Shown piece after piece: positions 1-64,000 of a DNA stretch of 64,000 bases (position 1 is the stretch's first letter; each line of letters starts with the position of its first letter). The notes under the pieces are model-generated. The model did no database searches, was not told where the DNA came from, and saw nothing but the letters and a program-made list of their open reading frames with translations. The stretch is from a virus. The position numbers and the translations under genes are program-made. The stretch is taken from IMG/VR virus record IMGVR_UViG_3300032053_007880, positions 1 to 64,000 of that record. The stretch is one strand, 5' to 3'.

Positions 1-770
1 AACAGGTTCAAGCTCTTTTTAAAAAGTCTAATTGGTTTGCTTCCATGAACAGACTTGTTGTACTTGTCAACGAGTTCTGCAAAATCTGGAGAAATTGTAT
101 CAGAATGAAGCGTTGCAATTGTCGCCATGCTGGTTAAAAAGACAAAGTTCTTTCCGTCCCAGAATAGTTGTCGTGGCCCTGTCTTCTCTTTTTCCCAAGA
201 GCCGCTTCCATGAACAACATGCTTGATGAATTTTCCAAGATAGACATAGACATCTTGCTTCTTTGTTCTGTAAGAAGCACCGGGAATCAATTCCTTTGCC
301 TTCACTTTGCAAGATTGCAAATTTGTGTAATCTGTAGAATGCTTGTAGTCCACAGAACACACTGGAAGCAACACAAGTTCTGTGCCTTCCCAAGCGTAAA
401 CAAATTTACCTTCAAGACCCTTGCCACGACTGCAATCACATTCTCTAAGAATGAACAGCAAGTTTGGTACAGAAATTTCGAACTCAAACCCACGAGGGTC
501 ATAGACCCTAACGTGGGCATCTCGAAAGTTCCAATGACTCTTGTAGCCGCCAACTTTCTTATTGAGAACGAAACCTTCTGTTGGTTCATTTTTGAACTCT
601 TCAGCGGCGATATTCTTGTCACGCCAGCCTTCCCATGACTTTTCCTTCCTGAGAACACCTTTTTGGTCGTAGTAGATCACATACGCCAGTTTCTTGGTAT
701 ACGTGCCTTCTCTTGCCTGAAAGCCAACTTTGATCTTCTCTGGAATTAACAGTTGTTGTGCGTCGTTCAT
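1..770 (-). CDS. Conserved phage protein of unknown function, 3' end outside window
   Basis: An open frame reads from an ATG at 770 on the minus strand to base 1 without a stop, giving at least 256 residues, so the C-terminus lies outside the window. The start is preceded by a good ribosome site (GGAGA, 9 bases upstream). The protein begins MNDAQQLLIPEKIKVGF and contains the stretches KSWEGWRDKNIA (about residues 44-55), YDPRGFEFEISVPNLLF and FVYAWEGTELVLLPVCS. I recall similar stretches from uncharacterised proteins of large phages, but I know of no function. No membrane segment or nucleotide-binding motif is visible. It lies 44 bases downstream of another unknown minus-strand gene and is probably co-transcribed with it. 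Confidence 0.85.
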   Translation of the reverse strand, partial: MNDAQQLLIPEKIKVGFQAREGTYTKKLAYVIYYDQKGVLRKEKSWEGWRDKNIAAEEFKNEPTEGFVLNKKVGGYKSHWNFRDAHVRVYDPRGFEFEISVPNLLFILRECDCSRGKGLEGKFVYAWEGTELVLLPVCSVDYKHSTDYTNLQSCKVKAKELIPGASYRTKKQDVYVYLGKFIKHVVHGSGSWEKEKTGPRQLFWDGKNFVFLTSMATIATLHSDTISPDFAELVDKYNKSVHGSKPIRLFKKSLNL

Positions 771-814
771 GGTAAGTCTCCTACAATCATGATCGCCAAA
801 AACAACAGTTTACT

Positions 815-1561
815 TTAAGCAACTTGCGTTTGTCTAGCCAGATTCTCTGCCGCTTTGTCTCGATTGTATCCTTCAACAATCTTATCGTACTGAAGATCGT
901 CGATCAGGAAACTTTCTTGCTTAAAGTTTTCGGGAACGTACAGATTGATTTTTGGAGACTTCTCCACTCGATCAGCATTCTTCTGCCACCAAATCTCTGT
1001 ACCTTCATATCTCCAAAGAGTTTGAACTTTCTTGAACCCATTTGCTTTATTAAGCAGTGCTCTGTTCCTCTCGGTTGTCATCTTGCTGTATGGAATGAAG
1101 CTTCCATAATCTTCTGTCTCTGACTGCCAAGATTTGATGACCGATTGAACATGAGGCAAAAGTTTGTTTTTGGAAATTCTGTAAACTTCACGGTATTGAT
1201 CGGATTCATTTTTTACGCCGACATAATACTCCTCAACACTTTGTTGAAGACATCTGAAGTCTCTTCCAGAAACCGTGGCTTCATTATCAACCCCATGAAA
1301 TGGCTGACTGAAAAGCACTGGAATATCTCTTTTTGAATGTTCAACTCTCAGTTTGAAGCCGACAGGCACAAAATCTTTTCTATACGAATACTTGACCCAA
1401 TAATCAATTAACAATTTCTCGTCTTCTTCACGAGTTGCCTTTCTATAATCTTCAAAATGGCCTGTTTCTTTAAGAAACTCCACAAGTTGCTTGGTCCAAA
1501 TATCTGATTCTTTCAGACGAACATTGAAATGTTGGTCTTGAAATGCGGTTTGTTGTGGCAT
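815..1561 (-). CDS. Hypothetical protein, 248 aa
   Basis: This minus-strand gene has an AAGGA ribosome site before the ATG at 1561. The product is soluble-looking, charged and rich in aromatic residues, with no recognisable catalytic motif. It contains YYVGVKNESDQYREVYRISK near the middle, which has the feel of a structural or DNA-associated phage protein, but that is only an impression. It is followed on the same strand by the partial gene at 1-770 and is probably in one transcript with it. Function unknown. Confidence 0.8.
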   Translation of the reverse strand: MPQQTAFQDQHFNVRLKESDIWTKQLVEFLKETGHFEDYRKATREEDEKLLIDYWVKYSYRKDFVPVGFKLRVEHSKRDIPVLFSQPFHGVDNEATVSGRDFRCLQQSVEEYYVGVKNESDQYREVYRISKNKLLPHVQSVIKSWQSETEDYGSFIPYSKMTTERNRALLNKANGFKKVQTLWRYEGTEIWWQKNADRVEKSPKINLYVPENFKQESFLIDDLQYDKIVEGYNRDKAAENLARQTQVA

Positions 1562-1634
1562 GGTTATCCTTTCATGGATAGTTTAAGAGAACCACACTGT
1601 AACCAAAATTGAACTCAAGGTAAATAGATACATT

Positions 1635-2084
1635 ATGAGCTTTAAGACGTGGATCGAAGACCAAGAAATGAGCATGGGTGGAATGTCCCCAGAACTAATG
1701 ACCAACCGTGGCAGTGAAGCACCTGCATCGGACGAGGTTAAGCGTACTAACATGCAGCCACAAGTTGACGCTCAAGAGCCAAAACTAGCCAAAGATGTTG
1801 ATCGAGTCTCAGCCATAGATGCTGGAATTGAACATCTTGAAAAGGTTTTGCCACAAGAAACAGATGAAGGTAGCAAATCCAACGAATTTAAGAAACTATG
1901 GTCCCAACTCAAAGAAAAATGGGACAAAGTTAAGATGGACAATAAAGCTCCATCGCCTGAAGATACCGGCCTCGGAATGGCAACTGGAGATCAGAAATAC
2001 CTTCAATCAATGCAACAACACCCTAACATGGTTCCGACCAACGGCTCCCAAATGGCCGGACCCGGAACATTCGGACAAGGATAG
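1635..2084 (+). CDS. Small protein with capsid-targeting-like N-terminus, 149 aa
   Basis: The product starts MSFKTWIEDQEMSMGG, matching the M-x-F-K-x-W-[LIM]-x-x-x-E peptide shared by many otherwise unrelated proteins in this window. The rest is low in hydrophobic residues, Gln/Pro/Met-rich and probably largely disordered, with one predicted helical stretch around residues 55-95. The N-terminus resembles the T4 internal-protein capsid-targeting sequence (MKTYQEFIAEA), which is cut by the prohead protease after an L/I-x-E type site. By analogy it may be a packaged or scaffold-associated protein; this is inference. The next gene starts only a few bases after its stop. Confidence 0.75.
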   Translation: MSFKTWIEDQEMSMGGMSPELMTNRGSEAPASDEVKRTNMQPQVDAQEPKLAKDVDRVSAIDAGIEHLEKVLPQETDEGSKSNEFKKLWSQLKEKWDKVKMDNKAPSPEDTGLGMATGDQKYLQSMQQHPNMVPTNGSQMAGPGTFGQG

Positions 2085-2180
2085 AAATGATGGCTTCAAT
2101 GCAAGGTTAATGAAGAATTTGGAACTCCAGATCAACAAGGCCCAGACCTTTATAGTGCCCGTGAAAGCATTAAAAACGCA

Positions 2181-2489
2181 ATGGCCAACATGCGTTCCGA
2201 TCCAACTAAAGTTCTTGCTGATGGATTGCAATGGGGCCTAAAGAAAGCTGCCGGGCATCCACAAGCCACACAAATCATCAGAAGAATGCAAGATATGGCA
2301 ATGCAGTTCTTTCAGGAAATCAGAGATAAAAGTCTAGGCATCTATGACAATCGTCAAGGAAATGTCATTCGGCCAAGAATGCCAAGTCAGGGAGAGCGTG
2401 GATTTGAGGAATATCAACAAATCTATCTCGCCTACTACGATAAGCTACATCGCATTTGGCAAGGTTTAGATCAACTTGCCCATCAATAA
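2181..2489 (+). CDS. Hypothetical protein, probably frame-disrupted near its start
   Basis: The clear reading frame from ATG 2181 gives a 102-aa helical protein (WGLKKAAGHPQATQIIRRMQD). The same frame is open back to 2091, but has no start codon there. A better ribosome site (AAGGA at 2077-2081) sits before ATG 2087, whose frame runs MMASMQG and then stops at TAA 2108. Removing one T at about 2107-2108 would join MMASMQG to NEEFGTPDQQGPDLYSARES and the rest, giving a continuous protein of about 133 aa. The gene is therefore either frameshifted (real or sequencing error) or it uses the weak internal start. Function unknown; it ends just before a bidirectional terminator. Confidence 0.65.
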   Translation: MANMRSDPTKVLADGLQWGLKKAAGHPQATQIIRRMQDMAMQFFQEIRDKSLGIYDNRQGNVIRPRMPSQGERGFEEYQQIYLAYYDKLHRIWQGLDQLAHQ

Positions 2490-2491
2490 AC

Positions 2492-2524
2492 AAAAAAGCC
2501 TCGCTGAATCAGCGAGGCTTTTTC
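2492..2524. terminator. Bidirectional Rho-independent terminator
   Basis: A perfect 10-bp stem AGCCTCGCTG / CAGCGAGGCT with a 3-base loop is flanked by A-run and T-run, so it can terminate transcription from both sides. It separates the plus-strand genes ending at 2489 from the minus-strand spoVR operon ending at 2526. Confidence 0.92.
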
Positions 2525-2525
2525 T

Positions 2526-2840
2526 TTATGCAGCAAGTGCATCAAACTTAAGTTGTTGTTTATAAGCATCCTTAAGTCTGGCAACAAAAAACCCTTCTGG
2601 GTCCAACTCTCGACGCTTCTCAACAAGTTCCCAGACACTTTGACGACCCACAATTTGTGGTTCCCATTCTCCAAATGTCATTTCCCATTTATGATTAAGA
2701 ATGGCCTCTTTCCAATGACGCCTTTTCCAAGCATCATGTCCTTCACATTTTTGCCATCCAGCAGATTCCAAATGTTGGATCATCTTCTCTCGAAGAGCTT
2801 TGGCTTCTTGTTCTTTTCTGACTTTCTTGGTGACTATCAT
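2526..2840 (-). CDS. Hypothetical protein downstream of spoVR, 104 aa
   Basis: This is the last gene of the minus-strand prkA-yeaH-spoVR run; its ATG overlaps the spoVR stop by 4 bases and the ribosome site AAGGAG lies inside the end of spoVR, indicating translational coupling. The protein is basic and Trp-rich (KRRHWKEAI, HKWEMTFGEWEP) with helical character at both ends. I do not recognise the family. Its coupling to spoVR suggests it works with it, but the sequence does not show how. Confidence 0.8.
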   Translation of the reverse strand: MIVTKKVRKEQEAKALREKMIQHLESAGWQKCEGHDAWKRRHWKEAILNHKWEMTFGEWEPQIVGRQSVWELVEKRRELDPEGFFVARLKDAYKQQLKFDALAA

Positions 2841-4441
2841 CGCATGAACTCCTTTTCGTAATTTTCTCTGGTTACTGTGTGAACATCCTTGTCTGGATTC
2901 ATCCCATCACAAATGTAGACGAACTCTTGATCTTCCATTGTTTGAGTTGACAGAACAATTGTGTTCTGCCACAACTTGAACAAGGAAATGATTGTTTCTC
3001 TGGCATATTTCTCTTCCAGAGGACGACCATCCCACATGTGCTTGATGAAGAGCCAACCTTTGCCCAAGTGATTGGGGTCCGTCAATCTGATATCCGGCAA
3101 ACCACCATTCAAATATCTCTTCAACAACTTACTCTTGATTGTCTTGAAGTCTCGATTGACAATCTTGTACTCTCCATTGGGGAACCGACGCCATTCAAAG
3201 AACTGTTTCTTCTCACATAGTTCTGGAGTGAAGAATTCTTGGATCGCAGTATAGTCGTTGTAATATTTGCGAACTTCAAAAACCTTTTCTTTTCCAAGAC
3301 CAAGATTCTTGTTCCACATTTCTTTCTCTTTGATGTCACGGCATTCGTTGTATTCTCTGCCGAAGCACCCCTTATTCCAGCGTTCTTCAATATCAAGCAG
3401 AATCTCAAATCCCATCTTGTATGGATTCATGCTGTACTTGCCGCCAAGCACTCTCCATTTGTGATCGGCGTAATGCCAAATTCCGTCACCTTCTTTTTTC
3501 TGTCCTAAATTACAGAGACCTTCTCGGCACATTAAATGGAAGTCCACATAACTTGCCCAGCCTTCATTAAGCATCTTGGTTTGACGCTGCGGCTGGAAGT
3601 ACATCGACTCTTCATACAACATGCTGATGATGTCTTGCTGCCAAGCCTTCAGAGGAGCATTATCTTTGAGGAACCCCATGATGTCTTTTTCTGGCCTCTC
3701 AAATACACCCAAGAATTCAGCAGCTTCTTTCTTTTCGATCTCATCGTGTTGATCATCAATGAATTCCTTGGTATTGACCCACTCGTCCATGTAATTGTGA
3801 GTAGATCTTATGCGTTCTGGAAAATGATAATTTCTCTCATCTTTTACAACAGCATTCTTGATGGTTTTCTTTTTCCAAGCGTGCTGTGGATCAATCAAAG
3901 TTTCAATTCTCAACACATGGTCAATGAATTCTGTAACAATTTCATAGCCCCATCGAGACATGTATTTTCTGATTCTGGTCCCATGGTTGGCCAACTTGTT
4001 CATCATATTTTCATCAGTTGGCTCGAAGAAAATGTTGTTCTTAAAGAAGTCATTGTGACCAATGGCATGTGCAATAACATCCACATTGTCAACAAGAGTA
4101 TTTGAATCCATGCAATAGATGTAACATGGATTTGTGTTAATCACCATTTCTGAAATACGATACTGATTGTATTCGTATCCTCTGGCTAATTCCTCATATT
4201 CCATACCCCATTTCCAATGCGGGTATCTTACAGGAAATCCGCCATAGCTGGCGAGTTCTGCCATTTCGTCATATCTGACGAATTCAACAATGATTGGGTA
4301 GTATTCTAGCCCCATCCCTTTACAAGCCGCCTCAATCTGCGGCATGACTTCCAGAACTTCTTTATGAATCTTTAGTCCGGGAATAGTATTATCACCGCAC
4401 AAAATTGGTGATCCACTCATCATTTTAGAAACTTTTGCCAT
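2837..4441 (-). CDS. spoVR: SpoVR family protein
   Basis: The 534-residue product matches the SpoVR/YcgB family in length and in key stretches: GLEYYPIIVEF near residues 44-54, NTNPCYIYC at 102-110 and HAIGHNDFFKNN at 125-136, followed by long helical regions with RYEI/EFIDH. In Bacillus SpoVR is needed for normal spore cortex formation; in E. coli YcgB is a stationary-phase protein of unknown biochemistry, usually encoded with PrkA (YeaG) and the DUF444 protein YeaH. Both partners are encoded upstream in this same transcript, with two glycan genes in between. A strong ribosome site AAGGAG precedes ATG 4441. Family assignment is firm; the role in a phage is unknown. Confidence 0.95.
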   Translation of the reverse strand: MAKVSKMMSGSPILCGDNTIPGLKIHKEVLEVMPQIEAACKGMGLEYYPIIVEFVRYDEMAELASYGGFPVRYPHWKWGMEYEELARGYEYNQYRISEMVINTNPCYIYCMDSNTLVDNVDVIAHAIGHNDFFKNNIFFEPTDENMMNKLANHGTRIRKYMSRWGYEIVTEFIDHVLRIETLIDPQHAWKKKTIKNAVVKDERNYHFPERIRSTHNYMDEWVNTKEFIDDQHDEIEKKEAAEFLGVFERPEKDIMGFLKDNAPLKAWQQDIISMLYEESMYFQPQRQTKMLNEGWASYVDFHLMCREGLCNLGQKKEGDGIWHYADHKWRVLGGKYSMNPYKMGFEILLDIEERWNKGCFGREYNECRDIKEKEMWNKNLGLGKEKVFEVRKYYNDYTAIQEFFTPELCEKKQFFEWRRFPNGEYKIVNRDFKTIKSKLLKRYLNGGLPDIRLTDPNHLGKGWLFIKHMWDGRPLEEKYARETIISLFKLWQNTIVLSTQTMEDQEFVYICDGMNPDKDVHTVTRENYEKEFMR

Positions 4442-4467
4442 AACAATCTCCTTCAGAACTCATTCTA

Positions 4468-5490
4468 CTATATCTGAACCAAAGACTCAAGAGCTTCTTT
4501 AACGCTCTTTACAGCTTTCGCCCAATCAGCCTGCTGTCTTGCCAATTTTACAGAAGGATACCAAACGGTCTTTTCTTCTGTTCCCCAACGAGGGTCACAA
4601 TCATCTGGAATCAATCCAAATGTTGGAACGCCAACAGCCCCAGCTAAATGCAACACTACTGTATCAACAGACACAATATGTTGAAGGCAATTTATGGCAG
4701 CAGTTGTGTCATACAAATCACGCAATTCTAACTTCTTCATGAATGCTGGACATTCATTTGGATCTAACGAATATAGATCATAACTATCAGACACTAACTG
4801 TTCAATGATGTTCGTCGGAACGCTTTTTGTCAGTGACAGAATATTGTCTGGATTAGATCTCCACGCCACTCCAATTGCTGGTTTTTCAAAAACTCTTTCT
4901 ATCACATCACGACATGTAGAAAAGGTTGAATGTGCTGTCAGCTTTGGTTGAGACGGAACGACTTTCTCCATAATCAAAGAAAAGTGAGCCGGATAATAAA
5001 CAGGTAGATCAACCTTGTACAATATCGCAGGCAAACTAAAGATGTTCGTATGGTAATCACATTGCTTGTGAAACCTAACAAATTCATCTATGTAATCAAC
5101 TTCTTCGATCAATCTTTTGAATTGTTCAAAGTAGGCATAGCAATTCAAAATGATTTTACAGGACCATCTCTCTTTCATGATGTAGAGATACCTCAGCATG
5201 TTGACGGTATCTCCCATGCCTTGATCGCAAAAAACCTCGATGGTTGCACCATCGAGGTTTTCGCCGCCCCATAAATTTCCGAACTCGGCAAGTTCCGGTT
5301 GACTACAGAGCCCATTGTTTGCCGCAATCAACTGGAAAAATTTAGGGACTAAGGGGTTCTCGGGCTCTATCCTTTGTACCACACCAAGCATCTCAACAGC
5401 TTTATTTGGTCTCCCTGTGTTAATGTAGTTGTAAGCCATAGCCAATGATTGGCTAATCAGACTCGACTGCAAGTTCTGGCTGTTTGTCAT
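4468..5490 (-). CDS. TPR-containing glycosyltransferase, heptosyltransferase (GT9)-like
   Basis: The N-terminus (about residues 12-50) reads as a TPR-type helical pair. Around residue 90 it has DQGMGDTVNMLRY, like the Q-G-x-G-D-x-hydrophobic motif of the TPR/GT9-like fusion proteins, and the C-terminal part has VSVDTVVLHLAGAVGVPTFG followed by DPRWG and VWYPSVKLARQ, the nucleotide-sugar end of that family. Such proteins transfer sugars, often in LPS or glycoprotein synthesis. It overlaps the FkbM methyltransferase gene by 38 bases and sits inside the prkA-spoVR operon. A later start at 5439 is possible but has no ribosome site. Substrate unknown. Confidence 0.78.
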   Translation of the reverse strand: MTNSQNLQSSLISQSLAMAYNYINTGRPNKAVEMLGVVQRIEPENPLVPKFFQLIAANNGLCSQPELAEFGNLWGGENLDGATIEVFCDQGMGDTVNMLRYLYIMKERWSCKIILNCYAYFEQFKRLIEEVDYIDEFVRFHKQCDYHTNIFSLPAILYKVDLPVYYPAHFSLIMEKVVPSQPKLTAHSTFSTCRDVIERVFEKPAIGVAWRSNPDNILSLTKSVPTNIIEQLVSDSYDLYSLDPNECPAFMKKLELRDLYDTTAAINCLQHIVSVDTVVLHLAGAVGVPTFGLIPDDCDPRWGTEEKTVWYPSVKLARQQADWAKAVKSVKEALESLVQI

Positions 5491-6337
5491 CTCTTATGTT
5501 TCTCATTTCAATGTGTCTTGGGTTATCGCTATTGTCCAAATCCACAATATAAGGGTCTTGCAAATTCTCTGGTTTACAAGATTTGTGCCAACAAACCAAA
5601 TCTCCAGACACGAGTGGAAGTTTGGTCTCTGGATGCCTCATGATATCGTCTGTCATGCCATTGTGATTGCTTGGATTGAACAAGGGAGTTTCATGTAAAG
5701 CCCACTCATAATCCACAGATTTCAAGAAATTCAAAATGTGCCTCCAATTTTGTGTAAATTCTACATACAGAATTGGCTTAGCCCTCTTGATTGTCTTCCT
5801 CATTCCATTCAATACAACAGGCTCCATTCCTTCCACGTCAATCTTTACAAGTTTTGGATTGGATATTCCAAGTTCATCAATCGCAATTGCAGTAACCGGG
5901 TTGCTGCAAACATTTCCTTGTGCATCCTTAGAATTCAACAACCCAACCAACTTGAGGCCGCCAAAGTTTCCAACCCTTGAAAAATCAAAATGTGGATAGT
6001 ACAAAACAGATCCTGTCTTGTCAGAAGCGGCTCTGTTGAAACATTGAACATGTGTCAAATTATTCAAGGCCACGTTTCCGCACAATGTATAAAACAACAT
6101 TGATTGTGCCTCTAAAGCCAACACATATCCTTCTTTCCCGACCTTCTTAGCCAATGGAATAGTAATGATTCCAATGTTAGCCCCGATGTCAATTACAGAG
6201 TCTCCCGGAGAAACAAGTTTTTCAAGGAAGTCGATCTCAAGTTGATGAGCTTCTCCGTAATAATCCAACGCACGACCGATGTAAGCATCATTCTGTGGGA
6301 ATATCATCGGACCATTTTTTGTCAGTTTGTATTTCAT
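5453..6337 (-). CDS. FkbM family SAM-dependent methyltransferase (copy 1)
   Basis: This 294-aa protein has the class I methyltransferase motif I DIGANIG at residues 50-56, preceded by the acidic helix region and followed by LALEAQ (motif II) and CGNVALNNL, typical of the FkbM family. The later KLVKIDVEGME motif is also an FkbM signature. These enzymes O-methylate sugars or small molecules. Its ATG overlaps the stop of the yeaH-like gene by 4 bases. A paralogue lies at 24897-25721, sharing GPM-x-P-x-ND near the N-terminus and the same core, so duplication within the phage lineage is likely. Confidence 0.88.
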   Translation of the reverse strand: MKYKLTKNGPMIFPQNDAYIGRALDYYGEAHQLEIDFLEKLVSPGDSVIDIGANIGIITIPLAKKVGKEGYVLALEAQSMLFYTLCGNVALNNLTHVQCFNRAASDKTGSVLYYPHFDFSRVGNFGGLKLVGLLNSKDAQGNVCSNPVTAIAIDELGISNPKLVKIDVEGMEPVVLNGMRKTIKRAKPILYVEFTQNWRHILNFLKSVDYEWALHETPLFNPSNHNGMTDDIMRHPETKLPLVSGDLVCWHKSCKPENLQDPYIVDLDNSDNPRHIEMRNIRDDKQPELAVESD

Positions 6338-7566
6338 GCACTCTCCATAATAGCAATTTGTTGTTCTTTACCTAACAAAGATTTGATCGCTTCAATGATT
6401 TGTCTATTGCGATCTTCCTCTGTCATATCTGGAGCATAACCCCAGTTGCCAAAACCAAAATTTTCGCCCTTTGCTTCCTCTGGACCGACATACGCCGTTC
6501 TCACATAATCAGAAAGCTTGCCTTCTTTGATTGATTTATCAAAGAAATGCTTAACGCTATCCTCATATCTCCAAGAACAAACTTGAGATATACCAATCAT
6601 GTTTACTTTAGTTGGACCAAGTTCTTCTTGAATGATTTCAAGCATTCTCTCGTTGTCACCGCCCCAATTGTCTCCATCAGAGAAATAGAACAAGTACACG
6701 TTATAAGCTTGCGGAGGATATCTGTTCTCTAATTGTTCTGCAACTGCCTTGAAAGCTGAAGAACATTGTGTTCCGCCACCAAAACGATAGGTGTAGAATT
6801 CTTCTTCATTAACTTCCCAAGCTCTTGTATCGTGTACAAAATAACAACGATCAACTTTCTTGTAGAATCTTCTGATCCAGCAATCAATCCACCATGCCAT
6901 GTCAGAAACGATATCGCATCTGTAATCATCCATTGATCCAGAGCAATCTCTGGCAAAGAAAATCACAGCATTCGATGTCGGAATTTTAATCTCTTGATAT
7001 TGCCTGTAACGAAGATCTGAATTGATCGGCGTAATCAATCTCGGCAATGGTTTTGCACCGGGAATAACTTTAGGGTCTAAAGCCCCAGTAATAGCCATTC
7101 TCTTAATGGCTTCCTTCATCGTGCGGCGAGTATGTCGCAGTGACTCAGGTCCATTCTTTGAAATGTCATTGTACTTAATTTTGACTTCTTCAAAAGTCTC
7201 ATTCGGCTTTGGACGCATTCTGGGAAGCTGAAGTTCTTCCTGCATAAACCGCAGAACATCTTCCATATCAACAGAGATGTTGATACCTTCTCCGGGCTGA
7301 TCTCCGGGCTTGCTGCCTTTTCCGGGCTGAGGATCTTTTCCAATGACCTCGCCATCTTTACCCGGCCCTCTACCAACACCCTTACCAGTATCACCAAACA
7401 AAAAGTGCGGGATATCAATTTGCGGAATGCTAACCGTCATCTTGCCGCCCTTGGGGCGTTGACGAATGATCGCACCTGATTTGATCAGACGCTTGAGTTC
7501 TTTTCTTGTACGACCAGAAATTACGTCTCTGAATTTCTTGTGATCTTCTTGAATTCTGTTTGGCAT
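6334..7566 (-). CDS. yeaH: YeaH/YhbH family (DUF444) protein with VWA-like domain
   Basis: The product (about 410 aa from the start chosen here) begins MPNRIQEDHKKFRDV, has the Gly-rich acidic linker (about residues 65-95) and a C-terminal von Willebrand A-like domain with the metal-site motif DCSGS at about 207-211, then GGGTQCSSAF and FYFSDGDN. This is the DUF444 family, normally encoded with prkA. ATG 7566 is preferred over an upstream start because AAGGAG sits 6-7 bases before it and family members start at this point. VWA proteins often pair with AAA+ ATPases, here PrkA, immediately upstream. It ends by overlapping the FkbM gene. Confidence 0.93.
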   Translation of the reverse strand: MPNRIQEDHKKFRDVISGRTRKELKRLIKSGAIIRQRPKGGKMTVSIPQIDIPHFLFGDTGKGVGRGPGKDGEVIGKDPQPGKGSKPGDQPGEGINISVDMEDVLRFMQEELQLPRMRPKPNETFEEVKIKYNDISKNGPESLRHTRRTMKEAIKRMAITGALDPKVIPGAKPLPRLITPINSDLRYRQYQEIKIPTSNAVIFFARDCSGSMDDYRCDIVSDMAWWIDCWIRRFYKKVDRCYFVHDTRAWEVNEEEFYTYRFGGGTQCSSAFKAVAEQLENRYPPQAYNVYLFYFSDGDNWGGDNERMLEIIQEELGPTKVNMIGISQVCSWRYEDSVKHFFDKSIKEGKLSDYVRTAYVGPEEAKGENFGFGNWGYAPDMTEEDRNRQIIEAIKSLLGKEQQIAIMESA

Positions 7567-7654
7567 TTTATGTCTCCTTGTGCCGTTTGATTCTGCTAGA
7601 TATGGGCGGCAACAGACTTTGCTGTCATCTGTCACCGCCCATTTGAACTAGCTG

Positions 7655-9742
7655 TTACTTAGAGACATCGCCACGAGCGAAGATACTCGAAACGTAGTCC
7701 AGAACATCTGTGGCTGATTGCAGATTGTAGCCATACTGCTTAACCAATCTGGTCTTGATGGCGTCGATCTTTTCTTGCAGATCTGGGTCAAGTTCAGCAG
7801 CTTCTTTGGTCAACGTGGACAGCTTGATGGTGTCCTTGATGTCCTCGAAGACCTTGGCCTCAATAGCCCTCTTGAGTTCTTCGTTGCTGTCCCACTTGAA
7901 TTCCTTGCCACGTCGGCTCTGAGTTCCCATGAACGCAGCCAATGATCGACGGAAGTCATCACAACCCTGTTCTGGGATGTCAGCCTTCTCTTCGATGCTT
8001 CTCATCAACCTTTCATCTGGTTCCATTGGTTGATTTGTGATTGGGTGAATCATTCGTTCTTTGTTCACATAAGCAATCACATTGTCAAGGTACTTGTTAC
8101 AGAGACGTTCCATCGCCTTTTCATCGGCAACAAGAGCACGCTGAACTTCATTCTTGAGAATTTCGTCCAGTTCCTTGATGGCCAACTCGGCACAGAACTC
8201 ATATCTCTTCTTGTCTTCGACCTTGGTGATCAGAGAAGATACACCAAGACTTTCCTTGAGTTCGCTCATCACATGAAACACGTTGACGTATTTCTTGTGT
8301 CGAGCCAGACAGTTTGAAATTCCACTCTGAGTGAAACGAGCAGAGACACCACTCGTCAGACCTTCATCAACATATCTGTCACGAAGTTCCTTCACAGAGT
8401 CTTCTGTCCATCCGGGCAGACTTCTGCCATCGTACAACTTGGCCTTGTCTCGAAGATCAAGCTTTCCATCTGGATCATCTTGAAGTCTGGTCAAGACCGC
8501 AAAGAGTGCGGCAATTTCCAGAGTGTGTGGCATGATGTGTTGTTTGATCTTGCCGGGACCGTAATCTTGTTCCAAAACCTTGATTTCGTCAGTCCAACGT
8601 GTCAAGTAAGGAACATCCACCTTCACAGTTCTGTCTCGAAGAGCTTCCATGAACTGATTGTTCTTGAGCTTCTCGTATTCAGGATTGTTGGTGTGAGCAA
8701 TGATCAATTCATCCACCACGATCTGTGAGAACTTCTTTGGTTTGATCTGATGTTCTTGTGCAACACCAAGCAAATCGTAGAGGAACTCATTTGCCAGCTT
8801 CAACATTTCAATGAATTCACAAACGCCACGGTTGGCGATTTCAAATTCTCCATCGAAGTTGAACGCTCTAGGATCAGAGTCAGAACCGTAGTTACCGATA
8901 TGACGGAAGTTGATATCTCCTGTCAATTCAGTGCTGTCTTGGTTCTTCTCGTCCTTCGGCTGAAAGGTGCCAATGCCACATCGGTCAATTTCAGAATGGA
9001 CACGACGAATTACAACGATGTGTTCCGAAACAACCTTAAGCCAATCGCCCTTGTATCTATCCAAAAGCAGCTTCATGAACAGTTTGCAGCGAGGATTTAG
9101 ATCTCCATCACAAATCAACCTGTAAATGTTCTCACGATCTTCGTCAGTTGACATCTCATGATGAGCAGAATTGATTTCTTTGAGGAACTCATCACGCATG
9201 TTCTTAGGCATGAGCTTCAGAGGATTTTCATTCAACGGAGAAATGTCCATTGCCTCTGTAAAAACAGCAAGACCATTGTCATCAGCTTCGGTTGGCAGAT
9301 TCACCCACTTAAAGGTGTACCATGCACCGACATCGGAACGAGAGTAGTGCTCAAGACCTCTCTTGAGTCGGCGACAAATGGTGGACTTAGATGATCCTAC
9401 CGGGCCGTGCAGCAACAGAACTCTGCGTTCTGTTCCATAGTTTCCAGCAGCACCGTGAATGAAGTCCACGAGATCCTGAAGAGTTTCTTCGAGACCGAAG
9501 ATAGGAATCTCGTTATCGTTGAAGAAGTGATATCGAGTGTAAGTCTTTCGATATCTTTCGAAGGTGCTGGTCCCCTTCGACATGATCATGTCATATACAT
9601 ACTGAAATGAATTTCTTGCCAACTTTGGGTTCGACCGAACCTTTTCGAGATACTGCTCGAAAGACATTTCCTCGTTTAACGTGAGGAACTCTTTACGATC
9701 ATACAGTTCTGCGAATTTCTTTAAGACTGTGTCATTCTCCAT
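7655..9742 (-). CDS. prkA: PrkA family serine kinase / AAA+ ATPase
   Basis: At 695 aa this is a full-length PrkA (YeaG) homologue. The AAA region has Walker A GPVGSSKST at residues 113-121, and the C-terminal PrkA domain is present through NQPMEPDERLMRSIEEK and the end. PrkA proteins are reported as Ser/Thr kinases or, in Bacillus, ATP-dependent proteases, and act in starvation, sporulation and persistence. AAGGGG precedes ATG 9742, and a possible promoter (TTGTAT, 17 bases, TATACT) lies upstream on this strand around 9790-9820. It is the first gene of the run prkA - DUF444 - FkbM - GT - spoVR. Identity is firm; the phage role is inference. Confidence 0.95.
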   Translation of the reverse strand: MENDTVLKKFAELYDRKEFLTLNEEMSFEQYLEKVRSNPKLARNSFQYVYDMIMSKGTSTFERYRKTYTRYHFFNDNEIPIFGLEETLQDLVDFIHGAAGNYGTERRVLLLHGPVGSSKSTICRRLKRGLEHYSRSDVGAWYTFKWVNLPTEADDNGLAVFTEAMDISPLNENPLKLMPKNMRDEFLKEINSAHHEMSTDEDRENIYRLICDGDLNPRCKLFMKLLLDRYKGDWLKVVSEHIVVIRRVHSEIDRCGIGTFQPKDEKNQDSTELTGDINFRHIGNYGSDSDPRAFNFDGEFEIANRGVCEFIEMLKLANEFLYDLLGVAQEHQIKPKKFSQIVVDELIIAHTNNPEYEKLKNNQFMEALRDRTVKVDVPYLTRWTDEIKVLEQDYGPGKIKQHIMPHTLEIAALFAVLTRLQDDPDGKLDLRDKAKLYDGRSLPGWTEDSVKELRDRYVDEGLTSGVSARFTQSGISNCLARHKKYVNVFHVMSELKESLGVSSLITKVEDKKRYEFCAELAIKELDEILKNEVQRALVADEKAMERLCNKYLDNVIAYVNKERMIHPITNQPMEPDERLMRSIEEKADIPEQGCDDFRRSLAAFMGTQSRRGKEFKWDSNEELKRAIEAKVFEDIKDTIKLSTLTKEAAELDPDLQEKIDAIKTRLVKQYGYNLQSATDVLDYVSSIFARGDVSK

Positions 9743-9841
9743 AGAAAACCCCTTTTTTTAGAAGAAGAGTGAGTCGAACCCACCCATAACATCAAGAGTA
9801 TATCTGAAGAATAAATTCAATACAATAGGTATTTGAAAGAA

Positions 9842-10066
9842 TTATGAAAGTAATGACGGAATCGTCATTGGCTTTTTGTAAGAACTAAGTCCAGCAGGTC
9901 TAGCTGGCATACTTGGTTTAGTTACAGAACTCATCCTGCTAACTGTAGAACCTTTGTTTTTTACAGGTTTACAGTCTTTTAGCTGCTTCTGAAAAATACC
10001 AAGATCACCATTGACGTTTCCAAACAACCCATCAAGTTCAAGCTGTAAGAATTCTTTGAATTTCAT
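9842..10066 (-). CDS. Small protein with capsid-targeting-like N-terminus, 74 aa
   Basis: Starts MKFKEFLQLELDGLFG, the shared N-terminal peptide seen in about ten proteins of this window and close to the T4 capsid-targeting peptide. The remainder is basic and Ser/Pro/Lys-rich (KPVKNKGSTVSRMSSVTKPS), likely disordered. The ATG overlaps the TAA of the upstream gene (TAATG) and has GAGGAAA before it, so the two small tagged proteins are translationally coupled. Possibly a small DNA-binding internal head protein; this is inference from composition and tag only. Confidence 0.78.
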   Translation of the reverse strand: MKFKEFLQLELDGLFGNVNGDLGIFQKQLKDCKPVKNKGSTVSRMSSVTKPSMPARPAGLSSYKKPMTIPSLLS

Positions 10067-10410
10067 TATTTCCTCTTCATGAAACTTGTTTTTGGTTTAG
10101 GAATGCCAAGATTCAAACCAAGTGAATTCTGTATGTTGAATGCTACTGGAGCAGGAGATGTCAAAGGAGCCACCTGTTGTGGAACAACAGATTTGAAATC
10201 TCCAGTGACGGCTTTTACTAACTGGTTTCTATGGCCACTCGGACTTCCAGCAGTGCCAGTCAACTTGGCTTGCAATGGGGCAAAAGACGGATTAGAGATA
10301 ATCGACTTAGCAGCCGTGTCAGTAGCATCTTGTGACTGTGTTGGCTGAGTATCGACGCCTGCCGAATTCATTGTCGTTTCGTTAGATTTAAGCCATGTTT
10401 TGAAGTTCAT
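10066..10410 (-). CDS. Small protein with capsid-targeting-like N-terminus, 114 aa
   Basis: Begins MNFKTWLKSNETTMNSAG, a close match to the shared N-terminal peptide, with a plausible prohead-protease site after the Glu at residue 11. The rest is Pro/Ser/Thr/Ala-rich with no fold signature, ending in a basic tail (KPKTSFMKRK). It is followed by a second tagged protein with a TAATG overlap. Likely packaged or scaffold-associated by analogy to T4 internal proteins; not demonstrated. Confidence 0.78.
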   Translation of the reverse strand: MNFKTWLKSNETTMNSAGVDTQPTQSQDATDTAAKSIISNPSFAPLQAKLTGTAGSPSGHRNQLVKAVTGDFKSVVPQQVAPLTSPAPVAFNIQNSLGLNLGIPKPKTSFMKRK

Positions 10411-10518
10411 GCCTTATTTATTAAAGCTACAACCATTTCTCTGTTGTATTTATCGGACAGTTGTGTTAATATAAGATAGTTGATTCATGTGAGATAAAAA
10501 TGCCAACCATACAATGCG

Positions 10519-11319
10519 ATGTCTGTAATAAAAAAATTCCACAAGAAACCAAGTCATGTCAGGAAGAACAACTTCTGTTCTAAACTTTGTTTGGAGCAAT
10601 GGAGAGGTTCTAAAATTGAAACAAATTGTGATTATTGTAATGCAACAATCACAAAGGTCACAAGTGAGTTGCGTGATCACAATTTCTGCAATCAAACATG
10701 TTTTGGCAACTGGCATTCAGAGTCAATGCGTGGAGAAAATCATCCTCGGTTTTATCTTAAAGAAATACCATGCGATCACTGCGGTAACTCATTCAAACCA
10801 TCGTTAGGCACTCAAAGATTCTGCTCAGTCAAATGTGCCAACACAGCCAGAGAGACCAGAATATCTCTTGTGTGCGATGCTTGCAAAACAGAATATTCTG
10901 TTCAAGTGGGCGAGGCAAAATGGGCGGAAGATCGTGGTTATGTCCACAAATTCTGCTCTAAGAAGTGCCAGTATGGGTTTCAGAAAAAAGAGGGACATCC
11001 GAGATGGAAGAAAGACAGGTCTGATATAAAGAACCAAAATAAATCTCTACGTGAAACACCTGAAATGAAATTGTGGCGAGAAGAAGTGTTTTCCAGAGAC
11101 AATTGGACTTGTCAGCAATGCGGAGACAGATCGCACGCAGGGCATCCTGTGGTTCTCAATGCTCACCATGTCAAACGGATTGTTGATCATCCAGAACTAT
11201 CATTGATTCCAAGCAATGGGATCACACTATGCGAACCATGCCACAAAAAGACGTTCGGCAAAGAACAATTGTTCGAGGAATCATTTGTCAGAATCATCAC
11301 TGCCAAAATTCTTCCTTAA
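10519..11319 (+). CDS. HNH homing endonuclease with zinc-ribbon repeats, N-terminus frameshifted
   Basis: The C-terminal part has an HNH nuclease: RDNWTCQQCGDRS, NAHHVKRI and LCEPCHKKT. Before it are several CxxC...FCSxxC zinc modules. The in-frame ATG at 10519 starts in the middle of the first module. A better start is ATG 10500, which reads MPTIQCDVCNKK and then hits a run of seven A (10529-10535); one A fewer would continue directly into FHKKPSHVRKNNFCSKLC, completing a CxxC...FCxxxC module. So the gene appears broken by a one-base insertion in a homopolymer. Free-standing phage homing endonuclease, probably selfish. Confidence 0.82.
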   Translation: MSVIKKFHKKPSHVRKNNFCSKLCLEQWRGSKIETNCDYCNATITKVTSELRDHNFCNQTCFGNWHSESMRGENHPRFYLKEIPCDHCGNSFKPSLGTQRFCSVKCANTARETRISLVCDACKTEYSVQVGEAKWAEDRGYVHKFCSKKCQYGFQKKEGHPRWKKDRSDIKNQNKSLRETPEMKLWREEVFSRDNWTCQQCGDRSHAGHPVVLNAHHVKRIVDHPELSLIPSNGITLCEPCHKKTFGKEQLFEESFVRIITAKILP

Positions 11320-11581
11320 TGTCCCCATCGACAAGCCAATAGTGCAATATCCACCGCCCAGATGTTGAGAAGTATTTTCTGTCTATGACAATTTGGCTAT
11401 CATGAATTCTGCAATGACAATTTGCACATACAACAATTGTGTTCCAATCTGTGTATTCATTTATATCATTCTCAAAATTTATTCGATGAACTTGTAGCAG
11501 TGCATAGTCCTCTTCTTCGCAGAAATAACAATGCCCCTCTGATTTTTTCTTGGCTACTTTGTTTATGAGCTTCTTCCGCAT
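11297..11581 (-). CDS. Small HNH endonuclease-like protein, 94 aa
   Basis: Has the zinc-binding pairs CYFC and CANCHCRIH with a central LQVHRI, giving the HNH (beta-beta-alpha-metal) pattern in a protein of only 94 residues. Its 3' end overlaps the 3' end of the neighbouring HNH gene on the other strand by 23 bases. Probably a free-standing homing endonuclease or its remnant. I see no linked intron or split host gene. Confidence 0.75.
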   Translation of the reverse strand: MRKKLINKVAKKKSEGHCYFCEEEDYALLQVHRINFENDINEYTDWNTIVVCANCHCRIHDSQIVIDRKYFSTSGRWILHYWLVDGDIKEEFWQ

Positions 11582-11612
11582 AGATAAATTGTACTCTTAC
11601 TGGAGGTCTAAT

Positions 11613-11801
11613 ATGAAACATATTCTATCATTTGTTCTTGGAATGGGCGTTGCCTTTTGTGTTTGTTTTGCTGGTTGCCACAACAATTGTTGCAAAGATG
11701 GTTGCGTTTGCTGTAAAAATGGATGTACCTGCAAAGATGGCAAATGCACATGCTGCAAAGATGGCAAATGCACCTGTGTAAATTGCAAGTGCGTCAAGTA
11801 A
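11613..11801 (+). CDS. Cys-rich metallothionein-like lipoprotein, 62 aa
   Basis: GGAGGT lies 7 bases before ATG 11613. The product starts with a signal peptide MKHILSFVLGMGVAFCVCFAG and a lipobox-like CFAGC, then consists almost entirely of Cys-rich repeats (CCKDGC, CCKNGC, CKDGKCTC twice, CVNCKC). About a third of the mature chain is Cys, with CC, CxC and Cx3C spacings like metallothioneins. It would sit in the periplasm as a lipoprotein and could bind Zn, Cu or Cd. No homologue is known to me; metal binding is inferred from composition. It stands between two minus-strand genes. Confidence 0.75.
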   Translation: MKHILSFVLGMGVAFCVCFAGCHNNCCKDGCVCCKNGCTCKDGKCTCCKDGKCTCVNCKCVK

Positions 11802-11802
11802 C

Positions 11803-13164
11803 TTAAGAAACGAAATTGGTAGTGCTTAGACCTTGAATGATCGGAGCACGAAATACTTCTGGGACAATATCTGCCCCAACAATTTCACTTTCTTTGTAAT
11901 CTGATCCTTTCACAAGTACATCTGGCTTAATGGTCTGGATCAGATTCAATGGAGTGTCTTCATCAAAAGACACAACGAAATCTACCATCTTCAAAGCACT
12001 CATCACCGCCATCCTTTGGTCAAGCGGTTTGATGGGTCGTTTTTCACCTTTAAGTCTTTTGACGCTGGCATCTGAATTGATTGCCACCACCAATTTATCA
12101 CCTTTGCTTTTGGCAAATTCTAAAGTTCTCAAATGTCCTTCATGAAGCAAGTCGAAGCAGCCATTTGTGAGCACCAATTTGAAATCACGATTGATCAAAT
12201 CAATTGAATCAACGATTCCATCCAGAGATAGCTCGGCAGGAGTTATCGGTCTGTTTCTCTTGTTTTTGACATAATTGGCTCCAGCACTCCAAGCAATCTC
12301 AGCAGCTTCAGGTACAGAAAATCCATGTCCAATAGCCATGGCAAAAAATGCAGCAAAACAATCTCCAGCACCAACAACACTCTCCACGACAACTGAACGC
12401 TCTGGCTTAAAATTGAAGAAGTCTCCATTCCAGATACCAGATACTCGATCTCCTCCAAATGTAATTACTACAGCTTCACATTCTAGTTCGTTTTGCAAAT
12501 GCTTAGCTTGTTCCTTCCATTGAGTTCTGCCAGTAAGATCTGTCGCTTCTTTGTTGTTAGGCTTGAAAATCGTACAACCTTTCCATTTTGAAAGTGGACC
12601 TCTCTTGGGGTCTACAATAGTTGTAACATCTCTATAGAAATCGAGCACTCGATATTCTTCGCTTGAGAAAAAGCCTTTGTTGTAGTCTGACAATATTGCC
12701 ACATCTGGCCTAAATGACTTCTGAATGATTGTTGTGATTTGGGTTGTCGCAAAATCAACAACATGTTCATCCAAGCCACATAATGGGGTCTCTATGTCGT
12801 GACGCACCACTTGCACACCATTATCTAAAAACCTTCGTTTAATAGGCAGTGTGCAGCATCCAGAAGCCAAAGCATGACCCCATCGAATCCCATGATCTGT
12901 AAAAACACTTTTGCCCAAATCATCGCACCAGCAAACCAACAATGAGTCAGCATTAAAATGTTTGAATTGATAGGCAACATTTGCCGCTCCACCGGGTTTC
13001 CTAATGGGCCAATCGTTAGCAGATAACATGATTGGCATGGGAAACTCTGGACTAATACGATTTACTTTCACATCATAGTATTCATCAATCATTGCGTCCC
13101 CAACACAATGAACCTTAATTCTTCTCTCTCTGTTCTTCTGCAAAAACTCATTCAATAAATTCAT
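11803..13164 (-). CDS. hldE: HldE-like bifunctional heptose kinase / nucleotidyltransferase
   Basis: Two domains are visible. The N-terminal PfkB/ribokinase domain has GGAANVA (about residues 58-64) and the catalytic GAGD at 265-268. The C-terminal cytidylyltransferase has NGCFDLLHEGH at 334-344 and ends VLVKGSDY...IIQGLSTTNFVS. HldE makes D-glycero-beta-D-manno-heptose 1-phosphate and its ADP derivative for LPS core. The start at 13164 is preferred because GGGAGGG lies just upstream; an ATG 12 bases further upstream is also possible. The chain ends right after S-T-T-N, slightly shorter than cellular enzymes. It suggests a Gram-negative host. Confidence 0.9.
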   Translation of the reverse strand: MNLLNEFLQKNRERRIKVHCVGDAMIDEYYDVKVNRISPEFPMPIMLSANDWPIRKPGGAANVAYQFKHFNADSLLVCWCDDLGKSVFTDHGIRWGHALASGCCTLPIKRRFLDNGVQVVRHDIETPLCGLDEHVVDFATTQITTIIQKSFRPDVAILSDYNKGFFSSEEYRVLDFYRDVTTIVDPKRGPLSKWKGCTIFKPNNKEATDLTGRTQWKEQAKHLQNELECEAVVITFGGDRVSGIWNGDFFNFKPERSVVVESVVGAGDCFAAFFAMAIGHGFSVPEAAEIAWSAGANYVKNKRNRPITPAELSLDGIVDSIDLINRDFKLVLTNGCFDLLHEGHLRTLEFAKSKGDKLVVAINSDASVKRLKGEKRPIKPLDQRMAVMSALKMVDFVVSFDEDTPLNLIQTIKPDVLVKGSDYKESEIVGADIVPEVFRAPIIQGLSTTNFVS

Positions 13165-13204
13165 TTGCCCTCCCATAATGTCTTATGAGAGTACAAAAAC
13201 AAAA

Positions 13205-13232
13205 AAAGCCACTGGTGATCACCAGTGGCTTT
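13205..13232. terminator. Bidirectional terminator (28-bp perfect palindrome)
   Basis: AAAGCCACTGGTGA and its exact complement form a perfect palindrome flanked by A-runs on the left. It lies between the DHFR gene (ends 13261) and the hldE-like gene (starts 13164), so it probably terminates the thyA-folA transcript on the minus strand. Confidence 0.8.
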
Positions 13233-13260
13233 AGAACTTTAGAATTTTAGAACACAAACT

Positions 13261-13797
13261 TTACAAAGCGTATTCGACAACACAAAACTCATCGAACTCC
13301 TGAATTACCTTGCGAGATTTCACAAGTTCCATCCCTTGAAGTGGAAGTTCTGGAAAAAATGTATCTCCTTTATGAGTTCCTTTGATCTCTGATGCCAGCA
13401 CTCTATCAGCCAGTTTTTTGTCGATAGCTTGCTTGTATATCTCTCCACCACCGATGATGAAAATCTCTTTATATGGGCATGACACACTGGCAAAATCAAT
13501 GGCCTCTTCAAGAGTATGCTCAAAAAATGTCAGGGCTGTGTTCTTCTTTGCTGTCAGCCTAGCATACCACTCTTTCTCCAGAAGGTCTGCATTTCTACTG
13601 ACAATGATGTTTGGGCGATCTGGCAAAGGCTTGTAATTCTCAGGAAGAGAGTCCCAAGTCTTTCTTCCCATGATGACTGGATTGCCAACAGTTGTCTTTT
13701 TGAAGTGTTTGAACTCCTCGGAAATTTTCCAAGGAATACCACCTTTGTCGCCAATCACCCTATTGTCATCATACGCCACAAGTATTGTAATCATCAT
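13261..13797 (-). CDS. folA: Dihydrofolate reductase
   Basis: The product begins MMITILVAYDDNRVIGDKG, followed by IPWKISEEFKHFK (substrate-binding helix), VIMGRKTWDSLP and FIIGGGEIYKQA, all DHFR signatures. It reduces dihydrofolate produced by the adjacent thymidylate synthase. The start was set at 13797, after AAGGTGG; the longer open frame upstream overlaps thyA and has no homology. The thyA stop is only 8 bases upstream, so the pair forms one transcript, as in T4 (frd-td). Confidence 0.95.
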   Translation of the reverse strand: MMITILVAYDDNRVIGDKGGIPWKISEEFKHFKKTTVGNPVIMGRKTWDSLPENYKPLPDRPNIIVSRNADLLEKEWYARLTAKKNTALTFFEHTLEEAIDFASVSCPYKEIFIIGGGEIYKQAIDKKLADRVLASEIKGTHKGDTFFPELPLQGMELVKSRKVIQEFDEFCVVEYAL

Positions 13798-13804
13798 GAC
13801 CACC

Positions 13805-14728
13805 TTAAACTGCAATTGGAATTTCCAGTTTTGGACCACTGACAAAATCTGTAATCTCAAAATCTTCTAGCTTGTAACTGAAAATGTCAGCAGCTTTGTT
13901 GATTTTGAGCTTTGGAGAATCAAGCTCAGGCAATTGAAGATACTCTTCCATGGCCTGAATCTGGTCTCCATAAACGTGACTGTCTGCTGTCATGTGAACA
14001 AACTCATGAGCCGTACAGTCGGTTTGTTGTGCGATCATCATCGTGAGAGCACTGTAAAACTGGATGTTCGCTGGAACGCCAACAGGGAAATCACAGCTTC
14101 TCTGATACATGATGCCGGTCAAACGACGATCATCATCCACCAAGACTTGATAGAGCATGTGGCACGGCGGCAGACGCATCTTTGCCACATCCTGTGGATT
14201 CCACAGGGTCCAGAGTGTACGACGACAGGAAGAGTCTTCCTTGATCCGGTTGACAACCCATGCGAGTTGATCGAAGCCACCTGCTCCGTAAACAGAATCA
14301 CCCTTCAAATTTGCTTCTTGATTAGGGCAACATGTTTCTGTTGTTCCTGATTTGCCGCCAATGCCATTCCCATATTCGCCGCCGAAATGACGAAGCTGGA
14401 AGCCATAGACCGGGCCAAAAGTATTCTCGGAGAATCCGTTCTTCTTCTCCCATTCATGATCAACCCAAGGAGTCCAAAAATTGCAACCGACCTTCTTCAG
14501 ATCTTCGTTGTTGGTGCTGCCTGAGAGAAACCACAGAAGTTCTGCAAAAACCGACTTCGGCCAGACCTTGCGGCGAGTCAGGATGGGGAAATAATCTGTA
14601 TCCAATCGGTATCTGTTACACATTCCGAAAATGGATTTTGTCTTGATGTTGGTCCTCTTGTTTGTTCGGTCTGCTCCTGTTTCAAGGATTTGTTGCAGAG
14701 CAATATCGTAAGGCTTCATCAAATTCAT
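13805..14728 (-). CDS. thyA: Thymidylate synthase
   Basis: Clear ThyA: LPPCHMLYQ contains the catalytic Cys, with RRTLWTLWNPQDVAKM before it, QRSCDFPVGVPANIQFYSAL after it and HVYGDQ near the C-terminus. It makes dTMP from dUMP and methylene-tetrahydrofolate. An insertion of Gly- and Cys-containing sequence (GNGIGGKSGTTETCC) sits after the FGGEY stretch, where many ThyA proteins are shorter. Start 14728 has AAGGAAGT upstream. The gene is preceded by a structured, gene-free leader at about 14759-14936. Confidence 0.95.
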   Translation of the reverse strand: MNLMKPYDIALQQILETGADRTNKRTNIKTKSIFGMCNRYRLDTDYFPILTRRKVWPKSVFAELLWFLSGSTNNEDLKKVGCNFWTPWVDHEWEKKNGFSENTFGPVYGFQLRHFGGEYGNGIGGKSGTTETCCPNQEANLKGDSVYGAGGFDQLAWVVNRIKEDSSCRRTLWTLWNPQDVAKMRLPPCHMLYQVLVDDDRRLTGIMYQRSCDFPVGVPANIQFYSALTMMIAQQTDCTAHEFVHMTADSHVYGDQIQAMEEYLQLPELDSPKLKINKAADIFSYKLEDFEITDFVSGPKLEIPIAV

Positions 14729-14758
14729 CGTGACTTCCTTGTGTGATTTTTGGACCAA

Positions 14759-14936
14759 AATAAAAAGAGACTTCCTCGTTACGCATTGGCATCATAAATC
14801 TTGCTGTTCCTCTTAGTCGTTTCGCCAAACGCAACAGTCGGTGTCTCAAACCGCCAGCGGGGTGCCGCTGAGTTCTGCCTATTAGCCTGAAAGCTTAACT
14901 AAACTGGGTTTTCAAGTCAACAGACTATTTTATTGG
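14759..14936 (-). ncRNA. Structured leader upstream of thyA (candidate regulatory RNA)
   Basis: This gene-free stretch between divergent genes contains three consecutive hairpins: 14818-14831 (CGTTT, 4-base loop, AAACG), 14839-14853 (CGGT, 7-base loop, ACCG) and 14855-14870 (CAGCGG, 4-base loop, CCGCTG). On the minus strand they would lie in the 5' leader of the thyA-folA transcript. The block is GC-richer than its surroundings. I could not match it to a known riboswitch class, including the THF riboswitches, so it is only a candidate. Confidence 0.4.
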
Positions 14937-15605
14937 ATGATTACAGAAAGCGGAAACAACCTGTCTGTATTGATTACCACAGAAACTGGGCAAGACTGGC
15001 AAACCTTCGCTACTTGGTACTCAATCTACAAAAACCTGCCAAATGCCAAAGTTGCTATCAGTTGTGCTAGAAACTCAGAAACACCGTTTCAATATTTCCA
15101 GTGGACAAAGCGAATCAACGTGCCTGTGATAAGACACAGCCCGTTTGATACAGAAAATCCTATTGCCTCTCGATTGGATTCCATAGGTAAAGCAATTTCA
15201 CAAAAAATCATTGAAGGGCCAGTCTTGGTCGTCAAAGAACTTATTATGACGATTGACGTTTTAGATCAGAAACTGTTAGAACAACTTAATTCCAGTTCAC
15301 AAATATTCGATAATGATGTATGGTTTCTGAAACAACCTAACATACCAGAAATGATGAATTCATTTTTGTTAGACGGAGATACGATCAAAGTACAGGAAAA
15401 AAGCCTGTGTTCTGAGGCTAAAGATTCAGAAGAAATAAGATCAATTGTATCGTATCGTAAAGGATGCGGCAAATGGATAGATAGACTGAAAGGTTGTCCG
15501 TTTTCAAATGCCAATGGGTTAATGACAGCAGATATGACATCGAGTGAGAATAGAATCATTGAATTGTGGAAGAAAATGTGTACCCTTTACAGCGTGGTTG
15601 TTTGA
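14937..15605 (+). CDS. Hypothetical protein, 222 aa
   Basis: The N-terminal half (LSVLITTETGQDWQTFATWYSIYKNLPNAKVAISC) alternates strands and helices in a way reminiscent of GT-A type glycosyltransferases, but I see no DxD motif and would not call it one. No membrane segment. The ATG at 14937 lacks a clear ribosome site. It heads a plus-strand group with an acidic protein, an FmdB-like zinc ribbon and a methyltransferase. Confidence 0.65.
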   Translation: MITESGNNLSVLITTETGQDWQTFATWYSIYKNLPNAKVAISCARNSETPFQYFQWTKRINVPVIRHSPFDTENPIASRLDSIGKAISQKIIEGPVLVVKELIMTIDVLDQKLLEQLNSSSQIFDNDVWFLKQPNIPEMMNSFLLDGDTIKVQEKSLCSEAKDSEEIRSIVSYRKGCGKWIDRLKGCPFSNANGLMTADMTSSENRIIELWKKMCTLYSVVV

Positions 15606-15612
15606 GGTTTTT

Positions 15613-15969
15613 ATGGATAGATTTTTCAACGAAGATCCCGAGAATGAAAAGCCATTTTTTAGTAATGATGACGATGATGATGATGACGACGATGACGATG
15701 AAGATTTTTATGAACTAGAAGACGGTACAATTGCCTTTCTTCAAAACTCAGACATTCTTCAAGCAATGCACCTCGGAATGGCTCAAAATGAACTTAAATA
15801 TCACTTGCTAGACAAAGCAATAAAGATAGCTGAAAGTTATTGGCTTTGGAGATTCAAAAGCTCTGCTTCTAAACTAAAAGAAATTTCAGTCATTTATCAA
15901 AGCTTAAAGACAATTACAGAAGATCATCCAGAGCCTCCAGAGGTTTCAGAAGAAAACACAAAGGCATAA
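15613..15969 (+). CDS. Acidic hypothetical protein with poly-Asp tract, 118 aa
   Basis: ATG 15613 follows TGAGG by a few bases and starts MDRFFNEDPENEKPFF. Residues about 19-30 are an almost unbroken run of Asp encoded by a GAT/GAC repeat, a sequence prone to slippage. The remainder is helical (LKYHLLDKAIKIAESYWLWRF) with an acidic tail. Function unknown; acidic tracts like this occur in DNA-mimic and histone-binding proteins, but nothing else supports that here. Confidence 0.75.
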   Translation: MDRFFNEDPENEKPFFSNDDDDDDDDDDDEDFYELEDGTIAFLQNSDILQAMHLGMAQNELKYHLLDKAIKIAESYWLWRFKSSASKLKEISVIYQSLKTITEDHPEPPEVSEENTKA

Positions 15970-15990
15970 CTCATATATCGTGGAGGAAAC

Positions 15991-16359
15991 ATGCCACTAT
16001 ATGAATTCGAATGCAAAAAGTGCAAAATCAATTACGATGCTTTAGCCATCTTTGATGAAACTGGTAAGTACAAAGACGTTGTTTGTCCAGAATGTGGATC
16101 TAAAAGAAAGAACAAATTGATGTCAGCATCACACTTTGCTTTTGCAAATCCAGAAGGAACTGATCGCTGGAATAGCGGATCAAGCGGACACGACTACCGG
16201 TTCAAGCACAATATCCCAAAAGTCAAACAAGAACGCAAAATGGCTGAAGCTCTGTCCCACATGGGAACAGACCCATACGGCGGCGGAGACATGCTAGCAG
16301 ACGACATTGAAATGGACACAGGAGTTCATGATGCCGAAACAAGAAAAGGTTTGTCTTAA
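15991..16359 (+). CDS. FmdB-like zinc-ribbon protein
   Basis: Residues 1-42 form the FmdB/CxxC_CxxC_SSSS zinc ribbon: MPLYEFECKKCKINYDAL at the start and VVCPECGSKRKNKLMSASHF after it. GTDRWNSGSSGHDYRF follows. Such ribbons occur in small regulatory proteins and in phage proteins of unknown role. The C-terminus is acidic. The stop overlaps the ATG of the following methyltransferase (TAATG), so the two are translationally coupled. Confidence 0.82.
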   Translation: MPLYEFECKKCKINYDALAIFDETGKYKDVVCPECGSKRKNKLMSASHFAFANPEGTDRWNSGSSGHDYRFKHNIPKVKQERKMAEALSHMGTDPYGGGDMLADDIEMDTGVHDAETRKGLS

Positions 16360-16880
16360 TGGAAACACGCCTTGATCTGGCTCCTTTGCTTTCTGGTGTT
16401 GGAGTTGAAATTGGCGTTGGTTCCGGGTGCTTTTCCAGATATCTATTGGAAAACAGCAAGCTATCGCTTCTCTTCTCTGTAGACCCATGGTCTATGGAAT
16501 ATCCGGGGTTTTTAAGCGAAGAACACGCTCAAGCATGTTACAACGCAACATGCAGTGCTCTTGCAAAATTTAGCCGCCATTCTGTTATTGTGCGACAAGC
16601 AGCAGAACTATTTGTTGAAATCATTAACAATAACAGCATAGATTTTGTCTATATTGATTCTTCTCACACATACGAAGAAACATTTTTACAGATGAAACTT
16701 TGGTGGCCAAAGATAAAAAGCGGAGGAATATTGTCTGGACACGACTACAGCAATGGACCACAAATTCAACAAGCAGTAGCTGAATTTTGTGAATTGCACC
16801 AGTTGATTTTTGAAACGACAATCAATGACAGAACAACAAATGAATATGTTGTAAACAGTTGGATTATCTACAAGCCATAA
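16359..16880 (+). CDS. Class I SAM-dependent methyltransferase (Methyltransf_24-like)
   Basis: Motif I is GVGVEIGVGSGCFSRYL near residues 13-29; VDPW marks the acidic residue after strand 2, and FVYIDSSHTYEETFLQMKLW with GGILSGHDY are typical of the Methyltransf_24 group, which often modifies sugars. Length (173 aa) is short but complete for the Rossmann core. Coupled to the FmdB-like gene by a TAATG overlap. Substrate unknown; it fits the glycan-modification theme of the window. Confidence 0.8.
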   Translation: METRLDLAPLLSGVGVEIGVGSGCFSRYLLENSKLSLLFSVDPWSMEYPGFLSEEHAQACYNATCSALAKFSRHSVIVRQAAELFVEIINNNSIDFVYIDSSHTYEETFLQMKLWWPKIKSGGILSGHDYSNGPQIQQAVAEFCELHQLIFETTINDRTTNEYVVNSWIIYKP

Positions 16881-17056
16881 TCTTCTTTGACTTGAGGCTG
16901 TTCCAGAGGCTTCTTTTTCTTACGATCCTCTTTCCAACTGCCCCATTCCATCGGCCACATACGACGAACCATTGGCAATGTCATTCTGCTGAATCCAGCA
17001 ATGCAACTGGTAGATGTGCCAACCTCTTGAATCTGCATCCACTCCTTAAACTTCAT
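16868..17056 (-). CDS. Small protein with capsid-targeting-like N-terminus, 62 aa
   Basis: Starts MKFKEWMQIQEVGTSTS, the shared N-terminal peptide with a Glu at residue 11. The rest is basic and Trp/Met-rich, ending in KKKKPLEQPQVKEDYGL. It overlaps the convergent methyltransferase gene by 13 bases, and its ATG overlaps the stop of the next minus-strand gene upstream. Possible packaged DNA-binding peptide; inference only. Confidence 0.7.
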   Translation of the reverse strand: MKFKEWMQIQEVGTSTSCIAGFSRMTLPMVRRMWPMEWGSWKEDRKKKKPLEQPQVKEDYGL

Positions 17057-17613
17057 TACATTCCTCCAATTGGAGGCATTCCGCCAGCCAAAGGACCGCC
17101 CGGAGGTGCTCCTCCGCCCATTGGTGGGCCTCCACCCATGCCGCCAGCACCAGCAGCGGCAGCTTCATACGGTGGAACCATTAGATCTGCTAGCTCTTCT
17201 TTATTCATCATGACTGTCTTGTTTTCAACTGGACCTTCATAATAAGTTGGCCGCTCACCATCTTTGTAGGGCAGCATCATTTTTCTCTTACTGGACTGCT
17301 GTAACATGAATGTTACTTTGTACTGACCGTTTCCATCTTCCTTGACCAAAGCTTGAACTGGCGGTTGGACTCTAAATCCCCAGCCATAATCCGGCACTTT
17401 GTAAAGGGTTTGCGGTCCTGCAAAGGCAGTTTTCATGGCTTGATCATCAATATCAAGCTCATCCTGTAGTTTGTCAAAATGGTACTTGTTTGTCTTGGTT
17501 CCACCACCTTGAGGATCAGTTGGAACCGGAGCAGACGGAGTAGGAGCCGCATCTTCTTCACGAAGACGAAAGTTAAACGGCTTGGCTTTTACAAATTCTC
17601 TAAATCGTAGCAT
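17056..17613 (-). CDS. Pro/Gly-rich protein with capsid-targeting-like N-terminus
   Basis: The likely start at 17613 gives MLRFREFVKAKPFNF, a variant of the shared N-terminal tag; an ATG further upstream (17649) would add residues ahead of it. The middle (about residues 45-135) is a folded-looking domain with DELDIDDQAMKTAF and QYKVTFMLQQSSKRKMM; the C-terminal 45 residues are almost pure Gly/Pro/Ala/Met, likely disordered. Coupled to the following tagged small gene. Structural or packaged role is inferred from the tag. Confidence 0.7.
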   Translation of the reverse strand: MLRFREFVKAKPFNFRLREEDAAPTPSAPVPTDPQGGGTKTNKYHFDKLQDELDIDDQAMKTAFAGPQTLYKVPDYGWGFRVQPPVQALVKEDGNGQYKVTFMLQQSSKRKMMLPYKDGERPTYYEGPVENKTVMMNKEELADLMVPPYEAAAAGAGGMGGGPPMGGGAPPGGPLAGGMPPIGGM

Positions 17614-17689
17614 TGTATGGTATGTATCATGACGATCATGAAATCTCATATTGAAAAATTTACACAATTGATGTCTACATACGGATGTG

Positions 17690-18565
17690 ATGCTAAACAA
17701 AAAACAACGTGAAATAATCATCGGATCATTGCTCGGAGACGGAAGTCTTACGAAGGTTTATGGAAATGGCAACAGTGCATTTAGAGACGCACACTGTCCA
17801 GCACAACTGAATTACTTAAAATGGAAGCATCTGACACTTGAACCATTTTCATTGCCATTAAAAGTCGAAAAAAGAGCGACGATTAAAGGGTTCAACAAAT
17901 CAACAAATAGCCCAATTATGGACAAAAACACAAAATCTGATGTATGGGTAATGAGAACTCTTTCATCACCAGAGATTAAAGAGTTAGAGAAACAGTGGTA
18001 CTTAAGAGATGAAGCCGGAAATTACAAATTCTACAAAAACAGAAGAATTAAGATAGTACCAGAAGATATTGTGCTTACTCCATTGTCGCTAACAGTTTGG
18101 TTTTTGGACGATGGGTCAAATCTTTACAATGGTAACAGTAAATACAAAAGCAGAAATGCTGTATTCCACACACTTGGATTCACGTTTGATGAATGTGAGA
18201 TATTGTCATATAAAATAAAGCAACTCGGACTACCTGCATGTGGAGTGAGACAAAATAAAGGAAAACCAGAAATTGTCATATACTCAAATTCTTATAAAGA
18301 CTTCATGGACATGGTGAATAAACATAATGAAATAGAGGATATGAGGTACAAGACAAAATCTGAAAATTACACAGAGCCTAATAAAAAACACAGTGCAAAA
18401 CTAAGTAAAAAAAATGTTCTTGAGGTGATATCTCTACATAATGCTGGCAGGAAACAAAAAGATATCAGCATTATGTTTGATGTCAGTACAGCGACAATTT
18501 GCAATATCATAAACGGAACAAACTGGTCTGATATTACTGGAATTATAAAATCAAATGAAATTTAA
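17690..18565 (+). CDS. LAGLIDADG homing endonuclease with C-terminal HTH
   Basis: Two LAGLIDADG helices are visible: IIIGSLLGDGSL near residues 9-20 and LTVWFLDDGSN near 134-144, so this is a monomeric double-motif enzyme. The C-terminal 50 residues (KKNVLEVISLHNAGRKQKDIS...CNIINGTNW) form an intron-endonuclease-type helix-turn-helix for DNA binding. It sits alone between a minus-strand gene and the tagged gene at 18555, overlapping the latter by 11 bases; no intron or intein is apparent, so it is free-standing. GTG 17687 is an alternative start. Confidence 0.9.
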   Translation: MLNKKQREIIIGSLLGDGSLTKVYGNGNSAFRDAHCPAQLNYLKWKHLTLEPFSLPLKVEKRATIKGFNKSTNSPIMDKNTKSDVWVMRTLSSPEIKELEKQWYLRDEAGNYKFYKNRRIKIVPEDIVLTPLSLTVWFLDDGSNLYNGNSKYKSRNAVFHTLGFTFDECEILSYKIKQLGLPACGVRQNKGKPEIVIYSNSYKDFMDMVNKHNEIEDMRYKTKSENYTEPNKKHSAKLSKKNVLEVISLHNAGRKQKDISIMFDVSTATICNIINGTNWSDITGIIKSNEI

Positions 18566-18998
18566 GAAATGGATGATTACAGAAAATGAGGTTGACAGCA
18601 GAGTCAACGAACTCATCGCCCCCTTCGTGTTCTTTTTTAAGAAGGGAAAAGACATTTTTGGGGCCGGAGAAGACAGTCGAGTTGTCTTCGCAAAAATGAA
18701 ACATCCAGATGATGATCTGCCTTCTGGGTGGAAAGAAGAAGCAAATTTTTCCGCTCATAATTTGCAAAGATCAGTAATTGGAGATCCTTCCCAAAACATA
18801 TTCAGCCACAAAGATTTGAAAAAGATCAAAATCTTAGATAAAGAAGCGGTCTCAGAACTGCTTCACAAAGAAGTCGAAAAACTTGGAGAAAAAGCTTTCC
18901 CCAAACAAAAGAAAACATTCAATCTTATTGATTTTTCTCGATTCTTAAAAAGAGACCCAGATGATGCTCCAAATTTCACAAGAGCAGACGAGGAATAA
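18555..18998 (+). CDS. Hypothetical protein with capsid-targeting-like N-terminus, 147 aa
   Basis: Starts MKFKKWMITENEVDSRVNE, again the shared tag with a possible protease site after E-N-E. The body is a charged mixed alpha/beta domain (GAGEDSRVVFAKMKHPDDDLP) with a Lys-rich tail. Its start lies inside the end of the homing endonuclease gene, suggesting the endonuclease inserted just upstream of it. Followed 1 base later by the next plus-strand gene. Function unknown. Confidence 0.75.
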   Translation: MKFKKWMITENEVDSRVNELIAPFVFFFKKGKDIFGAGEDSRVVFAKMKHPDDDLPSGWKEEANFSAHNLQRSVIGDPSQNIFSHKDLKKIKILDKEAVSELLHKEVEKLGEKAFPKQKKTFNLIDFSRFLKRDPDDAPNFTRADEE

Positions 18999-19385
18999 AT
19001 GCCATCACTACTTGAACTACAAGATCTATACAATGAAGCCTTGGTGCGTGAGCTTATTGAAAAAACAAAGTCGTGCGGTATGACATGGACTCATGTGGGT
19101 GGATTCCAATTCCATTCCACAGAAACAGATTCAATCACTTTGTTGGACTGGGATTTCTACATCACCAAGACCCCAATTGGCAACACATCGGCAAAATGGA
19201 CTCTTGACATCAAAAAAGATTCCGTGGCTTACATCTCAATCGAGGAAGGTCCACTTCCAAGAACTGGCCGCAGCAGTTTGACTCAAGAGCTTTATGAAAT
19301 CGTAGAATTGATCGTATTGCAGCTAGATGCCAAGCTCAAAGAAACAATTCAATTTGTACAAAATCTGCCTATTTGCCGAGATTAA
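18999..19385 (+). CDS. Hypothetical protein, shares a domain with 22149-23381 and 23378-23893
   Basis: A 128-aa protein beginning MPSLLELQDLYNEALVRELI. Residues 14-32 (VRELIEKTKSCGMTWTHV) align with ELIDKTKRCAITWDQI and ELIEKTKGCAVVWDRL in two minus-strand proteins 3-4 kb away, and all three have a LYEIVE-like helix and a Cys near the domain end. This copy has only the shared domain. GAGGAA precedes the ATG. The shared domain may be a common attachment or chaperone-binding module; this is inference. Confidence 0.75.
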   Translation: MPSLLELQDLYNEALVRELIEKTKSCGMTWTHVGGFQFHSTETDSITLLDWDFYITKTPIGNTSAKWTLDIKKDSVAYISIEEGPLPRTGRSSLTQELYEIVELIVLQLDAKLKETIQFVQNLPICRD

Positions 19386-19393
19386 GGAAAGTA

Positions 19394-20077
19394 ATGTCAA
19401 AATTGTTTGAAGATGCTGGCAAATCAAGTTCCAGAAAATGGCAGTGCTTTGTGTGCGGCAGAAATTATGACGATTTCGCCACATACAAAGAACACATCAT
19501 TGGAACCCATGAAGAAGGCAGAGAATTCATAAAGTGCCCTGATTGCGATGCTCCAGTCCGTGATCTTACAACGCACTACAAAGCCAAGCATCCCAAAAGA
19601 ATTATGCCTAAAGGCGTCCAAACTCGTGTAGCAATATGGCGAGACTTCAGTTCTAATGGTGGAAAGAAGAAGACCACGAAAAAAGTTTCATTCCGCACAG
19701 GAACATTCACATCAAGAAAAAGCGGTTGTGATATTCCTTACAGATCAGGAATGGAATGCGAATTCTATGAACTTTTAGAATCTGATCGTGATGTGGCTAA
19801 CTTCGTTGCCGAACCATTCAAAGTCCCATATTATTACCAAGGAGCTTGGCACGACTATATTCCAGACATCCGGGTAAACTTTATTGACGGAAGTACGGAA
19901 ATATGGGAGATTAAACCTGCCAACCAGACAGCTTATGAACAAAACAGAGCAAAATGGGGATCTATGAATGATCATGCTATGACTCATGGATGGCAATTTG
20001 CCGTTCAAACTGAAGTCGGGCTTGGCAAGCTTAAATCCAAAGTAAAAAAGCAGCAAGAACAAATTATAAAAGATTGA
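19394..20077 (+). CDS. Zinc-finger protein with TnsA-like PD-(D/E)XK nuclease domain
   Basis: ATG 19394 follows AAGGAAAG and gives MSKLFEDAGKSSSRKW. Residues about 15-65 hold CFVCGRNY...HIIGTH and CPDC...HYKAKH, two zinc-finger units. The second half has YRSGMECEFYELLESD (conserved Glu), YIPDIRVNF and STEIWEIKPANQ, i.e. the E...PD...ExK arrangement of TnsA-like and phage T7-endonuclease-like nucleases. Likely a DNA endonuclease acting in host DNA degradation, packaging or recombination. No transposon genes are nearby. Nuclease call is from motif order only. Confidence 0.72.
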   Translation: MSKLFEDAGKSSSRKWQCFVCGRNYDDFATYKEHIIGTHEEGREFIKCPDCDAPVRDLTTHYKAKHPKRIMPKGVQTRVAIWRDFSSNGGKKKTTKKVSFRTGTFTSRKSGCDIPYRSGMECEFYELLESDRDVANFVAEPFKVPYYYQGAWHDYIPDIRVNFIDGSTEIWEIKPANQTAYEQNRAKWGSMNDHAMTHGWQFAVQTEVGLGKLKSKVKKQQEQIIKD

Positions 20078-20119
20078 CTATATTAACCGGGTGAGTTTAT
20101 CACAGAAAGGGTTTGAAGG

Positions 20120-20635
20120 ATGGTCAAACACATTGCGTTCCTGAGATGGATGTTGATTGCGGCAGTCACATCGGTAGGAGCATACTTTTGTAACAGTTTT
20201 GGACTGTTTGCCGAAATCATGGACAAAGACTGGTCTTACATTAGCGTAAGTATTGCAGTCGTATTTGTCCTTACCTCAATCTGGTGTGGTATCAAGACAT
20301 TTGTCTTAAGCCATCACGTCAATCGCACAGAGATTCTAGGAATCCCCGTCAACGTCTCCAAGACAAGAAACCTTGAAGAAGTCGGATGGTTCATCGCAGA
20401 ACAATTCACAGTCTGGGGATTTATTGGAACTGTTGTTGGTATCGTGTATGCCCTCAAAGGATTTGTTGGAATTGACGTAGCTGATAGCGTAGCTGTTCAG
20501 AAATTGATTTCTGGTCTAGTTTACGGTATGTCCACAGCACTCTATACAACATTGGCCGGATTGGTGTGCAGCTTCTTATTGAAGCTTCAATACATCAACT
20601 TGGGACACACCAGAAGGATGGCAGAAAATGAATAA
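20120..20635 (+). CDS. MotA/TolQ/ExbB-like membrane protein
   Basis: A 171-aa protein with membrane segments at about residues 9-30, 39-62, 92-112 and 127-152. The last two carry FIGTVVGIVYALKGF and GLVYGMSTALYTTLAGLVCS, the MotA/TolQ/ExbB proton-channel signature. In cells these proteins convert proton flow into mechanical work on TonB, TolA or flagella. The next gene overlaps by 8 bases and encodes a one-TM protein, the layout of ExbB/ExbD pairs. It lacks the long cytoplasmic loop of some family members. Phage function unknown. Confidence 0.8.
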   Translation: MVKHIAFLRWMLIAAVTSVGAYFCNSFGLFAEIMDKDWSYISVSIAVVFVLTSIWCGIKTFVLSHHVNRTEILGIPVNVSKTRNLEEVGWFIAEQFTVWGFIGTVVGIVYALKGFVGIDVADSVAVQKLISGLVYGMSTALYTTLAGLVCSFLLKLQYINLGHTRRMAENE

Positions 20636-21302
20636 AGATCAATATGGCCCCGGTATTGCCATGACAGACTTGTCTACAAATCTGTTGGGCATATTCATCT
20701 GCTTGTTCATGCTATCCTTCTTGATGATGAGCAAGAAGATCGAAGAAAAGAATAACAAGGTTGAATCCAAAGCAGAATTCTTGATCACAGTCACATGGGA
20801 TAAAGATTCTGACAATGACGTAGACACCTATGTTGAAGATCCTCTTGGAAATCTTGTGTTTTTCAGAGCCAGAGAACAAGGACTCATGCACCTTGATCGA
20901 GATGATATCGGCAAGAACAATGACCGAATCACTATGGCTGACGGCAAGGCTTTTGAAGTTAAAGAAAACAGAGAAACATTAACCATTCGAGGCATCGTTC
21001 CCGGAGAGTATGTGGTTAACGTACACATGTATACCAAAAGAGACAAAGAAGATTTGTGTCCAGTCACTGTCAAGCTTGAAAAGATCAATCCTTCTCTTAA
21101 AACTTCAAACATCAAAGAGGTTGTGTTAGGCAAACTTGGAGACGAAAAAACAGCCTTTAGATTTACGCTTGATAAAACCGGCGATGTCACCAGCATCAAC
21201 GAATTGATCAAGGATTTGGCTCGTTCACAAGTTCAAACAAATGTGGAGTACCCACAGTATGTACCGCCAGAAAACCCAGAGAACCCGGAGGCAACACGAT
21301 GA
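20628..21302 (+). CDS. ExbD-position membrane protein with DUF2135-like domain
   Basis: One membrane segment (about residues 15-34, STNLLGIFICLFMLSFLMM) follows a short N-terminus, the topology of ExbD/TolR. The periplasmic part, however, has VTWDKDSDNDVDTYVEDPLG near residues 50-70, resembling the DUF2135/YfaP-type domain (W-D-x-D...D-V-D-x-x-V-x-D-P), followed by GIVPGEYVVNVHMY. There is no obvious ExbD C-terminal fold. It overlaps both neighbours, so the three genes are one translational unit. Its place suggests it is the partner of the ExbB-like protein. Confidence 0.72.
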   Translation: MNKDQYGPGIAMTDLSTNLLGIFICLFMLSFLMMSKKIEEKNNKVESKAEFLITVTWDKDSDNDVDTYVEDPLGNLVFFRAREQGLMHLDRDDIGKNNDRITMADGKAFEVKENRETLTIRGIVPGEYVVNVHMYTKRDKEDLCPVTVKLEKINPSLKTSNIKEVVLGKLGDEKTAFRFTLDKTGDVTSINELIKDLARSQVQTNVEYPQYVPPENPENPEATR

Positions 21303-21907
21303 TAGAAACATTCGCAATTCCTTTAACATTCATCATTCTGGCTTCTTTGGCCTTGTGGATCATCATTGGTTCCAAAGGCTGGTGGATTCTTAAAGCATTC
21401 GCTGTCGTGTTTGCTTGTGGATTCTCAATTTTGTTGTGGAAATCGTTAGATGAACTTCAAGGTTGGCCGACAACTGATTCCATCCCAAACAAATTTGAAA
21501 TCAAATGGGTTGTTGTAGATGAGCCAAACAAAAAGACTGGATCTGATGGTTCAATCTATGTCTGGCTCAAAGACATCGAACCAGCTAAAGCCAACCATTC
21601 TTGGTATCTGACAAGCAAGCACAAAAACATCAATGATGAACCAAGATTACACAAAACTCCTTACACAAAAAACGGCCATGAACAAGCCATGAAAATCCAA
21701 GAAAAAATTGGAAAAGGCGAAAAGGCTTATGGCCAGAAAAAAGGTAAAGGCATGGGTGAAGGTGGCGAAGGCGGTGATGGCAAAGGTCCAAAAGGACAAG
21801 GCCAAGGCAAGGGCAAAGGTGGCGGCGGCATGACAGAAAACGCCGACGAGTTTAATCTTTATGAGTTGCCGCCTCCGAGTTATCCTCAGAAGCTTCTGGA
21901 GGAGTAG
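21299..21907 (+). CDS. Membrane protein with Gly/Lys-rich tail, third gene of ExbB-like cassette
   Basis: Two N-terminal membrane segments (about residues 7-27 and 30-48) are followed by a small domain (WVVVDEPNKKTGSDGSIYVWLKDIEP) and a long Gly/Lys repeat region (about residues 140-185) that is surely disordered. The ATG overlaps the preceding stop (ACGATGA). I know no cellular homologue; it may be the load or adaptor of the ExbB-like motor. Its 3' end overlaps the convergent gene ending at 21852. Confidence 0.72.
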   Translation: MIETFAIPLTFIILASLALWIIIGSKGWWILKAFAVVFACGFSILLWKSLDELQGWPTTDSIPNKFEIKWVVVDEPNKKTGSDGSIYVWLKDIEPAKANHSWYLTSKHKNINDEPRLHKTPYTKNGHEQAMKIQEKIGKGEKAYGQKKGKGMGEGGEGGDGKGPKGQGQGKGKGGGGMTENADEFNLYELPPPSYPQKLLEE

Positions 21908-22136
21908 CCTGATTCTCCATGATTTTTTGAAAGAAGAGAAGCATCTGCTTCTCTTCTTTCATTGATAGAATCGCTCCAGCTTGCTCTTGATAGCCTTTGT
22001 ATTCCTCTGGAGTAATCAATCCCTTTTGATGAAGAAGAGTCTTGAGAGCCAAATTCTCTACCAACAAAAACTTGATCATGTTGGCGTTGACGTAGTAAGC
22101 GTTCGAAGCCGCTTTTAGAATGTCTGATTTTTCCAT
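21852..22136 (-). CDS. Hypothetical protein, 94 aa
   Basis: Helical, beginning MEKSDILKAASNAYYVNAN, with a central LVENLALKTLLHQKGLITPEEY and an acidic low-complexity tail. It overlaps the 3' end of the convergent membrane gene by 56 bases. It is the last gene of the minus-strand group that starts with the cupin and FkbM genes. Function unknown. Confidence 0.7.
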   Translation of the reverse strand: MEKSDILKAASNAYYVNANMIKFLLVENLALKTLLHQKGLITPEEYKGYQEQAGAILSMKEEKQMLLFFQKIMENQATPPEASEDNSEAATHKD

Positions 22137-22148
22137 TCTCTAATATAG

Positions 22149-23381
22149 TTAAGCCGATCCAAGACCTGTTCTTCTCAACAAATCACTAGACAGATATTGT
22201 AAATTTGCACCTTCTGAATCTGTGCTGACAACATAATTGATTCCAATATCTGACATGTAAATTGTGCTTCCATAGACAGTAATCGAATCAAGAATTGACA
22301 GTCCTGCTGTTGGAAAAAACTCTTGCCCTCCACCTCCAAGATTTGTTCTTGCAAAAAGACCTACACCAGCAAGGTACAGATAATCTCCCCACACAAATAG
22401 AGCCCTGACATATCCAGTAGTTGACATCAATGTCATAACTCCAGAACCATCAAAATTGGCTCGATGAACATACCCTTCTGTCAAACCAAAGTTGTCACAC
22501 CAATACACATATTCATGCGTTGTGTCGATGCAGATTGACGTTGGAGAACAAATGTAAGTGTTCCCATCTGATACAGAGACAATATTGCTTCCATCGTAAT
22601 CACATCTTCTTACGTCGTACACCGTATTACTGTTCGACCCAGACAGTATTTGTTGTATGTAATAAATGTGATGATTAAAGACATCTAATGCTATTGCATT
22701 CACTTTATCATAGGTTGGCAACGAAAGAACAGTGGCAACTCCAGTTCCATTCAAATTACAAGAATAAAGAACACAACCGCTAGGTCTTCCGCCGTTCTGC
22801 TCATTTTGTGTCCAAAAAATCTTACCATAAGCTGTATCTGCCGCCACATCATCTATATTGTATCGACCAGTCAATATAGTGTTGATTTGGAATGAGTCTA
22901 ACATGGCTTGTAAACTTCCTCCAGCGGTATCTGGAGCAGCCATGTACAATATCGGTTGAGCAGCATGGACAACTGAAACAACGCCAGATCCACCTACTAA
23001 AACTCCGCCATCTTCATCATTAGCTGATTGTTTTGGCACGATAGTACAAGGAGCCAAAGTATTGAGATCCTGAATGATCTCTTTAATTGTCTGATACTTC
23101 ATCGTATCTGTGATCACGTAATACAAACTTTGTACTTGATCGTTTGTGTAAGAATTCAGATTGAATACTTTTCTCTTGTTTCTTACAACATCCAACACGT
23201 AACCATATTGAGTCTGAGTCGTGTAAACATCATACCAATCATTCTTCCACAAAAACGCCGAAGAATAAGTTGTGTAAGATATCTGATCCCAAGTGATCGC
23301 ACATCGTTTTGTTTTGTCGATCAATTCAGCGACAATGATGTCTGGCTGCAACGATAGTAATTCAAGCAAATTATCTGTCAT
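22149..23381 (-). CDS. YWTD-type beta-propeller protein fused to shared N-terminal domain
   Basis: Residues 1-115 are the domain shared with the proteins at 18999 and 23378 (ELIDKTKRCAITW). From about residue 175 the sequence has LDL-receptor class B style repeats: AYGKIFWTQNEQ, NHHIYYIQQIL, EYVYWCDNFG and GDYLYLAGVG, interleaved with DGSN/DGSG turns, i.e. a YWTD beta-propeller of about six blades. Such propellers bind proteins or glycans. A virion-surface or tail-fibre-associated role is plausible since the shared domain recurs with different C-termini, but no tail gene is in sight. No signal peptide. Confidence 0.75.
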   Translation of the reverse strand: MTDNLLELLSLQPDIIVAELIDKTKRCAITWDQISYTTYSSAFLWKNDWYDVYTTQTQYGYVLDVVRNKRKVFNLNSYTNDQVQSLYYVITDTMKYQTIKEIIQDLNTLAPCTIVPKQSANDEDGGVLVGGSGVVSVVHAAQPILYMAAPDTAGGSLQAMLDSFQINTILTGRYNIDDVAADTAYGKIFWTQNEQNGGRPSGCVLYSCNLNGTGVATVLSLPTYDKVNAIALDVFNHHIYYIQQILSGSNSNTVYDVRRCDYDGSNIVSVSDGNTYICSPTSICIDTTHEYVYWCDNFGLTEGYVHRANFDGSGVMTLMSTTGYVRALFVWGDYLYLAGVGLFARTNLGGGGQEFFPTAGLSILDSITVYGSTIYMSDIGINYVVSTDSEGANLQYLSSDLLRRTGLGSA

Positions 23382-23893
23382 AGAATTCCAGTTCCTCCAA
23401 CAACAACTCCACCACGTGCAGGAATGAAACTACGAGAAACCGACAACCCTCCGACTTTCACACCGCCAGTAGCGATAGCCGGATTCTTCAATTTTGAAAA
23501 TATACTTGTGCCGCCACCGACTACTCCGCCATAAGACCTCAACCTAGAAATACGGGTACAATCAAGTTGATTTTGAATGGCCATCAGAGATTCATCAACT
23601 TGTGCCAGATAAATCTCAACAATCTGATACAGTTCAGAAAGTTCCGCAACAGCAAAAGAATCTACATTGTAAATAGACCTTCCGTTTCTTATGAAGTCTA
23701 TTCTGTGAGTCGTTTTCAGGTAAGTCAGAGTTACATTATAATACCTGTTATCAACTTGCCAATGTGTTTTGTAGACGCTGGGACGCAATCTATCCCAGAC
23801 CACGGCACAACCCTTGGTTTTTTCGATCAATTCAAGGATCAAGATCCTCGGATAGAGATAGTCTAAGCTATAAAGATTGTCTGCCGTTATCAT
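23378..23893 (-). CDS. Hypothetical protein, paralogue with Gly-rich repeat tail
   Basis: Start 23893 is chosen because MITADNLYSLDYL then aligns with the N-termini of the two paralogues; a TTG at 23920 is an alternative. Residues about 15-110 are the shared domain (ELIEKTKGCAVVW...LYQIVEIYL...LDCTRI). The C-terminal 55 residues repeat a GGVxVGG-like unit (YGGVVGGGTSIF, GGVKVGGLSV, GGVVVGGTGIL). The same VGGSGVV-type unit occurs once after the shared domain in the neighbouring propeller protein. The stop overlaps that gene's start by 4 bases. Confidence 0.72.
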   Translation of the reverse strand: MITADNLYSLDYLYPRILILELIEKTKGCAVVWDRLRPSVYKTHWQVDNRYYNVTLTYLKTTHRIDFIRNGRSIYNVDSFAVAELSELYQIVEIYLAQVDESLMAIQNQLDCTRISRLRSYGGVVGGGTSIFSKLKNPAIATGGVKVGGLSVSRSFIPARGGVVVGGTGIL

Positions 23894-23916
23894 ACCAGTA
23901 TTTAGGCAGACACCGA

Positions 23917-24900
23917 TCAATTGCCGTGTTCTGTAATCATTCTACGGATTGTTCCGCTCTCAGATCTCATCGCAATTGAATTTGTCACAGGGCCATTTGT
24001 CGTAAATCTTACGCCTTTTAGAAGCTGGCCATCTGTAATTCCGGTAGCAGCAAACATGCACGGGCCGTTAACAAGATCCTCTATTTTCAAAATTCTCTCT
24101 TCCAGAGCGTAACAAGAATCTCCGCTGATTGTCATTTCACGACATTGAAGCATACCGCCCATACACTTCATGGCAGCGGCTGAAATTACTGCTTCGGGGG
24201 CACCACCAATGCTCCAATACATGTCGATGCCGCTATCTGGCACACAGGTCGCAATACAAGCAGTCACATCGCAGTCTGAGATGAATTTGATCCTACAGCC
24301 GATCTTTCTGAGTTCTTCCACCAGCGGCTTTGTACGAGGTCTATCCAGAACGCAAACAGTGACGTGTTGTGGAGATTTCCCAAGAGCAGCAGCAACTATT
24401 GCAATATTTGTAGCGGGATCTTGATCAAGGCTAATTGGCTGTATGTATTGAGCGACTTGCGGCCCAACAGCAAGCTTGTTCATGTAGAAAGTTTCAGTCT
24501 GATACATCGCTCCGACATTAGCCAATGCGATCACAGACATCGCTTCATACCCGCCTTTGGCAGTTGGCGTTGTACCCTCGATGGGATCAATAGCAATGGA
24601 ATAATCTGGAACTCCAGAACAATCTTCTCTGTAAGTCGAAGGATCATTGTAATCTGTTGCTTGAAAATCAACAGATCTGTTCAAGCCCACAATCTCACCT
24701 TGATACAATCCATGTGATTCATCTTTTTTTCCTTCTCCGATGGCTATTTGAGCACAAAAATCAATCTTGTTCAGACGATCTCTGATCGCTTCTGTTGCTG
24801 CCAGATCAGCCGCTTCTTTGTCGCCTCGACCAACCCATTCTGCCGCATGAATCGCTCCAGCTTCTGTAGCTCTAACCAAATCCATGTGATAATTTTTCAT
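23917..24900 (-). CDS. glpX: Class II fructose-1,6-bisphosphatase (GlpX)
   Basis: The 327-aa product has the GlpX signatures: WVGRGDKEAAD near residues 22-32, IGEGKKDE, the Li-sensitive phosphatase motif DPIEGTTPTAKGG, and IGGAPEAVISAAAMKCMGG. It hydrolyses fructose-1,6-bisphosphate (some homologues also sedoheptulose-1,7-bisphosphate). AAGGAA precedes the ATG, which overlaps the stop of the FkbM gene. As a phage auxiliary metabolic gene it could redirect carbon to the pentose phosphate pathway or to sugar-nucleotide synthesis; the adjacent glycan genes favour either. Active-site residues look intact. Confidence 0.93.
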   Translation of the reverse strand: MKNYHMDLVRATEAGAIHAAEWVGRGDKEAADLAATEAIRDRLNKIDFCAQIAIGEGKKDESHGLYQGEIVGLNRSVDFQATDYNDPSTYREDCSGVPDYSIAIDPIEGTTPTAKGGYEAMSVIALANVGAMYQTETFYMNKLAVGPQVAQYIQPISLDQDPATNIAIVAAALGKSPQHVTVCVLDRPRTKPLVEELRKIGCRIKFISDCDVTACIATCVPDSGIDMYWSIGGAPEAVISAAAMKCMGGMLQCREMTISGDSCYALEERILKIEDLVNGPCMFAATGITDGQLLKGVRFTTNGPVTNSIAMRSESGTIRRMITEHGN

Positions 24901-25721
24901 AAAATTTCCTTAACTGCTTTGAAGTATATCGCATCCATCTCAGACTGAAAGTCTTTATGATAACAGATGATATCACTAGACATCATTGGAACATCTGGGT
25001 TATGTGCTTCTCTGAGTTCATCAACCGGATTGTTGAAAAAATTATCTGGATTGTAAAACTTAACTCTGATTGATCTATGAACATAGTTCATCTTCAAAAT
25101 GGCCTCTCCTAATTTTGGCAGAGTCCATGGCATTGATTCTATGAACATAACTGGTTTGAACTCCTCGATAATCTTTTTCGCTCCAACCAATGCCTTAAGT
25201 TCATCGCCTTCAATATCTAACTTGATGAAATCACACGTATTAAGATTCAAATCATCCAAAGCTATTGTTTCAACTTCGAAATCAGAATCGAAACGAGGCT
25301 CTTCTGTTAGAAAAACTCCGCCATAGTGCTGCATCTCTTCATCGTAAAATGGAACTCCAATGTCATTTTTCAGCAATGGCGATGGACAGAAAAGTTTCTT
25401 GCCAGACACATCTCCTACGGCTTTACAATGTGCTCTAACATTGTACAGATTGTTTGCGGCAATGTTACCGCACATTGTATAATACAAAAACTCTTGTGGC
25501 TCAAAAGCAATTACAGTGTCTGCTTTTTGAGCCAACGGGATTGTCATGTCACCAATATTCGCACCAGCATCAATAACCACATCCCCTGATTTGATAAATC
25601 GTAACATCAAAGCAATTTGCTTCTCGTAACATTCTCCATACAAATCAAAAGATCTGCCAGTCCACTTATCGTTAGCCGGATAGAGCATTGGTCCATATCG
25701 GCAGTTCTTTATTTTTATCAT
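24897..25721 (-). CDS. FkbM family SAM-dependent methyltransferase (copy 2)
   Basis: Paralogue of the enzyme at 5453. It starts MIKIKNCRYGPMLYPANDKW and has motif I DAGANIGDMTIPLA near residues 51-64, FEPQEFLYYTMCGNIAANNL and FIKLDIEGDELKAL. It lies directly upstream of glpX with a 4-base overlap. Both copies share the N-terminal GPM-x-P-x-ND element, which is not part of the generic fold and suggests they act on similar substrates. Probably sugar O-methylation. Confidence 0.87.
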   Translation of the reverse strand: MIKIKNCRYGPMLYPANDKWTGRSFDLYGECYEKQIALMLRFIKSGDVVIDAGANIGDMTIPLAQKADTVIAFEPQEFLYYTMCGNIAANNLYNVRAHCKAVGDVSGKKLFCPSPLLKNDIGVPFYDEEMQHYGGVFLTEEPRFDSDFEVETIALDDLNLNTCDFIKLDIEGDELKALVGAKKIIEEFKPVMFIESMPWTLPKLGEAILKMNYVHRSIRVKFYNPDNFFNNPVDELREAHNPDVPMMSSDIICYHKDFQSEMDAIYFKAVKEIL

Positions 25722-25840
25722 AGATGTTCACAGTCTGGCGGTACAAAAGGTTTTGCTTCATCAATTTGTTGTTGCAATAGATTTATGATTTGATCAAGTT
25801 GAATGCTAATTTTCTGCAATAGCTTAATTTGTTCTTCCAT
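25718..25840 (-). CDS. Small coiled-coil protein, 40 aa
   Basis: From ATG 25840 (AAGG six bases upstream) the product is MEEQIKLLQKISIQLDQII and continues as a single coiled-coil helix ending KPFVPPDCEHL. A longer version from ATG 25873 would overlap the cupin gene. It overlaps the FkbM start by 4 bases. Unknown function, but it sits in a tight operon between cupin and methyltransferase genes. Confidence 0.6.
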   Translation of the reverse strand: MEEQIKLLQKISIQLDQIINLLQQQIDEAKPFVPPDCEHL

Positions 25841-25853
25841 AGATGCCTTTATT

Positions 25854-26243
25854 TCAAATAGCCCCTGATTCATGATTAGCAACCAAATCCATTGTTGTTC
25901 GATAACTGTCAGAATCAAAATGTTGAGTTGAGAATTCCAAAATTACAGTGTCTTCGATAGCCTGTATTTGATGTTTCAAGCCGGGCTCTACATGAAAAGC
26001 ATAACCCGGATTCATCTGCAAATAAGAAAAGTCCTTTTCATCAGAGCCATAGGTCATCCAAATGAGACCAGACTCAACAAAAAGGACTTCATCTTTTAGA
26101 TCGTGGTGATGGTAACTCAACCACCAGCCTTGTTTAATGAACAGCTTCTTCCCACAATATTTTTCACTGTTGCAAATCCAAAGTTCCCAGCCCCACCGCT
26201 TGGGAACATAATTCATTTCACGTGGTTTTATCAAGCCGCTCAT
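25854..26243 (-). CDS. Cupin-domain protein, mannose-6-phosphate isomerase type II-like
   Basis: A 129-aa single cupin: KRWGWELWICNSEKYCGKKL near the start, then YHHHDLKDEVLFVESG with the metal-binding His cluster and Glu, and NPGYAFHVEPGLKHQIQAIED with the second His motif. This layout matches the C-terminal cupin of phosphomannose isomerase/GDP-mannose pyrophosphorylase enzymes, and stand-alone copies exist. It may act on a sugar phosphate, which suits the neighbouring glpX and methyltransferase genes. Exact reaction unknown. Confidence 0.8.
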   Translation of the reverse strand: MSGLIKPREMNYVPKRWGWELWICNSEKYCGKKLFIKQGWWLSYHHHDLKDEVLFVESGLIWMTYGSDEKDFSYLQMNPGYAFHVEPGLKHQIQAIEDTVILEFSTQHFDSDSYRTTMDLVANHESGAI

Positions 26244-26251
26244 GTTTCTCC

Positions 26252-26851
26252 TTATCCGGTGAAATATACCCCTTTTTTGCCACGGATACCGACATAGGGG
26301 CTATTTGCTGCATTGTAAGCAGCCCACACATCTTCATCATAGAATTCTGAGATCGCTTTTAAGAAGAAAGGGATCGCTTCGTCCAAATTATGTGGAACAA
26401 AATGATTTGCATCCACCCCAACATTCACAGAATTCAACTGATACTTCCAAGCTCCGTGAATGTGTCCCACCAAATTGAACATATCATGCACGGCTCGACT
26501 GGGATAATGCGTGACATTGCATTTAATTCCAGCCACATCCAATTCCAGCCCTTGCCCTTCTGGAACCACTTCTTGAAAATGCTTTAGCAACTGATCGTCT
26601 GTAAAAACACGATCATGGTTCCCTCTAAAGACAATTTTCTTGCCATTGAATCGGTCTACTTCTCCCAGAAACTCTGGGTACTTCTGATAACACACATCGC
26701 CAACCATATACACCAGATCATCTGGTGCAACAATTGCATTGTGTCGTTCGACCAAAACTTCAATCATTTCTCTTTGATCTTTGAATGGCCTCTGCATGAT
26801 AGCCATTCGATCTTCACCCAAATGCCAATCGGCTGTAATCCATCGTTTCAT
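26252..26851 (-). CDS. Metallophosphoesterase
   Basis: From ATG 26851 the product begins MKRWITADWHLGEDR; D-x-H, GDVCYQ, GNHDR, and H-x-H in VGHIHGAW are the calcineurin-like metal-site motifs. It is about 200 aa and soluble. AAGGA lies 10 bases before this start; ATGs at 26863 and 26881 are alternatives. Its start overlaps the end of the deoxyribosyltransferase-like gene. Could be a phosphodiesterase or nucleotide phosphatase; substrate cannot be read from sequence. Confidence 0.87.
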   Translation of the reverse strand: MKRWITADWHLGEDRMAIMQRPFKDQREMIEVLVERHNAIVAPDDLVYMVGDVCYQKYPEFLGEVDRFNGKKIVFRGNHDRVFTDDQLLKHFQEVVPEGQGLELDVAGIKCNVTHYPSRAVHDMFNLVGHIHGAWKYQLNSVNVGVDANHFVPHNLDEAIPFFLKAISEFYDEDVWAAYNAANSPYVGIRGKKGVYFTG

Positions 26852-27338
26852 CAGTTCTTTCATCCTTGAAATCAGGGGCACGGCATACAGCCGCTAGAAG
26901 AAGAAAATTTAGATCGTCGTACACAACGGCGTCTTTATTCTCTTGCGAAATCAACCAGTCTAAATATCTTGTGCTAGCAGCACCAACTGGTCTTCCATAA
27001 AGAACACGTTCGGGGGATTTAGCAACCCAATACCCGAACTCTACATTTGTCGTAAGAGCAGGCATTGTTTCCATGTTCCGAGGAACCCAGAATACAATCA
27101 CCGAAGCAAGCTCTAATCCTGCTCGCTCCCACGAAACTTGATCTGTATAATCAAATTGAACAGACCAATCTTTTCTCTCTGGAACTAAAACTGTTCCCTC
27201 AAATCCAGCTTCTTCAAGAATTTTGATAGCAACTGGACGCCAAGATGGAATCACGGCACCCACGCCAGTCGGACCTGCCAAAAAAATTCCAACATCTCTT
27301 CCATCAAATTCCTCATCGTCAGAATACAAGACTCTCAA
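26814..27338 (-). CDS. Nucleoside 2-deoxyribosyltransferase-like protein
   Basis: Residues about 14-120 carry DVGIFLAGPTG, SWRPVAIKILEEAGF, and MPALTTNVEFGYW, the pattern of the nucleoside 2-deoxyribosyltransferase-like fold (Glu in NVEFG as likely nucleophile region). The start is TTG at 27338, overlapping the stop of the small gene upstream (TTGA), with GGAG about ten bases before it. Such enzymes exchange bases on deoxyribonucleosides and occur in phages that make or remove modified bases. It is grouped with dNMP kinase and thioredoxin genes. Confidence 0.78.
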   Translation of the reverse strand: MRVLYSDDEEFDGRDVGIFLAGPTGVGAVIPSWRPVAIKILEEAGFEGTVLVPERKDWSVQFDYTDQVSWERAGLELASVIVFWVPRNMETMPALTTNVEFGYWVAKSPERVLYGRPVGAASTRYLDWLISQENKDAVVYDDLNFLLLAAVCRAPDFKDERTDETMDYSRLAFG

Positions 27339-27514
27339 GGCTTATCATCTCCTTCTTCAAGAACTTCCAATTGCTTGACATCGAATGTGTCAATGCCTTC
27401 TGGCCAGCAACAAATATCTCGTTGCAACTCCGCAACGATGTTCTGGCCTTGTTCATTCATACAAATGATCTTGCTGCCACGCTTGACCATTATGTGTTGT
27501 CTTTCAATTTCCAT
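27335..27514 (-). CDS. Small hypothetical protein, 59 aa
   Basis: An uninterrupted frame from ATG 27514 to TGA at 27335 encodes MEIERQHIMVKRGSKIICMN and continues to an acidic end (VLEEGDDKP). Its 5' end overlaps the DUF6899-like gene by 11 bases and its stop overlaps the TTG start of the next gene, filling what would otherwise be a gap in the operon. Beta-rich, no known family. Confidence 0.7.
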   Translation of the reverse strand: MEIERQHIMVKRGSKIICMNEQGQNIVAELQRDICCWPEGIDTFDVKQLEVLEEGDDKP

Positions 27515-28097
27515 CGTTCAAAGCTCCTGCTTTCCAGATGTCTCCATTTTTCATTCGCTTTTCATCTTCGTAACACATGGTGTTACGTCTGTAAGCTTCG
27601 TTCTTAACGTGATCAAGCACTCCACGAATCACCAATTGACGACGAAAAGCCATAGTGGCGTCTTTGTTGTTGCCGCCGACATTGACTGTTTCAATTTGAC
27701 TCATGATCTTGTCAAGAACGCCATTCATATAAGCTCTGGCACCATACCCTGCTTGTGCAAATGCCGTAGAGTCTCCAAGGAAGCCCCAATACACAGCACT
27801 GATGGCATAGTTCATTTCTCCTGCCGCAGACATCGGGTCTGTGCGATTGAGAGCTACAGCGATGCTGTCCGCAGCATTCTCCAACGACTTCCTCTTGCTT
27901 TCGTTGAAGAAAGTCGAATTGAATGCCGGACTTGTGTAATCTGGAACTCCCAGAAACTTACGCACCAAACGATTTACAAAATACCCAAAGAATTCTCCCT
28001 TAAGATAAGGGTTGTCATTGGGATCATTGAGTATGCCCAATGTGTTTTCAATGAACGTATGAAACTTAACTCTGTCTTCTTGCTTAATGTACGGCAT
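27504..28097 (-). CDS. DUF6899-like phage protein
   Basis: ATG 28097 follows AAAGGAG and gives MPYIKQEDRVKFHTF, the hallmark start of a protein common in phage genomes (MPYIKQEDR). Later segments include SAAGEMNYAISAVYWGFLG and FRRQLVIRGVLDHVKNEAYRR, both helical. The biochemical role is unknown to me. It overlaps the dNMP kinase gene upstream by 14 bases. It is unlikely to be structural, given its nucleotide-metabolism neighbours. Confidence 0.8.
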   Translation of the reverse strand: MPYIKQEDRVKFHTFIENTLGILNDPNDNPYLKGEFFGYFVNRLVRKFLGVPDYTSPAFNSTFFNESKRKSLENAADSIAVALNRTDPMSAAGEMNYAISAVYWGFLGDSTAFAQAGYGARAYMNGVLDKIMSQIETVNVGGNNKDATMAFRRQLVIRGVLDHVKNEAYRRNTMCYEDEKRMKNGDIWKAGALNDGN

Positions 28098-28776
28098 CTT
28101 TTTCTCCTTTGAATTCAAACACAAAGTGTTCCGCAAACGGAACCAACTTGGTGTCAACTATGTCATAAAGTTCATCAATCGTTCCGTCGTTTCTGACGAA
28201 TACATCAAACAGGTTCATCCCTGCTGGCGGTTGAGAAGCGTCTGGCAAAACGCCAGTTAAGGTTTCATAATCAACATCTCTCAAGTCCACGAACTTTGCA
28301 GTGGGAGAGAACGCTTTGAAGCACCAGTCGATATACGGTCGAATCTGGGCTTCTGATCCATTTGGATCATCATTAAGTCTATCTGGCCTGCCAATCAAAA
28401 CATTCAATCCACCCTCATCTTTGACACGAGTGAACTCATTGATGTAGCGAACATCTGAAATGATCTTTGGATTTGAATCTCTAAAAGCAAGATCCAACCA
28501 GATAGTTCCTCGAATCTTACGGAACCCATCTCCGATAAATTGAAGAGCTTGTCGAACAGGCATGTCGAATCCGGGAGGAGCTTCCGCTTTCACCTTCCAC
28601 TCTTCAACAAAAGCCATATCAACTCCGAATGTTTCGCAATACACTCGTTTGACGTTGGACGCAAATGCTGATCGCATCCATTTTGGTTGAGACACGTTCA
28701 ATTTTTCACAAAGACGATCAGCCAGTGTGTCTTTGCCGTGTTGTGCCTGTGAAGCAACTCCAATTACAAATGCCAT
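28084..28776 (-). CDS. Deoxynucleoside monophosphate kinase-like P-loop protein
   Basis: Begins MAFVIGVASQAQHGKDTLADRL; the AQHGKDT segment is a P-loop variant as in T4 gp1-type dNMP kinases and adenylate-kinase-like proteins. VRQALQFIGDGFRKI and IISDVRYINEF match the dNMP kinase pattern (LQ-x-x-G...R, and D-V-R). It would phosphorylate dNMPs, complementing thymidylate synthase in phage dNTP supply. 230 aa, a normal size for the family. Confidence 0.8.
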   Translation of the reverse strand: MAFVIGVASQAQHGKDTLADRLCEKLNVSQPKWMRSAFASNVKRVYCETFGVDMAFVEEWKVKAEAPPGFDMPVRQALQFIGDGFRKIRGTIWLDLAFRDSNPKIISDVRYINEFTRVKDEGGLNVLIGRPDRLNDDPNGSEAQIRPYIDWCFKAFSPTAKFVDLRDVDYETLTGVLPDASQPPAGMNLFDVFVRNDGTIDELYDIVDTKLVPFAEHFVFEFKGEKDAVH

Positions 28777-28793
28777 TCTCAGTCCTCCTTGAT

Positions 28794-29093
28794 TTATTGT
28801 GCTTTCAAAGCGTCTACTTTGCTTTGAATGGTTTGTTTTCTGACCAATCCAGCCAGTTGATCTACAACTTTGCCGTCTTTCATAAACAACAGTCTTGGGA
28901 TTGATGAAATACTGTACTCTGCCGCCAAGTTTGGGTTTTCATCAGTATTGACTTTTACAATCTTAACACCTGTTACTTGCTCTAAAACTGGGGCTAACAT
29001 CCTGCAAGGCCCACACCAATCTGCGTAAAAATCCACCAACACAAGACCTTCTTTAGTCTCTGACTCAAAATTGCTTTCATTAACGATTTTCAT
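28794..29093 (-). CDS. trxA: Thioredoxin
   Basis: A 99-aa thioredoxin with the active-site WCGPC in FYADWCGPCRMLAP, the cis-Pro region SISSIPRLLFMKDG and the C-terminal helix. No signal peptide, so cytoplasmic. In phages thioredoxins support ribonucleotide reductase or DNA polymerase processivity; a family A polymerase is encoded at 51953, but I do not see a T7-like thioredoxin-binding insert there. The start overlaps the end of the HNH gene by 14 bases. Confidence 0.95.
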   Translation of the reverse strand: MKIVNESNFESETKEGLVLVDFYADWCGPCRMLAPVLEQVTGVKIVKVNTDENPNLAAEYSISSIPRLLFMKDGKVVDQLAGLVRKQTIQSKVDALKAQ

Positions 29094-29541
29094 TATTTAA
29101 CTCCCAATGTATTTCTGTGTGACAGTTCTTGCAAACAAGAATGCACTTTTTCAATTCTTCAACTATCTTGTCCCAACTCTGGAAACGCAGAGTGTTCCAC
29201 TGATGTTCTTTTTGCTCTGGATCTATGTGATGAAAATCCAATGCAGCAAAACATTTTTTGTATCCACACTTGCAGCACTTGCCGCCCATGTATTCTACCG
29301 CTTTTTCTTTTTTAACTCTACATCTCTTATGTCTACATGAACGACAAATATTGTGTCTGTCTGGATCGAAATGATTTTCATCATCCGTTCCACATTTCTT
29401 GCATAATTTTTTTGGAGCAGTTTGTAGTTTATGTTTCAGCATCCAGTAGTAAATCGTATTTACATGGACTCCCAACTCAACTGCCATTTGTTTTCTGTAA
29501 TAACCTTTTGCAATAAGGTCTTGTAAAATTGATTTTTCCAT
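29080..29541 (-). CDS. HNH homing endonuclease with N-terminal HTH
   Basis: Residues about 5-38 form a helix-turn-helix (YYRKQMAVELGVHVNTIYYW). Two zinc pairs (CKKC, CRSC) follow, then the HNH core CCKCGYKKC, LDFHHIDPEQK and LVCKNCHTEIHW. It sits upstream of thioredoxin with a 14-base overlap and immediately downstream of a 44-bp near-perfect inverted repeat, which would be the 5' leader of its mRNA. Free-standing homing endonuclease. Confidence 0.88.
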   Translation of the reverse strand: MEKSILQDLIAKGYYRKQMAVELGVHVNTIYYWMLKHKLQTAPKKLCKKCGTDDENHFDPDRHNICRSCRHKRCRVKKEKAVEYMGGKCCKCGYKKCFAALDFHHIDPEQKEHQWNTLRFQSWDKIVEELKKCILVCKNCHTEIHWELNNENR

Positions 29542-29546
29542 GACCT

Positions 29547-29590
29547 ATGTATGTTTTTGATGTAAAAGTTTTTACATCAAAAACATACAT
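29547..29590. repeat. 21-bp perfect inverted repeat with 2-base centre
   Basis: ATGTATGTTTTTGATGTAAAA (29547-29567) is repeated exactly in inverse at 29570-29590, separated by GT. It lies 5 bases upstream of the HNH gene start and upstream of the plus-strand gene at 29673. In RNA it would form a long AU-rich hairpin abutting the HNH ribosome site; in DNA it could be an operator or a protein-binding cruciform. The arms have no mismatch, so it is under selection or recent. Confidence 0.85.
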
Positions 29591-29591
29591 T

Positions 29592-29620
29592 TTGTCTTTT
29601 GGTTAAATTACGGTATATTA
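29592..29620 (+). promoter_or_regulatory. Possible sigma70-type promoter for 29673 gene
   Basis: TTGTCT and TATATT separated by 16 bases lie just after the inverted repeat and about 55 bases before the plus-strand gene at 29673. The match to the -35 element is partial, so this is tentative. Confidence 0.35.
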
Positions 29621-29672
29621 GAGTGTCAGCAGACACGCATTTCACCATTTTTTAAGATGGGAGTCAATATCA

Positions 29673-30026
29673 ATGTCCAACAAACAAATCGAACGTATCT
29701 GTAATAACTGTCAACTTTATGACGCAAAATCTGGAGAATGTTCTGTTGTTGTTCTTCATGGAGGCAGAAGATTCAAAGTTCCAATGGAACCACAAGACAA
29801 ATGTCTTTATGAAACCGAGTATTTCAACCCTACCACAAAGTCAATGGAAGACATGGCTGGAGATATTCAAGAAGTGAAATTCTGGCTAGAAAACGACAAA
29901 GGCCAAAAGGTGGGGAAAAAGAAGTGGTGGCAATTCTGGAAGATGAACGAAAAAACAGTGGTTAAGATGGAGTACCCACAAGGCTTTTTCGGCAAAGAAA
30001 AAGAACTTGAAGAGATGGGCGATTAA
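29673..30026 (+). CDS. Hypothetical protein with N-terminal Cys cluster, 117 aa
   Basis: Starts MSNKQIERICNNCQLYDAKS with Cys at about 10, 13, 23 and 43 (ICNNC...GECSV...DKCLY), a spacing like a small iron-sulphur or zinc site; similar CxxC...C...C proteins occur in bacteria and phages. The second half is Lys/Trp-rich (KKKWWQFWKMNEK). Its stop overlaps the convergent gene by 4 bases. It stands alone on the plus strand behind a possible promoter. Function unknown. Confidence 0.75.
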   Translation: MSNKQIERICNNCQLYDAKSGECSVVVLHGGRRFKVPMEPQDKCLYETEYFNPTTKSMEDMAGDIQEVKFWLENDKGQKVGKKKWWQFWKMNEKTVVKMEYPQGFFGKEKELEEMGD

Positions 30027-30238
30027 AACCCCTCTAAAGCCCAATCTACTATGTGCTCATTCTTTCTAACAGGCGGCCCCCACAATTCATCTGTTGACAA
30101 AAACTCTGAAGTTTCTGAATTTCTGACAGTTATGTCAAAAGTCCCATCGGGATCATACATTATGATCACCTGTCTGCATTTTTCCTTGGTGTCAAAGTTT
30201 TTTAACCAAGGAGAGCCACTTACCCATATCTCATACAT
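30023..30238 (-). CDS. Small hypothetical protein, 71 aa
   Basis: From ATG 30238 (AAGG six bases upstream) the product begins MYEIWVSGSPWLKNFDTKEK. It is a compact alpha/beta sequence with FDITVRNS and ELWGPPVRKNEH. A TTG start at 30259 is possible but less likely. Lies 60 bases after the helicase gene. Function unknown. Confidence 0.68.
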   Translation of the reverse strand: MYEIWVSGSPWLKNFDTKEKCRQVIIMYDPDGTFDITVRNSETSEFLSTDELWGPPVRKNEHIVDWALEGF

Positions 30239-30297
30239 ATCAAACCTTAAGCTCCTCAATTAGTTCATCAGCCCTCAAGCATCCAGTGAATTCCACC

Positions 30298-32352
30298 TTA
30301 AACATCAATTGAATCTTGTATCTCTATCATCCTCGCACCTTCCAAGGCTTCTTCTGCTAACTTAGTGCTGCACTTCATGATTTTAGAAAGGCTGCTGGCA
30401 TCATAGTTCAAGAAGTCGCCCAACGTCTTGATCTTTTTGTCTTTGAGTCTGTTTGCTCTGACATGACCGACGTTTGGAATCTGAACCAATTCAATCAGAT
30501 CTGCCTCTACACCATACTGAAGACGCATCTTGAAAGTCTTAAACCATTTTTGCTTGTCCCATTTACAACTCATGTTGTCGATGGCGTTGACGACCTGCAT
30601 TGTACGTTCCAGATCAACTAACAGTGATCCTTGCAAAGCAGCAAAGGCTTCAACCCTTTTTCCCTTCAGCATGTTGAAGTAAGCAAATCCATACTTGATG
30701 GCACCCAACAAGAACGTGTCTTTGCCAAACAGCCGTTCCACTTTGCCTTGAAACGTCCCCATCTCCTCTTTCTCGTGACGATTAGCAATGGCCCATTTAT
30801 TCGTATCCACATTCCCCATTGCCATAGCAAGAGCATAGTCATTGTCTTCAAGCTTCTGATCAAACACATGCTTGAAGTTTCTTCGCAGATCGGCTACGTC
30901 AAATGGACTGTAGTAAAACATCGAAGCGACTTTTCCGATGGCGGTGCATTTGTATTCGCCATCTTCAACAATGATTGCTCGCTTTTCTTCCAACATTTGT
31001 ATCGTGCGATCCACAACAGCATCATTGAAATCTTGATTTTGATGATGAGCAAGACTTTTGCGAAACCACAGATGAAATCCTTCCTTGGTCTTGATGCTGC
31101 CGTGATGAATTTCACTGACAACATGAAAAGCCAAAGTCTTATAGTGAGGATTTTCTGGCTTACCGATGTAAGTCAACATCGTCGAACGAATGAGAGACTT
31201 TTCTTTAAGTCTGGCAATCTCTTCTTTCTTTGTGCTCTCTGGCACCAAAATGTAAGCATCACCACGAGGGTCATACTTGGGGCGACCTGCACGTCCTACC
31301 TCTTGCCAGATGTCATAATTTTCAACAACGGTCAAGCCTCTGTGAATCCCAGTGACAATCACACGACGAGCCGGAAGATTAAGTCCCCATGCCAATGTTG
31401 AAGTAGCAACCACACAGCGAAAGCTTGGGTCGTTCTTGAAGCGATCTTCAAGATCACGTCTTTTCTTCAGCCCCAGATCAGCATTATGGAATTCCGCAGT
31501 AACTCCATGTTGATCCAACGCCTCAATCATCAACTTGCCGGTTCGCTTAGTGTGAACAAAGATCAAAAACTTGTCATTTGGGTAATAGTCTACGATGGAA
31601 CAAGCAGAATTTACCTTTTGTTCTTCTTTGGCATCGTAGGACTTATCGCCGTCATAGTAAGCCTCATAATGAATACTCAAAGGACAAGGACGATAATCAG
31701 ACTCCAAGAAGTATGTGTCTCTGCCGGTCAGTTTTGTAGTCCAGCCACAAATCTCATCGACATTAGGCATTGTGGCCGACAACAACACAATTCTAACCTC
31801 TGGATTGATCTCCATCATCTTCATCAAAGCGACTTCAATATGGTCGCCTCGACCGGGTACAGTCAACAAGTGGCTCTCATCAAAAACGATGGTCCCAACA
31901 TCAGACAAAAACTTGCTTTTGTCTGACTTGTTGTTGCGACATCTACTCGCCAGCATTTCTGGCGTCATCACAATCAGATCCGATTTGTCTAACTCTGAAA
32001 TACGACTGCCGGTAAACCGAAAGTCACCAGTCACAATCGCTGTGTTGATGTCGTTAAAATGATGCTTATCATCGGTCCAGTCTTGTTCTTTTTCACTGGC
32101 CAATGCTTTCAGAGGGCCAACATAGATGCCCCTGCCGCCTCGTTTCCTGATCTCGTAGGAAAGATACATCTCAGCACAAACAGTTTTGCCTGCTGATGTC
32201 GCCGCCGCAATCGCCACATTTCCATCACCAGCATAAGTGTCCATAAGACGACTTTGAACTGGATTGAACTCCTCAAAATCCCAAGAAGCGTACTTGAAAT
32301 TTTTGGTTGGAACCAATGTTGGGCTATCGCTGATTCTAATCACTTCAGGCAT
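30298..32352 (-). CDS. Superfamily 2 helicase, Ski2/Hel308-like
   Basis: A 684-aa helicase. Motif I ATSAGKT at 51-57, motif Ia VGPLKALASEK, motif II DESH at 158-161, motif III LLSATMPN, motif IV-VI including TSTLAWGLNLPARRVIV and QEVGRAGRPKYDPRG are all intact. Hel308/Ski2-like proteins are 3'-5' helicases; the C-terminal helix-hairpin-helix-like region (IPNVGHVRANRLKDKKIKTLGDFL) fits Hel308. Likely role: replication restart or recombination branch processing. Archaeal-type helicases of this kind are common in large phages. Confidence 0.9.
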   Translation of the reverse strand: MPEVIRISDSPTLVPTKNFKYASWDFEEFNPVQSRLMDTYAGDGNVAIAAATSAGKTVCAEMYLSYEIRKRGGRGIYVGPLKALASEKEQDWTDDKHHFNDINTAIVTGDFRFTGSRISELDKSDLIVMTPEMLASRCRNNKSDKSKFLSDVGTIVFDESHLLTVPGRGDHIEVALMKMMEINPEVRIVLLSATMPNVDEICGWTTKLTGRDTYFLESDYRPCPLSIHYEAYYDGDKSYDAKEEQKVNSACSIVDYYPNDKFLIFVHTKRTGKLMIEALDQHGVTAEFHNADLGLKKRRDLEDRFKNDPSFRCVVATSTLAWGLNLPARRVIVTGIHRGLTVVENYDIWQEVGRAGRPKYDPRGDAYILVPESTKKEEIARLKEKSLIRSTMLTYIGKPENPHYKTLAFHVVSEIHHGSIKTKEGFHLWFRKSLAHHQNQDFNDAVVDRTIQMLEEKRAIIVEDGEYKCTAIGKVASMFYYSPFDVADLRRNFKHVFDQKLEDNDYALAMAMGNVDTNKWAIANRHEKEEMGTFQGKVERLFGKDTFLLGAIKYGFAYFNMLKGKRVEAFAALQGSLLVDLERTMQVVNAIDNMSCKWDKQKWFKTFKMRLQYGVEADLIELVQIPNVGHVRANRLKDKKIKTLGDFLNYDASSLSKIMKCSTKLAEEALEGARMIEIQDSIDV

Positions 32353-32384
32353 TTGATCTCTCCTATGACTATCTTAATCGCCAA

Positions 32385-32969
32385 CTAACGGAGGTTATAC
32401 CTGAGACACATCAAGACATCAAGTGCGTCTTCTATGGCACCATGTGCAATGTCTTTATTGATCCCAGCACGCTTCAGACATTCTTTAAGATTTGGTGGGG
32501 CTTCATCTGTAAATGGATTATAGAACATACTGCCGGGATCGAGAATTCTGCGATGAAACTTTGTGTGATTTCCAAAGCCAATCTTCTGTAAAAATTTCAG
32601 ATCAAAACCCGAGAAATTCTTGCCTGCAATCACAGCTTCATCCACACCATGCGACTTCAACCAAGCAGCGAATGATTCATCAAGACAATCGGCTGGCATG
32701 TAATTGAAGTGTGGAGTTCTTAGAGCTATACGCTCTATGATTTTGGCATTCATCATCATGGCATAAATTTCGCCACGATATCTGTTATCTTCTTTTGTCA
32801 AGTATGTTTGAAATCTCGGCAATTGATCCAGAGGTGTTTCCAGATCATCCAGAACTGCTCCAAACTCAATGATGTCACAGTATTCTTCATCAAGACCTAA
32901 TGTCTCGATGTCGATGCTGACATATTTCCATTTGGTTTTTTCAACAACCGGTGCTGGTCCCATCATCAC
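32385..32969 (-). CDS. DnaQ-like 3'-5' exonuclease
   Basis: ExoI motif SIDIETLGLDEEYCDIIEFG (D and E at about 20 and 22), ExoII-like IAGKNFSGFDLKFL and ExoIII-like AHGAIEDALDVLMC are all present in a 194-aa protein. It is a stand-alone DEDDh exonuclease. Because the family A polymerase at 51953 lacks a working exonuclease domain, this could supply proofreading in trans; that is inference. Ends 33 bases before the helicase gene. Confidence 0.87.
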   Translation of the reverse strand: MMMGPAPVVEKTKWKYVSIDIETLGLDEEYCDIIEFGAVLDDLETPLDQLPRFQTYLTKEDNRYRGEIYAMMMNAKIIERIALRTPHFNYMPADCLDESFAAWLKSHGVDEAVIAGKNFSGFDLKFLQKIGFGNHTKFHRRILDPGSMFYNPFTDEAPPNLKECLKRAGINKDIAHGAIEDALDVLMCLRYNLR

Positions 32970-32994
32970 TTATTCTCCTTAGAAATGAATTGAA

Positions 32995-33029
32995 AAAGAA
33001 AAAGCGGACTGTAAGTCCGCTTTTTCTTT
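32995..33029. terminator. Bidirectional terminator
   Basis: A 16-bp perfect stem (AAAGAAAAAGCGGACT and complement) with loop GTA is flanked by A- and T-runs. It lies between the exonuclease gene and the small gene ending at 33037 on the minus strand, so it mainly terminates transcripts from the right. Confidence 0.9.
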
Positions 33030-33036
33030 ATGAAAC

Positions 33037-33291
33037 TTACCTTCGTTCTGTTTGAGAGTTCTTCTTTTTGTATTCTTTTTGTAAGACCTCTGTTATTGTA
33101 TCACAGATCTCGTAGACCTCTGTCGCAGAGGTGGCAGCAGACAAAATGGAATCCATGGCCTTGAAATGGCTCAAGAAATCCAATGCCTCCCCCATATCTC
33201 CTTGAAGTCTTTCGGTCAGACGAGAATTCAGAAATCTGAGATCTTCATCGGAAATCGAACTAACAAACTCTATTACCGTATTCTTGTTCAT
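33037..33291 (-). CDS. Small helical hypothetical protein, 84 aa
   Basis: Begins MNKNTVIEFVSSISDEDLRF, all-helical, with a basic tail (KKKNSQTERR). Divergent from the plus-strand gene at 33304 with only 12 bases between starts. Function unknown. Confidence 0.72.
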   Translation of the reverse strand: MNKNTVIEFVSSISDEDLRFLNSRLTERLQGDMGEALDFLSHFKAMDSILSAATSATEVYEICDTITEVLQKEYKKKNSQTERR

Positions 33292-33303
33292 GGTGTGCCT
33301 CGC

Positions 33304-33642
33304 ATGAAAATTCTAATTGCAGAAAAACTGGAACGACTGCTCCAGTCGAAATGGACCGAATTCTTAGACAGCCAACAGATAATGCGGCTATGCTTGGAAT
33401 ACGCCCGTAATACAGCGTACAAAACGCTGCAACAAAAGGAAATCCCCAAAGTGCAATTTCGTGCGTCTGTAACAAAATTTGTAGTCACAGAACCCCCATC
33501 GGAGTTTGAAATTTGGATTGAGTTCAGCATTCCAAAAGACAATGGTGTCATAATTGGAACACACGTGCTGTCTTTAAGCTTGGCCGGAGAGGCAAAGCTT
33601 AAAGAATCACATGGTACTCACTTTGTGGTCGAAACTTCTTAA
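33304..33642 (+). CDS. Hypothetical protein, 112 aa
   Basis: From ATG 33304 it starts MKILIAEKLERLLQSKWTEF, helical first half and beta-rich second half (EFEIWIEFSIPKDNGVIIG). Its stop overlaps the convergent gene by 4 bases. No family recognised. Starts further upstream lie antisense to the divergent gene and are unlikely. Confidence 0.68.
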   Translation: MKILIAEKLERLLQSKWTEFLDSQQIMRLCLEYARNTAYKTLQQKEIPKVQFRASVTKFVVTEPPSEFEIWIEFSIPKDNGVIIGTHVLSLSLAGEAKLKESHGTHFVVETS

Positions 33643-33956
33643 ACAACATCCAGTGTGCGGACAAGAGTTCCGTTATCATCCAACACACGGTCTTCACAGA
33701 TGATTGTATCGTCGCCATCTTGAAACTGCAAGCCTAGATTGTAAGAATCCAACATTGTTGACCGGCCATCTTTTGAAGTGGCGACAACATAACAGTAATC
33801 TTCAACTTTCTTTAAGTCACCGTATTGGTCTTCTTGAGTAATTCCAATTTCGAGTGTGACTCCATCTGGCAGCATTAGTGAGACATAACCTCTTTCAATA
33901 AGCTGATGAATGATGAGATACTGAAGTTTGCTTGCTTTGGCATTAGCGTTTTTCAT
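33639..33956 (-). CDS. Hypothetical protein, 105 aa
   Basis: Starts MKNANAKASKLQYLIIHQLI; the rest is a beta-rich domain with GVTLEIGITQEDQYGDL and ISC-like repeats absent. Alternating charged and hydrophobic residues suggest a small beta-sandwich. Function unknown; it belongs to the minus-strand group downstream of the amidoligase. Confidence 0.72.
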   Translation of the reverse strand: MKNANAKASKLQYLIIHQLIERGYVSLMLPDGVTLEIGITQEDQYGDLKKVEDYCYVVATSKDGRSTMLDSYNLGLQFQDGDDTIICEDRVLDDNGTLVRTLDVV

Positions 33957-34013
33957 TGTGCTTACCTCTCGATAAAACGACGTTGACAGTATTTATCCAG
34001 AAGCTACTTCAAA

Positions 34014-34514
34014 TCACAACAAATCTACAGAACCGGGGTGTAACAAATGAAAATCAAATCCTTCATAACTGGCCGGACGAGATTTCTTTCCCGGAGGCAA
34101 ACGTCTTTCATTCGATGTTTTGGCAGCCCAACAATAGACTTTTCTGTTGTTTCTAAAGAAATCTACATAAGACAAATACTTTTGTCCCATGAATAATCGT
34201 CCGACCTTGCAGACAATATTAAATGGAATGAATGGAATTTGAGGCGATTGAATTTGAATTGTTTCTAAAATATGACGTTCATAATCTGCCCTACTGAAAC
34301 AAACTGATATTTCATAACCATCAACTTGAATAACTCTATTTTTAAGACACAAAACTTTTTGTTCTTCTTCAAAAGAAACAACTGGGAAAGAATAAGGGAT
34401 CAATTGATCAGCCATCGCCTTCATTGAATCAATAGAATTTTGTATCTCTGTGTTCATTTTGGGTATATACCCATCAGACACTCCACTTGTCTCCATACAA
34501 ACTATCTTTGTCAT
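34014..34514 (-). CDS. Hypothetical protein paired with amidoligase, 166 aa
   Basis: Overlaps the amidoligase gene by 41 bases, so the two are coupled. Starts MTKIVCMETSGVSDGYIPKM; later parts include VICKVGRLF-like and YLSYVDFFRNNRKVYCWAAK. I do not recognise a family; in other genomes amidoligases are often coupled to a substrate-supplying or cyclotransferase-like partner, but nothing in this sequence identifies one. Confidence 0.7.
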   Translation of the reverse strand: MTKIVCMETSGVSDGYIPKMNTEIQNSIDSMKAMADQLIPYSFPVVSFEEEQKVLCLKNRVIQVDGYEISVCFSRADYERHILETIQIQSPQIPFIPFNIVCKVGRLFMGQKYLSYVDFFRNNRKVYCWAAKTSNERRLPPGKKSRPASYEGFDFHLLHPGSVDLL

Positions 34515-35520
34515 ATTCCGCCCTCGTCAATGTTTTGTTTATCTCCAAAAATTGAGCACGATTTACTGCCCTGCCAGCATTAGACCAAATACCAGACAAA
34601 TTTGTGTCATAACCATTTTTATTGATGCGATCCATAAACCATTCTCGAACCTGTTGCATTCCCAAAGATAAAGATTGATCAAATTTCAACAATTTGTATA
34701 CCTCTGGAAAATCAAGCCATGCTAATCCAGTTTTTTGATCGCCCAAAATATACGGACGTGGAATTGGCTTGTCTTTAGTTACCTCAATGAAATGCAACAA
34801 TAAACGAATCCAATTCTTGGTGAAATATGGATCGAGACAGGCAGTGTTCTCTGCAATTCTAAACTCCATTGTTAGTCTGCGGTCATTATCAAACGTAAAT
34901 CCACCGCCACGAATAAAATGAAATGTGTTGATTGATCCATACTTGGATGTGGCAACACGAGTTATGATATCCATAGGATTCATGTCAAACTCTGTGTCAA
35001 ACCAATCTGTCATCCCTATCAACTGACAATAACGATTGTTCTTACGTTGAGAAGGCACAGAATCAAAAAACACATGCTCACACTTGATGTAATAAGCAAT
35101 TACAGCCGCCAGTTGCTCTGGCTCCAAATCGCTTATAGACGTGTGTACGTGCAAAGAACACAAATGATTAGCTTTGATCTTATCGTCTTTGGACATCGCT
35201 TCTATGACATGCAGAAGCCTTTGTAGGCCATGCCAGCCTTTGAATACAGGAGTGTTTATCTCCAACCCACAACTCATGTCGTGTTTCATGATCCAATCAC
35301 TATTGTTGTGAACGTAATCCCATGAAGCAATTTTAACATTGCCCCCAGAAGCCTTCCTAACAACGCAAGCTACATAATCTGCCCCATTCGGAATTTCTCC
35401 GGCATCTGGATCGGGTCTCTTAATAACCCCATTCAGTGTGTTGAGTTCGATTTCTACTCCGAACCTTCTTAAAGATCGGCATTCAAAAGGTCTGTCCATA
35501 TATCTGTATTTTAAGTACAA
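34474..35520 (-). CDS. Putative amidoligase (Amidoligase_2-like, COOH-NH2 ligase type)
   Basis: Motifs of the family appear in order: RRFGVEIELNTL near residues 19-30, GLEINTPVFKG, CSLHVHTSISDL (paired His) and RLTMEFRIAENTACL. The fold is related to glutamine synthetase, and members are thought to ligate amino acids to peptides or proteins using ATP. In phages they are proposed to modify the cell wall or host proteins. At 348 aa it is family-sized. It heads a minus-strand operon with the overlapping 34014 gene. Confidence 0.75.
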   Translation of the reverse strand: MYLKYRYMDRPFECRSLRRFGVEIELNTLNGVIKRPDPDAGEIPNGADYVACVVRKASGGNVKIASWDYVHNNSDWIMKHDMSCGLEINTPVFKGWHGLQRLLHVIEAMSKDDKIKANHLCSLHVHTSISDLEPEQLAAVIAYYIKCEHVFFDSVPSQRKNNRYCQLIGMTDWFDTEFDMNPMDIITRVATSKYGSINTFHFIRGGGFTFDNDRRLTMEFRIAENTACLDPYFTKNWIRLLLHFIEVTKDKPIPRPYILGDQKTGLAWLDFPEVYKLLKFDQSLSLGMQQVREWFMDRINKNGYDTNLSGIWSNAGRAVNRAQFLEINKTLTRAEYDKDSLYGDKWSV

Positions 35521-35561
35521 TTGAATTATCAGTCAATCCGTTTCCGAGGAAGGAGCTAATT

Positions 35562-36026
35562 ATGGCTAATTGTTTGCTTGTAAAGACGCAAGACAAGAGA
35601 AGGTTTCTTGTCAATGAAAAGAACATGCCGTCTATAATCGAATATGTAAAAACTTTTCATGCAGAAGTTTATCTGGTGGAAGTCTTAAATGGAAAAGTTA
35701 TCAATCTGTTGAAAAATTTGGCAGGGGCCATTTGCAACCCGGATTATGACACAGAAATGGAAATCAACATCATTGAAAGGATTTATCCAAGAAGTCGCCC
35801 TAGAAGCTCTATCTTAAAGAACGCAAAGAAGATAAGAGAGTTCATTCATTCCAGACTATCTAATGGAAAGCCGGTATCTTTGAAAGACTTGAAAAAGCGT
35901 TACAAAAATTGTGACATCACAAATGCTTGCTTGTGCAACCATTTGTCAGCCGTAAGAAAGCAATTGGCTAGAAGCGGCAAAATCATCGAAAAAATCGGGC
36001 AGGGGAATTATTGTTTGGTAGAGTAA
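35562..36026 (+). CDS. Hypothetical protein with winged-helix-like C-terminus
   Basis: GGAAGGAG precedes ATG 35562. The N-terminal half (NCLLVKTQDKRRFLVNEKN...AEVYLVEVLNG) resembles a small beta-barrel; residues about 88-150 (IREFIHSRLSNGKPVSLKDL...NHLSAVRKQLARSGKIIE) have the spacing of a winged helix DNA-binding domain. Possibly a transcription regulator of early genes; inferred only. It overlaps the next plus-strand gene by 16 bases. Confidence 0.7.
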   Translation: MANCLLVKTQDKRRFLVNEKNMPSIIEYVKTFHAEVYLVEVLNGKVINLLKNLAGAICNPDYDTEMEINIIERIYPRSRPRSSILKNAKKIREFIHSRLSNGKPVSLKDLKKRYKNCDITNACLCNHLSAVRKQLARSGKIIEKIGQGNYCLVE

Positions 36027-36319
36027 TAGATTCGATTTGTAATTGGTTTCGTGATCCACAGGAACACGACGCATCGGAGAACTCCTGCAATGAAACAAAA
36101 GATTTTATGTTCTCTGAACATGCAGACGAAATTATGGTCGATGGTCAAGGCATCGCTTTAAGAAGAGGAGACCAGACCAGATATTTCTCCCATCAAGAAC
36201 TTGATGTCGTCCTATCAGAAATTACAGATGAAGATGTTCTTGGCTGGTTGCTTGAAAACGAAATAGGGCAGGTAGACAATCCTGACTACCTGCCCTATGA
36301 TCGACGATCAGGATTTTAA
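36011..36319 (+). CDS. Hypothetical acidic protein, 102 aa
   Basis: TTG start at 36011 is preceded by AGGGGA, inside the end of the previous gene; an ATG at 36107 is an internal alternative. The product has FMFSEHADEIMVDGQGIALR and DEDVLGWLLENEIGQ and is strongly acidic. It ends 3 bases before the recombinase gene on the other strand. Function unknown. Confidence 0.68.
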   Translation: MFGRVIDSICNWFRDPQEHDASENSCNETKDFMFSEHADEIMVDGQGIALRRGDQTRYFSHQELDVVLSEITDEDVLGWLLENEIGQVDNPDYLPYDRRSGF

Positions 36320-36322
36320 TCC

Positions 36323-37564
36323 TTATTCATCATCTGCATACTCGTCGTAATTCTCTGACTCGTATGCGTTGCCGTCTGCATCAAACTTCACAGACTTCTC
36401 TCCGTACTCGCCACTTTCTGTGGCCATAATGCCACCGCCCCACCTGTCGAGGTATTCCTGAACCTCGGCTTCAGACTCAGCGTCAATCAGTTTTGGACAA
36501 TCCAAAAGAACCTGCGTCGGAACTCTGTTCTCTGACTTCTTGGCTTTGAACTTGTACTCTGCTCGACCTTCAGGCAAATATGCCTCTGCCACAGAGTAAG
36601 TGCCCTTACCTGAGACTCTCGAACCTTCAATCAAACATGTCAATAAACCAGAAGTTGGATCAATCCCATCTTCCCAATACAATTTGACATCATTTGCTTC
36701 AACAAATGGCCGGAACGACCGATTCTTCGTGTTCTTAACCTGCATGTTGATGCCAGAAAACGTCTCCCGCTCCTTTTGCTCGATCTTCTTTCTGGTTGAG
36801 CATCGGAATCTCAATGAAGAATAGAATCCCATTGCTTTTCCACCCGGTGTGATTTCTGGAGACCCATATAGCACGCCAATCTGATCACGAACCTGATTGA
36901 TGATGTAAACAGTAACACCTCGTTCGGCAATCATGGCCTGCAACTTACGCATTTCTGTGCCGATCACCTTTGCACGTTCACCCGGCTGTTCATGACGACC
37001 AACAATCGTCTTCCAATCTGTGACACTGAAGTCCATTGGCAAATCATTCTCCCGCAATTCTCTTTCGCACGGAGGCACTGTCAATGAGTCAAAGACTACA
37101 AAAATTGGTTTTTGTTCTCGTCCTTTTTCCTTCTCGTATTTGCGAATGCTAGTTGTGCTGACGTGGATCTGACGGAAAGCTCGCTCAAGCGACGGCGGCG
37201 TATACCGCACAACTTTCTTGGTATCCAAATGACTGGTCTTCTTCATGAAGTCAGCATTTGTTGCGTTTTCGCAGTCGAGAATAATTACCCACGCACCCAT
37301 ATTCTGGGCACCACGCATACAATTTGATGCGATCAAAGACTTGCCAGAAGCAGGTGGGCCATACGCTTCTGTAATCTTGTCGCCCGGAATTCCGCCATGA
37401 ATATACCTGCCGGAGCAGCCATAGTTAATGGAAAGATTGCCGGTGTCAATAAAAAATCCGACATCTTCGATATCCTCCAAGATGTCTCCGCCTGTGTTTG
37501 CCGCAATTGCGGCGTAATCTTCATCAGTGTCGATTACATCGCTCACTACTTTTTTCTTAGCCAT
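36323..37564 (-). CDS. uvsX: RecA/UvsX-like recombinase
   Basis: The 413-aa protein has Walker A GPPASGKS at 69-76, Walker B in IFVVFDSLTVPP, the L1-like region around GVTVYIINQVRDQIG and GGKAMGFYSSLRFR, all RecA-family features, and an acidic C-terminal tail (EYADDE) as in RecA. It would form filaments on ssDNA for strand exchange and replication-coupled recombination. AGGAGG precedes the ATG. It is next to the ssDNA-binding protein gene, its functional partner. Confidence 0.93.
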   Translation of the reverse strand: MAKKKVVSDVIDTDEDYAAIAANTGGDILEDIEDVGFFIDTGNLSINYGCSGRYIHGGIPGDKITEAYGPPASGKSLIASNCMRGAQNMGAWVIILDCENATNADFMKKTSHLDTKKVVRYTPPSLERAFRQIHVSTTSIRKYEKEKGREQKPIFVVFDSLTVPPCERELRENDLPMDFSVTDWKTIVGRHEQPGERAKVIGTEMRKLQAMIAERGVTVYIINQVRDQIGVLYGSPEITPGGKAMGFYSSLRFRCSTRKKIEQKERETFSGINMQVKNTKNRSFRPFVEANDVKLYWEDGIDPTSGLLTCLIEGSRVSGKGTYSVAEAYLPEGRAEYKFKAKKSENRVPTQVLLDCPKLIDAESEAEVQEYLDRWGGGIMATESGEYGEKSVKFDADGNAYESENYDEYADDE

Positions 37565-37632
37565 GGAATGTCCTCCTTAGTGCCGTGCCGTGCCAATGGA
37601 AGGCACAATAATAAACAAGCTGTAACAAAAAT

Positions 37633-37660
37633 GAGGGGCGGACAACGCTGTCCGCCCCTC
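37633..37660 (-). terminator. Terminator downstream of ssDNA-binding protein gene
   Basis: A perfect 12-bp GC-rich stem (GAGGGGCGGACA / TGTCCGCCCCTC) with a 4-base loop; on the minus strand it is followed by ATTTTTGTT. It lies just after the ssDNA-binding gene stop and just before the recombinase gene. Confidence 0.85.
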
Positions 37661-37672
37661 TGAGAAAGGCGA

Positions 37673-38683
37673 TTACTTGCCTTCCATTTCCTTCAAAGCG
37701 TTGAAGAAGTCCTCATCTCCGATGGGGATGTCTTCAGTTGGCTTCGAGCTTGTTTCCGAGGCAACCGTTGTGGCTGCTGCTGACGGCACTCCTGCTGGGA
37801 CAGACACGCCGCCCGGCTTGTGTTCCATCAACTCCCTCACTTCTTCCGCAGCCTTCTTGCCCCACTTGGCATCAAAGCTGTTCGTGTCGAACTTCTCGAC
37901 ATCATCAGGAATCAAACCACGGTGAATGGCCAGTTCCTTCTCAAGAACTTCAAGTTCTTTCGGATTGCGAAGCTTCGTCAAGTCGTGCAGAGCTTCTGCC
38001 CACTTCTTGACTTCTTCTGGTGCTCCCGCTGGGGAAGTAGTGCGAGCAAATCCAGATCGCTCGTACTTAGGGAATCCGTCGCCGCTTGTGATTTCCTTAC
38101 GAATAATGAAATCGTAGCCAGCCTTGAGATCTGTGAAGTTGCCGAGCTTCGAATCAGGATCACCATCTTCTCCAACGATGGCACGAATCAGTTGCTTGTG
38201 CAACGTCTTGCCAACGCTAAGAATGCGTGGTCCAACATTTGTAAGAACGGCACCACCTTCGCCCGGCATAGACCGAACAATGGCGTTGTAATAGTACCTT
38301 TCGACCGGCTTGATTTCACGAGCCTCGTTTTTCAACTTGTTGGCTTCGTTAACGTGACCGGCCTTTTCCAGCTTGTCGGCCTGTGCCCACAGTCCACTGT
38401 AATAATCACAGATTGGACAGGCAATGGTGCGTTCCCATTTGCCGTTGACGAGCGGACGTGGGCAGTGAATGCTCCGACCGTTCATCTTGTGGGTGCGATT
38501 GTACTGATAGAGCTTTCCGCCACGCACTGGTGGCAGAATGCGTACTGAAACAGTACCGGTTTGACCGGGCTTAACGTCCGGCATTGGCACGAATTGGTCA
38601 AGAAAATTTGCCTGACCAGCTTCGTTGAGACGAGCGTCTTCGCCCATCATTTCTTCGAGATCGAGTGTTCCAAAATCTGACAT
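37673..38683 (-). CDS. gp32-like single-stranded DNA-binding protein
   Basis: The 336-aa product has the arrangement of T4 gp32-like proteins: an acidic N-terminus, a core with VSVRILPPVRGGKLYQYNRTH, a zinc-binding stretch HCPRPLVNGK...ACPICDYYS (about residues 73-96), then RYYYNAIVRSMPGEGG, and an acidic Ser/Pro tail (about residues 295-336) for recruiting partners. It would coat ssDNA for the recombinase, helicase and polymerase encoded nearby. Its terminator follows at 37633. Confidence 0.87.
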   Translation of the reverse strand: MSDFGTLDLEEMMGEDARLNEAGQANFLDQFVPMPDVKPGQTGTVSVRILPPVRGGKLYQYNRTHKMNGRSIHCPRPLVNGKWERTIACPICDYYSGLWAQADKLEKAGHVNEANKLKNEAREIKPVERYYYNAIVRSMPGEGGAVLTNVGPRILSVGKTLHKQLIRAIVGEDGDPDSKLGNFTDLKAGYDFIIRKEITSGDGFPKYERSGFARTTSPAGAPEEVKKWAEALHDLTKLRNPKELEVLEKELAIHRGLIPDDVEKFDTNSFDAKWGKKAAEEVRELMEHKPGGVSVPAGVPSAAATTVASETSSKPTEDIPIGDEDFFNALKEMEGK

Positions 38684-38782
38684 GGTAGTCTCCGTAAGTG
38701 AAAAGTAATCTGTAACACAGTTGTTTCAGATGGTTGTCTTATACTACTTTTCGAAAAACGGGTCAATGGACTTTAGCGGTCT

Positions 38783-39283
38783 TTAAGAATTTTCTGTAGA
38801 TTCGCTTTGCGGAGCCTTTATTACAGAAACTTCCGCCACATCTTTCATTGGTCTGTTTACAGAAACTTTGCAATCCGCAGAGCCTCCTACGCCCATGTCA
38901 GACTGATTATCAAACATTCTACGAGCCGCTTCCATTTTTTCTTCCAGAGTAAAATACCCTTCGTTTTCAAGCTGCTCATTGATTTTTGCTTTCTGTTCCA
39001 CTTCTCGATTGTACTCTGCCTCAAGTGCTTTAAGAATCAGAATATTCTTCTCTAATTGAGACAACGTGTCATCACTGGCTTCCAGCAATTCACGATCTCC
39101 CATGACTTGATCAAAATGTTCCAAGTCTCGTTGCAGTTTCTTGAGCCTCTTCTCACGACGCATTTCTTCTCTGGCCTCACGAACCGGAGCACGCAATACC
39201 TCACGTCTGACGAGAACTTGTTGTCGATTGCTCTTTTCACGAGCTTTTCTCTTCTGCAATTTCCTCTGTTCTTTAGATGTCAT
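38783..39283 (-). CDS. Coiled-coil hypothetical protein, 166 aa
   Basis: Begins MTSKEQRKLQKRKAREKSN; residues about 1-60 are extremely basic and residues 40-120 form a long coiled coil. A second half contains FDNQSDMGVGGSADCKVSVN. It lies between the ssDNA-binding gene and a larger unknown gene in the same transcript. Could bind nucleic acid through the basic N-terminus; inference. Confidence 0.75.
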   Translation of the reverse strand: MTSKEQRKLQKRKAREKSNRQQVLVRREVLRAPVREAREEMRREKRLKKLQRDLEHFDQVMGDRELLEASDDTLSQLEKNILILKALEAEYNREVEQKAKINEQLENEGYFTLEEKMEAARRMFDNQSDMGVGGSADCKVSVNRPMKDVAEVSVIKAPQSESTENS

Positions 39284-39295
39284 GATCTTCCTTTC

Positions 39296-40222
39296 TTATT
39301 TCCTGTTAGGACGCAAATCTGGAACTTCAAACAATTCTTCTGGAATAGTCCCGTCATCTAACGGGATTCCAGCAGGAATATCCGCCTGAGTAGGCCGGTT
39401 AATTTGTTTATAAGGCTGCGGCTGTCTTTCTTCTGGGTGAGTTCCGATGGTAAGTTCGTTTTCGTGCATAAGCCTTGGTCTGGATTCTCTGCCTCTGCCA
39501 TTTGATCCTGAAAACCCCAACTGTTCATCAGCGAACAAGCCCCTCCCTGCTACAGTAAAGTATTTTTCATCAAGAATCATCACTTTACCTTCATCATCCG
39601 TCAACGCAATCTCCTGAGCATCCAATCTAACGTCGCCAGAAGCTGTTTTCTTCGGAATGACAGCATGTACAGCATACTTACGATCTTCTGTAAATTTGAG
39701 CTTGTTCCTTCTGGCTTCATTGGCCCATTGTAGCGGCTCAAAATATACATGATAGACGGTTTTGTTTTGATTGATCTGTGGTCTTGGAGTCTTGGTAATT
39801 GGAACACGAGTGTTGCCATCATACAGATTCGATAAATCTGCTGGAGCTTGCTTCATTGCAATCATTTCATGCGGTTGCATTCCGGGAGGCACCATCAAAC
39901 CCTGCTGTACTTCTTCAACTAAATCTTCAGCCAAAGCCTCAGCGGTACTCCCCAAGTGATACTTTTTGTTCTTTAAGATAATTCCACGTCCATCCGCAGA
40001 CTCCTTAAAGTTGATTTCACTTTTTACAAGTTCGTAGACTTTAACGTCTACGACCCAAACATCTCGACGAGCCATCTGGGCCATAATCGCCGCAGCACAT
40101 TTCTCCAAAGGAGTGTCATCAAAAGGCTTACCGACTTTTACAGTCTTCTCTTCTTTTGAGTCCGTGTTGTAACCACCATCTTCCTTACGTGGGTGGAACG
40201 TATACTTAATTTCGAATCCCAT
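39296..40222 (-). CDS. Hypothetical phage protein, 308 aa
   Basis: Starts MGFEIKYTFHPRKEDGGYNT. The first 115 residues look like one domain (EKTVKVGKPFDDTPLEKCAAAI...VWVVDVKVYELVK). The middle has KTVYHVYFEPLQW and KLKFTEDRKYAVHAVIPKK. The last part is Pro/Arg-rich and probably disordered. It sits in the recombination gene block. I do not recognise a family. Confidence 0.75.
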   Translation of the reverse strand: MGFEIKYTFHPRKEDGGYNTDSKEEKTVKVGKPFDDTPLEKCAAAIMAQMARRDVWVVDVKVYELVKSEINFKESADGRGIILKNKKYHLGSTAEALAEDLVEEVQQGLMVPPGMQPHEMIAMKQAPADLSNLYDGNTRVPITKTPRPQINQNKTVYHVYFEPLQWANEARRNKLKFTEDRKYAVHAVIPKKTASGDVRLDAQEIALTDDEGKVMILDEKYFTVAGRGLFADEQLGFSGSNGRGRESRPRLMHENELTIGTHPEERQPQPYKQINRPTQADIPAGIPLDDGTIPEELFEVPDLRPNRK

Positions 40223-40233
40223 TTTTTCTCCTG

Positions 40234-40848
40234 TTACCTTTGTACGATGCCTACACCATAACGAGTATTGAAAATCACCGGTTTACGGTTTTTTACCCTA
40301 CAAAACTCGTGAAAGACATCATGTGCTGTTATATAGTCTGCGACTAATAATCCTTCAGGCTTCAAAAATTTCCATAAGAAACTCAGATGTTTCAAATATC
40401 TCTCTTCCCCAAAATTTTCTGTAAGAAACCCAAGATCGAATCCAACAAAGTCTTTTGTGTGTGGAGTTTCCAATATGCCGTCGCTAAGTCCCATATATCC
40501 AATTGGACCTCCCGGAGTAGCGTTGTCACAATGCTTTGTGTGAAGTTTAAGATTTGATTCAATGATGCGAGCAGATAGATCTCTGTCTTGATCCATGGCT
40601 AACCATTGTTCTACTGTTTTACATGATGTAAGAAAACAAGCTCCAACTAGGCCCAGTTTGGCCCCAATCTGATAAACAACCTTGGGTGTTAGTTGTTTGC
40701 CCAAATGATAGTAGAATGGCATATAATTGAAGTCTTGGTAGTCTCCTGCATTCCTAGAAGATTCATCCAACAGTTTTGTCCCAGCCAACAAATTCTGTGG
40801 CGACATCAATCCAAGCTCAAGTTGTCTACGAATAAGTTCTGCGTCCAT
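40234..40848 (-). CDS. Methyltransferase-like hypothetical protein
   Basis: Residues about 55-75 (VVYQIGAKLGLVGACFLTSC) resemble a degenerate SAM-binding motif I, and later FVGFDLGFLTE...WKFLKPEGLLVADYI matches the strand 4-5 region of class I methyltransferases. The motif is not canonical, so activity is doubtful. A strong hairpin followed by a T-run lies immediately upstream on this strand, which could act as an attenuator of this gene. Confidence 0.6.
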   Translation of the reverse strand: MDAELIRRQLELGLMSPQNLLAGTKLLDESSRNAGDYQDFNYMPFYYHLGKQLTPKVVYQIGAKLGLVGACFLTSCKTVEQWLAMDQDRDLSARIIESNLKLHTKHCDNATPGGPIGYMGLSDGILETPHTKDFVGFDLGFLTENFGEERYLKHLSFLWKFLKPEGLLVADYITAHDVFHEFCRVKNRKPVIFNTRYGVGIVQR

Positions 40849-40857
40849 ATAAACAAA

Positions 40858-41060
40858 AAGAGTGTGACAGATGAATAAACTTCTGCCACACTCTTAGATG
40901 GAGGTGTTTCGTGAGCCTCATACCCACAAGTCGCTTTTTAGCAACTTAGCCGCAGTGATGCTTAATTCTTGTCAATCAGGCACCCACTCCATCCACAATA
41001 CAATAGTAGGAACCACATGATTTTAATTCATATTGTGTTTTTTGTGCAAATTTCTTATAG
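40858..41060 (-). ncRNA. Candidate small RNA or leader ending in a strong terminator
   Basis: On the minus strand this gene-free segment contains a 7-bp stem-loop at 40928-40947 (AAGTTGC, A-rich loop, GCGACTT with one G-U pair), a second stem around 40904-40922, and then a terminator hairpin 40858-40895 (AAGAGTGTG / CACACTCTT) followed by TTTTTGTTT. The T-run touches the start of the 40848 gene. It may be a small RNA or an attenuator/riboswitch for that gene. No known class recognised. Confidence 0.4.
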
Positions 41061-41068
41061 ATAGTTTT

Positions 41069-41851
41069 ATGGCAACTTTCAAAGAATTCATTGAAGCGAC
41101 GGGCGTAATCCGTCAAGATTTCAGCCATTTGTCTAAAGATGAAAGATTGAAACAGGGCAAAGATATAGGAGAGAAATTCATTAAGAATGAACTCCTTAAA
41201 CATGGTATCAGAATTGTTACTGTTGAAAACAAACAATCACTAGACACCAAATTGAAGATTGATGGATACCTCAATGGAAATCCCAGTGAACCAGTTCAGC
41301 TAAAACTAAGAAAAACAGGCGTAGGTGGTGATGACATCGCTTATGAACTTGTATTAGGCTTTGATCCAAGAATGCCTGTATTTGATCAACTCAAAAATCC
41401 GCATACTCAAGGACGTGATTACAAAGGCCAAACTGTAAAACACTACTTTGTACTGAATCAGGATGAAACTCAAATCTACCATGTGCCTGCCGAAATGTTA
41501 AAATCAGCCGCCATGGAGGCCGTCACTGAATCTGGAGGAATAATCAACAGAGCCTTCAAATCCAAGAACGGAGTTGAGCTAAGACCAACAACGGACAACA
41601 GTTCCGGGATTGGAAAATTGATGGCCTTCATCCCAGCAGGAAGAGTTGCCAAAGAAACCTATCAAGTTGGACAAGGACAAATCCAGCCGACATTCGGAGC
41701 GAACTCTGGTCCGCACACATCAATGTCTAAGAAAGATTTCAATATAGCTGCTGCCGATGAAAGACTTAAAGCATTGCAAGCCAAACAGAAAGCAGACAAT
41801 GAATTACGCAAACGCAACCAACCGCCTCAAGCTGGAGTCGCTACTTCATAA
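41069..41851 (+). CDS. Tagged protein with possible PD-(D/E)XK nuclease-like domain
   Basis: ATG 41069 gives MATFKEFIEATGVIRQDF, the version of the shared N-terminal tag closest to the T4 capsid-targeting peptide (F-x-E-F-I-x-x-A). An in-frame GTG upstream would lengthen it but has no support. Residues about 60-95 (LDTKLKIDGYLNG...PVQLKLRKTG) show D-x(n)-Q-L-K spacing like some restriction-endonuclease-fold proteins. The rest has a Gly/Pro tail and a Lys-rich helix. If both readings hold it would be a nuclease carried in the head; both are inference. Confidence 0.65.
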   Translation: MATFKEFIEATGVIRQDFSHLSKDERLKQGKDIGEKFIKNELLKHGIRIVTVENKQSLDTKLKIDGYLNGNPSEPVQLKLRKTGVGGDDIAYELVLGFDPRMPVFDQLKNPHTQGRDYKGQTVKHYFVLNQDETQIYHVPAEMLKSAAMEAVTESGGIINRAFKSKNGVELRPTTDNSSGIGKLMAFIPAGRVAKETYQVGQGQIQPTFGANSGPHTSMSKKDFNIAAADERLKALQAKQKADNELRKRNQPPQAGVATS

Positions 41852-42276
41852 TGCGTATTCAAGATAGTTCTGTAGACAGCCATATTTGGCGTCTTCCTCT
41901 CGAACCAATAATTGTCTGATCCGTTCCCATGATAGATGTGCTCAATCGCAGCCGCTACGGCTGGAGATCGTGACATGCCAGCGTGGCAATGGATCATAAA
42001 GCATTCAACCTGTGGCCACATCTCAGCCACGAAATCCAAAATTTGCTGTGCCTTTGCTTTATCAAAGATCAACTCTGGAGGCGTTGTTGGTCTGGGGAAA
42101 TCAATGTCCTCAAATGCCATTTGAAGTAAACCCACCCTGTTTTCTTTCGACAACACAGGGTGAGTTCCTATATCTGTAGTTATACTGATGGCTGCCCACG
42201 GAACATCACATCTATGATCACGAGCTTGTGAAAGCGTCTTGACCTCGATGCACTTCCTGTTATCTTTTGTAACCAT
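41827..42276 (-). CDS. Dual-specificity / tyrosine phosphatase-like protein
   Basis: The catalytic P-loop HCHAGMSRSPA (C-x5-R-S) lies near residues 104-114 of 149, with an upstream Asp-containing loop around IDFPRPTTPP. This is the dual-specificity phosphatase fold and size. It overlaps the tagged gene's 3' end by 25 bases and the upstream exported-protein gene by 17 bases. Substrate may be a phosphoprotein (PrkA is encoded in the same phage), RNA or lipid; not decidable. Confidence 0.85.
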   Translation of the reverse strand: MVTKDNRKCIEVKTLSQARDHRCDVPWAAISITTDIGTHPVLSKENRVGLLQMAFEDIDFPRPTTPPELIFDKAKAQQILDFVAEMWPQVECFMIHCHAGMSRSPAVAAAIEHIYHGNGSDNYWFERKTPNMAVYRTILNTHYEVATPA

Positions 42277-42751
42277 TAAATTTTCTTTCTACCAGTTCCT
42301 GAAATCCTCTGGCTGACTTACTCAGTCCAGTTCTGACTGCCACTGGTTTGACATTCTTAACTTTTGCAAAAAGCTCTATTGTAATTGCAGTTCCATTGCC
42401 ATCTGGTTCAATCGTCACTTTAGTTGTTTGATCTTCGATCAAACCTTCGTGAACTTCAACCAATGCAGAATTGTAGTTGACCTTCTGACCATTTTCTTCC
42501 ACTGTTTCACGAACTGTGAATTCCATAAGACCACGTGGAGTGTCTTGTCTTAGTCTGACCTTTTCACCGTCCTGAGAAACGATTTCACTACCAGTTGATC
42601 TGGCAACTTCCTTGGGGTTATCTTTGAGCCATTTTGCTACAACATCTGGTTTGGCTCTGACTGTAAATTCTTTTGTGTGATGAGACTCTCCAGCAAACAA
42701 AGAAGCTGACAATCCAAAAACTGCAACAACTGCGGCTATTACTATTTTCAT
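42260..42751 (-). CDS. Exported SRPBCC/START-like protein
   Basis: A signal peptide MKIVIAAVVAVFGLSASLFA with a likely cut after A-x-A-type site precedes a 140-aa domain with alternating strands (KEFTVRAKPDVVAKWLKDNP, VRLRQDTPRGLMEFTV, TIEPDGNGTAITIELFAKV), like polyketide-cyclase/SRPBCC lipid-binding proteins. It would act in the periplasm. The gene has a near-perfect consensus promoter directly upstream, unusual in this window. Ligand unknown. Confidence 0.72.
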   Translation of the reverse strand: MKIVIAAVVAVFGLSASLFAGESHHTKEFTVRAKPDVVAKWLKDNPKEVARSTGSEIVSQDGEKVRLRQDTPRGLMEFTVRETVEENGQKVNYNSALVEVHEGLIEDQTTKVTIEPDGNGTAITIELFAKVKNVKPVAVRTGLSKSARGFQELVERKFNGYKR

Positions 42752-42767
42752 GTGTCTGTTACCTGTG

Positions 42768-42816
42768 ATTATAAACGAGAAGAGACCAACCTGTCAACGC
42801 AACAAGTGTGGTCTCT
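42768..42816 (-). promoter_or_regulatory. Consensus sigma70 promoter with flanking inverted repeat
   Basis: On the minus strand TTGACA (42792-42797) and TATAAT (42768-42773) are both perfect, 18 bases apart, 17 bases before the ATG at 42751. A 7-bp inverted repeat AGAGACC (42781-42787) / GGTCTCT (42810-42816) brackets the -35 element, placing one arm in the spacer and one upstream, as an operator would. It would be read by host RNA polymerase early in infection. Confidence 0.75.
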
Positions 42817-42989
42817 ATCTCTGGGTTTGTTTGAGTTCTGCATAAATTTTCACTCACTTAAGAATGAACAAACTTCCTCATAAGCTTTCCTCTCCGCAAA
42901 TTCAGTTTGAGACATCATTGAGGTTAGTCGCATAACTATTCAAATTTGCGATTGACGGACTTAACATATCTACGCTTATCATCAGATAT

Positions 42990-43379
42990 TTAAGATACGT
43001 GATAGTGTCTCATGTGATTAAACATGAAGGTAAATTGAATATCATCGACACGACTTAGCATCCCGCCATAGCTTAAACCTGTAAATTCGTAATTTTCTAA
43101 TTCCGCAGAAATTCCTTGATAAACTCTCAGACGTGAGGTGTGACCAGACAAACCTTTACGATGTGCTTCCGCCAAAAAATTCATCAATTCTTTGTCGCCA
43201 GTTGAATACATGGCATCCTTAAAGATGATCGAAACAGAACCTGACAACATAGAAGAATCTATGACATCTACTCTACGAGCTTTGAGAGAAAACAAACCAT
43301 TTTTACTGAACTCTGATGTCCAAATTTTCTTCTTTTTCTTTTCGTAAAGTTGTATCCAATGATTTTTCATGCGACCCAC
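42990..43379 (-). CDS. Hypothetical protein, 129 aa
   Basis: Starts MGRMKNHWIQLYEKKKKKIW, basic N-terminus then a beta-rich domain (FSLKARRVDVIDSSMLSGSVSIIF). The 240 bases between its stop and the next start hold the consensus promoter but no gene I can support. Function unknown. Confidence 0.72.
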   Translation of the reverse strand: MGRMKNHWIQLYEKKKKKIWTSEFSKNGLFSLKARRVDVIDSSMLSGSVSIIFKDAMYSTGDKELMNFLAEAHRKGLSGHTSRLRVYQGISAELENYEFTGLSYGGMLSRVDDIQFTFMFNHMRHYHVS

Positions 43380-43417
43380 CTTGATTATGACTGTATCTAT
43401 TTAGTGAAGACAAAAAA

Positions 43418-43444
43418 AAAGAGTCGCCATCAAGGCGACTCTTT
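43418..43444 (-). terminator. Terminator after 43461-44006
   Basis: An 11-bp stem AAAGAGTCGCC / GGCGACTCTTT with a 5-base loop, followed on the minus strand by a run of nine T. It terminates the replication transcript coming from the right. Confidence 0.9.
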
Positions 43445-43460
43445 ATGACACTTGTTCATT

Positions 43461-44006
43461 TTAGAACAAGTTTTCTTTTCCAAGTCCTGTCTCAAACCCA
43501 GACTCTGCTTCGTCATAAGATTTGACAGTCTCTTCAATAAGATCGTCATTGACGTTACTGGGAGCCATATAACCTCGACCTCCCATGATGTCACCATGCA
43601 GCTTGTCGATCATCTTACGTTGCATGTGACCCATGCTCTGAGCATTGTCATGGTTCTTGTCCCATGCACGTAAATGTTGCTTTAGACGATTGACTGCATA
43701 CTTGGCGTCATTCGACTTTTCTTTCAGACTCACAACATCTGGATCTGCCTTGGCTTTCGCCTCAGCCAATTTATCGCTGCCACCATCTTCTTTGGCTTCT
43801 ACAAAACGCTCAGCAAACAGTTTTTCATGTCGCAACTCTAAGTTCTGTAAATTCTTTTCCGCCAAACAAAGATAGGCACCAAAATTGTCGTAATAACCAG
43901 CTTCTGTCTGAATGTATTGAGACAGACTGGCTTCATTAAATCTCAAATTTTCCGGGTCGATTTCAACGACCATCCCAGCAAATTCAAGCTTCTCTTTTCT
44001 CCCCAT
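43461..44006 (-). CDS. Coiled-coil protein downstream of the replicative helicase, 181 aa
   Basis: Helical throughout: LSQYIQTEAGYYDNFGAYLC, LAEKNLQNLELRHEKLFAERF, VNRLKQHLRAWDKNHDNAQS. This layout (substrate-sized helical protein with a central acidic Ala-rich linker in the recombination/replication block) resembles recombination mediators such as UvsY in position and character, but I see no sequence proof. Ends in a strong terminator. Confidence 0.75.
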   Translation of the reverse strand: MGRKEKLEFAGMVVEIDPENLRFNEASLSQYIQTEAGYYDNFGAYLCLAEKNLQNLELRHEKLFAERFVEAKEDGGSDKLAEAKAKADPDVVSLKEKSNDAKYAVNRLKQHLRAWDKNHDNAQSMGHMQRKMIDKLHGDIMGGRGYMAPSNVNDDLIEETVKSYDEAESGFETGLGKENLF

Positions 44007-44074
44007 GATCTCCCCCTTTCCCTAGTAACTGTAGTGTTGTATCAAATCATTTTCGAAAAAACAAGAACGATTCT

Positions 44075-45583
44075 TTAATGATCATCCTTGTCATCGTCAA
44101 CTGCGGGAAGCACTTCATCGTCTTCTGGAGCAAATGGCTTGATAATATGGTCCATCTTCACGTCATCAACTACACTCTCTTTGTGAGAATTCATCTTGTC
44201 CATGTATGTTGCTTGTGAAATTTCTGTAATTTTCAGATTCTGTTTATTGAACGACAAGTAAATCTGAAAACGACTTTCACCGTCACGTTGTTTAATAACA
44301 TAAAACCGTCCTATCCCCAGTGTCTTCTCGGCGTCATTCTGCATGATCGAGAAACATCCATCCAAAGGACGAATCTGACCAAACGAATCGGCCAAATGTT
44401 CGTCGTCCAGACGCCCACCAGCGTTCTTCTGGACTTCCTTTGAACCACGGTTGGGCTGCATGGCCGTCGCTACGAACACATTCTCTTCTGTAGCCAAAGC
44501 ACGTAAATCTCGCACTGTCTTTTCCCGACTTTCGTAAGTCTTCATTCCGGGAATGTCAGCCATTTCTCCGATGTAATCGACAATCACAAAGTCTGGATCA
44601 AATCCATGGAAGCGAAGTTGTGCAATGTAAGCTCTGATGATGTTTACTGTGGCTGTTCCAGCAGGAAACTGCTTAATGACAAATGGTATCTTGGAGTCAT
44701 AATCAACTCCCTTGAGATTGCCCAAATCTTCAAAAATCGACTCACGATGTCCATACAAATTTTGGACCGGATAGCCAGTGAGAATCGCATCCATACGATC
44801 AGCGACTTTATGTTCCGCCAATTCCAAAGAGATGTACGCACCTCTCTTGCCACGCATCAAATTGGTTGCGGCAATACATCCCAACATGACCGACTTACCA
44901 ACACCAGAGCCAGCTACAACAGAAATGATTTCCCCACGACCATAGCCGCCGCCATTGATTGTTTTGTCAATAGACTCCAACCCAGTGATGAATTGTTCTT
45001 TGTCTTCATCATCTGTGACCATTTGAGCATATCGCTCTTTGATTGTCTTGAAGTAATCAAGACCAATCTCAAAGTTCTGATGTGTGGTCATGGCCACTCG
45101 CATCAATTCATACACTTTGGTCCATGTGTCTTCAGCCTCTGGACTCCTTTCAATTTCCTTCAATGAATTGTGAAAGGCTTGTTTCACGGCTTGGATTTTT
45201 GCAAAACATGTAATCTTGTCCTGCAAGTAATCACGAGCATCTAGTCCGGGCTGAAAATAATCATACAGCGTATTGATCTCGCCTATGTAATAAGGCAACG
45301 CTTTGTTGTCTTTGAGATCACTTTTGATCTCTTGAACAATAAATGACTTCCCCGGCAAAATCTTGTATTTCTTAAAGAAATCAAAAGCCAGTGATGCGGC
45401 CTTTTGATGTGCTTTGTTTGTAAAATACGCTGGCTTGATCAAATCAAGCGATTGCAATAGGAATTGTCTGTCACACAGTACCAAAGCAATAATGTGTCTT
45501 TGGAACTCTTCATCCCACACGTACTTAACATCGCCTTCTGCGTCTGGATCTGCCAACGTAGGATCGTCAAAAATTTCACTCAT
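44075..45583 (-). CDS. dnaB: DnaB/gp41-like replicative helicase
   Basis: The 502-aa protein has a DnaB N-terminal helical domain (residues 25-110) and a RecA-like C-terminal ATPase: GRGEIISVVAGSGVGKSVML with Walker A GSGVGKS at 225-231, YISLELAEHKVADRM (motif 1a), VIVDYIGEM (Walker B), and a QPNRGSKEVQKNAGG / LADSFGQIRPLDG segment as in phage hexameric helicases. The C-terminal tail is acidic. It would unwind DNA ahead of the family A polymerase. No primase is obvious in the window. Confidence 0.92.
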   Translation of the reverse strand: MSEIFDDPTLADPDAEGDVKYVWDEEFQRHIIALVLCDRQFLLQSLDLIKPAYFTNKAHQKAASLAFDFFKKYKILPGKSFIVQEIKSDLKDNKALPYYIGEINTLYDYFQPGLDARDYLQDKITCFAKIQAVKQAFHNSLKEIERSPEAEDTWTKVYELMRVAMTTHQNFEIGLDYFKTIKERYAQMVTDDEDKEQFITGLESIDKTINGGGYGRGEIISVVAGSGVGKSVMLGCIAATNLMRGKRGAYISLELAEHKVADRMDAILTGYPVQNLYGHRESIFEDLGNLKGVDYDSKIPFVIKQFPAGTATVNIIRAYIAQLRFHGFDPDFVIVDYIGEMADIPGMKTYESREKTVRDLRALATEENVFVATAMQPNRGSKEVQKNAGGRLDDEHLADSFGQIRPLDGCFSIMQNDAEKTLGIGRFYVIKQRDGESRFQIYLSFNKQNLKITEISQATYMDKMNSHKESVVDDVKMDHIIKPFAPEDDEVLPAVDDDKDDH

Positions 45584-45630
45584 GATTCCCTCTTTTCTCT
45601 CTTTTGTTATTGATCTCTTAGCTAATCTTG

Positions 45631-46140
45631 TTATTCCGATTCTGATTCGTAATAAGTCGGAATACTGATTTTGATGACATGTCTAGCTCTTTTTCCAGTA
45701 CGTCTTTCTGAATTCCGGTCGCCAATAACCCAGCCATCTGATCCTGTTTGAATTAGCGGAATAATAACCCGCAAATTAGGAAGAAGTCGAGGGTCTTTAA
45801 GAACCTCATCCCAAGAGTACCAGCCAACTGGCTCCGTCTCACCATCTCTTGGAATTGGATCACCAGCATCGGTGGCGATTACTGCTTTGAAACAATGGAT
45901 GACGTGCTGGCCATCTTGCATCGTGCCAAGTAATCTTACAGGAACGACTGGTTCATAACCAGTCTCTTCTTTGAGTTCTCGAACGGCAGCTTGGGCAGGG
46001 GTCTCGCCTTCTTCAACCTTCCCACCCGGAAGGTTAAGGCGACCCTTCTGCCAATCAGGTCTGTCTTTAAGAATCAACAAGACATGATTGGTCGGATTTG
46101 CTTTCCGAACCCACGAAATGACGTAGTGATTTAACATCAC
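45631..46140 (-). CDS. Nudix hydrolase
   Basis: The Nudix box GGKVEEGETPAQAAVRELKE with EETGY immediately after (about residues 38-60) fits G-x5-E-x7-R-E-U-x-E-E-x-G-U exactly. 169 aa, soluble, with a basic C-terminal part (RNSERRTGKRARHVIKI). Likely sanitises nucleotides (MutT-like) or cleaves NDP-sugars or RNA caps. It lies just upstream of dnaB in the same transcript. Confidence 0.92.
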   Translation of the reverse strand: MMLNHYVISWVRKANPTNHVLLILKDRPDWQKGRLNLPGGKVEEGETPAQAAVRELKEETGYEPVVPVRLLGTMQDGQHVIHCFKAVIATDAGDPIPRDGETEPVGWYSWDEVLKDPRLLPNLRVIIPLIQTGSDGWVIGDRNSERRTGKRARHVIKISIPTYYESESE

Positions 46141-46168
46141 TCAATTTTACAGAAGAAGAATTGCTTAG

Positions 46169-47008
46169 TCAATCCTTGATTCGTCTGAGTTTGTATCCCA
46201 ATCTTTCGACTGAACCTTTCTTTAGCAAGGTATTGATTTTACATCTACATACGCTTGCACACCCACTCTCCGCCATTTCTTCATCTGTAAATTCTCTGAA
46301 GCCAACTTCCTTGCCAGACTTTTTTGATCTACACTTTATCTGAGACTCACGCTTAGACTTATACAAATCAATCAACATCTGTTTGTCCGCTGATTCCAGA
46401 TACAGCTTCTGTATTTCATCATCAGAAATCCATCTGTCTTTCGGAATCAAATCCAGCAATGTCTGAATGTCAGACTTAACTGGCTGCGTAAATGCTCTTT
46501 CTGGAATCCAGTCACGAGCAAGCCTCATCTTGATTGTGTCAATAGGAACTTCTGGGTATTCAACAGCCCATTCCGTTAGTGTTTTTTTCTGACCATTGTA
46601 TTCAATCAAATCATTGCAAAGCACTGACTTGACTTTGATTTTTTTTTTCGGCTTTGGTGGAGGAGGAACATAAACAAACCCTACGGGATGTCTGACAACC
46701 ATTCCTTCATCATTGAAACGAAAATAAGGCAAGAAGTTAACGGGACTTCGAATCCCATCACGGAACACCTTCTTTGCTCCCTTCATCATATTCTTTTGAA
46801 TATCGTCACTAGGCTTGTCGTAACGGCACGGTTTGTAATTTGCAATCACATTAAACAATCGAACAGATGACATCTTCTGTTCAATCGCTAAAAATAGGAA
46901 CTTCTTTGACAACTTAGGCTCACGGCCTTCTGATATAAGTTTGTCTAAAGATTCTTCGATAATAGATCTAAGAACTTCTGAAAATGACATATTATCTGAC
47001 GAAGGCAT
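46169..47008 (-). CDS. Hypothetical protein, 279 aa
   Basis: ATG 47008 is preceded by TAGGATAA; an open frame continues upstream through the palindrome at 47030 but has no ribosome site. The product begins MPSSDNMSFSEVLRSII and has basic helical segments, RPKKKIKVK-like linker, and IDTIKMRLARDW, which may be a small DNA-binding motif. The last 60 residues carry a Cys pair (CASVCRC). Function unknown; directly downstream of the ParB-like gene. Confidence 0.7.
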   Translation of the reverse strand: MPSSDNMSFSEVLRSIIEESLDKLISEGREPKLSKKFLFLAIEQKMSSVRLFNVIANYKPCRYDKPSDDIQKNMMKGAKKVFRDGIRSPVNFLPYFRFNDEGMVVRHPVGFVYVPPPPKPKKKIKVKSVLCNDLIEYNGQKKTLTEWAVEYPEVPIDTIKMRLARDWIPERAFTQPVKSDIQTLLDLIPKDRWISDDEIQKLYLESADKQMLIDLYKSKRESQIKCRSKKSGKEVGFREFTDEEMAESGCASVCRCKINTLLKKGSVERLGYKLRRIKD

Positions 47009-47029
47009 TGTAGTTATCCTAAAAATTGT

Positions 47030-47055
47030 TTGGCGTGAAACATGTTTCACGCCAA
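47030..47055. repeat. 26-bp perfect palindrome with everted parS-like half-sites
   Basis: TTGGCGTGAAACA followed by its exact complement. The core GTGAAACA-TGTTTCAC uses the same two half-sites as chromosomal parS (TGTTTCAC-GTGAAACA) but in swapped order. It covers the stop codon of the ParB-like gene and lies upstream of the next gene. It could be a binding site for that protein, or an RNA hairpin between the two genes. Confidence 0.7.
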
Positions 47056-48138
47056 CCGTCCACAAGAACAAGACCGCAAAAAAGCTACAAGAACCTTGAT
47101 CTGTTTCAAGAGAGTTGGATGCTCATCAATCATGTTTTTGAAAATATCTCGATTGGCAGATGGTATCTTCTCTCCAATTATAATCAGGCTATCCTTAAGC
47201 ATCTCCTCGATTGTGCGATCCGGGAGACGAGGAGATTTTTTCTCAGCCTTTCGTGGCTTCGTCTTCATCTGAATCTCCAGCTTGGATTCGTCAAACTGTT
47301 TTTGACGTGCCTTTAACGTCTTGACAGTAGTCTTGTCCAGAAAAATTTCACACAGATTCACTGACTCTGATGCTTGCAAATCGGAAGCGATAGAAAGTTC
47401 TGCAATCGCCAAAGCAGATTCTGGATTCGTTTCTGACAGAGAAGCGATTTTATCCATCGCCGCAGTAAAGCACAGAGGCTTCAGATCAGGATCTATGTCA
47501 TGCACCTGACAAAAGTGCCTGCCACGCAAGCAGCGACAAGCAGTGTTAAATGCAGTTTGGCTGAGTGAATAACGGTTGGCCCACTTCTTTTTTATAGGAA
47601 GTTTCTTCCCTTCTGCTCTGCAATCATCTTCATGCGAATTGAAGGATTTTGCCGCTTGAGCCAGAGTTGGCTCGGCCATCTTGGTATCCCCTCCCTGAGA
47701 TCTGATATTGAAGAGAGGAACCACCAAATCTGGGTCTGGATGTGAAAAAATGTAATACCCAATGATATGGGTGATTCCAAGGCTTAGGGCCGCAAAAAAT
47801 GTATGCAACCCATCTCCGATGATATGCAACTTTCCTTTGCTGTCCATAAAAAGAACAATAGCCGGAAAAGTATTCCCGTTTGACATCCCAATTGCATACT
47901 TGATGATATTTTCTGGAATCACCTTAGTCTGAATCCTGCACTGAAGCTCTTTGCTCTTGTCTTCATTGATCAAAGAAAGATCAAGACGCCCTTCGCAGTA
48001 GGTGTATGTATGCAGAGTGTTTTTCCAATCTGCGAATTCAACCTCGACACACCCCATATCCTCCATGCACTCTTCTCTATCTCTAACACGTCGCAAGGTA
48101 AGTTCCTTGCCGTTTAGCGAACCTTTATTTTCGTCCAT
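47047..48138 (-). CDS. ParB-like nuclease-domain protein
   Basis: Residues about 60-130 read as a ParB/Srx N-terminal domain: IPENIIKYAIGMSNGNTFPA, then LHIIGDGLHTFFAALSLGI with the D-G-x-H-x-x-x-A-x-x-x-L-G motif of the family. Further on, GGDTKMAEPTLAQAAKSFNS and SLSQTAFNTACRCLRGRHFC may form a helix-turn-helix. The C-terminal 100 residues are basic then helical. ParB-like phage proteins act in partitioning, transcription control or as nucleases. Its stop codon lies inside a 26-bp palindrome with parS-like half-sites. Confidence 0.72.
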   Translation of the reverse strand: MDENKGSLNGKELTLRRVRDREECMEDMGCVEVEFADWKNTLHTYTYCEGRLDLSLINEDKSKELQCRIQTKVIPENIIKYAIGMSNGNTFPAIVLFMDSKGKLHIIGDGLHTFFAALSLGITHIIGYYIFSHPDPDLVVPLFNIRSQGGDTKMAEPTLAQAAKSFNSHEDDCRAEGKKLPIKKKWANRYSLSQTAFNTACRCLRGRHFCQVHDIDPDLKPLCFTAAMDKIASLSETNPESALAIAELSIASDLQASESVNLCEIFLDKTTVKTLKARQKQFDESKLEIQMKTKPRKAEKKSPRLPDRTIEEMLKDSLIIIGEKIPSANRDIFKNMIDEHPTLLKQIKVLVAFLRSCSCGRLA

Positions 48139-48257
48139 GATGTACTCCCTGTCTGTAAATTGTGAATCGGTTTACTAATGTAACCCTAACGAAATCAATT
48201 TGAATTCGATGAGCGGAATATAACCAACAATTCAAAATGTTGCAAGAGGAGTTTTTA

Positions 48258-48620
48258 ATGAAAAATCAAATTACGCCAAGATACTGGCGAGAAGTCTACA
48301 AATCAGCAGAAAAACGCAAAATTGAACTGAATCTTACAGAAGATGAAGCATGGGAAGTGTTCTTACAGCAAGAAGAACATTGCTTCTTTAGCGGATTGCA
48401 CCTTGATTTTGACAGCCGAGGCTACAGAGGATCTGCTTCATTGGACAGAGTAAACAGTCTAAAAGACTACTCAAAGGACAACATCCAATGGGTTTTCTGT
48501 CCATATAATGGAATGAAAGGCGGGCATAACAACAAGTATTTCATACACTTATGCGATTTAGTTACGAAAAATCAAGGATTGAAACCCGACCAACTTTGGA
48601 TTCCAGATGAATCAAACTAA
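48258..48620 (+). CDS. HNH-type homing endonuclease, 120 aa
   Basis: From ATG 48258 (GAGGAG upstream) the protein starts MKNQITPRYWREVYKSAEKR. CFFSGLHLDF, GSASLDRVNSLKDYSKDNIQ and WVFCPYNGMKGG parallel CALTGMDLKF, GTASLDRKDSSLGYVKENVQ and WVHKDINLMK in the protein at 62836, so the two are paralogues. This ASLDR...NIQWV group is common in phage HNH endonucleases. It is alone on the plus strand between two minus-strand genes. Confidence 0.8.
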   Translation: MKNQITPRYWREVYKSAEKRKIELNLTEDEAWEVFLQQEEHCFFSGLHLDFDSRGYRGSASLDRVNSLKDYSKDNIQWVFCPYNGMKGGHNNKYFIHLCDLVTKNQGLKPDQLWIPDESN

Positions 48621-48672
48621 TTGGCATAACTTTGAAAACGAACCAGTTCGTATGTATCAGGATGGCAACAAT

Positions 48673-49953
48673 TTATTGAACAAGGCTCATTGCATCTACT
48701 CGAATCGCATCTGAATCCGCTGATTGAACCAGATTGCCAAGAATCTCGGCATATTGCCTGCCGACATTTTCCCAAGAGTTTTCTGTAATAAAATTCTTGG
48801 CCTTCTTCAACAATTCAGATCTGTATTCTTGAGACGTGAATACTTTAGCAATTTCATCAGCTAAAGCCTCTGGACTATCTGGGCGAGGCACCACTCCGTC
48901 AAGGTCATCAAACAAATGACAGTCACTGGCAATCACTGGGATGCCATTTGACATCGCTTTACGAACAGCCCCAGAAGCCCCGTAGACTGTATTGTTCGGA
49001 TCGTTCTTGTACGGGAACACAGCCAATTTGGCAGTTCTTAAAAAGTTCTGCATGTGTTCTTCAGAAAGATATCCACGCAACACAACAACATTATCTTGAA
49101 GACCTTTTTGCTCAACTAAGTCTCTAATTGTGTTGTAGTAGCGAGTCTGAATTGAACGTGTATGATTGCTCTCGCTGCACAAGAAGCAATAAAATATGTC
49201 TTTGAATTCCTCTGATCGTTTCTTCAGTATGCTTACAGCTTCTATAGCTTGATCGAGCCCTTTGTATTCAAATCCAAATCCAAACTGGATAATGGTACGT
49301 TCATTTTGAAAGATGTTCCATAACTGGTTAACATTGTCATAAATGTTGCATCCATGAGGAAGAACAAAAACTTGATTTCTGTGCCCCATGCGTAACAAGC
49401 AATCTTTTCCATTCTGACTGTGAGTAATGATGTTTCTGATGTATGAGGTGCAGATTGTTTTATCAAGATGCTCGTAAACAGAATGCAAGGTGATCACATA
49501 AGGAATGCCATCGAACATCTCCAGCAGTTTAAGGAAATGTGTAGCTTTGGGGAAAATTCCAAACTCGTGTTGAATGAAGATTACATCAGGTTTGTAATCA
49601 ATGATCTGCTTTGCCATTTCAATACAACTTTGACCACGCTTCCAACAACGAGTAGACTCATCTTCAGGGCCGGTCGTTTCTGCAAATATCTTCACTTCTT
49701 TAACGTGCTTACGAAGTTCTGGAATCAATTGTTCACTGTATGTTGCAATTCCACATTGATCACCCCAATTGCATATTCCGGCGACCTTTAACTCACTCAA
49801 CAGCTTGTTGTCCGTAGACACGAGCTTTTTACCAATCAACGATGTTTCACCAACCAAACTTGGAATATTGAAAGTCTGATTGCCAGTGATACGAATTGCC
49901 TTATCCTTGGATACTGCCTGTATCACTCCCTGTTGATTGATTGAAACATACAT
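48673..49953 (-). CDS. Glycosyltransferase family 4 (GT-B)
   Basis: The start at 49953 is chosen because upstream ATGs lie within the overlapping pyruvyl transferase gene; a 16-residue longer form is possible. GICNWGDQCGIATYSEQL near residue 55 is the N-terminal nucleotide-sugar loop of GT4 enzymes, VIFIQHEFGIFP and ITHSQNGKDCLLRMGH follow, and VYGASGAVRKAMSNGIPVIAS is the C-terminal donor-binding motif. Transfers a sugar to a glycan, protein or DNA base; the target is unknown. Coupled to the pyruvyl transferase gene. Confidence 0.87.
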   Translation of the reverse strand: MYVSINQQGVIQAVSKDKAIRITGNQTFNIPSLVGETSLIGKKLVSTDNKLLSELKVAGICNWGDQCGIATYSEQLIPELRKHVKEVKIFAETTGPEDESTRCWKRGQSCIEMAKQIIDYKPDVIFIQHEFGIFPKATHFLKLLEMFDGIPYVITLHSVYEHLDKTICTSYIRNIITHSQNGKDCLLRMGHRNQVFVLPHGCNIYDNVNQLWNIFQNERTIIQFGFGFEYKGLDQAIEAVSILKKRSEEFKDIFYCFLCSESNHTRSIQTRYYNTIRDLVEQKGLQDNVVVLRGYLSEEHMQNFLRTAKLAVFPYKNDPNNTVYGASGAVRKAMSNGIPVIASDCHLFDDLDGVVPRPDSPEALADEIAKVFTSQEYRSELLKKAKNFITENSWENVGRQYAEILGNLVQSADSDAIRVDAMSLVQ

Positions 49954-50917
49954 ATTTAACACTTTCTCGTAGCAAAGCATCTTGTGATTGTCTAACTTCA
50001 TTCAATTCTGTGCGACCGGATAACATCCTATTTAGAAGAGTCCTCAACTGATAAGAACTGAAACTCCAATAAGAAAGACCAAAATCTTTCAAACCACAAG
50101 TCTCTAAAAAAGACTCATTCTTGTCATGATGCAACAAATCTACAAATGGAGTATTTGCCAGAATACTGAATATTGTAGAGTGTAAACGGGTGCTGATCAC
50201 AGCGTCACAGGCTGAAACAATATCTAATGTTTGTTGCACAGAAAGCCTTTCATAAATCGAAAGATTCTTCTTCCAAAATTTGCAACGACTGGAAACAAGC
50301 CCATTTGTCACACGATCATCGTGGGGGGCACCAGTAGACATTGGAAAGAATACAAAGCTCGCTGAAATCGAATCAGCTACAGACGCAATGTCCTGAGCAG
50401 CTTTATTTAATGTGATGAAGTCTCTGGCAAGCTGAGCGTCCTTGGCTTGACCCAAATGCCCATTTAAGACAACTCCCACAACCTTGGAATACAAATCAAG
50501 CTTGTTGTCAGAAAACATGGTCTGCAACAATTGTTTCCCGGCTGCTGGGTCTGGATTGAGACAAAAAGCTGCATCGGCTCCTAAATGACAAGGAACGTCA
50601 TGATCCAGCAAAAGTTGTTGGGATGCTTTGTCTCGCACTACAATGCCATCAAATTCCTTTAGAAGAGAAAAAGGAGAATGCTTGTTGGCTGATGCGGAGA
50701 ACACGTACCTCTTACTAACCTTTGAATCAAGGGCAAGACGCACATAACTCTCTGATAAAATGTTTCCGCCGCCAAGGATGCAGATGTCCGCTTGGCCTGT
50801 GTCCTTGAATACAAAATCGTATTCAGGGAATAGCTTTGGAAATGAAAGCTTGTAGCTTTCATCGCCGATGTTAAATCGGTTGTACCAACCGATGATTAAG
50901 CAAAGTCTGCGATCCAT
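49901..50917 (-). CDS. Polysaccharide pyruvyl transferase family protein
   Basis: Starts MDRRLCLIIGWYNRFNIGDE; the G-x-x-N-x-G-D motif, CILGGGNILSES and ISTRLHSTIFSILANTPFV are the PS_pyruv_trans signatures. These enzymes add pyruvate ketals to surface sugars. Overlaps the GT4 gene by 53 bases and its own start lies inside the preceding small gene, so the three are coupled. Supports phage-directed glycan modification. Confidence 0.85.
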   Translation of the reverse strand: MDRRLCLIIGWYNRFNIGDESYKLSFPKLFPEYDFVFKDTGQADICILGGGNILSESYVRLALDSKVSKRYVFSASANKHSPFSLLKEFDGIVVRDKASQQLLLDHDVPCHLGADAAFCLNPDPAAGKQLLQTMFSDNKLDLYSKVVGVVLNGHLGQAKDAQLARDFITLNKAAQDIASVADSISASFVFFPMSTGAPHDDRVTNGLVSSRCKFWKKNLSIYERLSVQQTLDIVSACDAVISTRLHSTIFSILANTPFVDLLHHDKNESFLETCGLKDFGLSYWSFSSYQLRTLLNRMLSGRTELNEVRQSQDALLRESVKYVCFNQSTGSDTGSIQG

Positions 50918-51261
50918 TTCACATACGCATTTTCTGAGTTAATGTTGGCCAACACTACAAAACCATCTGGTGTGGCGTATGAACTAAGCATATTAACTTG
51001 TCCAAGGCAGCATTGAACCCCCTGAAAATCATCTAAGCAAAGCCAAACATGAACTGGCTGTTGTGTTGTTGGAACAAAAACTTCGTTCCATCCATGCCCT
51101 AGCTCTAATTCTCCTTCTTCATGAGGAAAATCTCTGTAAGGAACTTGAACAAGAACGATATCACGTGGTCTTCTTACTCCACCCATTACTACCTCCAATA
51201 TAAACAGGCTTAGGCTAATAAAAACTAAAATTATTGAGCCGCTTAATAATATTTCTAACAT
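50896..51261 (-). CDS. Small protein with N-terminal membrane anchor and possible internal start
   Basis: From ATG 51261 (GGAGAG upstream) the protein starts MLEILLSGSIILVFISLSLF, a membrane anchor. Twenty-five codons on, ATG 51186 has the best ribosome site in the area (GGAGGT) and would give a soluble 96-aa form beginning MGGVRRPRDIVLVQVPYRDF. Both forms share a beta-rich domain (GWNEVFVPTTQQPVHVWLCL). Possibly two isoforms. Function unknown; coupled to the pyruvyl transferase gene. Confidence 0.62.
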   Translation of the reverse strand: MLEILLSGSIILVFISLSLFILEVVMGGVRRPRDIVLVQVPYRDFPHEEGELELGHGWNEVFVPTTQQPVHVWLCLDDFQGVQCCLGQVNMLSSYATPDGFVVLANINSENAYVKWIADFA

Positions 51262-51296
51262 AGCTCTCCTGTTTTTGTATCTAGGCAATAAACACT

Positions 51297-51331
51297 AAAA
51301 AACCCCAACAGGATTATCTGTTGGGGTTTTT
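51297..51331. terminator. Bidirectional terminator
   Basis: An 11-bp stem AACCCCAACAG / CTGTTGGGGTT with a 6-base loop and A/T runs on both sides. It separates the polymerase and sigma-like genes on the right from the glycan genes on the left, both on the minus strand. Confidence 0.9.
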
Positions 51332-51367
51332 CATTATGTTTTCTGAGACCAACTGTGCTCAAACGAT

Positions 51368-51934
51368 TTATACTGCTACCCCTAAGTAATCAAAATCACT
51401 CAAACTCACAAGTCCTGTTCTCCAAGACTTTTCCCGAGTAATCTTTTTACCTAGAGATTTCTGTGCGTTCCAGATGATCTGTTTACAATACGTCGTAAAC
51501 TTCAGATCGAGATTGAGCAATTGCTCTCTTTCCGGTCGTTCTTCTTCAGGAACATACTTTTTCACAAGCTGGTCAAGAATGATCTGCTGGTGAACGCCAA
51601 ACTTCTGTCGATTCGCCCCGTGCCGCCGCCGATCTTCCCATAATTGTTTCAACTCATTGAAAACTTTCATAATGAATTTATCTTTGACGTGATTCTCTAA
51701 TGCGGCAAAACAACTTTCGATATAGGTTTGTCTCTTATAATAACTACCAGCCCTAACCAAAGCAATTCGAAGTTCTTGAACATCGTCATCTGGATCATTG
51801 ACGTTATTCTTGGCATTCTTCCTTTTGAGTTCCCATGCAGCGTAATGACAAAGCTTTCCAAATTTCTTATCCAGAACTTCATATTCTAGCTCAGTAATCG
51901 GGAAGCTATTCACGATTGTTTCTAATGTTTTCAT
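51368..51934 (-). CDS. Putative phage sigma factor-like protein
   Basis: Residues about 28-85 (CHYAAWELKRKN...DPDDDVQELRIALVRAGSYYKRQTYIESCFAALENHVKD) follow the pattern of sigma region 2: D-D-x-x-Q-E-x-R-I-A-L-x-R-A-x-x-Y then T-Y-x-x-x-C. A basic segment (WEDRRRHGANRQKFG) follows. At 188 aa it is the size of T4 gp55 and other late sigma factors that lack region 4. It is next to the polymerase gene. If right, it would direct host RNA polymerase to phage late promoters; assignment is from pattern only. Confidence 0.5.
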   Translation of the reverse strand: MKTLETIVNSFPITELEYEVLDKKFGKLCHYAAWELKRKNAKNNVNDPDDDVQELRIALVRAGSYYKRQTYIESCFAALENHVKDKFIMKVFNELKQLWEDRRRHGANRQKFGVHQQIILDQLVKKYVPEEERPEREQLLNLDLKFTTYCKQIIWNAQKSLGKKITREKSWRTGLVSLSDFDYLGVAV

Positions 51935-51952
51935 ATTCCTCCAAGGTTAATT

Positions 51953-53269
51953 CTAGTCTTTCCATAAAACCCTCATGTCGTCGAGTCTCGCCCCAAACTT
52001 GATCTCGACGCTCATCTTCAATCCGGGACAAAGTTTCGACTCTGCCTCCAAAGTATCCTTCATGATTCGATAAGTAGCTTTTGCGTCTTGTGTTGAACAT
52101 ATTACGCCGTAACAGTCATGTACACTGAATGCGAGTTTTGATTCCGTGTCTCTAAGAGCCTTCCAAAGCTCGATCATCTTCTCCTGACAAACTGTCGCTG
52201 CTACTGATTGGATCACCAAATTACGAGCCGAATAAGCTTCGCTTGGGTCGTATTTTCTTGGCCTTCCAAAGTAGTCTTTGACGATCCCGCCCTCTTGTGC
52301 AATTTTTTGCTTTTCCAAAACCCAATTCATGGCTGTGGAAAAAATTGTGTTGATGTTGGTTCTGACTTTAATTGCTGCTGACTCTGGAATCTTGAGATTG
52401 TCCGCTAGACCTTTTGGGCCAAGCCCATATACGACCGGCAAAAACATCTTCTTGGACATCTTGCGTTTGATGTCTGTATCACAAGTATCTCCAGTAACGA
52501 TTTCGTAGATCCGACTGTGCAAGTCGGCTCCAGAATCTAATATCTCTTTAAGCTTTTGATCACCTGACAACCATTGCAACACAACAATTTCACAGAAACG
52601 ATAATCAGCAGTTGCGAAACGTAGGCCATAGCCTCTTGGTTTCATAGCTTTTCTGATATCTGGTCCCATGTTGTGAGGCAAATAGCATTTCGAAAATTTC
52701 TTGGAGCAGCTAAGCCTGCCGTGCGTCTGTCCCTCAATTTCGTAGTAGGGATGTTCTGTACGTCGGGCGTCACTGTTCAATAATCCCGTTGATTCGATGG
52801 ATGGTAAAACTCGATAGGACAACGGAATGTGAATGGATTTGTATATAGCTGGCCAATCTCGATTTTGGGCCACAACATTCAAACGGTTTACCGCCTCAAT
52901 GAAATTATCTGGCGTATTTTTATGAATGCCAAGGAAAGCCTCGATGACCTTCAAGTCCAAGACGTTGTTGGCTGGTGTTACAAATTTTGTAGTGTGGTAC
53001 TTGCAGAAACTGGCAAGAGATTTGAAATTCCAGAAATAGACTCGATTGACCAGTTCATTGTTGAAGATGGTGGCGTCAAGAAGACCCATGATAGATGCTA
53101 CATTGCTTGACGAGATATCGACCTCCACCCTTGAATTTGTACCACAAACAATGATTTTCGATAGCACGCTGTCTGTAAAATCCAAGACTTCAGGTTCTGT
53201 TTTCACAAAAACTGATTTGTTGGATTCAAGCAGTTCTGCCAGTAGCAGTGCAATCTCTTCGAGGCTCAT
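51953..53269 (-). CDS. polA: Family A DNA polymerase, short form
   Basis: The 438-aa protein carries the polymerase motifs: A ADYRFCEIVVL (D222), O-helix KRKMSKKMFLPVVYGLG (about 268-284), and C SVHDCYGV (384-386), where the usual HDE is HDC. The first 120 residues look like a degenerate 3'-5' exonuclease domain (WNFKSLASFCKYH, VLDLKVIEAFLG) with no catalytic D-x-E. GRLSCSKKFSKCYLPHN matches the thumb/palm junction. The separate DnaQ exonuclease at 32385 could supply proofreading. No ribosome site is obvious; a 600-base gene-free structured block lies upstream. Confidence 0.9.
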   Translation of the reverse strand: MSLEEIALLLAELLESNKSVFVKTEPEVLDFTDSVLSKIIVCGTNSRVEVDISSSNVASIMGLLDATIFNNELVNRVYFWNFKSLASFCKYHTTKFVTPANNVLDLKVIEAFLGIHKNTPDNFIEAVNRLNVVAQNRDWPAIYKSIHIPLSYRVLPSIESTGLLNSDARRTEHPYYEIEGQTHGRLSCSKKFSKCYLPHNMGPDIRKAMKPRGYGLRFATADYRFCEIVVLQWLSGDQKLKEILDSGADLHSRIYEIVTGDTCDTDIKRKMSKKMFLPVVYGLGPKGLADNLKIPESAAIKVRTNINTIFSTAMNWVLEKQKIAQEGGIVKDYFGRPRKYDPSEAYSARNLVIQSVAATVCQEKMIELWKALRDTESKLAFSVHDCYGVICSTQDAKATYRIMKDTLEAESKLCPGLKMSVEIKFGARLDDMRVLWKD

Positions 53270-53396
53270 ACTCGAATTCTAGCAGATCATTCAATCCACA
53301 ACTACCCAAGTTTACAAAAAAGCCCTGTTCTGCAAGAACTTTTCTCAAGACAAAAGGGGGGCCATGGTATGATCATAATGAAAGTAAAAAATAAAA

Positions 53397-53733
53397 GCAC
53401 CTTTGAATTTCCTTTATTAAAAAGGCGAATTCGCAAAGTGCGTAGATTCTCTACATCTCCAAGACTAGGTTGCCCAAAGTACGTGGAGTCACTATGATCA
53501 CAACCTAAGTTGCGTCAGGAATGGTTGTTTGAACCTCTTAACCAAATGACTTGCTCGTAGCCCCGGCTACCGCTGTTAAGCAGAACGAGCACATGGCATT
53601 GTGCCGGGTTAGTGATCTGGATTACTTAAGTTCTGACATAAGGCGTTGAGTTCCCTAATTCTCGCCCGGTTGCGGTAAGACCTACCCGCTGTCAAGTTTT
53701 TCGCTGGTCTCGGACGACCATCAAATTCCGAGA
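53397..53733. ncRNA. Candidate large structured noncoding RNA
   Basis: The 616 bases from 53270 to 53885 hold no credible gene but many helices: 53397-53441 (long stem, GCAC...GTGC), 53442-53454 (GTAGA/TCTAC), 53466-53472 with 53501-53507 (TAGGTTG/CAACCTA) crossed by 53457-53461 with 53484-53488 (CTCCA/TGGAG, a pseudoknot), 53552-53591 (7-bp stem enclosing two hairpins), 53589-53604 (GCACA/TGTGC), 53604-53669 (CCGGG/CCCGG), 53672-53689 and 53708-53733 (TCTCGG/CCGAGA). It is GC-richer than its surroundings. Size is in the range of phage RNAs such as ROOL or GOLLD, but I cannot assign it. Strand is undetermined. Confidence 0.6.
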
Positions 53734-53771
53734 TTGTCCCGCAGGTTTTGAAAGTAATTTTGTTCGTCAAC

Positions 53772-53822
53772 CGGAATTCTACCATGTTTTCTTTAAGAAT
53801 GCAAGCAGTTTCTTTAAGAAAA
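53772..53822. repeat. Two TTTCTTTAAGAA repeats
   Basis: TTTTCTTTAAGAA occurs at about 53786-53798 and TTTCTTTAAGAAA at about 53810-53822, 24 bases apart; each is close to self-complementary. They lie between the structured block and the 53886 gene and might be protein-binding or promoter elements. Confidence 0.4.
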
Positions 53823-53885
53823 ACAGCCATTGCCAAAAAAATCTGAATTCAGTAAAGTGCAAGCCTGATAATCCTAAATACTCCT

Positions 53886-54632
53886 ATGGAGAACGAACAA
53901 GTGAGATATGACGCTATTTTTGAATGGAACATGTCCACCATGGAGATCGAAGCGTACAAACTCGCAGTTCTGTATGAACAAGAATTCGTAAAGTTGTTTG
54001 GAGGAACAGAAGACATTGACGGGCAAGTGTTTAGGAGAAATTCCATTCCAAAACGAGGTGATCCACGCAAATCTGACATATTCCGTCAGTGTTGGAAACT
54101 TCGTCGAGAAACTCGTGGATTGCTCACTCCAGAACAATACGTCAACTATGTCAAGGCCAATTTGGCGATCTTGAAAATCAACAAAGCGGCACCGTCACCA
54201 AATTCAATTTGTGGCGACAAAGCTTGGATTCGCTGGAAAGTATGGGAGAGGTGGTACACTCAGAAACTCAGCGACAAATCTTGTGTTGCTCCAATCCCAT
54301 CTGTGTCAACTACAGACCCAAAAATCATTCGAGAAATTGATCGAACAAAAAAGTTTCTGTTCGAAAAATGTGAGGGCGAAACACCATCTTCTGAAAAGAT
54401 CAGAACATTCATAGAAAACGAATTTTTTAAGCTATGGATCTTCTCTGGAAAGGCTTCAATCTATTATGTTATGATGTCGCCTTACACACAACCTTACATT
54501 TCAGATTTGGCCGAAGCATGTTCGTTTGATCCAGTTCTTTACCGTGAAAAGATCACCTCAGAAGTAAGGGATTATTTCCATTATGAGTTCAGCCATGAAT
54601 TTGCTCGAACTGGGTCAGTGTCCAGTAAATGA
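53886..54632 (+). CDS. Hypothetical protein, 248 aa
   Basis: Starts MENEQVRYDAIFEWNMSTME. Helical, with RQCWKLRRETRGLLTPEQYV and many Lys/Arg/Trp residues (AWIRWKVWERWYTQKL). No known motif. First gene of a plus-strand run (53886-56022) with coupled starts. Function unknown. Confidence 0.75.
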   Translation: MENEQVRYDAIFEWNMSTMEIEAYKLAVLYEQEFVKLFGGTEDIDGQVFRRNSIPKRGDPRKSDIFRQCWKLRRETRGLLTPEQYVNYVKANLAILKINKAAPSPNSICGDKAWIRWKVWERWYTQKLSDKSCVAPIPSVSTTDPKIIREIDRTKKFLFEKCEGETPSSEKIRTFIENEFFKLWIFSGKASIYYVMMSPYTQPYISDLAEACSFDPVLYREKITSEVRDYFHYEFSHEFARTGSVSSK

Positions 54633-54930
54633 TTTTTTGATTCCAATTAAACTTGGATCAATTCGAAATTTTTCGAATTACTCAGTCGATGAGTATCGAC
54701 CTGTAATTAGTGCTGAATTGTTTGGCATACTTTGGAGCGGTCGTCACAGCTTTACAAATATTGTTGTTTACGATTACCCTGATTGGGTGTATGTTCACCT
54801 GAACTTTCACAATCCTTTGTGTCAAGAAGAGCTTTACAGGATGACTGATTGTGAATTTGAACACTTCTCAAACTTTTTCTGCGGCATCGACAGCGAGAAG
54901 AAGTCAAACTGGAAGAAAGAAGGATTCTAA
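54583..54930 (+). CDS. Hypothetical protein, 115 aa
   Basis: Overlaps the previous gene by 50 bases; starts MSSAMNLLELGQCPVNDFLI, an internal ATG four codons later is also possible. Contains IVVYDYPDWVYVHLNFHNPL and a C-terminal acidic-then-basic tail. Its stop overlaps the ATG of the next small gene (TAATG). Function unknown. Confidence 0.7.
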   Translation: MSSAMNLLELGQCPVNDFLIPIKLGSIRNFSNYSVDEYRPVISAELFGILWSGRHSFTNIVVYDYPDWVYVHLNFHNPLCQEELYRMTDCEFEHFSNFFCGIDSEKKSNWKKEGF

Positions 54931-55067
54931 TGTACTTGTTTGCAATTATCGGAGCAGCATTGATGATCATTGCTGTTGTTTGGTACACGATGACTCAGCC
55001 ATCAGAAGATGAAGATGACGATTACGAGTCTGATAGAGATTGGTATGATGACAGAAAGGAAGACTAA
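54930..55067 (+). CDS. Small single-pass membrane protein, 45 aa
   Basis: ATG 54930 overlaps the previous stop and its own stop overlaps the next ATG (TAATG at both ends), strong evidence that it is real. The product is one membrane helix (MYLFAIIGAALMIIAVVWYT) followed by a very acidic tail (about 14 Asp/Glu in 24 residues). Small membrane proteins of this type include spanins, holins and superinfection-exclusion factors, but nothing identifies which. Confidence 0.8.
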   Translation: MYLFAIIGAALMIIAVVWYTMTQPSEDEDDDYESDRDWYDDRKED

Positions 55068-55654
55068 TGAGTTGTATCATAGTTTTGGGTTGCTTCCGTA
55101 GCGGCACCAGTGCTGTTGCTGGAACTCTACACAATCTTGGGGTTTTCATGGGTGATCATTTTGATCCGCCAAATCAAAATAACCCCAAAGGGTTCTTCGA
55201 AGATTTAGAGTTCAAGAGGATTCACAATTGGATGGAAGACAGCGGCGATATTGATCACCTCTATAAAAATGTTGACGATCTCTATGAGAAACTCATCGTC
55301 CAACGAGAACAAGATCATTCTGTTTGGGGTGTTAAAGATCCTTTGTTGTGCAAGTACCTTGGCAAGCTTACAACTTTCCTTAAGGCCGATCACAAATTGA
55401 TTGTATGTCGCCGTCCGGTTGATGAAATTGCGGCCAGCATGACCAAATCAATTGGCTTGGGAATGAATTCAGATCCCATGATGTTTAAGCCGCTGGCCCA
55501 GTATTACATTGATCACATGGAAAAGTCTCTAGCTGGATACGGAGGCCCTGTTTTGGAAATTCAGAAAACAGATTCTATGTTGCAAATTTTGGAACCAATT
55601 TCAAACTTCGTTGGACTGCCAATTACTGATGCAGCCAGAGAATTTCTGTCATGA
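55067..55654 (+). CDS. Sulfotransferase-like P-loop protein
   Basis: The N-terminus MSCIIVLGCFRSGTSAVAGT contains the PAPS 5'-phosphosulphate-binding loop motif (G-x-x-R-S-G-T-S) of sulfotransferases. GVKDPLLCKYL and the later LIVCRRPVDEIAASM match the 3'-phosphate-binding region (R-P-x-D/E-x-x-x-S). At 195 aa it is short but has both sites. It might sulphate a surface glycan. Coupled at both ends to neighbouring genes. Confidence 0.82.
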   Translation: MSCIIVLGCFRSGTSAVAGTLHNLGVFMGDHFDPPNQNNPKGFFEDLEFKRIHNWMEDSGDIDHLYKNVDDLYEKLIVQREQDHSVWGVKDPLLCKYLGKLTTFLKADHKLIVCRRPVDEIAASMTKSIGLGMNSDPMMFKPLAQYYIDHMEKSLAGYGGPVLEIQKTDSMLQILEPISNFVGLPITDAAREFLS

Positions 55655-56022
55655 TAAACATAATCATTCTGCTTTTCGTGTTGCACTGGATTGGCGATTT
55701 TGTGTGTCAAACCAGATGGATGGCCGACAACAAAAGCAAGAACCTACTTGCATTGACTCTTCACGTTTCTGTTTACAGCTTTGTCATTTTTGTAGGTCTG
55801 TTGACAGTATCAAATTATTTCTCTATCGAAGGCTTTCTGCAATTCATGGGGGCAAACTTTATGTTGCATTGGATTACAGATATCACCACCAGTCAATTCA
55901 CCAAACTTTTTTGGTTGAACAAAGACATGCACAAGTTTTTCATAGTAGTAGGATTCGATCAAATGATCCATGCTATATGTCTTGTGGTGACTGCCAATTG
56001 TTTTCTTTACTTGATTCCATAA
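55651..56022 (+). CDS. DUF3307-like membrane protein
   Basis: Four membrane helices are visible. HWIGDFVCQTRWMADNKSKN at about residues 12-31 and HWITDITTSQFTKLFW and FFIVVGFDQMIHAICL match the DUF3307 pattern (H-W-x-x-D-F-x-x-Q...H...D-Q-x-x-H). Function of the family is unknown. Overlaps the sulfotransferase-like gene by 4 bases and the convergent gene at its 3' end by 16 bases. Confidence 0.8.
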   Translation: MINIIILLFVLHWIGDFVCQTRWMADNKSKNLLALTLHVSVYSFVIFVGLLTVSNYFSIEGFLQFMGANFMLHWITDITTSQFTKLFWLNKDMHKFFIVVGFDQMIHAICLVVTANCFLYLIP

Positions 56023-56570
56023 TTATCAGGAATCTCTGTAGCGTTCATCGGAAACATTTTGTCTGGCTTTGATGAGAGTGAAGCATAATCGCTCAGTAAT
56101 GTTTTATGTTTGAGCATTCTTCGAAGAACTTCTTGATACATCTTCAAAAAGAAAGGTGTTTCTTCAAGAAGTCTTGTCATTCTCTTGCACATATTCAAAC
56201 ATGTGTCTTCGTGCTCTGGGTTGAATGAATAAAGCCCTTCGTAGAGATGAAACTTTGTTGTGTCAAGGTTTTGTTCAGAAAAATAAATGCCAGTTCTATG
56301 TCTGTATGAATCTGACAATCTCACCATGATCACAAGTAAGGAAACCAAGTAAGCGTTTCTTCGTTCGATAGGTGTGCCATAATCTGCGTATGTGTCGCAG
56401 ATAGACACCAGCCATCGCAACGAGAAATGTGACAAAATGTGATCTTCAAATTTAAGAATCAACTTTTTTAGATCATCCCAATTCTCATTGACGTTTCTTT
56501 TGTTTCGAAGTTCTTTTATGAGAGGCTTGATGTATTCTAAAGGAGACGCTTTGATCACGACGATTTCCAA
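56007..56570 (-). CDS. Hypothetical helical protein, 187 aa
   Basis: Starts MEIVVIKASPLEYIKPLIKE; helical with FSLRWLVSICDTYADYGTPI and MCKRMTRLLEETPFFLKMYQ. It overlaps the small tagged gene upstream by 16 bases. No family recognised. Confidence 0.72.
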   Translation of the reverse strand: MEIVVIKASPLEYIKPLIKELRNKRNVNENWDDLKKLILKFEDHILSHFSLRWLVSICDTYADYGTPIERRNAYLVSLLVIMVRLSDSYRHRTGIYFSEQNLDTTKFHLYEGLYSFNPEHEDTCLNMCKRMTRLLEETPFFLKMYQEVLRRMLKHKTLLSDYASLSSKPDKMFPMNATEIPDNYGIK

Positions 56571-56746
56571 CTCATTGAGAACAAATTGAAGTGTGTTCTT
56601 CCGAGTTCTTGGCCTTTAGGATCTTTGACAATGAACATTGGACCTTTGTTTGAGTATTGTGTCATGTCAACAGAATAACCCATTCCTTGGAATGTTTGCC
56701 ATTGCCCTTCTCTTAAGTTATTCTCTAGCCAGTTCTTGAAACTCAT
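56555..56746 (-). CDS. Small protein with capsid-targeting-like N-terminus, 63 aa
   Basis: Starts MSFKNWLENNLREGQWQTFQ, a clear match to the shared tag, followed by a compact beta-rich domain (YSVDMTQYSNKGPMFIVKDP). Second of three tagged proteins in this stretch (56555, 56755, 57626). Probably coupled to the gene at 56755 (8-base gap). Confidence 0.75.
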   Translation of the reverse strand: MSFKNWLENNLREGQWQTFQGMGYSVDMTQYSNKGPMFIVKDPKGQELGRTHFNLFSMSWKSS

Positions 56747-56754
56747 ACGGCACC

Positions 56755-57540
56755 TTAGTAATACTTGTAATGCACAGCGACCAATTCGCTGATTTCATCT
56801 CGTCCTTGTGACGGGAAACAATACAGATCCATATCCATTGGATTTATCTTCCATGAGTGAGCTTTTCCTACAGGCGATTCAATGTTGTAATTGTTGATTC
56901 GAATGGTGCCACATTCTGGATCATACGTTACCATCGTTTGGTTTTGTTCTACACGCCTTTGACTGATGCCTTCCAGTCCATGCCCACGTACACCCATCTT
57001 AATGATGTACGCATTGTCGCTGAGCTTCCTGATGCCTTCTGGAATGAAAATACTCTTCATCACCTTTCTGGCTTTGCTGTAGATCTGCTGTGTAAGGTGT
57101 TCAAGATCTGTGTAGTCAGTGATTGGCGAATCAAGCGGACCTTCAAAAACCTTAGACAATTCGTTGTGTATCTCTTGTGCAACAATGTCTTCTAGTCCAC
57201 CATGACCTTGGCGATTTAGCTGGAACATTTTCTTAGATGCCCAACGATCATTTCCTAGCTTATCTTTGTTAAGTTTTTTGACATAGAAAGTGTACCCCGG
57301 ATCAACATCCAGTTTAACCGCTCCCGGCTGGTCTCCCCAACGAATTTCATTCATAAATGGCGTGGATGCCTTGAGGTTTCCAATACTTTTTTTGGACAAA
57401 ATATCCATCATCATTTCAACATCAAATTGATGGATTGGACGATCAAGCATAGAGTCATCTGGGATCTCTCCGCCTTTGCTGCGTTCGAATCCAAAGATAT
57501 CTGTAGCTTCCACGAATTTTTTGAAAGTCAATCTGTTCAT
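56755..57540 (-). CDS. Hypothetical protein with capsid-targeting-like N-terminus, 261 aa
   Basis: Starts MNRLTFKKFVEATDIFGFER; the internal LTFKKFVEAT mirrors the T4-like form of the tag. The body has GYTFYVKKLNKDKLG, LEDIVAQEIHNELSKVF and KAHSWKINPMDMDLYCFPS and looks like a single alpha/beta domain. No known family; possible head-associated enzyme, inferred from the tag. Confidence 0.75.
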   Translation of the reverse strand: MNRLTFKKFVEATDIFGFERSKGGEIPDDSMLDRPIHQFDVEMMMDILSKKSIGNLKASTPFMNEIRWGDQPGAVKLDVDPGYTFYVKKLNKDKLGNDRWASKKMFQLNRQGHGGLEDIVAQEIHNELSKVFEGPLDSPITDYTDLEHLTQQIYSKARKVMKSIFIPEGIRKLSDNAYIIKMGVRGHGLEGISQRRVEQNQTMVTYDPECGTIRINNYNIESPVGKAHSWKINPMDMDLYCFPSQGRDEISELVAVHYKYY

Positions 57541-57625
57541 TACATGTTATTTACAGTCATTAGATGAAATTTCCAAAAGAACAGACAGAAACGCAGTGTT
57601 TGCTTTTAGATGCCTATATAATGGC

Positions 57626-58243
57626 ATGGGAAAGTTTAGCATTTGGTTAGAAAACTACGAAAGTCAAAAGAATCAACAGATAAAAGATATCTGGTCTGAT
57701 ACTCTTAAAATATTTACGGGCTCTCTGCCCGTTGAAGATGCTGCCTATCAATCTCTAGGTAAAATCACTTATGGTGATCGTTCAAACCCATCTGGAAGTG
57801 CCAGCACTTTTAAGGGCAAAAAAGCTGCTTACAAGCATTTGGAAAACAAACAGATATTCAACAGATTGTTGGGCACTAAAGACCCACAGATTATCAAACA
57901 AGTACAAGACACAAAGAACTGGCTTGGGCACAATAACGATGATCCAAAGAATCAAAGCAATGGAGATACTACTATTTCAACATTGTTGCAGAAACTTTTT
58001 GGTCAAGAAACCAGCCAACATCTAATTGACTCAGGTGCTCCTGTAGATGACGCCAAGCTTACCAAAGCTCCTCAAATGGCTCCCAAAAATGACATGGGGG
58101 CTGGTGGTCCTGCTCCAGATTCTCAGCAGATGCAGCCTCCTGTTCCTCCAAATCCAATGGGAACACCTCCTGCTCCGGTTGATCCTCAACAGCAACCACA
58201 ACCTCCTCAACAAAAACCAATTGGAAATCCATTGTCAATATAA
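57626..58243 (+). CDS. Hypothetical protein with capsid-targeting-like N-terminus and Pro/Gln tail
   Basis: ATG 57626 gives MGKFSIWLENYESQKNQQIK, the shared tag; open frame extends upstream but overlaps the divergent gene. Residues about 20-125 form the folded part (KIFTGSLPVEDAAYQSLGKI). The last 60 residues are almost all Pro/Gln/Met (PPVPPNPMGTPPAPVDPQQQ), disordered. Head- or scaffold-associated by analogy only. Confidence 0.72.
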   Translation: MGKFSIWLENYESQKNQQIKDIWSDTLKIFTGSLPVEDAAYQSLGKITYGDRSNPSGSASTFKGKKAAYKHLENKQIFNRLLGTKDPQIIKQVQDTKNWLGHNNDDPKNQSNGDTTISTLLQKLFGQETSQHLIDSGAPVDDAKLTKAPQMAPKNDMGAGGPAPDSQQMQPPVPPNPMGTPPAPVDPQQQPQPPQQKPIGNPLSI

Positions 58244-58258
58244 TTCAAAGAGGTTATC

Positions 58259-59134
58259 ATGTGCTGCGGCGGAAGATCTGGAAAGAAATCAAGATCCCGA
58301 GGTAAAGCAAGGTTCAAAAGAGGTGTGACAGCACGTCAAATGATGGCTCTTTCTTATTCAAACAAACTTGTTGATTTTCTTTTGTGCAGGCCAGAGCACT
58401 ATGGCATCAATTATTCAATCAATCCATGGATGAACATCCATAATTCTGCTGACACAGGCAAAGCTGTCGAGCAATGGAATTCTCTTAAGTCTAAGATTGA
58501 AGAACTCAATGGATCGGTTCAATTAGTCAAATCCATATCTGGATTACCAGACATGGTTTTTACAGCAAATGCTGCATTGATCTTAAAGAACGGAACAGTT
58601 CTTCTTTCCAAGTTTACTCACCCAGAAAGATCTGGGGAAGAAGATTTATTTGAAGCTTGGTTTGTCGAGAACGGATACACTGTAATTCGTACAGATAAAT
58701 CTTTTGAAGGTGCTGGAGATGCACTATATCTGGGGGACACACTTGTTGGCGGCTATGGATTTCGTAGTGACCCAGAAGTGTATTTGGATTTGACAAGTAC
58801 GGTAGTCAGGCTAGTTGATCCATATTTTTATCATCTCGACACATGTTTTTGTCCGCTCCAAGACATGGATTACATGATCTGGGCTGGAGCGTTTGACAAT
58901 TCTTCTTTGTCAATGATCCGCAATCTCGGCGGAAACGAAATTTCTATTCCTGAGAACGAAGCCAGACTGTTTGCTTGCAATGCTGTCAGAATCGGGAAGA
59001 ATATCATTTTGCCAGCAGGATGTCCAGAAACAGAAAGTCTTTTGGCCCAGAAAGGGTATCTTACGCACCCTCTGGAGATGTCTGAATTTATCAAATCTGG
59101 TGGTGCTTGCAAATGTTTGACTTTAGTAATTTGA
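58259..59134 (+). CDS. DDAH/arginine deiminase-superfamily enzyme
   Basis: Family motifs of the guanidine-modifying superfamily appear: GLPDMVFTANAAL near residue 95-107, FEGAGDAL near 147-154, FYHLDTCFCPLQD near 188-200, EARLFACNAV, and the catalytic Cys region SGGACKCLTLVI at the C-terminus. Members hydrolyse methylarginine or arginine, or transfer amidino groups. The first 35 residues (CCGGRSGKKSRSRGKARFKR) are an unusual basic extension with a start that may lie later (MMALSYSNK). Substrate unknown. Confidence 0.8.
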   Translation: MCCGGRSGKKSRSRGKARFKRGVTARQMMALSYSNKLVDFLLCRPEHYGINYSINPWMNIHNSADTGKAVEQWNSLKSKIEELNGSVQLVKSISGLPDMVFTANAALILKNGTVLLSKFTHPERSGEEDLFEAWFVENGYTVIRTDKSFEGAGDALYLGDTLVGGYGFRSDPEVYLDLTSTVVRLVDPYFYHLDTCFCPLQDMDYMIWAGAFDNSSLSMIRNLGGNEISIPENEARLFACNAVRIGKNIILPAGCPETESLLAQKGYLTHPLEMSEFIKSGGACKCLTLVI

Positions 59135-59198
59135 TTTGAATATCAAAACTACTAACTCTTATACACAAGTAAGAGCGTTTTTTGCAAAGGGCACAGAT

Positions 59199-60350
59199 AT
59201 GAGAAACATTCCATTGTTTAAGGTTTTCATGGCAGACACTGCTGCGGAGGCCACTGGCGAAGTATTAAAGTCTGGGTACATCGGACAAGGACCAAAGGTT
59301 GATGAATTTGAAAGGCTATTGTCCGATCACATACAGACTCCGTATGTAAATACAGTTAACTCTGGAACGTCTGGCCTGCATTTGATTTTGCACATGATTA
59401 AAGACGAATCAGTCAAACATCCATTCGATAAAAATGGCGATTGGGTTCGTGATGAGGTATTAACCACACCTTTGACATGTACGGCCACCAATTTTCCAAT
59501 TCTTGCTCATGGATTGAAAATCAAATGGGTGGATCTTGATCCGAAAACATGCAATGTTGACATGCAAGATCTTCGACGTAAGGTTGGCCCAAAGACATTG
59601 GCAATCATGGTGGTGCATTGGGGTGGCTATCCCTGCGATCTTACAGAGTTGAAAAGCATTCAAGCACAATGCAACAACATGTACGGATTTACTCCTCCTG
59701 TAATTGAAGATTGTGCTCATGCTTTCGGTTCCACATACAAAGATAAGTTCTTAGGGAACCATGGAAACTACTGTATGTTCAGTTTCCAAGCCATCAAGCA
59801 TCTTACAACTGGAGATGGCGGCATGATTACATGTCCCACTGATCAAGCACACAAAAGAGCTAAGTTATTAAGATGGTATGGGCTGGATAGAACTAGCAGT
59901 GCCGATTTTCGTTGTGAGCAGAATATTCAGGAGTGGGGCTACAAGTTCCAGATGAATGATATTGCTGCCGCTATTGGTATTGAGAACTACAAGCACATTG
60001 ATTTCATTCTTGACAAGCATCGTGAAAATGCGACTTACTTAAGAAACAGTTTGCAATTTTGGGCTGGCATTTATTGTTTGGAAGATTTGCCAGATCGTTC
60101 ATCAGCCAATTGGGTGTTTACAATTCGTGTTGAACGTCGTGATGACTTCATGCAGATGATGAAGGACAAGGGCATTGGTGTTAGTCGAGTTCATGATCGA
60201 AACGACAAACACGAATGTCTGAAAGAATTTCGCTGTCCATTGCCAACTACAGATTTAGTCTGTGGAGACATGTGTTGCATTCCGTGTGGTTGGTGGGTCA
60301 ACGAAGAAGATCGTGATTACATCGTCGATTCCATCAAAGGCGGTTGGTAA
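59199..60350 (+). CDS. DegT/DnrJ/EryC1 family sugar aminotransferase
   Basis: ATG 59199 is chosen because AAAGGG lies seven bases upstream; a TTG 63 bases earlier extends the frame. It begins MRNIPLFKVFMADTAAEATG. SGTSGLHLIL, TPLTCTATNFPIL, IEDCAHAFGS and the PLP lysine in MFSFQAIKHLTTGDGGMI are family signatures. Such enzymes make 4-amino or 3-amino sugars on nucleotide-sugar donors. Overlaps the GNAT gene by TAATG, the classical aminotransferase-acetyltransferase pair for N-acetylated amino sugars. Confidence 0.93.
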   Translation: MRNIPLFKVFMADTAAEATGEVLKSGYIGQGPKVDEFERLLSDHIQTPYVNTVNSGTSGLHLILHMIKDESVKHPFDKNGDWVRDEVLTTPLTCTATNFPILAHGLKIKWVDLDPKTCNVDMQDLRRKVGPKTLAIMVVHWGGYPCDLTELKSIQAQCNNMYGFTPPVIEDCAHAFGSTYKDKFLGNHGNYCMFSFQAIKHLTTGDGGMITCPTDQAHKRAKLLRWYGLDRTSSADFRCEQNIQEWGYKFQMNDIAAAIGIENYKHIDFILDKHRENATYLRNSLQFWAGIYCLEDLPDRSSANWVFTIRVERRDDFMQMMKDKGIGVSRVHDRNDKHECLKEFRCPLPTTDLVCGDMCCIPCGWWVNEEDRDYIVDSIKGGW

Positions 60351-60901
60351 TGTTTCAGCACGGCAATGTGATTTTAAGAAAATTGCGAAGAGAAGATCTG
60401 CCAACTCTATTGGATCTAAAGTACGAGAGTTGGGGCACGACTCATCAAGTCACAATTGCCAACATGGAAGATCAAGAACGATGGTTTGAGTCTCTGGACA
60501 AAAATGTCCACACGCCACGTAATTTGATGCTCATGGCCCACTCTCCAAAAGTTGTAAACCCATTTGGAATTTTCAAAATCACCAACATTGACTGGGCAAG
60601 TCGAAGTTGTTTTGCAGCATGGGACGTATTCAAAGAGTTTCGTGGAAAGAAGTTAGGCAAGCCGTTGGTGGTTGCTGGAACATCTTTTTGTTTCAACGTG
60701 TTTAACTTGCATCGTGTTGAGTGTGAAATTTTGGAAACAAACATCGCATCCCAGAAGTGTGCTGAATCGGCTGGATTCAAACTTGAAGGCACCAAACGGG
60801 AATCCATCGTAAAAATGGGAAAATATATCAATAGCGGCGTGTATGGCGTTCTGGACAGAGAGTTCACAGCTTTACATCCTGCGGCAAATAGTGTAGAGTA
60901 A
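60350..60901 (+). CDS. GNAT acetyltransferase (RimJ/PseH-like)
   Basis: ATG 60350 overlaps the aminotransferase stop. Starts MFQHGNVILRKLRREDLPTL; AAWDVFKEFRGKKLGKPLVV contains the acetyl-CoA loop (R-G-K/Q-x-x-G), and NLHRVECEILETNIASQKCA plus ESAGFKLEGTKRE complete the GNAT fold. With the aminotransferase it probably acetylates an amino sugar. Six-codon upstream start also possible. Confidence 0.9.
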   Translation: MFQHGNVILRKLRREDLPTLLDLKYESWGTTHQVTIANMEDQERWFESLDKNVHTPRNLMLMAHSPKVVNPFGIFKITNIDWASRSCFAAWDVFKEFRGKKLGKPLVVAGTSFCFNVFNLHRVECEILETNIASQKCAESAGFKLEGTKRESIVKMGKYINSGVYGVLDREFTALHPAANSVE

Positions 60902-60923
60902 CCCCTTTGACGAAAGGGACTTC

Positions 60924-61187
60924 GTGTTACGCAAAGTTATTTCAGGTGCTCAAAGCGGAGCCGACATTGCCGGGCTAGAAATAGCGAAGCGTTTTGGATA
61001 CGAAACGGGCGGCACAATGCCGTTTGGGTACAAAACGCTGGACGGCTGCAAACCTGAGTACAAGTCATTGTACGGCGTTTCCGCTCATCCATCTTCGAGT
61101 TATGTTCCTCGGACCCGTAAAAACGTATTGGAGTCTGACGGGACAATTCGACTTGCCTACAACTTTTCTTCCAAAGGCGAGATATAA
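60924..61187 (+). CDS. Truncated putative molybdenum-carrier-like (YpsA-fold) protein
   Basis: GTG start at 60924. The 87-aa product matches the N-terminal half of the family (KVISGAQSGADIAGLEIAKR; GGTMPFGYKTLDGCKPEYKS; YVPRTRKNVLESDGTIRLAY), which is usually about 140-150 aa; the C-terminal nucleotide-sugar-like part is missing and the reading frame ends 2 bases before the UV endonuclease gene. Likely a deletion-trimmed gene or a minimal version. The DNA here looks GC-richer than neighbouring genes. Confidence 0.72.
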   Translation: MLRKVISGAQSGADIAGLEIAKRFGYETGGTMPFGYKTLDGCKPEYKSLYGVSAHPSSSYVPRTRKNVLESDGTIRLAYNFSSKGEI

Positions 61188-61189
61188 AT

Positions 61190-62086
61190 ATGATTCGTAT
61201 CGGTCTCTGCTGTATATTCCGGGATCAGCCCATCAAGTTCGTTACCACGACGGCCACGGCAATCGGCAAGATGAAACGGACTGATGCTTTGGCAAAGCTG
61301 AGCCGCCTCTGTATGGAGAACGCTGACGCTTTACTAGCATCGCTTCGATTCTGTGCAGCAAATGATATCGGCTGTTTTCGAATCAGCAGCCGCATTCTGC
61401 CGATCAAAACGCATCCTCAATACGGATATGAAGTCACAGATCTGCCAGACGGCGATGAAATCATTCGACGTTTCAGGGAGTGCGGGAAGTTCGTCACGAA
61501 ACACAAACTGCGAACTTGCTTCCACCCGGATCAATTTGTCGTCCTGAACTCGCCTCGTGCTGATGTTGTCGAGAAATCTGTCCTCGAACTCGAATATCAA
61601 GCTGAGGTCGCTGAATGGGTGGAGGCCGATGTAATCAATATTCATGGCGGCGGAGCTTACGGAGACAAGCAAAAAGCCCTTGCTGATTTCGTAAGCACTA
61701 TTGAGCATCTGTCTTGCAGAGTCAGGAGTCGCTTGACCGTTGAAAATGATGACAAGACCTACACACCATCCGATTTGTTGCCGGTCTGTCGATCAACCGG
61801 CATTCCTCTTGTTTACGACGTACATCATCATCGCTGCAATCCGGATGAACTGAGCATTGAAGAAGCGACCAAACAGGCTTTGACCACATGGAACAGGGAA
61901 CCGATGTTCCATATTTCCAGTCCGATTGATGGCTGGGATGGCCCAAAGCCTGAGCGACATCATGACTTTATTGATGTGAATGACTTCCCAAAGTACTGGC
62001 TACAAGAACCCATAACCGTGGAAGTGGAAGCGAAAGCTAAAGAAGTGGCTGTCGCAAAGCTGCTTACAGAACTGATATCCGATTGA
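61190..62086 (+). CDS. uvsE: UV damage endonuclease (UvdE/UvsE)
   Basis: Starts MIRIGLCCIFRDQPIKFVTT, and CFRISSRILPIKTHPQYGY, FHPDQFVVLNSP, VINIHGGGAYGDK, LTVENDDKTYTPSDLL and YDVHHHRCNPDEL are the TIM-barrel metal-site motifs of UvdE. It nicks 5' of UV photoproducts and some abasic sites. Likely protects phage DNA in sunlit habitats. Codons and composition are more GC-rich than most genes here, suggesting recent acquisition. Confidence 0.95.
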   Translation: MIRIGLCCIFRDQPIKFVTTTATAIGKMKRTDALAKLSRLCMENADALLASLRFCAANDIGCFRISSRILPIKTHPQYGYEVTDLPDGDEIIRRFRECGKFVTKHKLRTCFHPDQFVVLNSPRADVVEKSVLELEYQAEVAEWVEADVINIHGGGAYGDKQKALADFVSTIEHLSCRVRSRLTVENDDKTYTPSDLLPVCRSTGIPLVYDVHHHRCNPDELSIEEATKQALTTWNREPMFHISSPIDGWDGPKPERHHDFIDVNDFPKYWLQEPITVEVEAKAKEVAVAKLLTELISD

Positions 62087-62101
62087 CAGATGGAGGAGGG
62101 A

Positions 62102-62161
62102 ATGCCGAACAGACTTCTCCGGGAACATATTTGGCTGCAACAACAGATGGGTTGGCTCTAG
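62102..62161 (+). CDS. Possible short peptide, 19 aa
   Basis: ATG 62102 has an excellent ribosome site (GGAGGAGGGA directly before it) and encodes MPNRLLREHIWLQQQMGWL. Such a short frame could be chance, a leader peptide or a decayed gene. Listed because the ribosome site is much better than chance. Confidence 0.3.
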   Translation: MPNRLLREHIWLQQQMGWL

Positions 62162-62177
62162 CGAACCCGAACATAGG

Positions 62178-62202
62178 TTCCTGCGTCATGATGACGTAGG
62201 AA
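62178..62202. promoter_or_regulatory. 25-base inverted repeat upstream of P-loop kinase gene
   Basis: TTCCT-g-CGTCAT-g-ATGACG-t-AGGAA: two perfect stem segments with a single mismatch. It lies about 25 bases before the ATG at 62228 and could act as an operator or mRNA hairpin. Confidence 0.45.
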
Positions 62203-62227
62203 GTAAAACAAAGACAAGGATGTTATC

Positions 62228-62803
62228 ATGGACGAGACACAGGATGTGTCTCCGTGGGATGCAGAGGACAAAGTCCTTATCATCATGCGGGGATTGCCAT
62301 GGACTGGCAAATCGTATCGGGCAAAAGAATTGGCTGGATCGACGGGGTTGATTTTCTCCACCGACGATTATTGGTATCAAGTCAACTACCCTGACAAACC
62401 AAACGAATATTCATTCAATCCGAGATTTTTGGGAGCGGCTCACAAGTGGAATCAGCTTCGGGCACAGCGTGCTGTCGATATGGGCGAGAAGCTCATCATT
62501 ATCGACAACACCAATACGATGGCGTCAGAATTTTGCTGTGGTTATGCAAAATATGCTCACTGGCAGAATTACAAAATTTGTATCGAGGAACCCACTTCTG
62601 AACGGTGGCTGGAAATCAAAGATCTTCTTAAAAGAAAGCGTGATAACAAAAAATCCTTGAAACAATGGGCTGTTGATCTAGCTGAAGGCAGCAAGGCCAC
62701 GCACAATGTTCCGTTTTTTGCGATTGAAAGGATGATGTGGAGATGGGAAAATGACCTGACTCCAGAATCTGTGATCGAGAAATGCTGCCAACAGCATACA
62801 TAA
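62228..62803 (+). CDS. P-loop kinase of the N4BP2L/polynucleotide-kinase type
   Basis: Walker A IMRGLPWTGKSYRAKELA near residues 19-36, IFSTDDYW, and LIIIDNTNTMASE match the AAA_33 kinases related to T4 polynucleotide kinase and NEDD4-binding protein 2-like proteins. KICIEEPTSERW and the lid Arg/Lys-rich segment LLKRKRDNKKSLK follow. No phosphatase domain is attached. Could phosphorylate RNA or DNA 5' ends, for example in tRNA or nick repair with a ligase not seen here. Confidence 0.8.
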   Translation: MDETQDVSPWDAEDKVLIIMRGLPWTGKSYRAKELAGSTGLIFSTDDYWYQVNYPDKPNEYSFNPRFLGAAHKWNQLRAQRAVDMGEKLIIIDNTNTMASEFCCGYAKYAHWQNYKICIEEPTSERWLEIKDLLKRKRDNKKSLKQWAVDLAEGSKATHNVPFFAIERMMWRWENDLTPESVIEKCCQQHT

Positions 62804-62835
62804 GTGTAATATCCTAGAAATGGAGAAATACGCTT

Positions 62836-63615
62836 ATGTCAGGAAAAACAAGAATCTCGATCACCAAAGAGTATTTGAAACAAGAATATTCTGAAAAACA
62901 AAAAACCACGACGGAGATTGCTGCCGAAATAGGGTGTTCAATTAACACTGTGAACGCCAGATTGAAACATTTCGGAATTGAACTTCGGAAGTCTTGGGAT
63001 AGGGATCGTGAAAGCCTTGTTGGAAGAGACTTCAACAAGTGGCATGTGTTGAAACAAATGCCATCAAAAAGGAAAGTAACACAATGGCTGTGTGAATGCG
63101 AATGCGGAACACAGAAGGTTATTCATTATGGTGCTTTAACCTCTGGGCAAAGACTACAATGTAGAAAATGTTCTGCTTTTTCTCAAAGATCAAAAGAGCC
63201 AATCACACGTACTTTTTGGAAACAAATAGAAAGAGGGGCCACATTAAGAAATTTGCCGATTGAGATCACACGTGAAGATGCTTATAATCTGTTCTTGATT
63301 CAAAACAAAAAATGTGCTTTGACAGGCATGGATTTGAAGTTTTCAGATACAACCACAAGTTATAACGGGACAGCATCTTTGGATAGAAAAGATTCATCTC
63401 TTGGTTATGTCAAAGAAAATGTACAATGGGTTCACAAAGACATAAACTTGATGAAGCTAGATCATAGCGAAGACCGTTTTGTGCATTTGTGCGAAATGGT
63501 TGTAAAATACAAATCCTCAACACTGGAGAAAAGTCATGAAATTGCGTTTGATTCTGAGTGCGTTACTGGTGATGGTCGCTACGACCGTCCATGCACAGCA
63601 AAAGCGAACATTTGA
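62836..63615 (+). CDS. HNH-type homing endonuclease with N-terminal HTH
   Basis: The N-terminus (about residues 20-50, KTTTEIAAEIGCSINTVNAR) is a helix-turn-helix; then zinc pairs CECECG and CRKCS; then the HNH-like core CALTGMDLKF, GTASLDRKDSSLGYVKENVQ and WVHKDINLMK, shared with the protein at 48258. Its 3' end overlaps the start of the exported protein by 80 bases, and the last 25 residues look like arbitrary read-through, so it probably inserted just upstream of that gene. Confidence 0.87.
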   Translation: MSGKTRISITKEYLKQEYSEKQKTTTEIAAEIGCSINTVNARLKHFGIELRKSWDRDRESLVGRDFNKWHVLKQMPSKRKVTQWLCECECGTQKVIHYGALTSGQRLQCRKCSAFSQRSKEPITRTFWKQIERGATLRNLPIEITREDAYNLFLIQNKKCALTGMDLKFSDTTTSYNGTASLDRKDSSLGYVKENVQWVHKDINLMKLDHSEDRFVHLCEMVVKYKSSTLEKSHEIAFDSECVTGDGRYDRPCTAKANI

Positions 63616-64000
63616 ATCGCTCGTAGGCGGCGTCGAAGTGGCTCCTGTCGAAAACTCGCCAATCACACAAGTTCCTTTCATCACATGGGGCGGTGATGTT
63701 TCAACTTTTGTCGCCAACGGCGGATTGGTGACAACGCCGCAGTCCATTTACGGCAAGTCAGGTTTGAATCTAAAACTTGTCCCCGGCGACGACTTCGAAC
63801 AACAAGTTCGTGACTATCTGACCGGCAAAAGCCCATATCTTCGTGGCACCTACCACATGGTGGCTTTGGCGTCAGAGATGATGAACAAAGATCCTCGCAC
63901 CAAGCCAGTTATGGTTATGCAATTGACTTGGAGTCTTGGAGATCATTTGGTTGGTCGTGAAGCAATTCGCACAATCAATGATTTCAAGGGCAAGAAGATC
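63536..64000 (+). CDS. Exported solute-binding-like protein, 3' end outside window
   Basis: ATG 63536 follows GGAGAAAAG. The frame is open to the window end (155 residues). It starts with a signal peptide MKLRLILSALLVMVATTVHA and then has VPFITWGGDVSTFVANGGLV, SIYGKSGLNLKLVPGDDFEQ and LVGREAIRTINDFKGKKI, the pattern of periplasmic ABC-type solute-binding (NMT1/NrtA-like) proteins. Phage copies of such proteins are rare; the classic example is PstS in cyanophages. Ligand and C-terminus cannot be seen. Confidence 0.78.
   Translation, partial: MKLRLILSALLVMVATTVHAQQKRTFESLVGGVEVAPVENSPITQVPFITWGGDVSTFVANGGLVTTPQSIYGKSGLNLKLVPGDDFEQQVRDYLTGKSPYLRGTYHMVALASEMMNKDPRTKPVMVMQLTWSLGDHLVGREAIRTINDFKGKKI

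Follow-up and report, generated by a model that had tools for sequence, protein, structure and literature searches.

In bacteria, PrkA is a ring protein driven by ATP, YeaH an adaptor that binds metal, and SpoVR probably a metal enzyme; together they matter for starvation survival and sporulation, though, widespread as they are, to our knowledge it is not settled on which molecule they act. By analogy, the trio resembles the MoxR AAA+/vWA systems (CbbQ-CbbO, NorQ-NorD, and RavA-ViaA), in which an AAA+ ring works through a vWA/MIDAS adaptor on a client that depends on metal, but PrkA is not a MoxR protein and the resemblance would be one of logic only. The bacterial operons that come closest to the phage set described here are those of the Thermomicrobium, Chloroflexota, Myxococcota, and Bdellovibrionota type, whose prkA-yeaH(yhbH)-spoVR(ycgB) genes match it in families, order, and strand, with the PrkA of the nearest genomes being 50-54% identical to ours. 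Moreover, the FQPKDEKNQD, Walker A, MIDAS, and HxxxH/NEGWA motifs are common to phage and bacterial sets. In contrast, the phage proteins form separate clades, the flanking genes differ, phage SpoVR departs from its bacterial counterparts in the W299-H300 pair (x-D in the phages), and a VLGGKYS signature sets the phage proteins apart.

Phage sets of this kind are already known, and ours is not the first. In the Thermus phages phiYS40, TMA, phiLo, MN1, and Lalka, annotated YeaH, SpoVR, and PrkA homologs lie near each other on one strand, as they do here, though their order is yeaH-spoVR-prkA, the proteins are shorter, PrkA is only about 30% identical, and all three proteins fall outside our clade in their respective trees. 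The cultured 344-kb Ralstonia jumbo phage RsoM2USA probably carries such a set as well, given that SpoVR (ORF28) and PrkA (ORF30) are encoded on one strand with space for one gene between them; their closest named relatives are proteobacterial, and the paper assigns them no role (PMC8504454). The novelty implied by an earlier reading of the sequence alone (hereafter, the sequence-only reading) is thus partly mistaken. Other huge phages (e.g., LR745206, 635 kb, and IMG/VR contigs of up to 342 kb) have a YeaG-type set, with PrkA about 25% identical to ours and the order prkA-yeaH-spoVR in 132 of 164 loci, a count drawn from two overlapping scans. Neither SpoVR nor PrkA is mentioned in the huge-phage paper PMC7162821, and a PMC search for phiYS40 expression or virion data returned nothing usable.

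The stretch analyzed here (the window) comprises 64,000 nucleotides of a 67,739-base IMG/VR virus record, in which all ORFs of the module run on the minus strand from 9742 to 2526 with no interruptions (Table 1). Genes elsewhere on the contig match PHROGs for UvsX, DnaB helicase, SSB, a branch-migration helicase, and DNA polymerase, and the contig is viral. A chimeric assembly or a piece of host chromosome, the objection raised in the sequence-only reading, is rejected because the same neighborhood recurs in scores of independently assembled contigs, and also in a 595-kb phage record. Upstream of prkA, the HldE-like gene is a conserved neighbor in most of the phage relatives, with only putative membership in the module.

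Table 1. Features of the module and its surroundings in the window.
Feature	Coordinates	Strand	Remarks
PrkA (AAA+ ATPase and PrkA C-terminal domain)	9742-7655	minus	695 aa; opens the operon; PF08298 1.4e-77, PF06798 9.8e-66
YeaH/DUF444, vWA-like with MIDAS DCSGS	ORF 7635-6334, likely 7566-6334	minus	PF04285 1.9e-64
FkbM-family methyltransferase	6337-5453	minus	PF05050 (Methyltransf_21) 1.4e-13; ATGA overlap with yeaH
GT9-type glycosyltransferase (heptosyltransferase-like, GT-B)	5490-4468	minus	from predicted structure; accessory
SpoVR	4441-2837	minus	534 aa; intein-free; PF04293 2e-102
Small ORF	2840-2526	minus	104 aa; overlaps the spoVR end; relative in L011; no family assigned
HldE-like bifunctional heptose-7-P kinase/heptose-1-P adenylyltransferase	13176-11803	minus	PRK11316 1.3e-81, full length, below equivalog cut-off

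Pfam and motif checks bear out the claim that prkA, yeaH, and spoVR are present at these ORFs in full length and with intact motifs, with the amendment that YeaH more likely begins at an ATG (7566) that agrees with the starts of its homologs and is served by an AAGGAGA ribosome site than at the GTG (7635). The good ribosome sites claimed for the operon hold for yeaH, spoVR, and the small ORF, whereas those of fkbM, gt9, and prkA are weak. PrkA covers positions 1-353 of 358 in PF08298 and 2-255 of 255 in PF06798, has a Walker A motif (GPVGSSKST) that is kept in its relatives, and matches the solved PrkA structure 9xip with 651 bits. It is 61% identical to the homolog of the 595-kb huge phage and scores 200 bits against the NCBIfam YeaG equivalog model (cut-off 576), and so belongs to the PrkA family as a divergent member. 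Similarly, YeaH is a DUF444 protein with the D-x-S-x-S pattern, whose MIDAS elements (DCSGS/GGGT/DGD) are conserved in relatives; its matches to PRK05325 (1e-93) and YhbH (3e-67) in NCBIfam both lie below the equivalog cut-offs, and a sequence search for a solved relative gave chance-level matches only. Whether the module would modify proteins by phosphorylation, as was proposed, is doubtful, since kinase activity was not detectable in purified Bacillus anthracis PrkA (PMC13001217), though in-vitro activity of Escherichia coli YeaG is cited from earlier work, and AAA+ and kinase-domain mutants of the latter do not complement (PMC4664914).

A first PrkA scan of IMG/VR yielded 132 relatives, and the contigs related to the window reach 459 kb, in addition to the 595-kb huge phage. 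Of 80 phage contigs, nearly all keep the gene order, as do the nearest bacteria. Each of PrkA, YeaH, and SpoVR forms one phage clade outside its nearest bacterial relatives (SH-aLRT of 98, 100, and 100), which the sequence-only reading had named as a sign of stable maintenance by phages. The tree distances of the three proteins correlate at 0.85-0.91 (permutation maximum of 0.22), with 22-25 of 37 splits common to the trees, and dN/dS is 0.053, 0.029, and 0.033, respectively. The set is therefore complete, co-inherited, and under strong purifying selection, with its ATPase and MIDAS motifs intact, and the decaying relic, which had already been doubted, is ruled out by dN/dS and motifs alike. 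From the congruent trees, we take the phage set to be one old acquisition, inherited vertically. Of the contigs picked out by an independent phage marker, 10 have the length needed for a verdict, and 8 of these carry PrkA; the other two (G034 and G036) are without it, so not every member requires the set. Nonetheless, a complete set under strong selection in a large and old lineage suggests that the phages carrying it depend on it during infection. Moreover, retention in at least two large groups of huge phages indicates that phages keep the set for their own use, and such conservation narrows its job to something useful within one infected cell.

The SpoVR of the window covers positions 6-405 of 407 in PF04293, is barely above the cut-off of PF24755, the conserved C-terminal domain, and below that of the PRK11767 equivalog, and has the motif HAIGHNDFFKNN, which is conserved in relatives. 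Its putative metal site consists of His125, His129, and Glu293, near which a phage-specific Asp300 is found. Here, residue 300 is aspartate in all 39 intein-free phage proteins of the window lineage and histidine in all 36 nearest bacteria. The W-H pair following NEGWASY, a residue pattern seen in this survey and not a published family criterion, is likewise invariant in these 36 bacteria and missing from SpoVR of the window lineage. As the YeaG-type phages retain His300, the replacement is specific to the window lineage (and phiYS40), and by its domain match the Asp300 protein is still a SpoVR, in a lineage-specific variant. Inteins interrupt SpoVR in this lineage at two sites, after residues 102 and 296, the latter within NEGWA, the putative active-site motif; their position may thus indicate where the catalytic center sits. 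A literature search for SpoVR together with inteins found no papers in the collection covered.

Searched by sequence, SpoVR has no relative of solved structure, and Foldseek gave no match to its predicted model below an E of 0.001. In a structure comparison with this model, the best 13 matches were zinc metallopeptidases of families M1, M32, and M9 (Z of 6.8-8.5, where values near 8 are possible by chance). Profile comparison with M1 was not significant as a whole (probability of 3%), and its top two local alignments paired HAxGH with HELAH and LNEGWASY with LNEAFATW. The modeled likeness to zinc metallopeptidases, an only moderate fold match, is suggestive. The gluzincin HExxH motif is replaced by HAxGH in phages and by HVxGH or HVxAH in bacteria, and because the catalytic glutamate is absent, hydrolysis by SpoVR is not assured. 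New here are the two intein sites, the suggestive metallopeptidase-like model, and the lineage-specific H-to-D replacement beside the putative active site.

We see roughly even chances that this is a phage-owned module, which a huge-phage ancestor gained as a set in a single event and passed on vertically, and in which ATP-driven PrkA-YeaH acts on metal-dependent SpoVR to set the host state. Here, PrkA would form the AAA+ ring, YeaH would couple it to SpoVR via the vWA/MIDAS domain, and the pair, if it follows MoxR/vWA logic, would load, open, or activate SpoVR, itself a putative metallopeptidase-like enzyme or a non-hydrolytic derivative. While a very large phage goes through its slow infection, the most likely output would be a stress-tolerant, long-lived infected cell or the processing of particular host proteins. 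A bolder and tentative proposal, possible but on balance doubtful, is that SpoVR is an unrecognized zincin-class metalloenzyme activated by PrkA-YeaH, whose metal site the huge phages retuned (His300 to Asp) and which inteins colonized because the phages depend on it in infection. If true, the phage sets would be a first handle on the function of a widespread bacterial stress module. In either case, they are compact natural variants for biochemistry.

Phage proteins could instead enter host PrkA-YeaH-SpoVR complexes to block or redirect them, with the Asp300 SpoVR as a dominant-negative subunit. The uniform replacement, limited as it is to the window lineage and phiYS40, would suit such interference, but aspartate is also able to bind metal, the ATPase and MIDAS motifs are conserved, and a decoy needs less than the full set; we thus think it unlikely, and mixed complexes are not obvious because identity to the nearest bacterial proteins is only about 36% for YeaH, 39% for SpoVR, and 52% for PrkA. 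Alternatively, the set might serve the structural proteins of the phage as an AAA+/vWA chaperone and processing enzyme, considering that in Thermus phage Lalka8 it is flanked by portal/minor head genes and terminase genes, that in phiYS40 it lies near the terminase, and that in 29 loci of the window lineage a ClpP-like protein with head-maturation-protease matches follows downstream of spoVR. The other neighbors in this lineage are thymidylate synthase, DHFR, HldE, and DNA polymerase III alpha, and of the ten abundant virion proteins that were identified in RsoM2USA, none is its SpoVR or PrkA (PMC8504454); a role in the virion or in head assembly appears improbable.

Cell-envelope remodeling, to which we likewise give a small chance, would have SpoVR act on peptidoglycan or its precursors, holding the huge-phage-infected cell together or altering its surface, with the nearby glycan genes serving the same purpose. 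Indeed, spoVR is needed for the spore cortex in B. subtilis, and it was cloned as a gene of cortex formation, as the title of a 1994 paper by Beall and Moran (cited in PMC4605624) states. HldE is close by, as is a heptosyltransferase-like gene in one sub-lineage, but the glycan genes are not conserved alongside the set. The GT and FkbM may conceivably be two halves of a single heptose pathway with HldE, but none of 12 large phage records contains SIS_2, the family of GmhA-type isomerases, so that no complete heptose pathway of the GmhA type is shown. We also know of no secretion signal in PrkA, YeaH, or SpoVR, which counts against an envelope role. Finally, a bacterial operon gained by chance and yet to be lost would look like yeaG-yeaH of Enterobacter phage LAU1, seemingly a recent bacterial piece at the very start of the record beside tail genes. 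For the window lineage, such benefit-free cargo is extremely improbable, and is refuted by selection and trees, namely the old clade with congruent trees and a dN/dS of 0.03-0.05, along with repeated inteins and conserved synteny.

The glycan genes embedded between yeaH and spoVR had been put forward as effectors of the module, a role rejected by their distribution, with no intervening gene in 94 of 115 phage loci. A GT9 gene occupies this position in about nine phages, all of the window's sub-lineage, and FkbM in two only (the window and L011), and their dN/dS values (0.085 and 0.12) exceed those of the module genes. They are more likely late passengers, tied to heptose and glycan genes elsewhere on the contig sooner than to the module. 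FkbM is assigned with 86 bits to TIGR01444, above the cut-off. As for the TPR/GT9 label, its TPR part found no match at an E of 0.1 among TPR models, though the N-terminus is helical, and the GT9 part falls below the Pfam cut-off (E of 0.0023; 17.7 bits against 22). The latter is nonetheless upheld by the AlphaFold2 model (pLDDT of 85), which has a GT-B fold and with Foldseek matches WaaF at 3.7e-8 (WaaF, WaaC, and TibC at 1e-8 to 1e-5); the best 30 matches are all GT9 enzymes, and from this predicted structure the protein would work like one.

ORF and domain checks bore out the sequence-only reading of a complete prkA-yeaH-spoVR set, with its reading frames, their order and their motifs all as described. 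The window belongs to a 67,739-base IMG/VR virus record that carries phage replication and recombination genes. It also has HNH and LAGLIDADG endonuclease ORFs, probably homing endonucleases; one of them, on the opposite strand, immediately precedes the prkA operon.

Features of the window, with positions in nucleotides
Feature	Position	Strand
prkA	9742-7655	minus
yeaH (DUF444)	7566 (probable ATG start)-6334	minus
fkbM	6337-5453	minus
gt (GT9-type glycosyltransferase)	5490-4468	minus
spoVR	4441-2837	minus
small ORF	2840-2526	minus
HNH and LAGLIDADG endonuclease ORFs	10519-11319 and 17687-18565	
HldE-like ADP-heptose synthesis gene	11803-13176	
GlpX-type fructose-1,6-bisphosphatase and adjoining second fkbM	23917-25721	
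second fkbM	24897-25721	
amidoligase and polysaccharide pyruvyl transferase ORFs	34474-35520, 49901-50917	
DDAH-like ORF, DegT aminotransferase, acetyltransferase	58259-60901	
UvdE endonuclease	61190-62086	

An IMG/VR scan gave 132 relatives of the window PrkA, and in nearly all of the 80 retained (56–93% identity), prkA, yeaH and spoVR follow one another in this order and share a strand; an HldE-like gene usually lies upstream. Contigs of 459, 436 and 341 kb came in addition from a scan with SpoVR, and the trio, lacking glycan genes, is also found in the 595-kb huge-phage record LR756511. To escape the bias of a PrkA search, we used as second bait a TnsA-like/head-closure-like nuclease conserved in these phages, which covered 16 previously unseen contigs. 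Here, PrkA is present in eight (in one of them cut off by the contig end after the beginning of the gene), six end less than 8 kb from the marker on the set's side, as judged by contig ranges, and PrkA was not found in two that are long enough (144 and 80 kb). The set is thus common in this lineage, though not universal. Downstream of spoVR in related loci there is often a ClpP-like protein with head-maturation-protease matches and, after it, an N-terminal PHP/DNA polymerase III alpha portion (e.g. 15164-17537 of the related contig L019).

The nearest bacterial PrkAs (50–54% identity) come from Chloroflexota, Myxococcota, Bdellovibrionota, Planctomycetota, Calditrichota and other phyla, and most of their genes are housed in the same operon. 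Quick trees without bootstrap were built from phage rows (PrkA 58, YeaH 52, SpoVR 53), the nearest bacteria and other phage sets, the bacterial sample being the 80 closest to the query. As the earlier reading had proposed for a check, each protein forms one phage clade (SH-aLRT 98, 100 and 100 for PrkA, YeaH and SpoVR). Distances across the three trees correlate pairwise at 0.85–0.91 (maximum of 999 permutations, 0.22), 22–25 of 37 splits are common to them, and HldE tracks them less tightly (0.62–0.74). For the window compared with L011, its closest relative, dN/dS is 0.053 for prkA, 0.029 for yeaH, 0.033 for spoVR after the intein, 0.085 for fkbM and 0.121 for gt, ratios that are rough because dS is near or above 1.

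Phage presence of the set is already on record, one record at a time. Homologues are grouped together in Thermus phages phiYS40, phiLo, Lalka8 and MN1. In the published Ralstonia phage RsoM2USA, SpoVR is ORF28 and PrkA ORF30 (PMC8504454). YeaG-type prkA, yeaH and spoVR, again in this order, occur in a second large phage group (L209-L368), whose contigs reach 342 kb; two further scans with YeaG-type PrkAs found the trio in order in 132 of 164 loci, a count in which contigs may figure twice as the scans overlap. Our search of an open paper library found none treating the phage-borne set as a theme. We regard the set as genuine, ancient and under selection, with little written about it so far; it is a variant of a known module, not a new kind of system. 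At the extreme start of the small record of Enterobacter phage LAU1 (MN688132, 1-3308) are yeaG and yeaH, probably a piece of host DNA and not a maintained phage set.

The AlphaFold2 model of SpoVR (75 sequences, pLDDT 85) is structurally closest to M1 aminopeptidases and LTA4 hydrolase (Z 7.2–8.5, although Z near 8 can arise by chance with mainly helical models), then to M32 carboxypeptidase and clostridial collagenase; the first 13 matches are all to these zinc-peptidase folds. Foldseek alone gave nothing significant for this model. The SpoVR motifs HAxGH and LNEGWASY resemble HExxH and LNE(G/A)FA(S/T)Y of M1; when the profiles were compared, these two stretches gave the best local matches, although the comparison is not significant overall; His125, His129 and Glu293 (window numbering) are among the invariant residues, and the HExxH glutamate is absent. 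A zincin-like metal site is therefore suggested, with peptidase activity only putative. Position 300 is Asp in each of the 39 phage-lineage proteins that lack inteins and His in all 36 bacterial ones; YeaG-type phages have His, as bacteria do, and phiYS40 has Asp, as in the window lineage.

Many SpoVRs of the lineage reach 860–1375 residues, since residue 102 (EMVIN|T), residue 296 (NEGWA|S) or both are followed by an insertion; at least six phage contigs have both sites occupied. Pfam intein-splicing and LAGLIDADG domains were found in all three phage examples tested; phage hosts include L011, L027, L034, L040, L046, L050, L074, L078, L083 and L088, and the window SpoVR is intein-free. The second site is also interrupted in six bacterial relatives (L091, L109 and L165 among the intein hosts), and all three bacterial proteins tested contain Pfam intein-splicing domains. 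Since inteins last at sites where imprecise removal costs the host protein, this fits SpoVR being important and the second site lying in its putative active centre.

The set is complete, co-inherited and selected, with intact ATPase and MIDAS motifs. E. coli strains mutated in yeaG or yeaH show similar behaviour when recovering from nitrogen starvation, and complementation is lost when either the AAA+ or the kinase domain of YeaG is mutated (PMC4664914). Kinase or protease activity of B. anthracis PrkA is undetectable, yet sporulation requires the protein (PMC13001217). A homologous PrkA has been solved (9xip; 30 chains across three entries), which is consistent with an oligomer. We infer, with about even confidence, that an AAA+/vWA machine would act on a metal-dependent SpoVR and that this action would set the host state through a long infection. 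Alternatively, the set might interfere with a host complex, serve virion assembly or serve envelope remodelling, each of which we consider improbable.

The proposal that the embedded glycan genes are effectors of the module was not supported: no gene separates yeaH and spoVR in 94 of 115 phage loci. Besides the window, about eight relatives, all from a single sub-lineage, have the glycosyltransferase at this place, and L011 alone has FkbM. It is more plausible that these genes belong to the contig's glycan repertoire. The glycosyltransferase model (pLDDT 85) matches the heptosyltransferases WaaF, WaaC and TibC, and the second FkbM gene shares 31.9% identity with the first. The HldE-like gene is kept upstream of prkA across the lineage, in most related loci; the GmhA-type isomerase family was not found in 12 large records. 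Elsewhere in the window, the GlpX-type bisphosphatase directly adjoins the second FkbM gene, and the DDAH-like ORF is followed by the DegT aminotransferase and the acetyltransferase.
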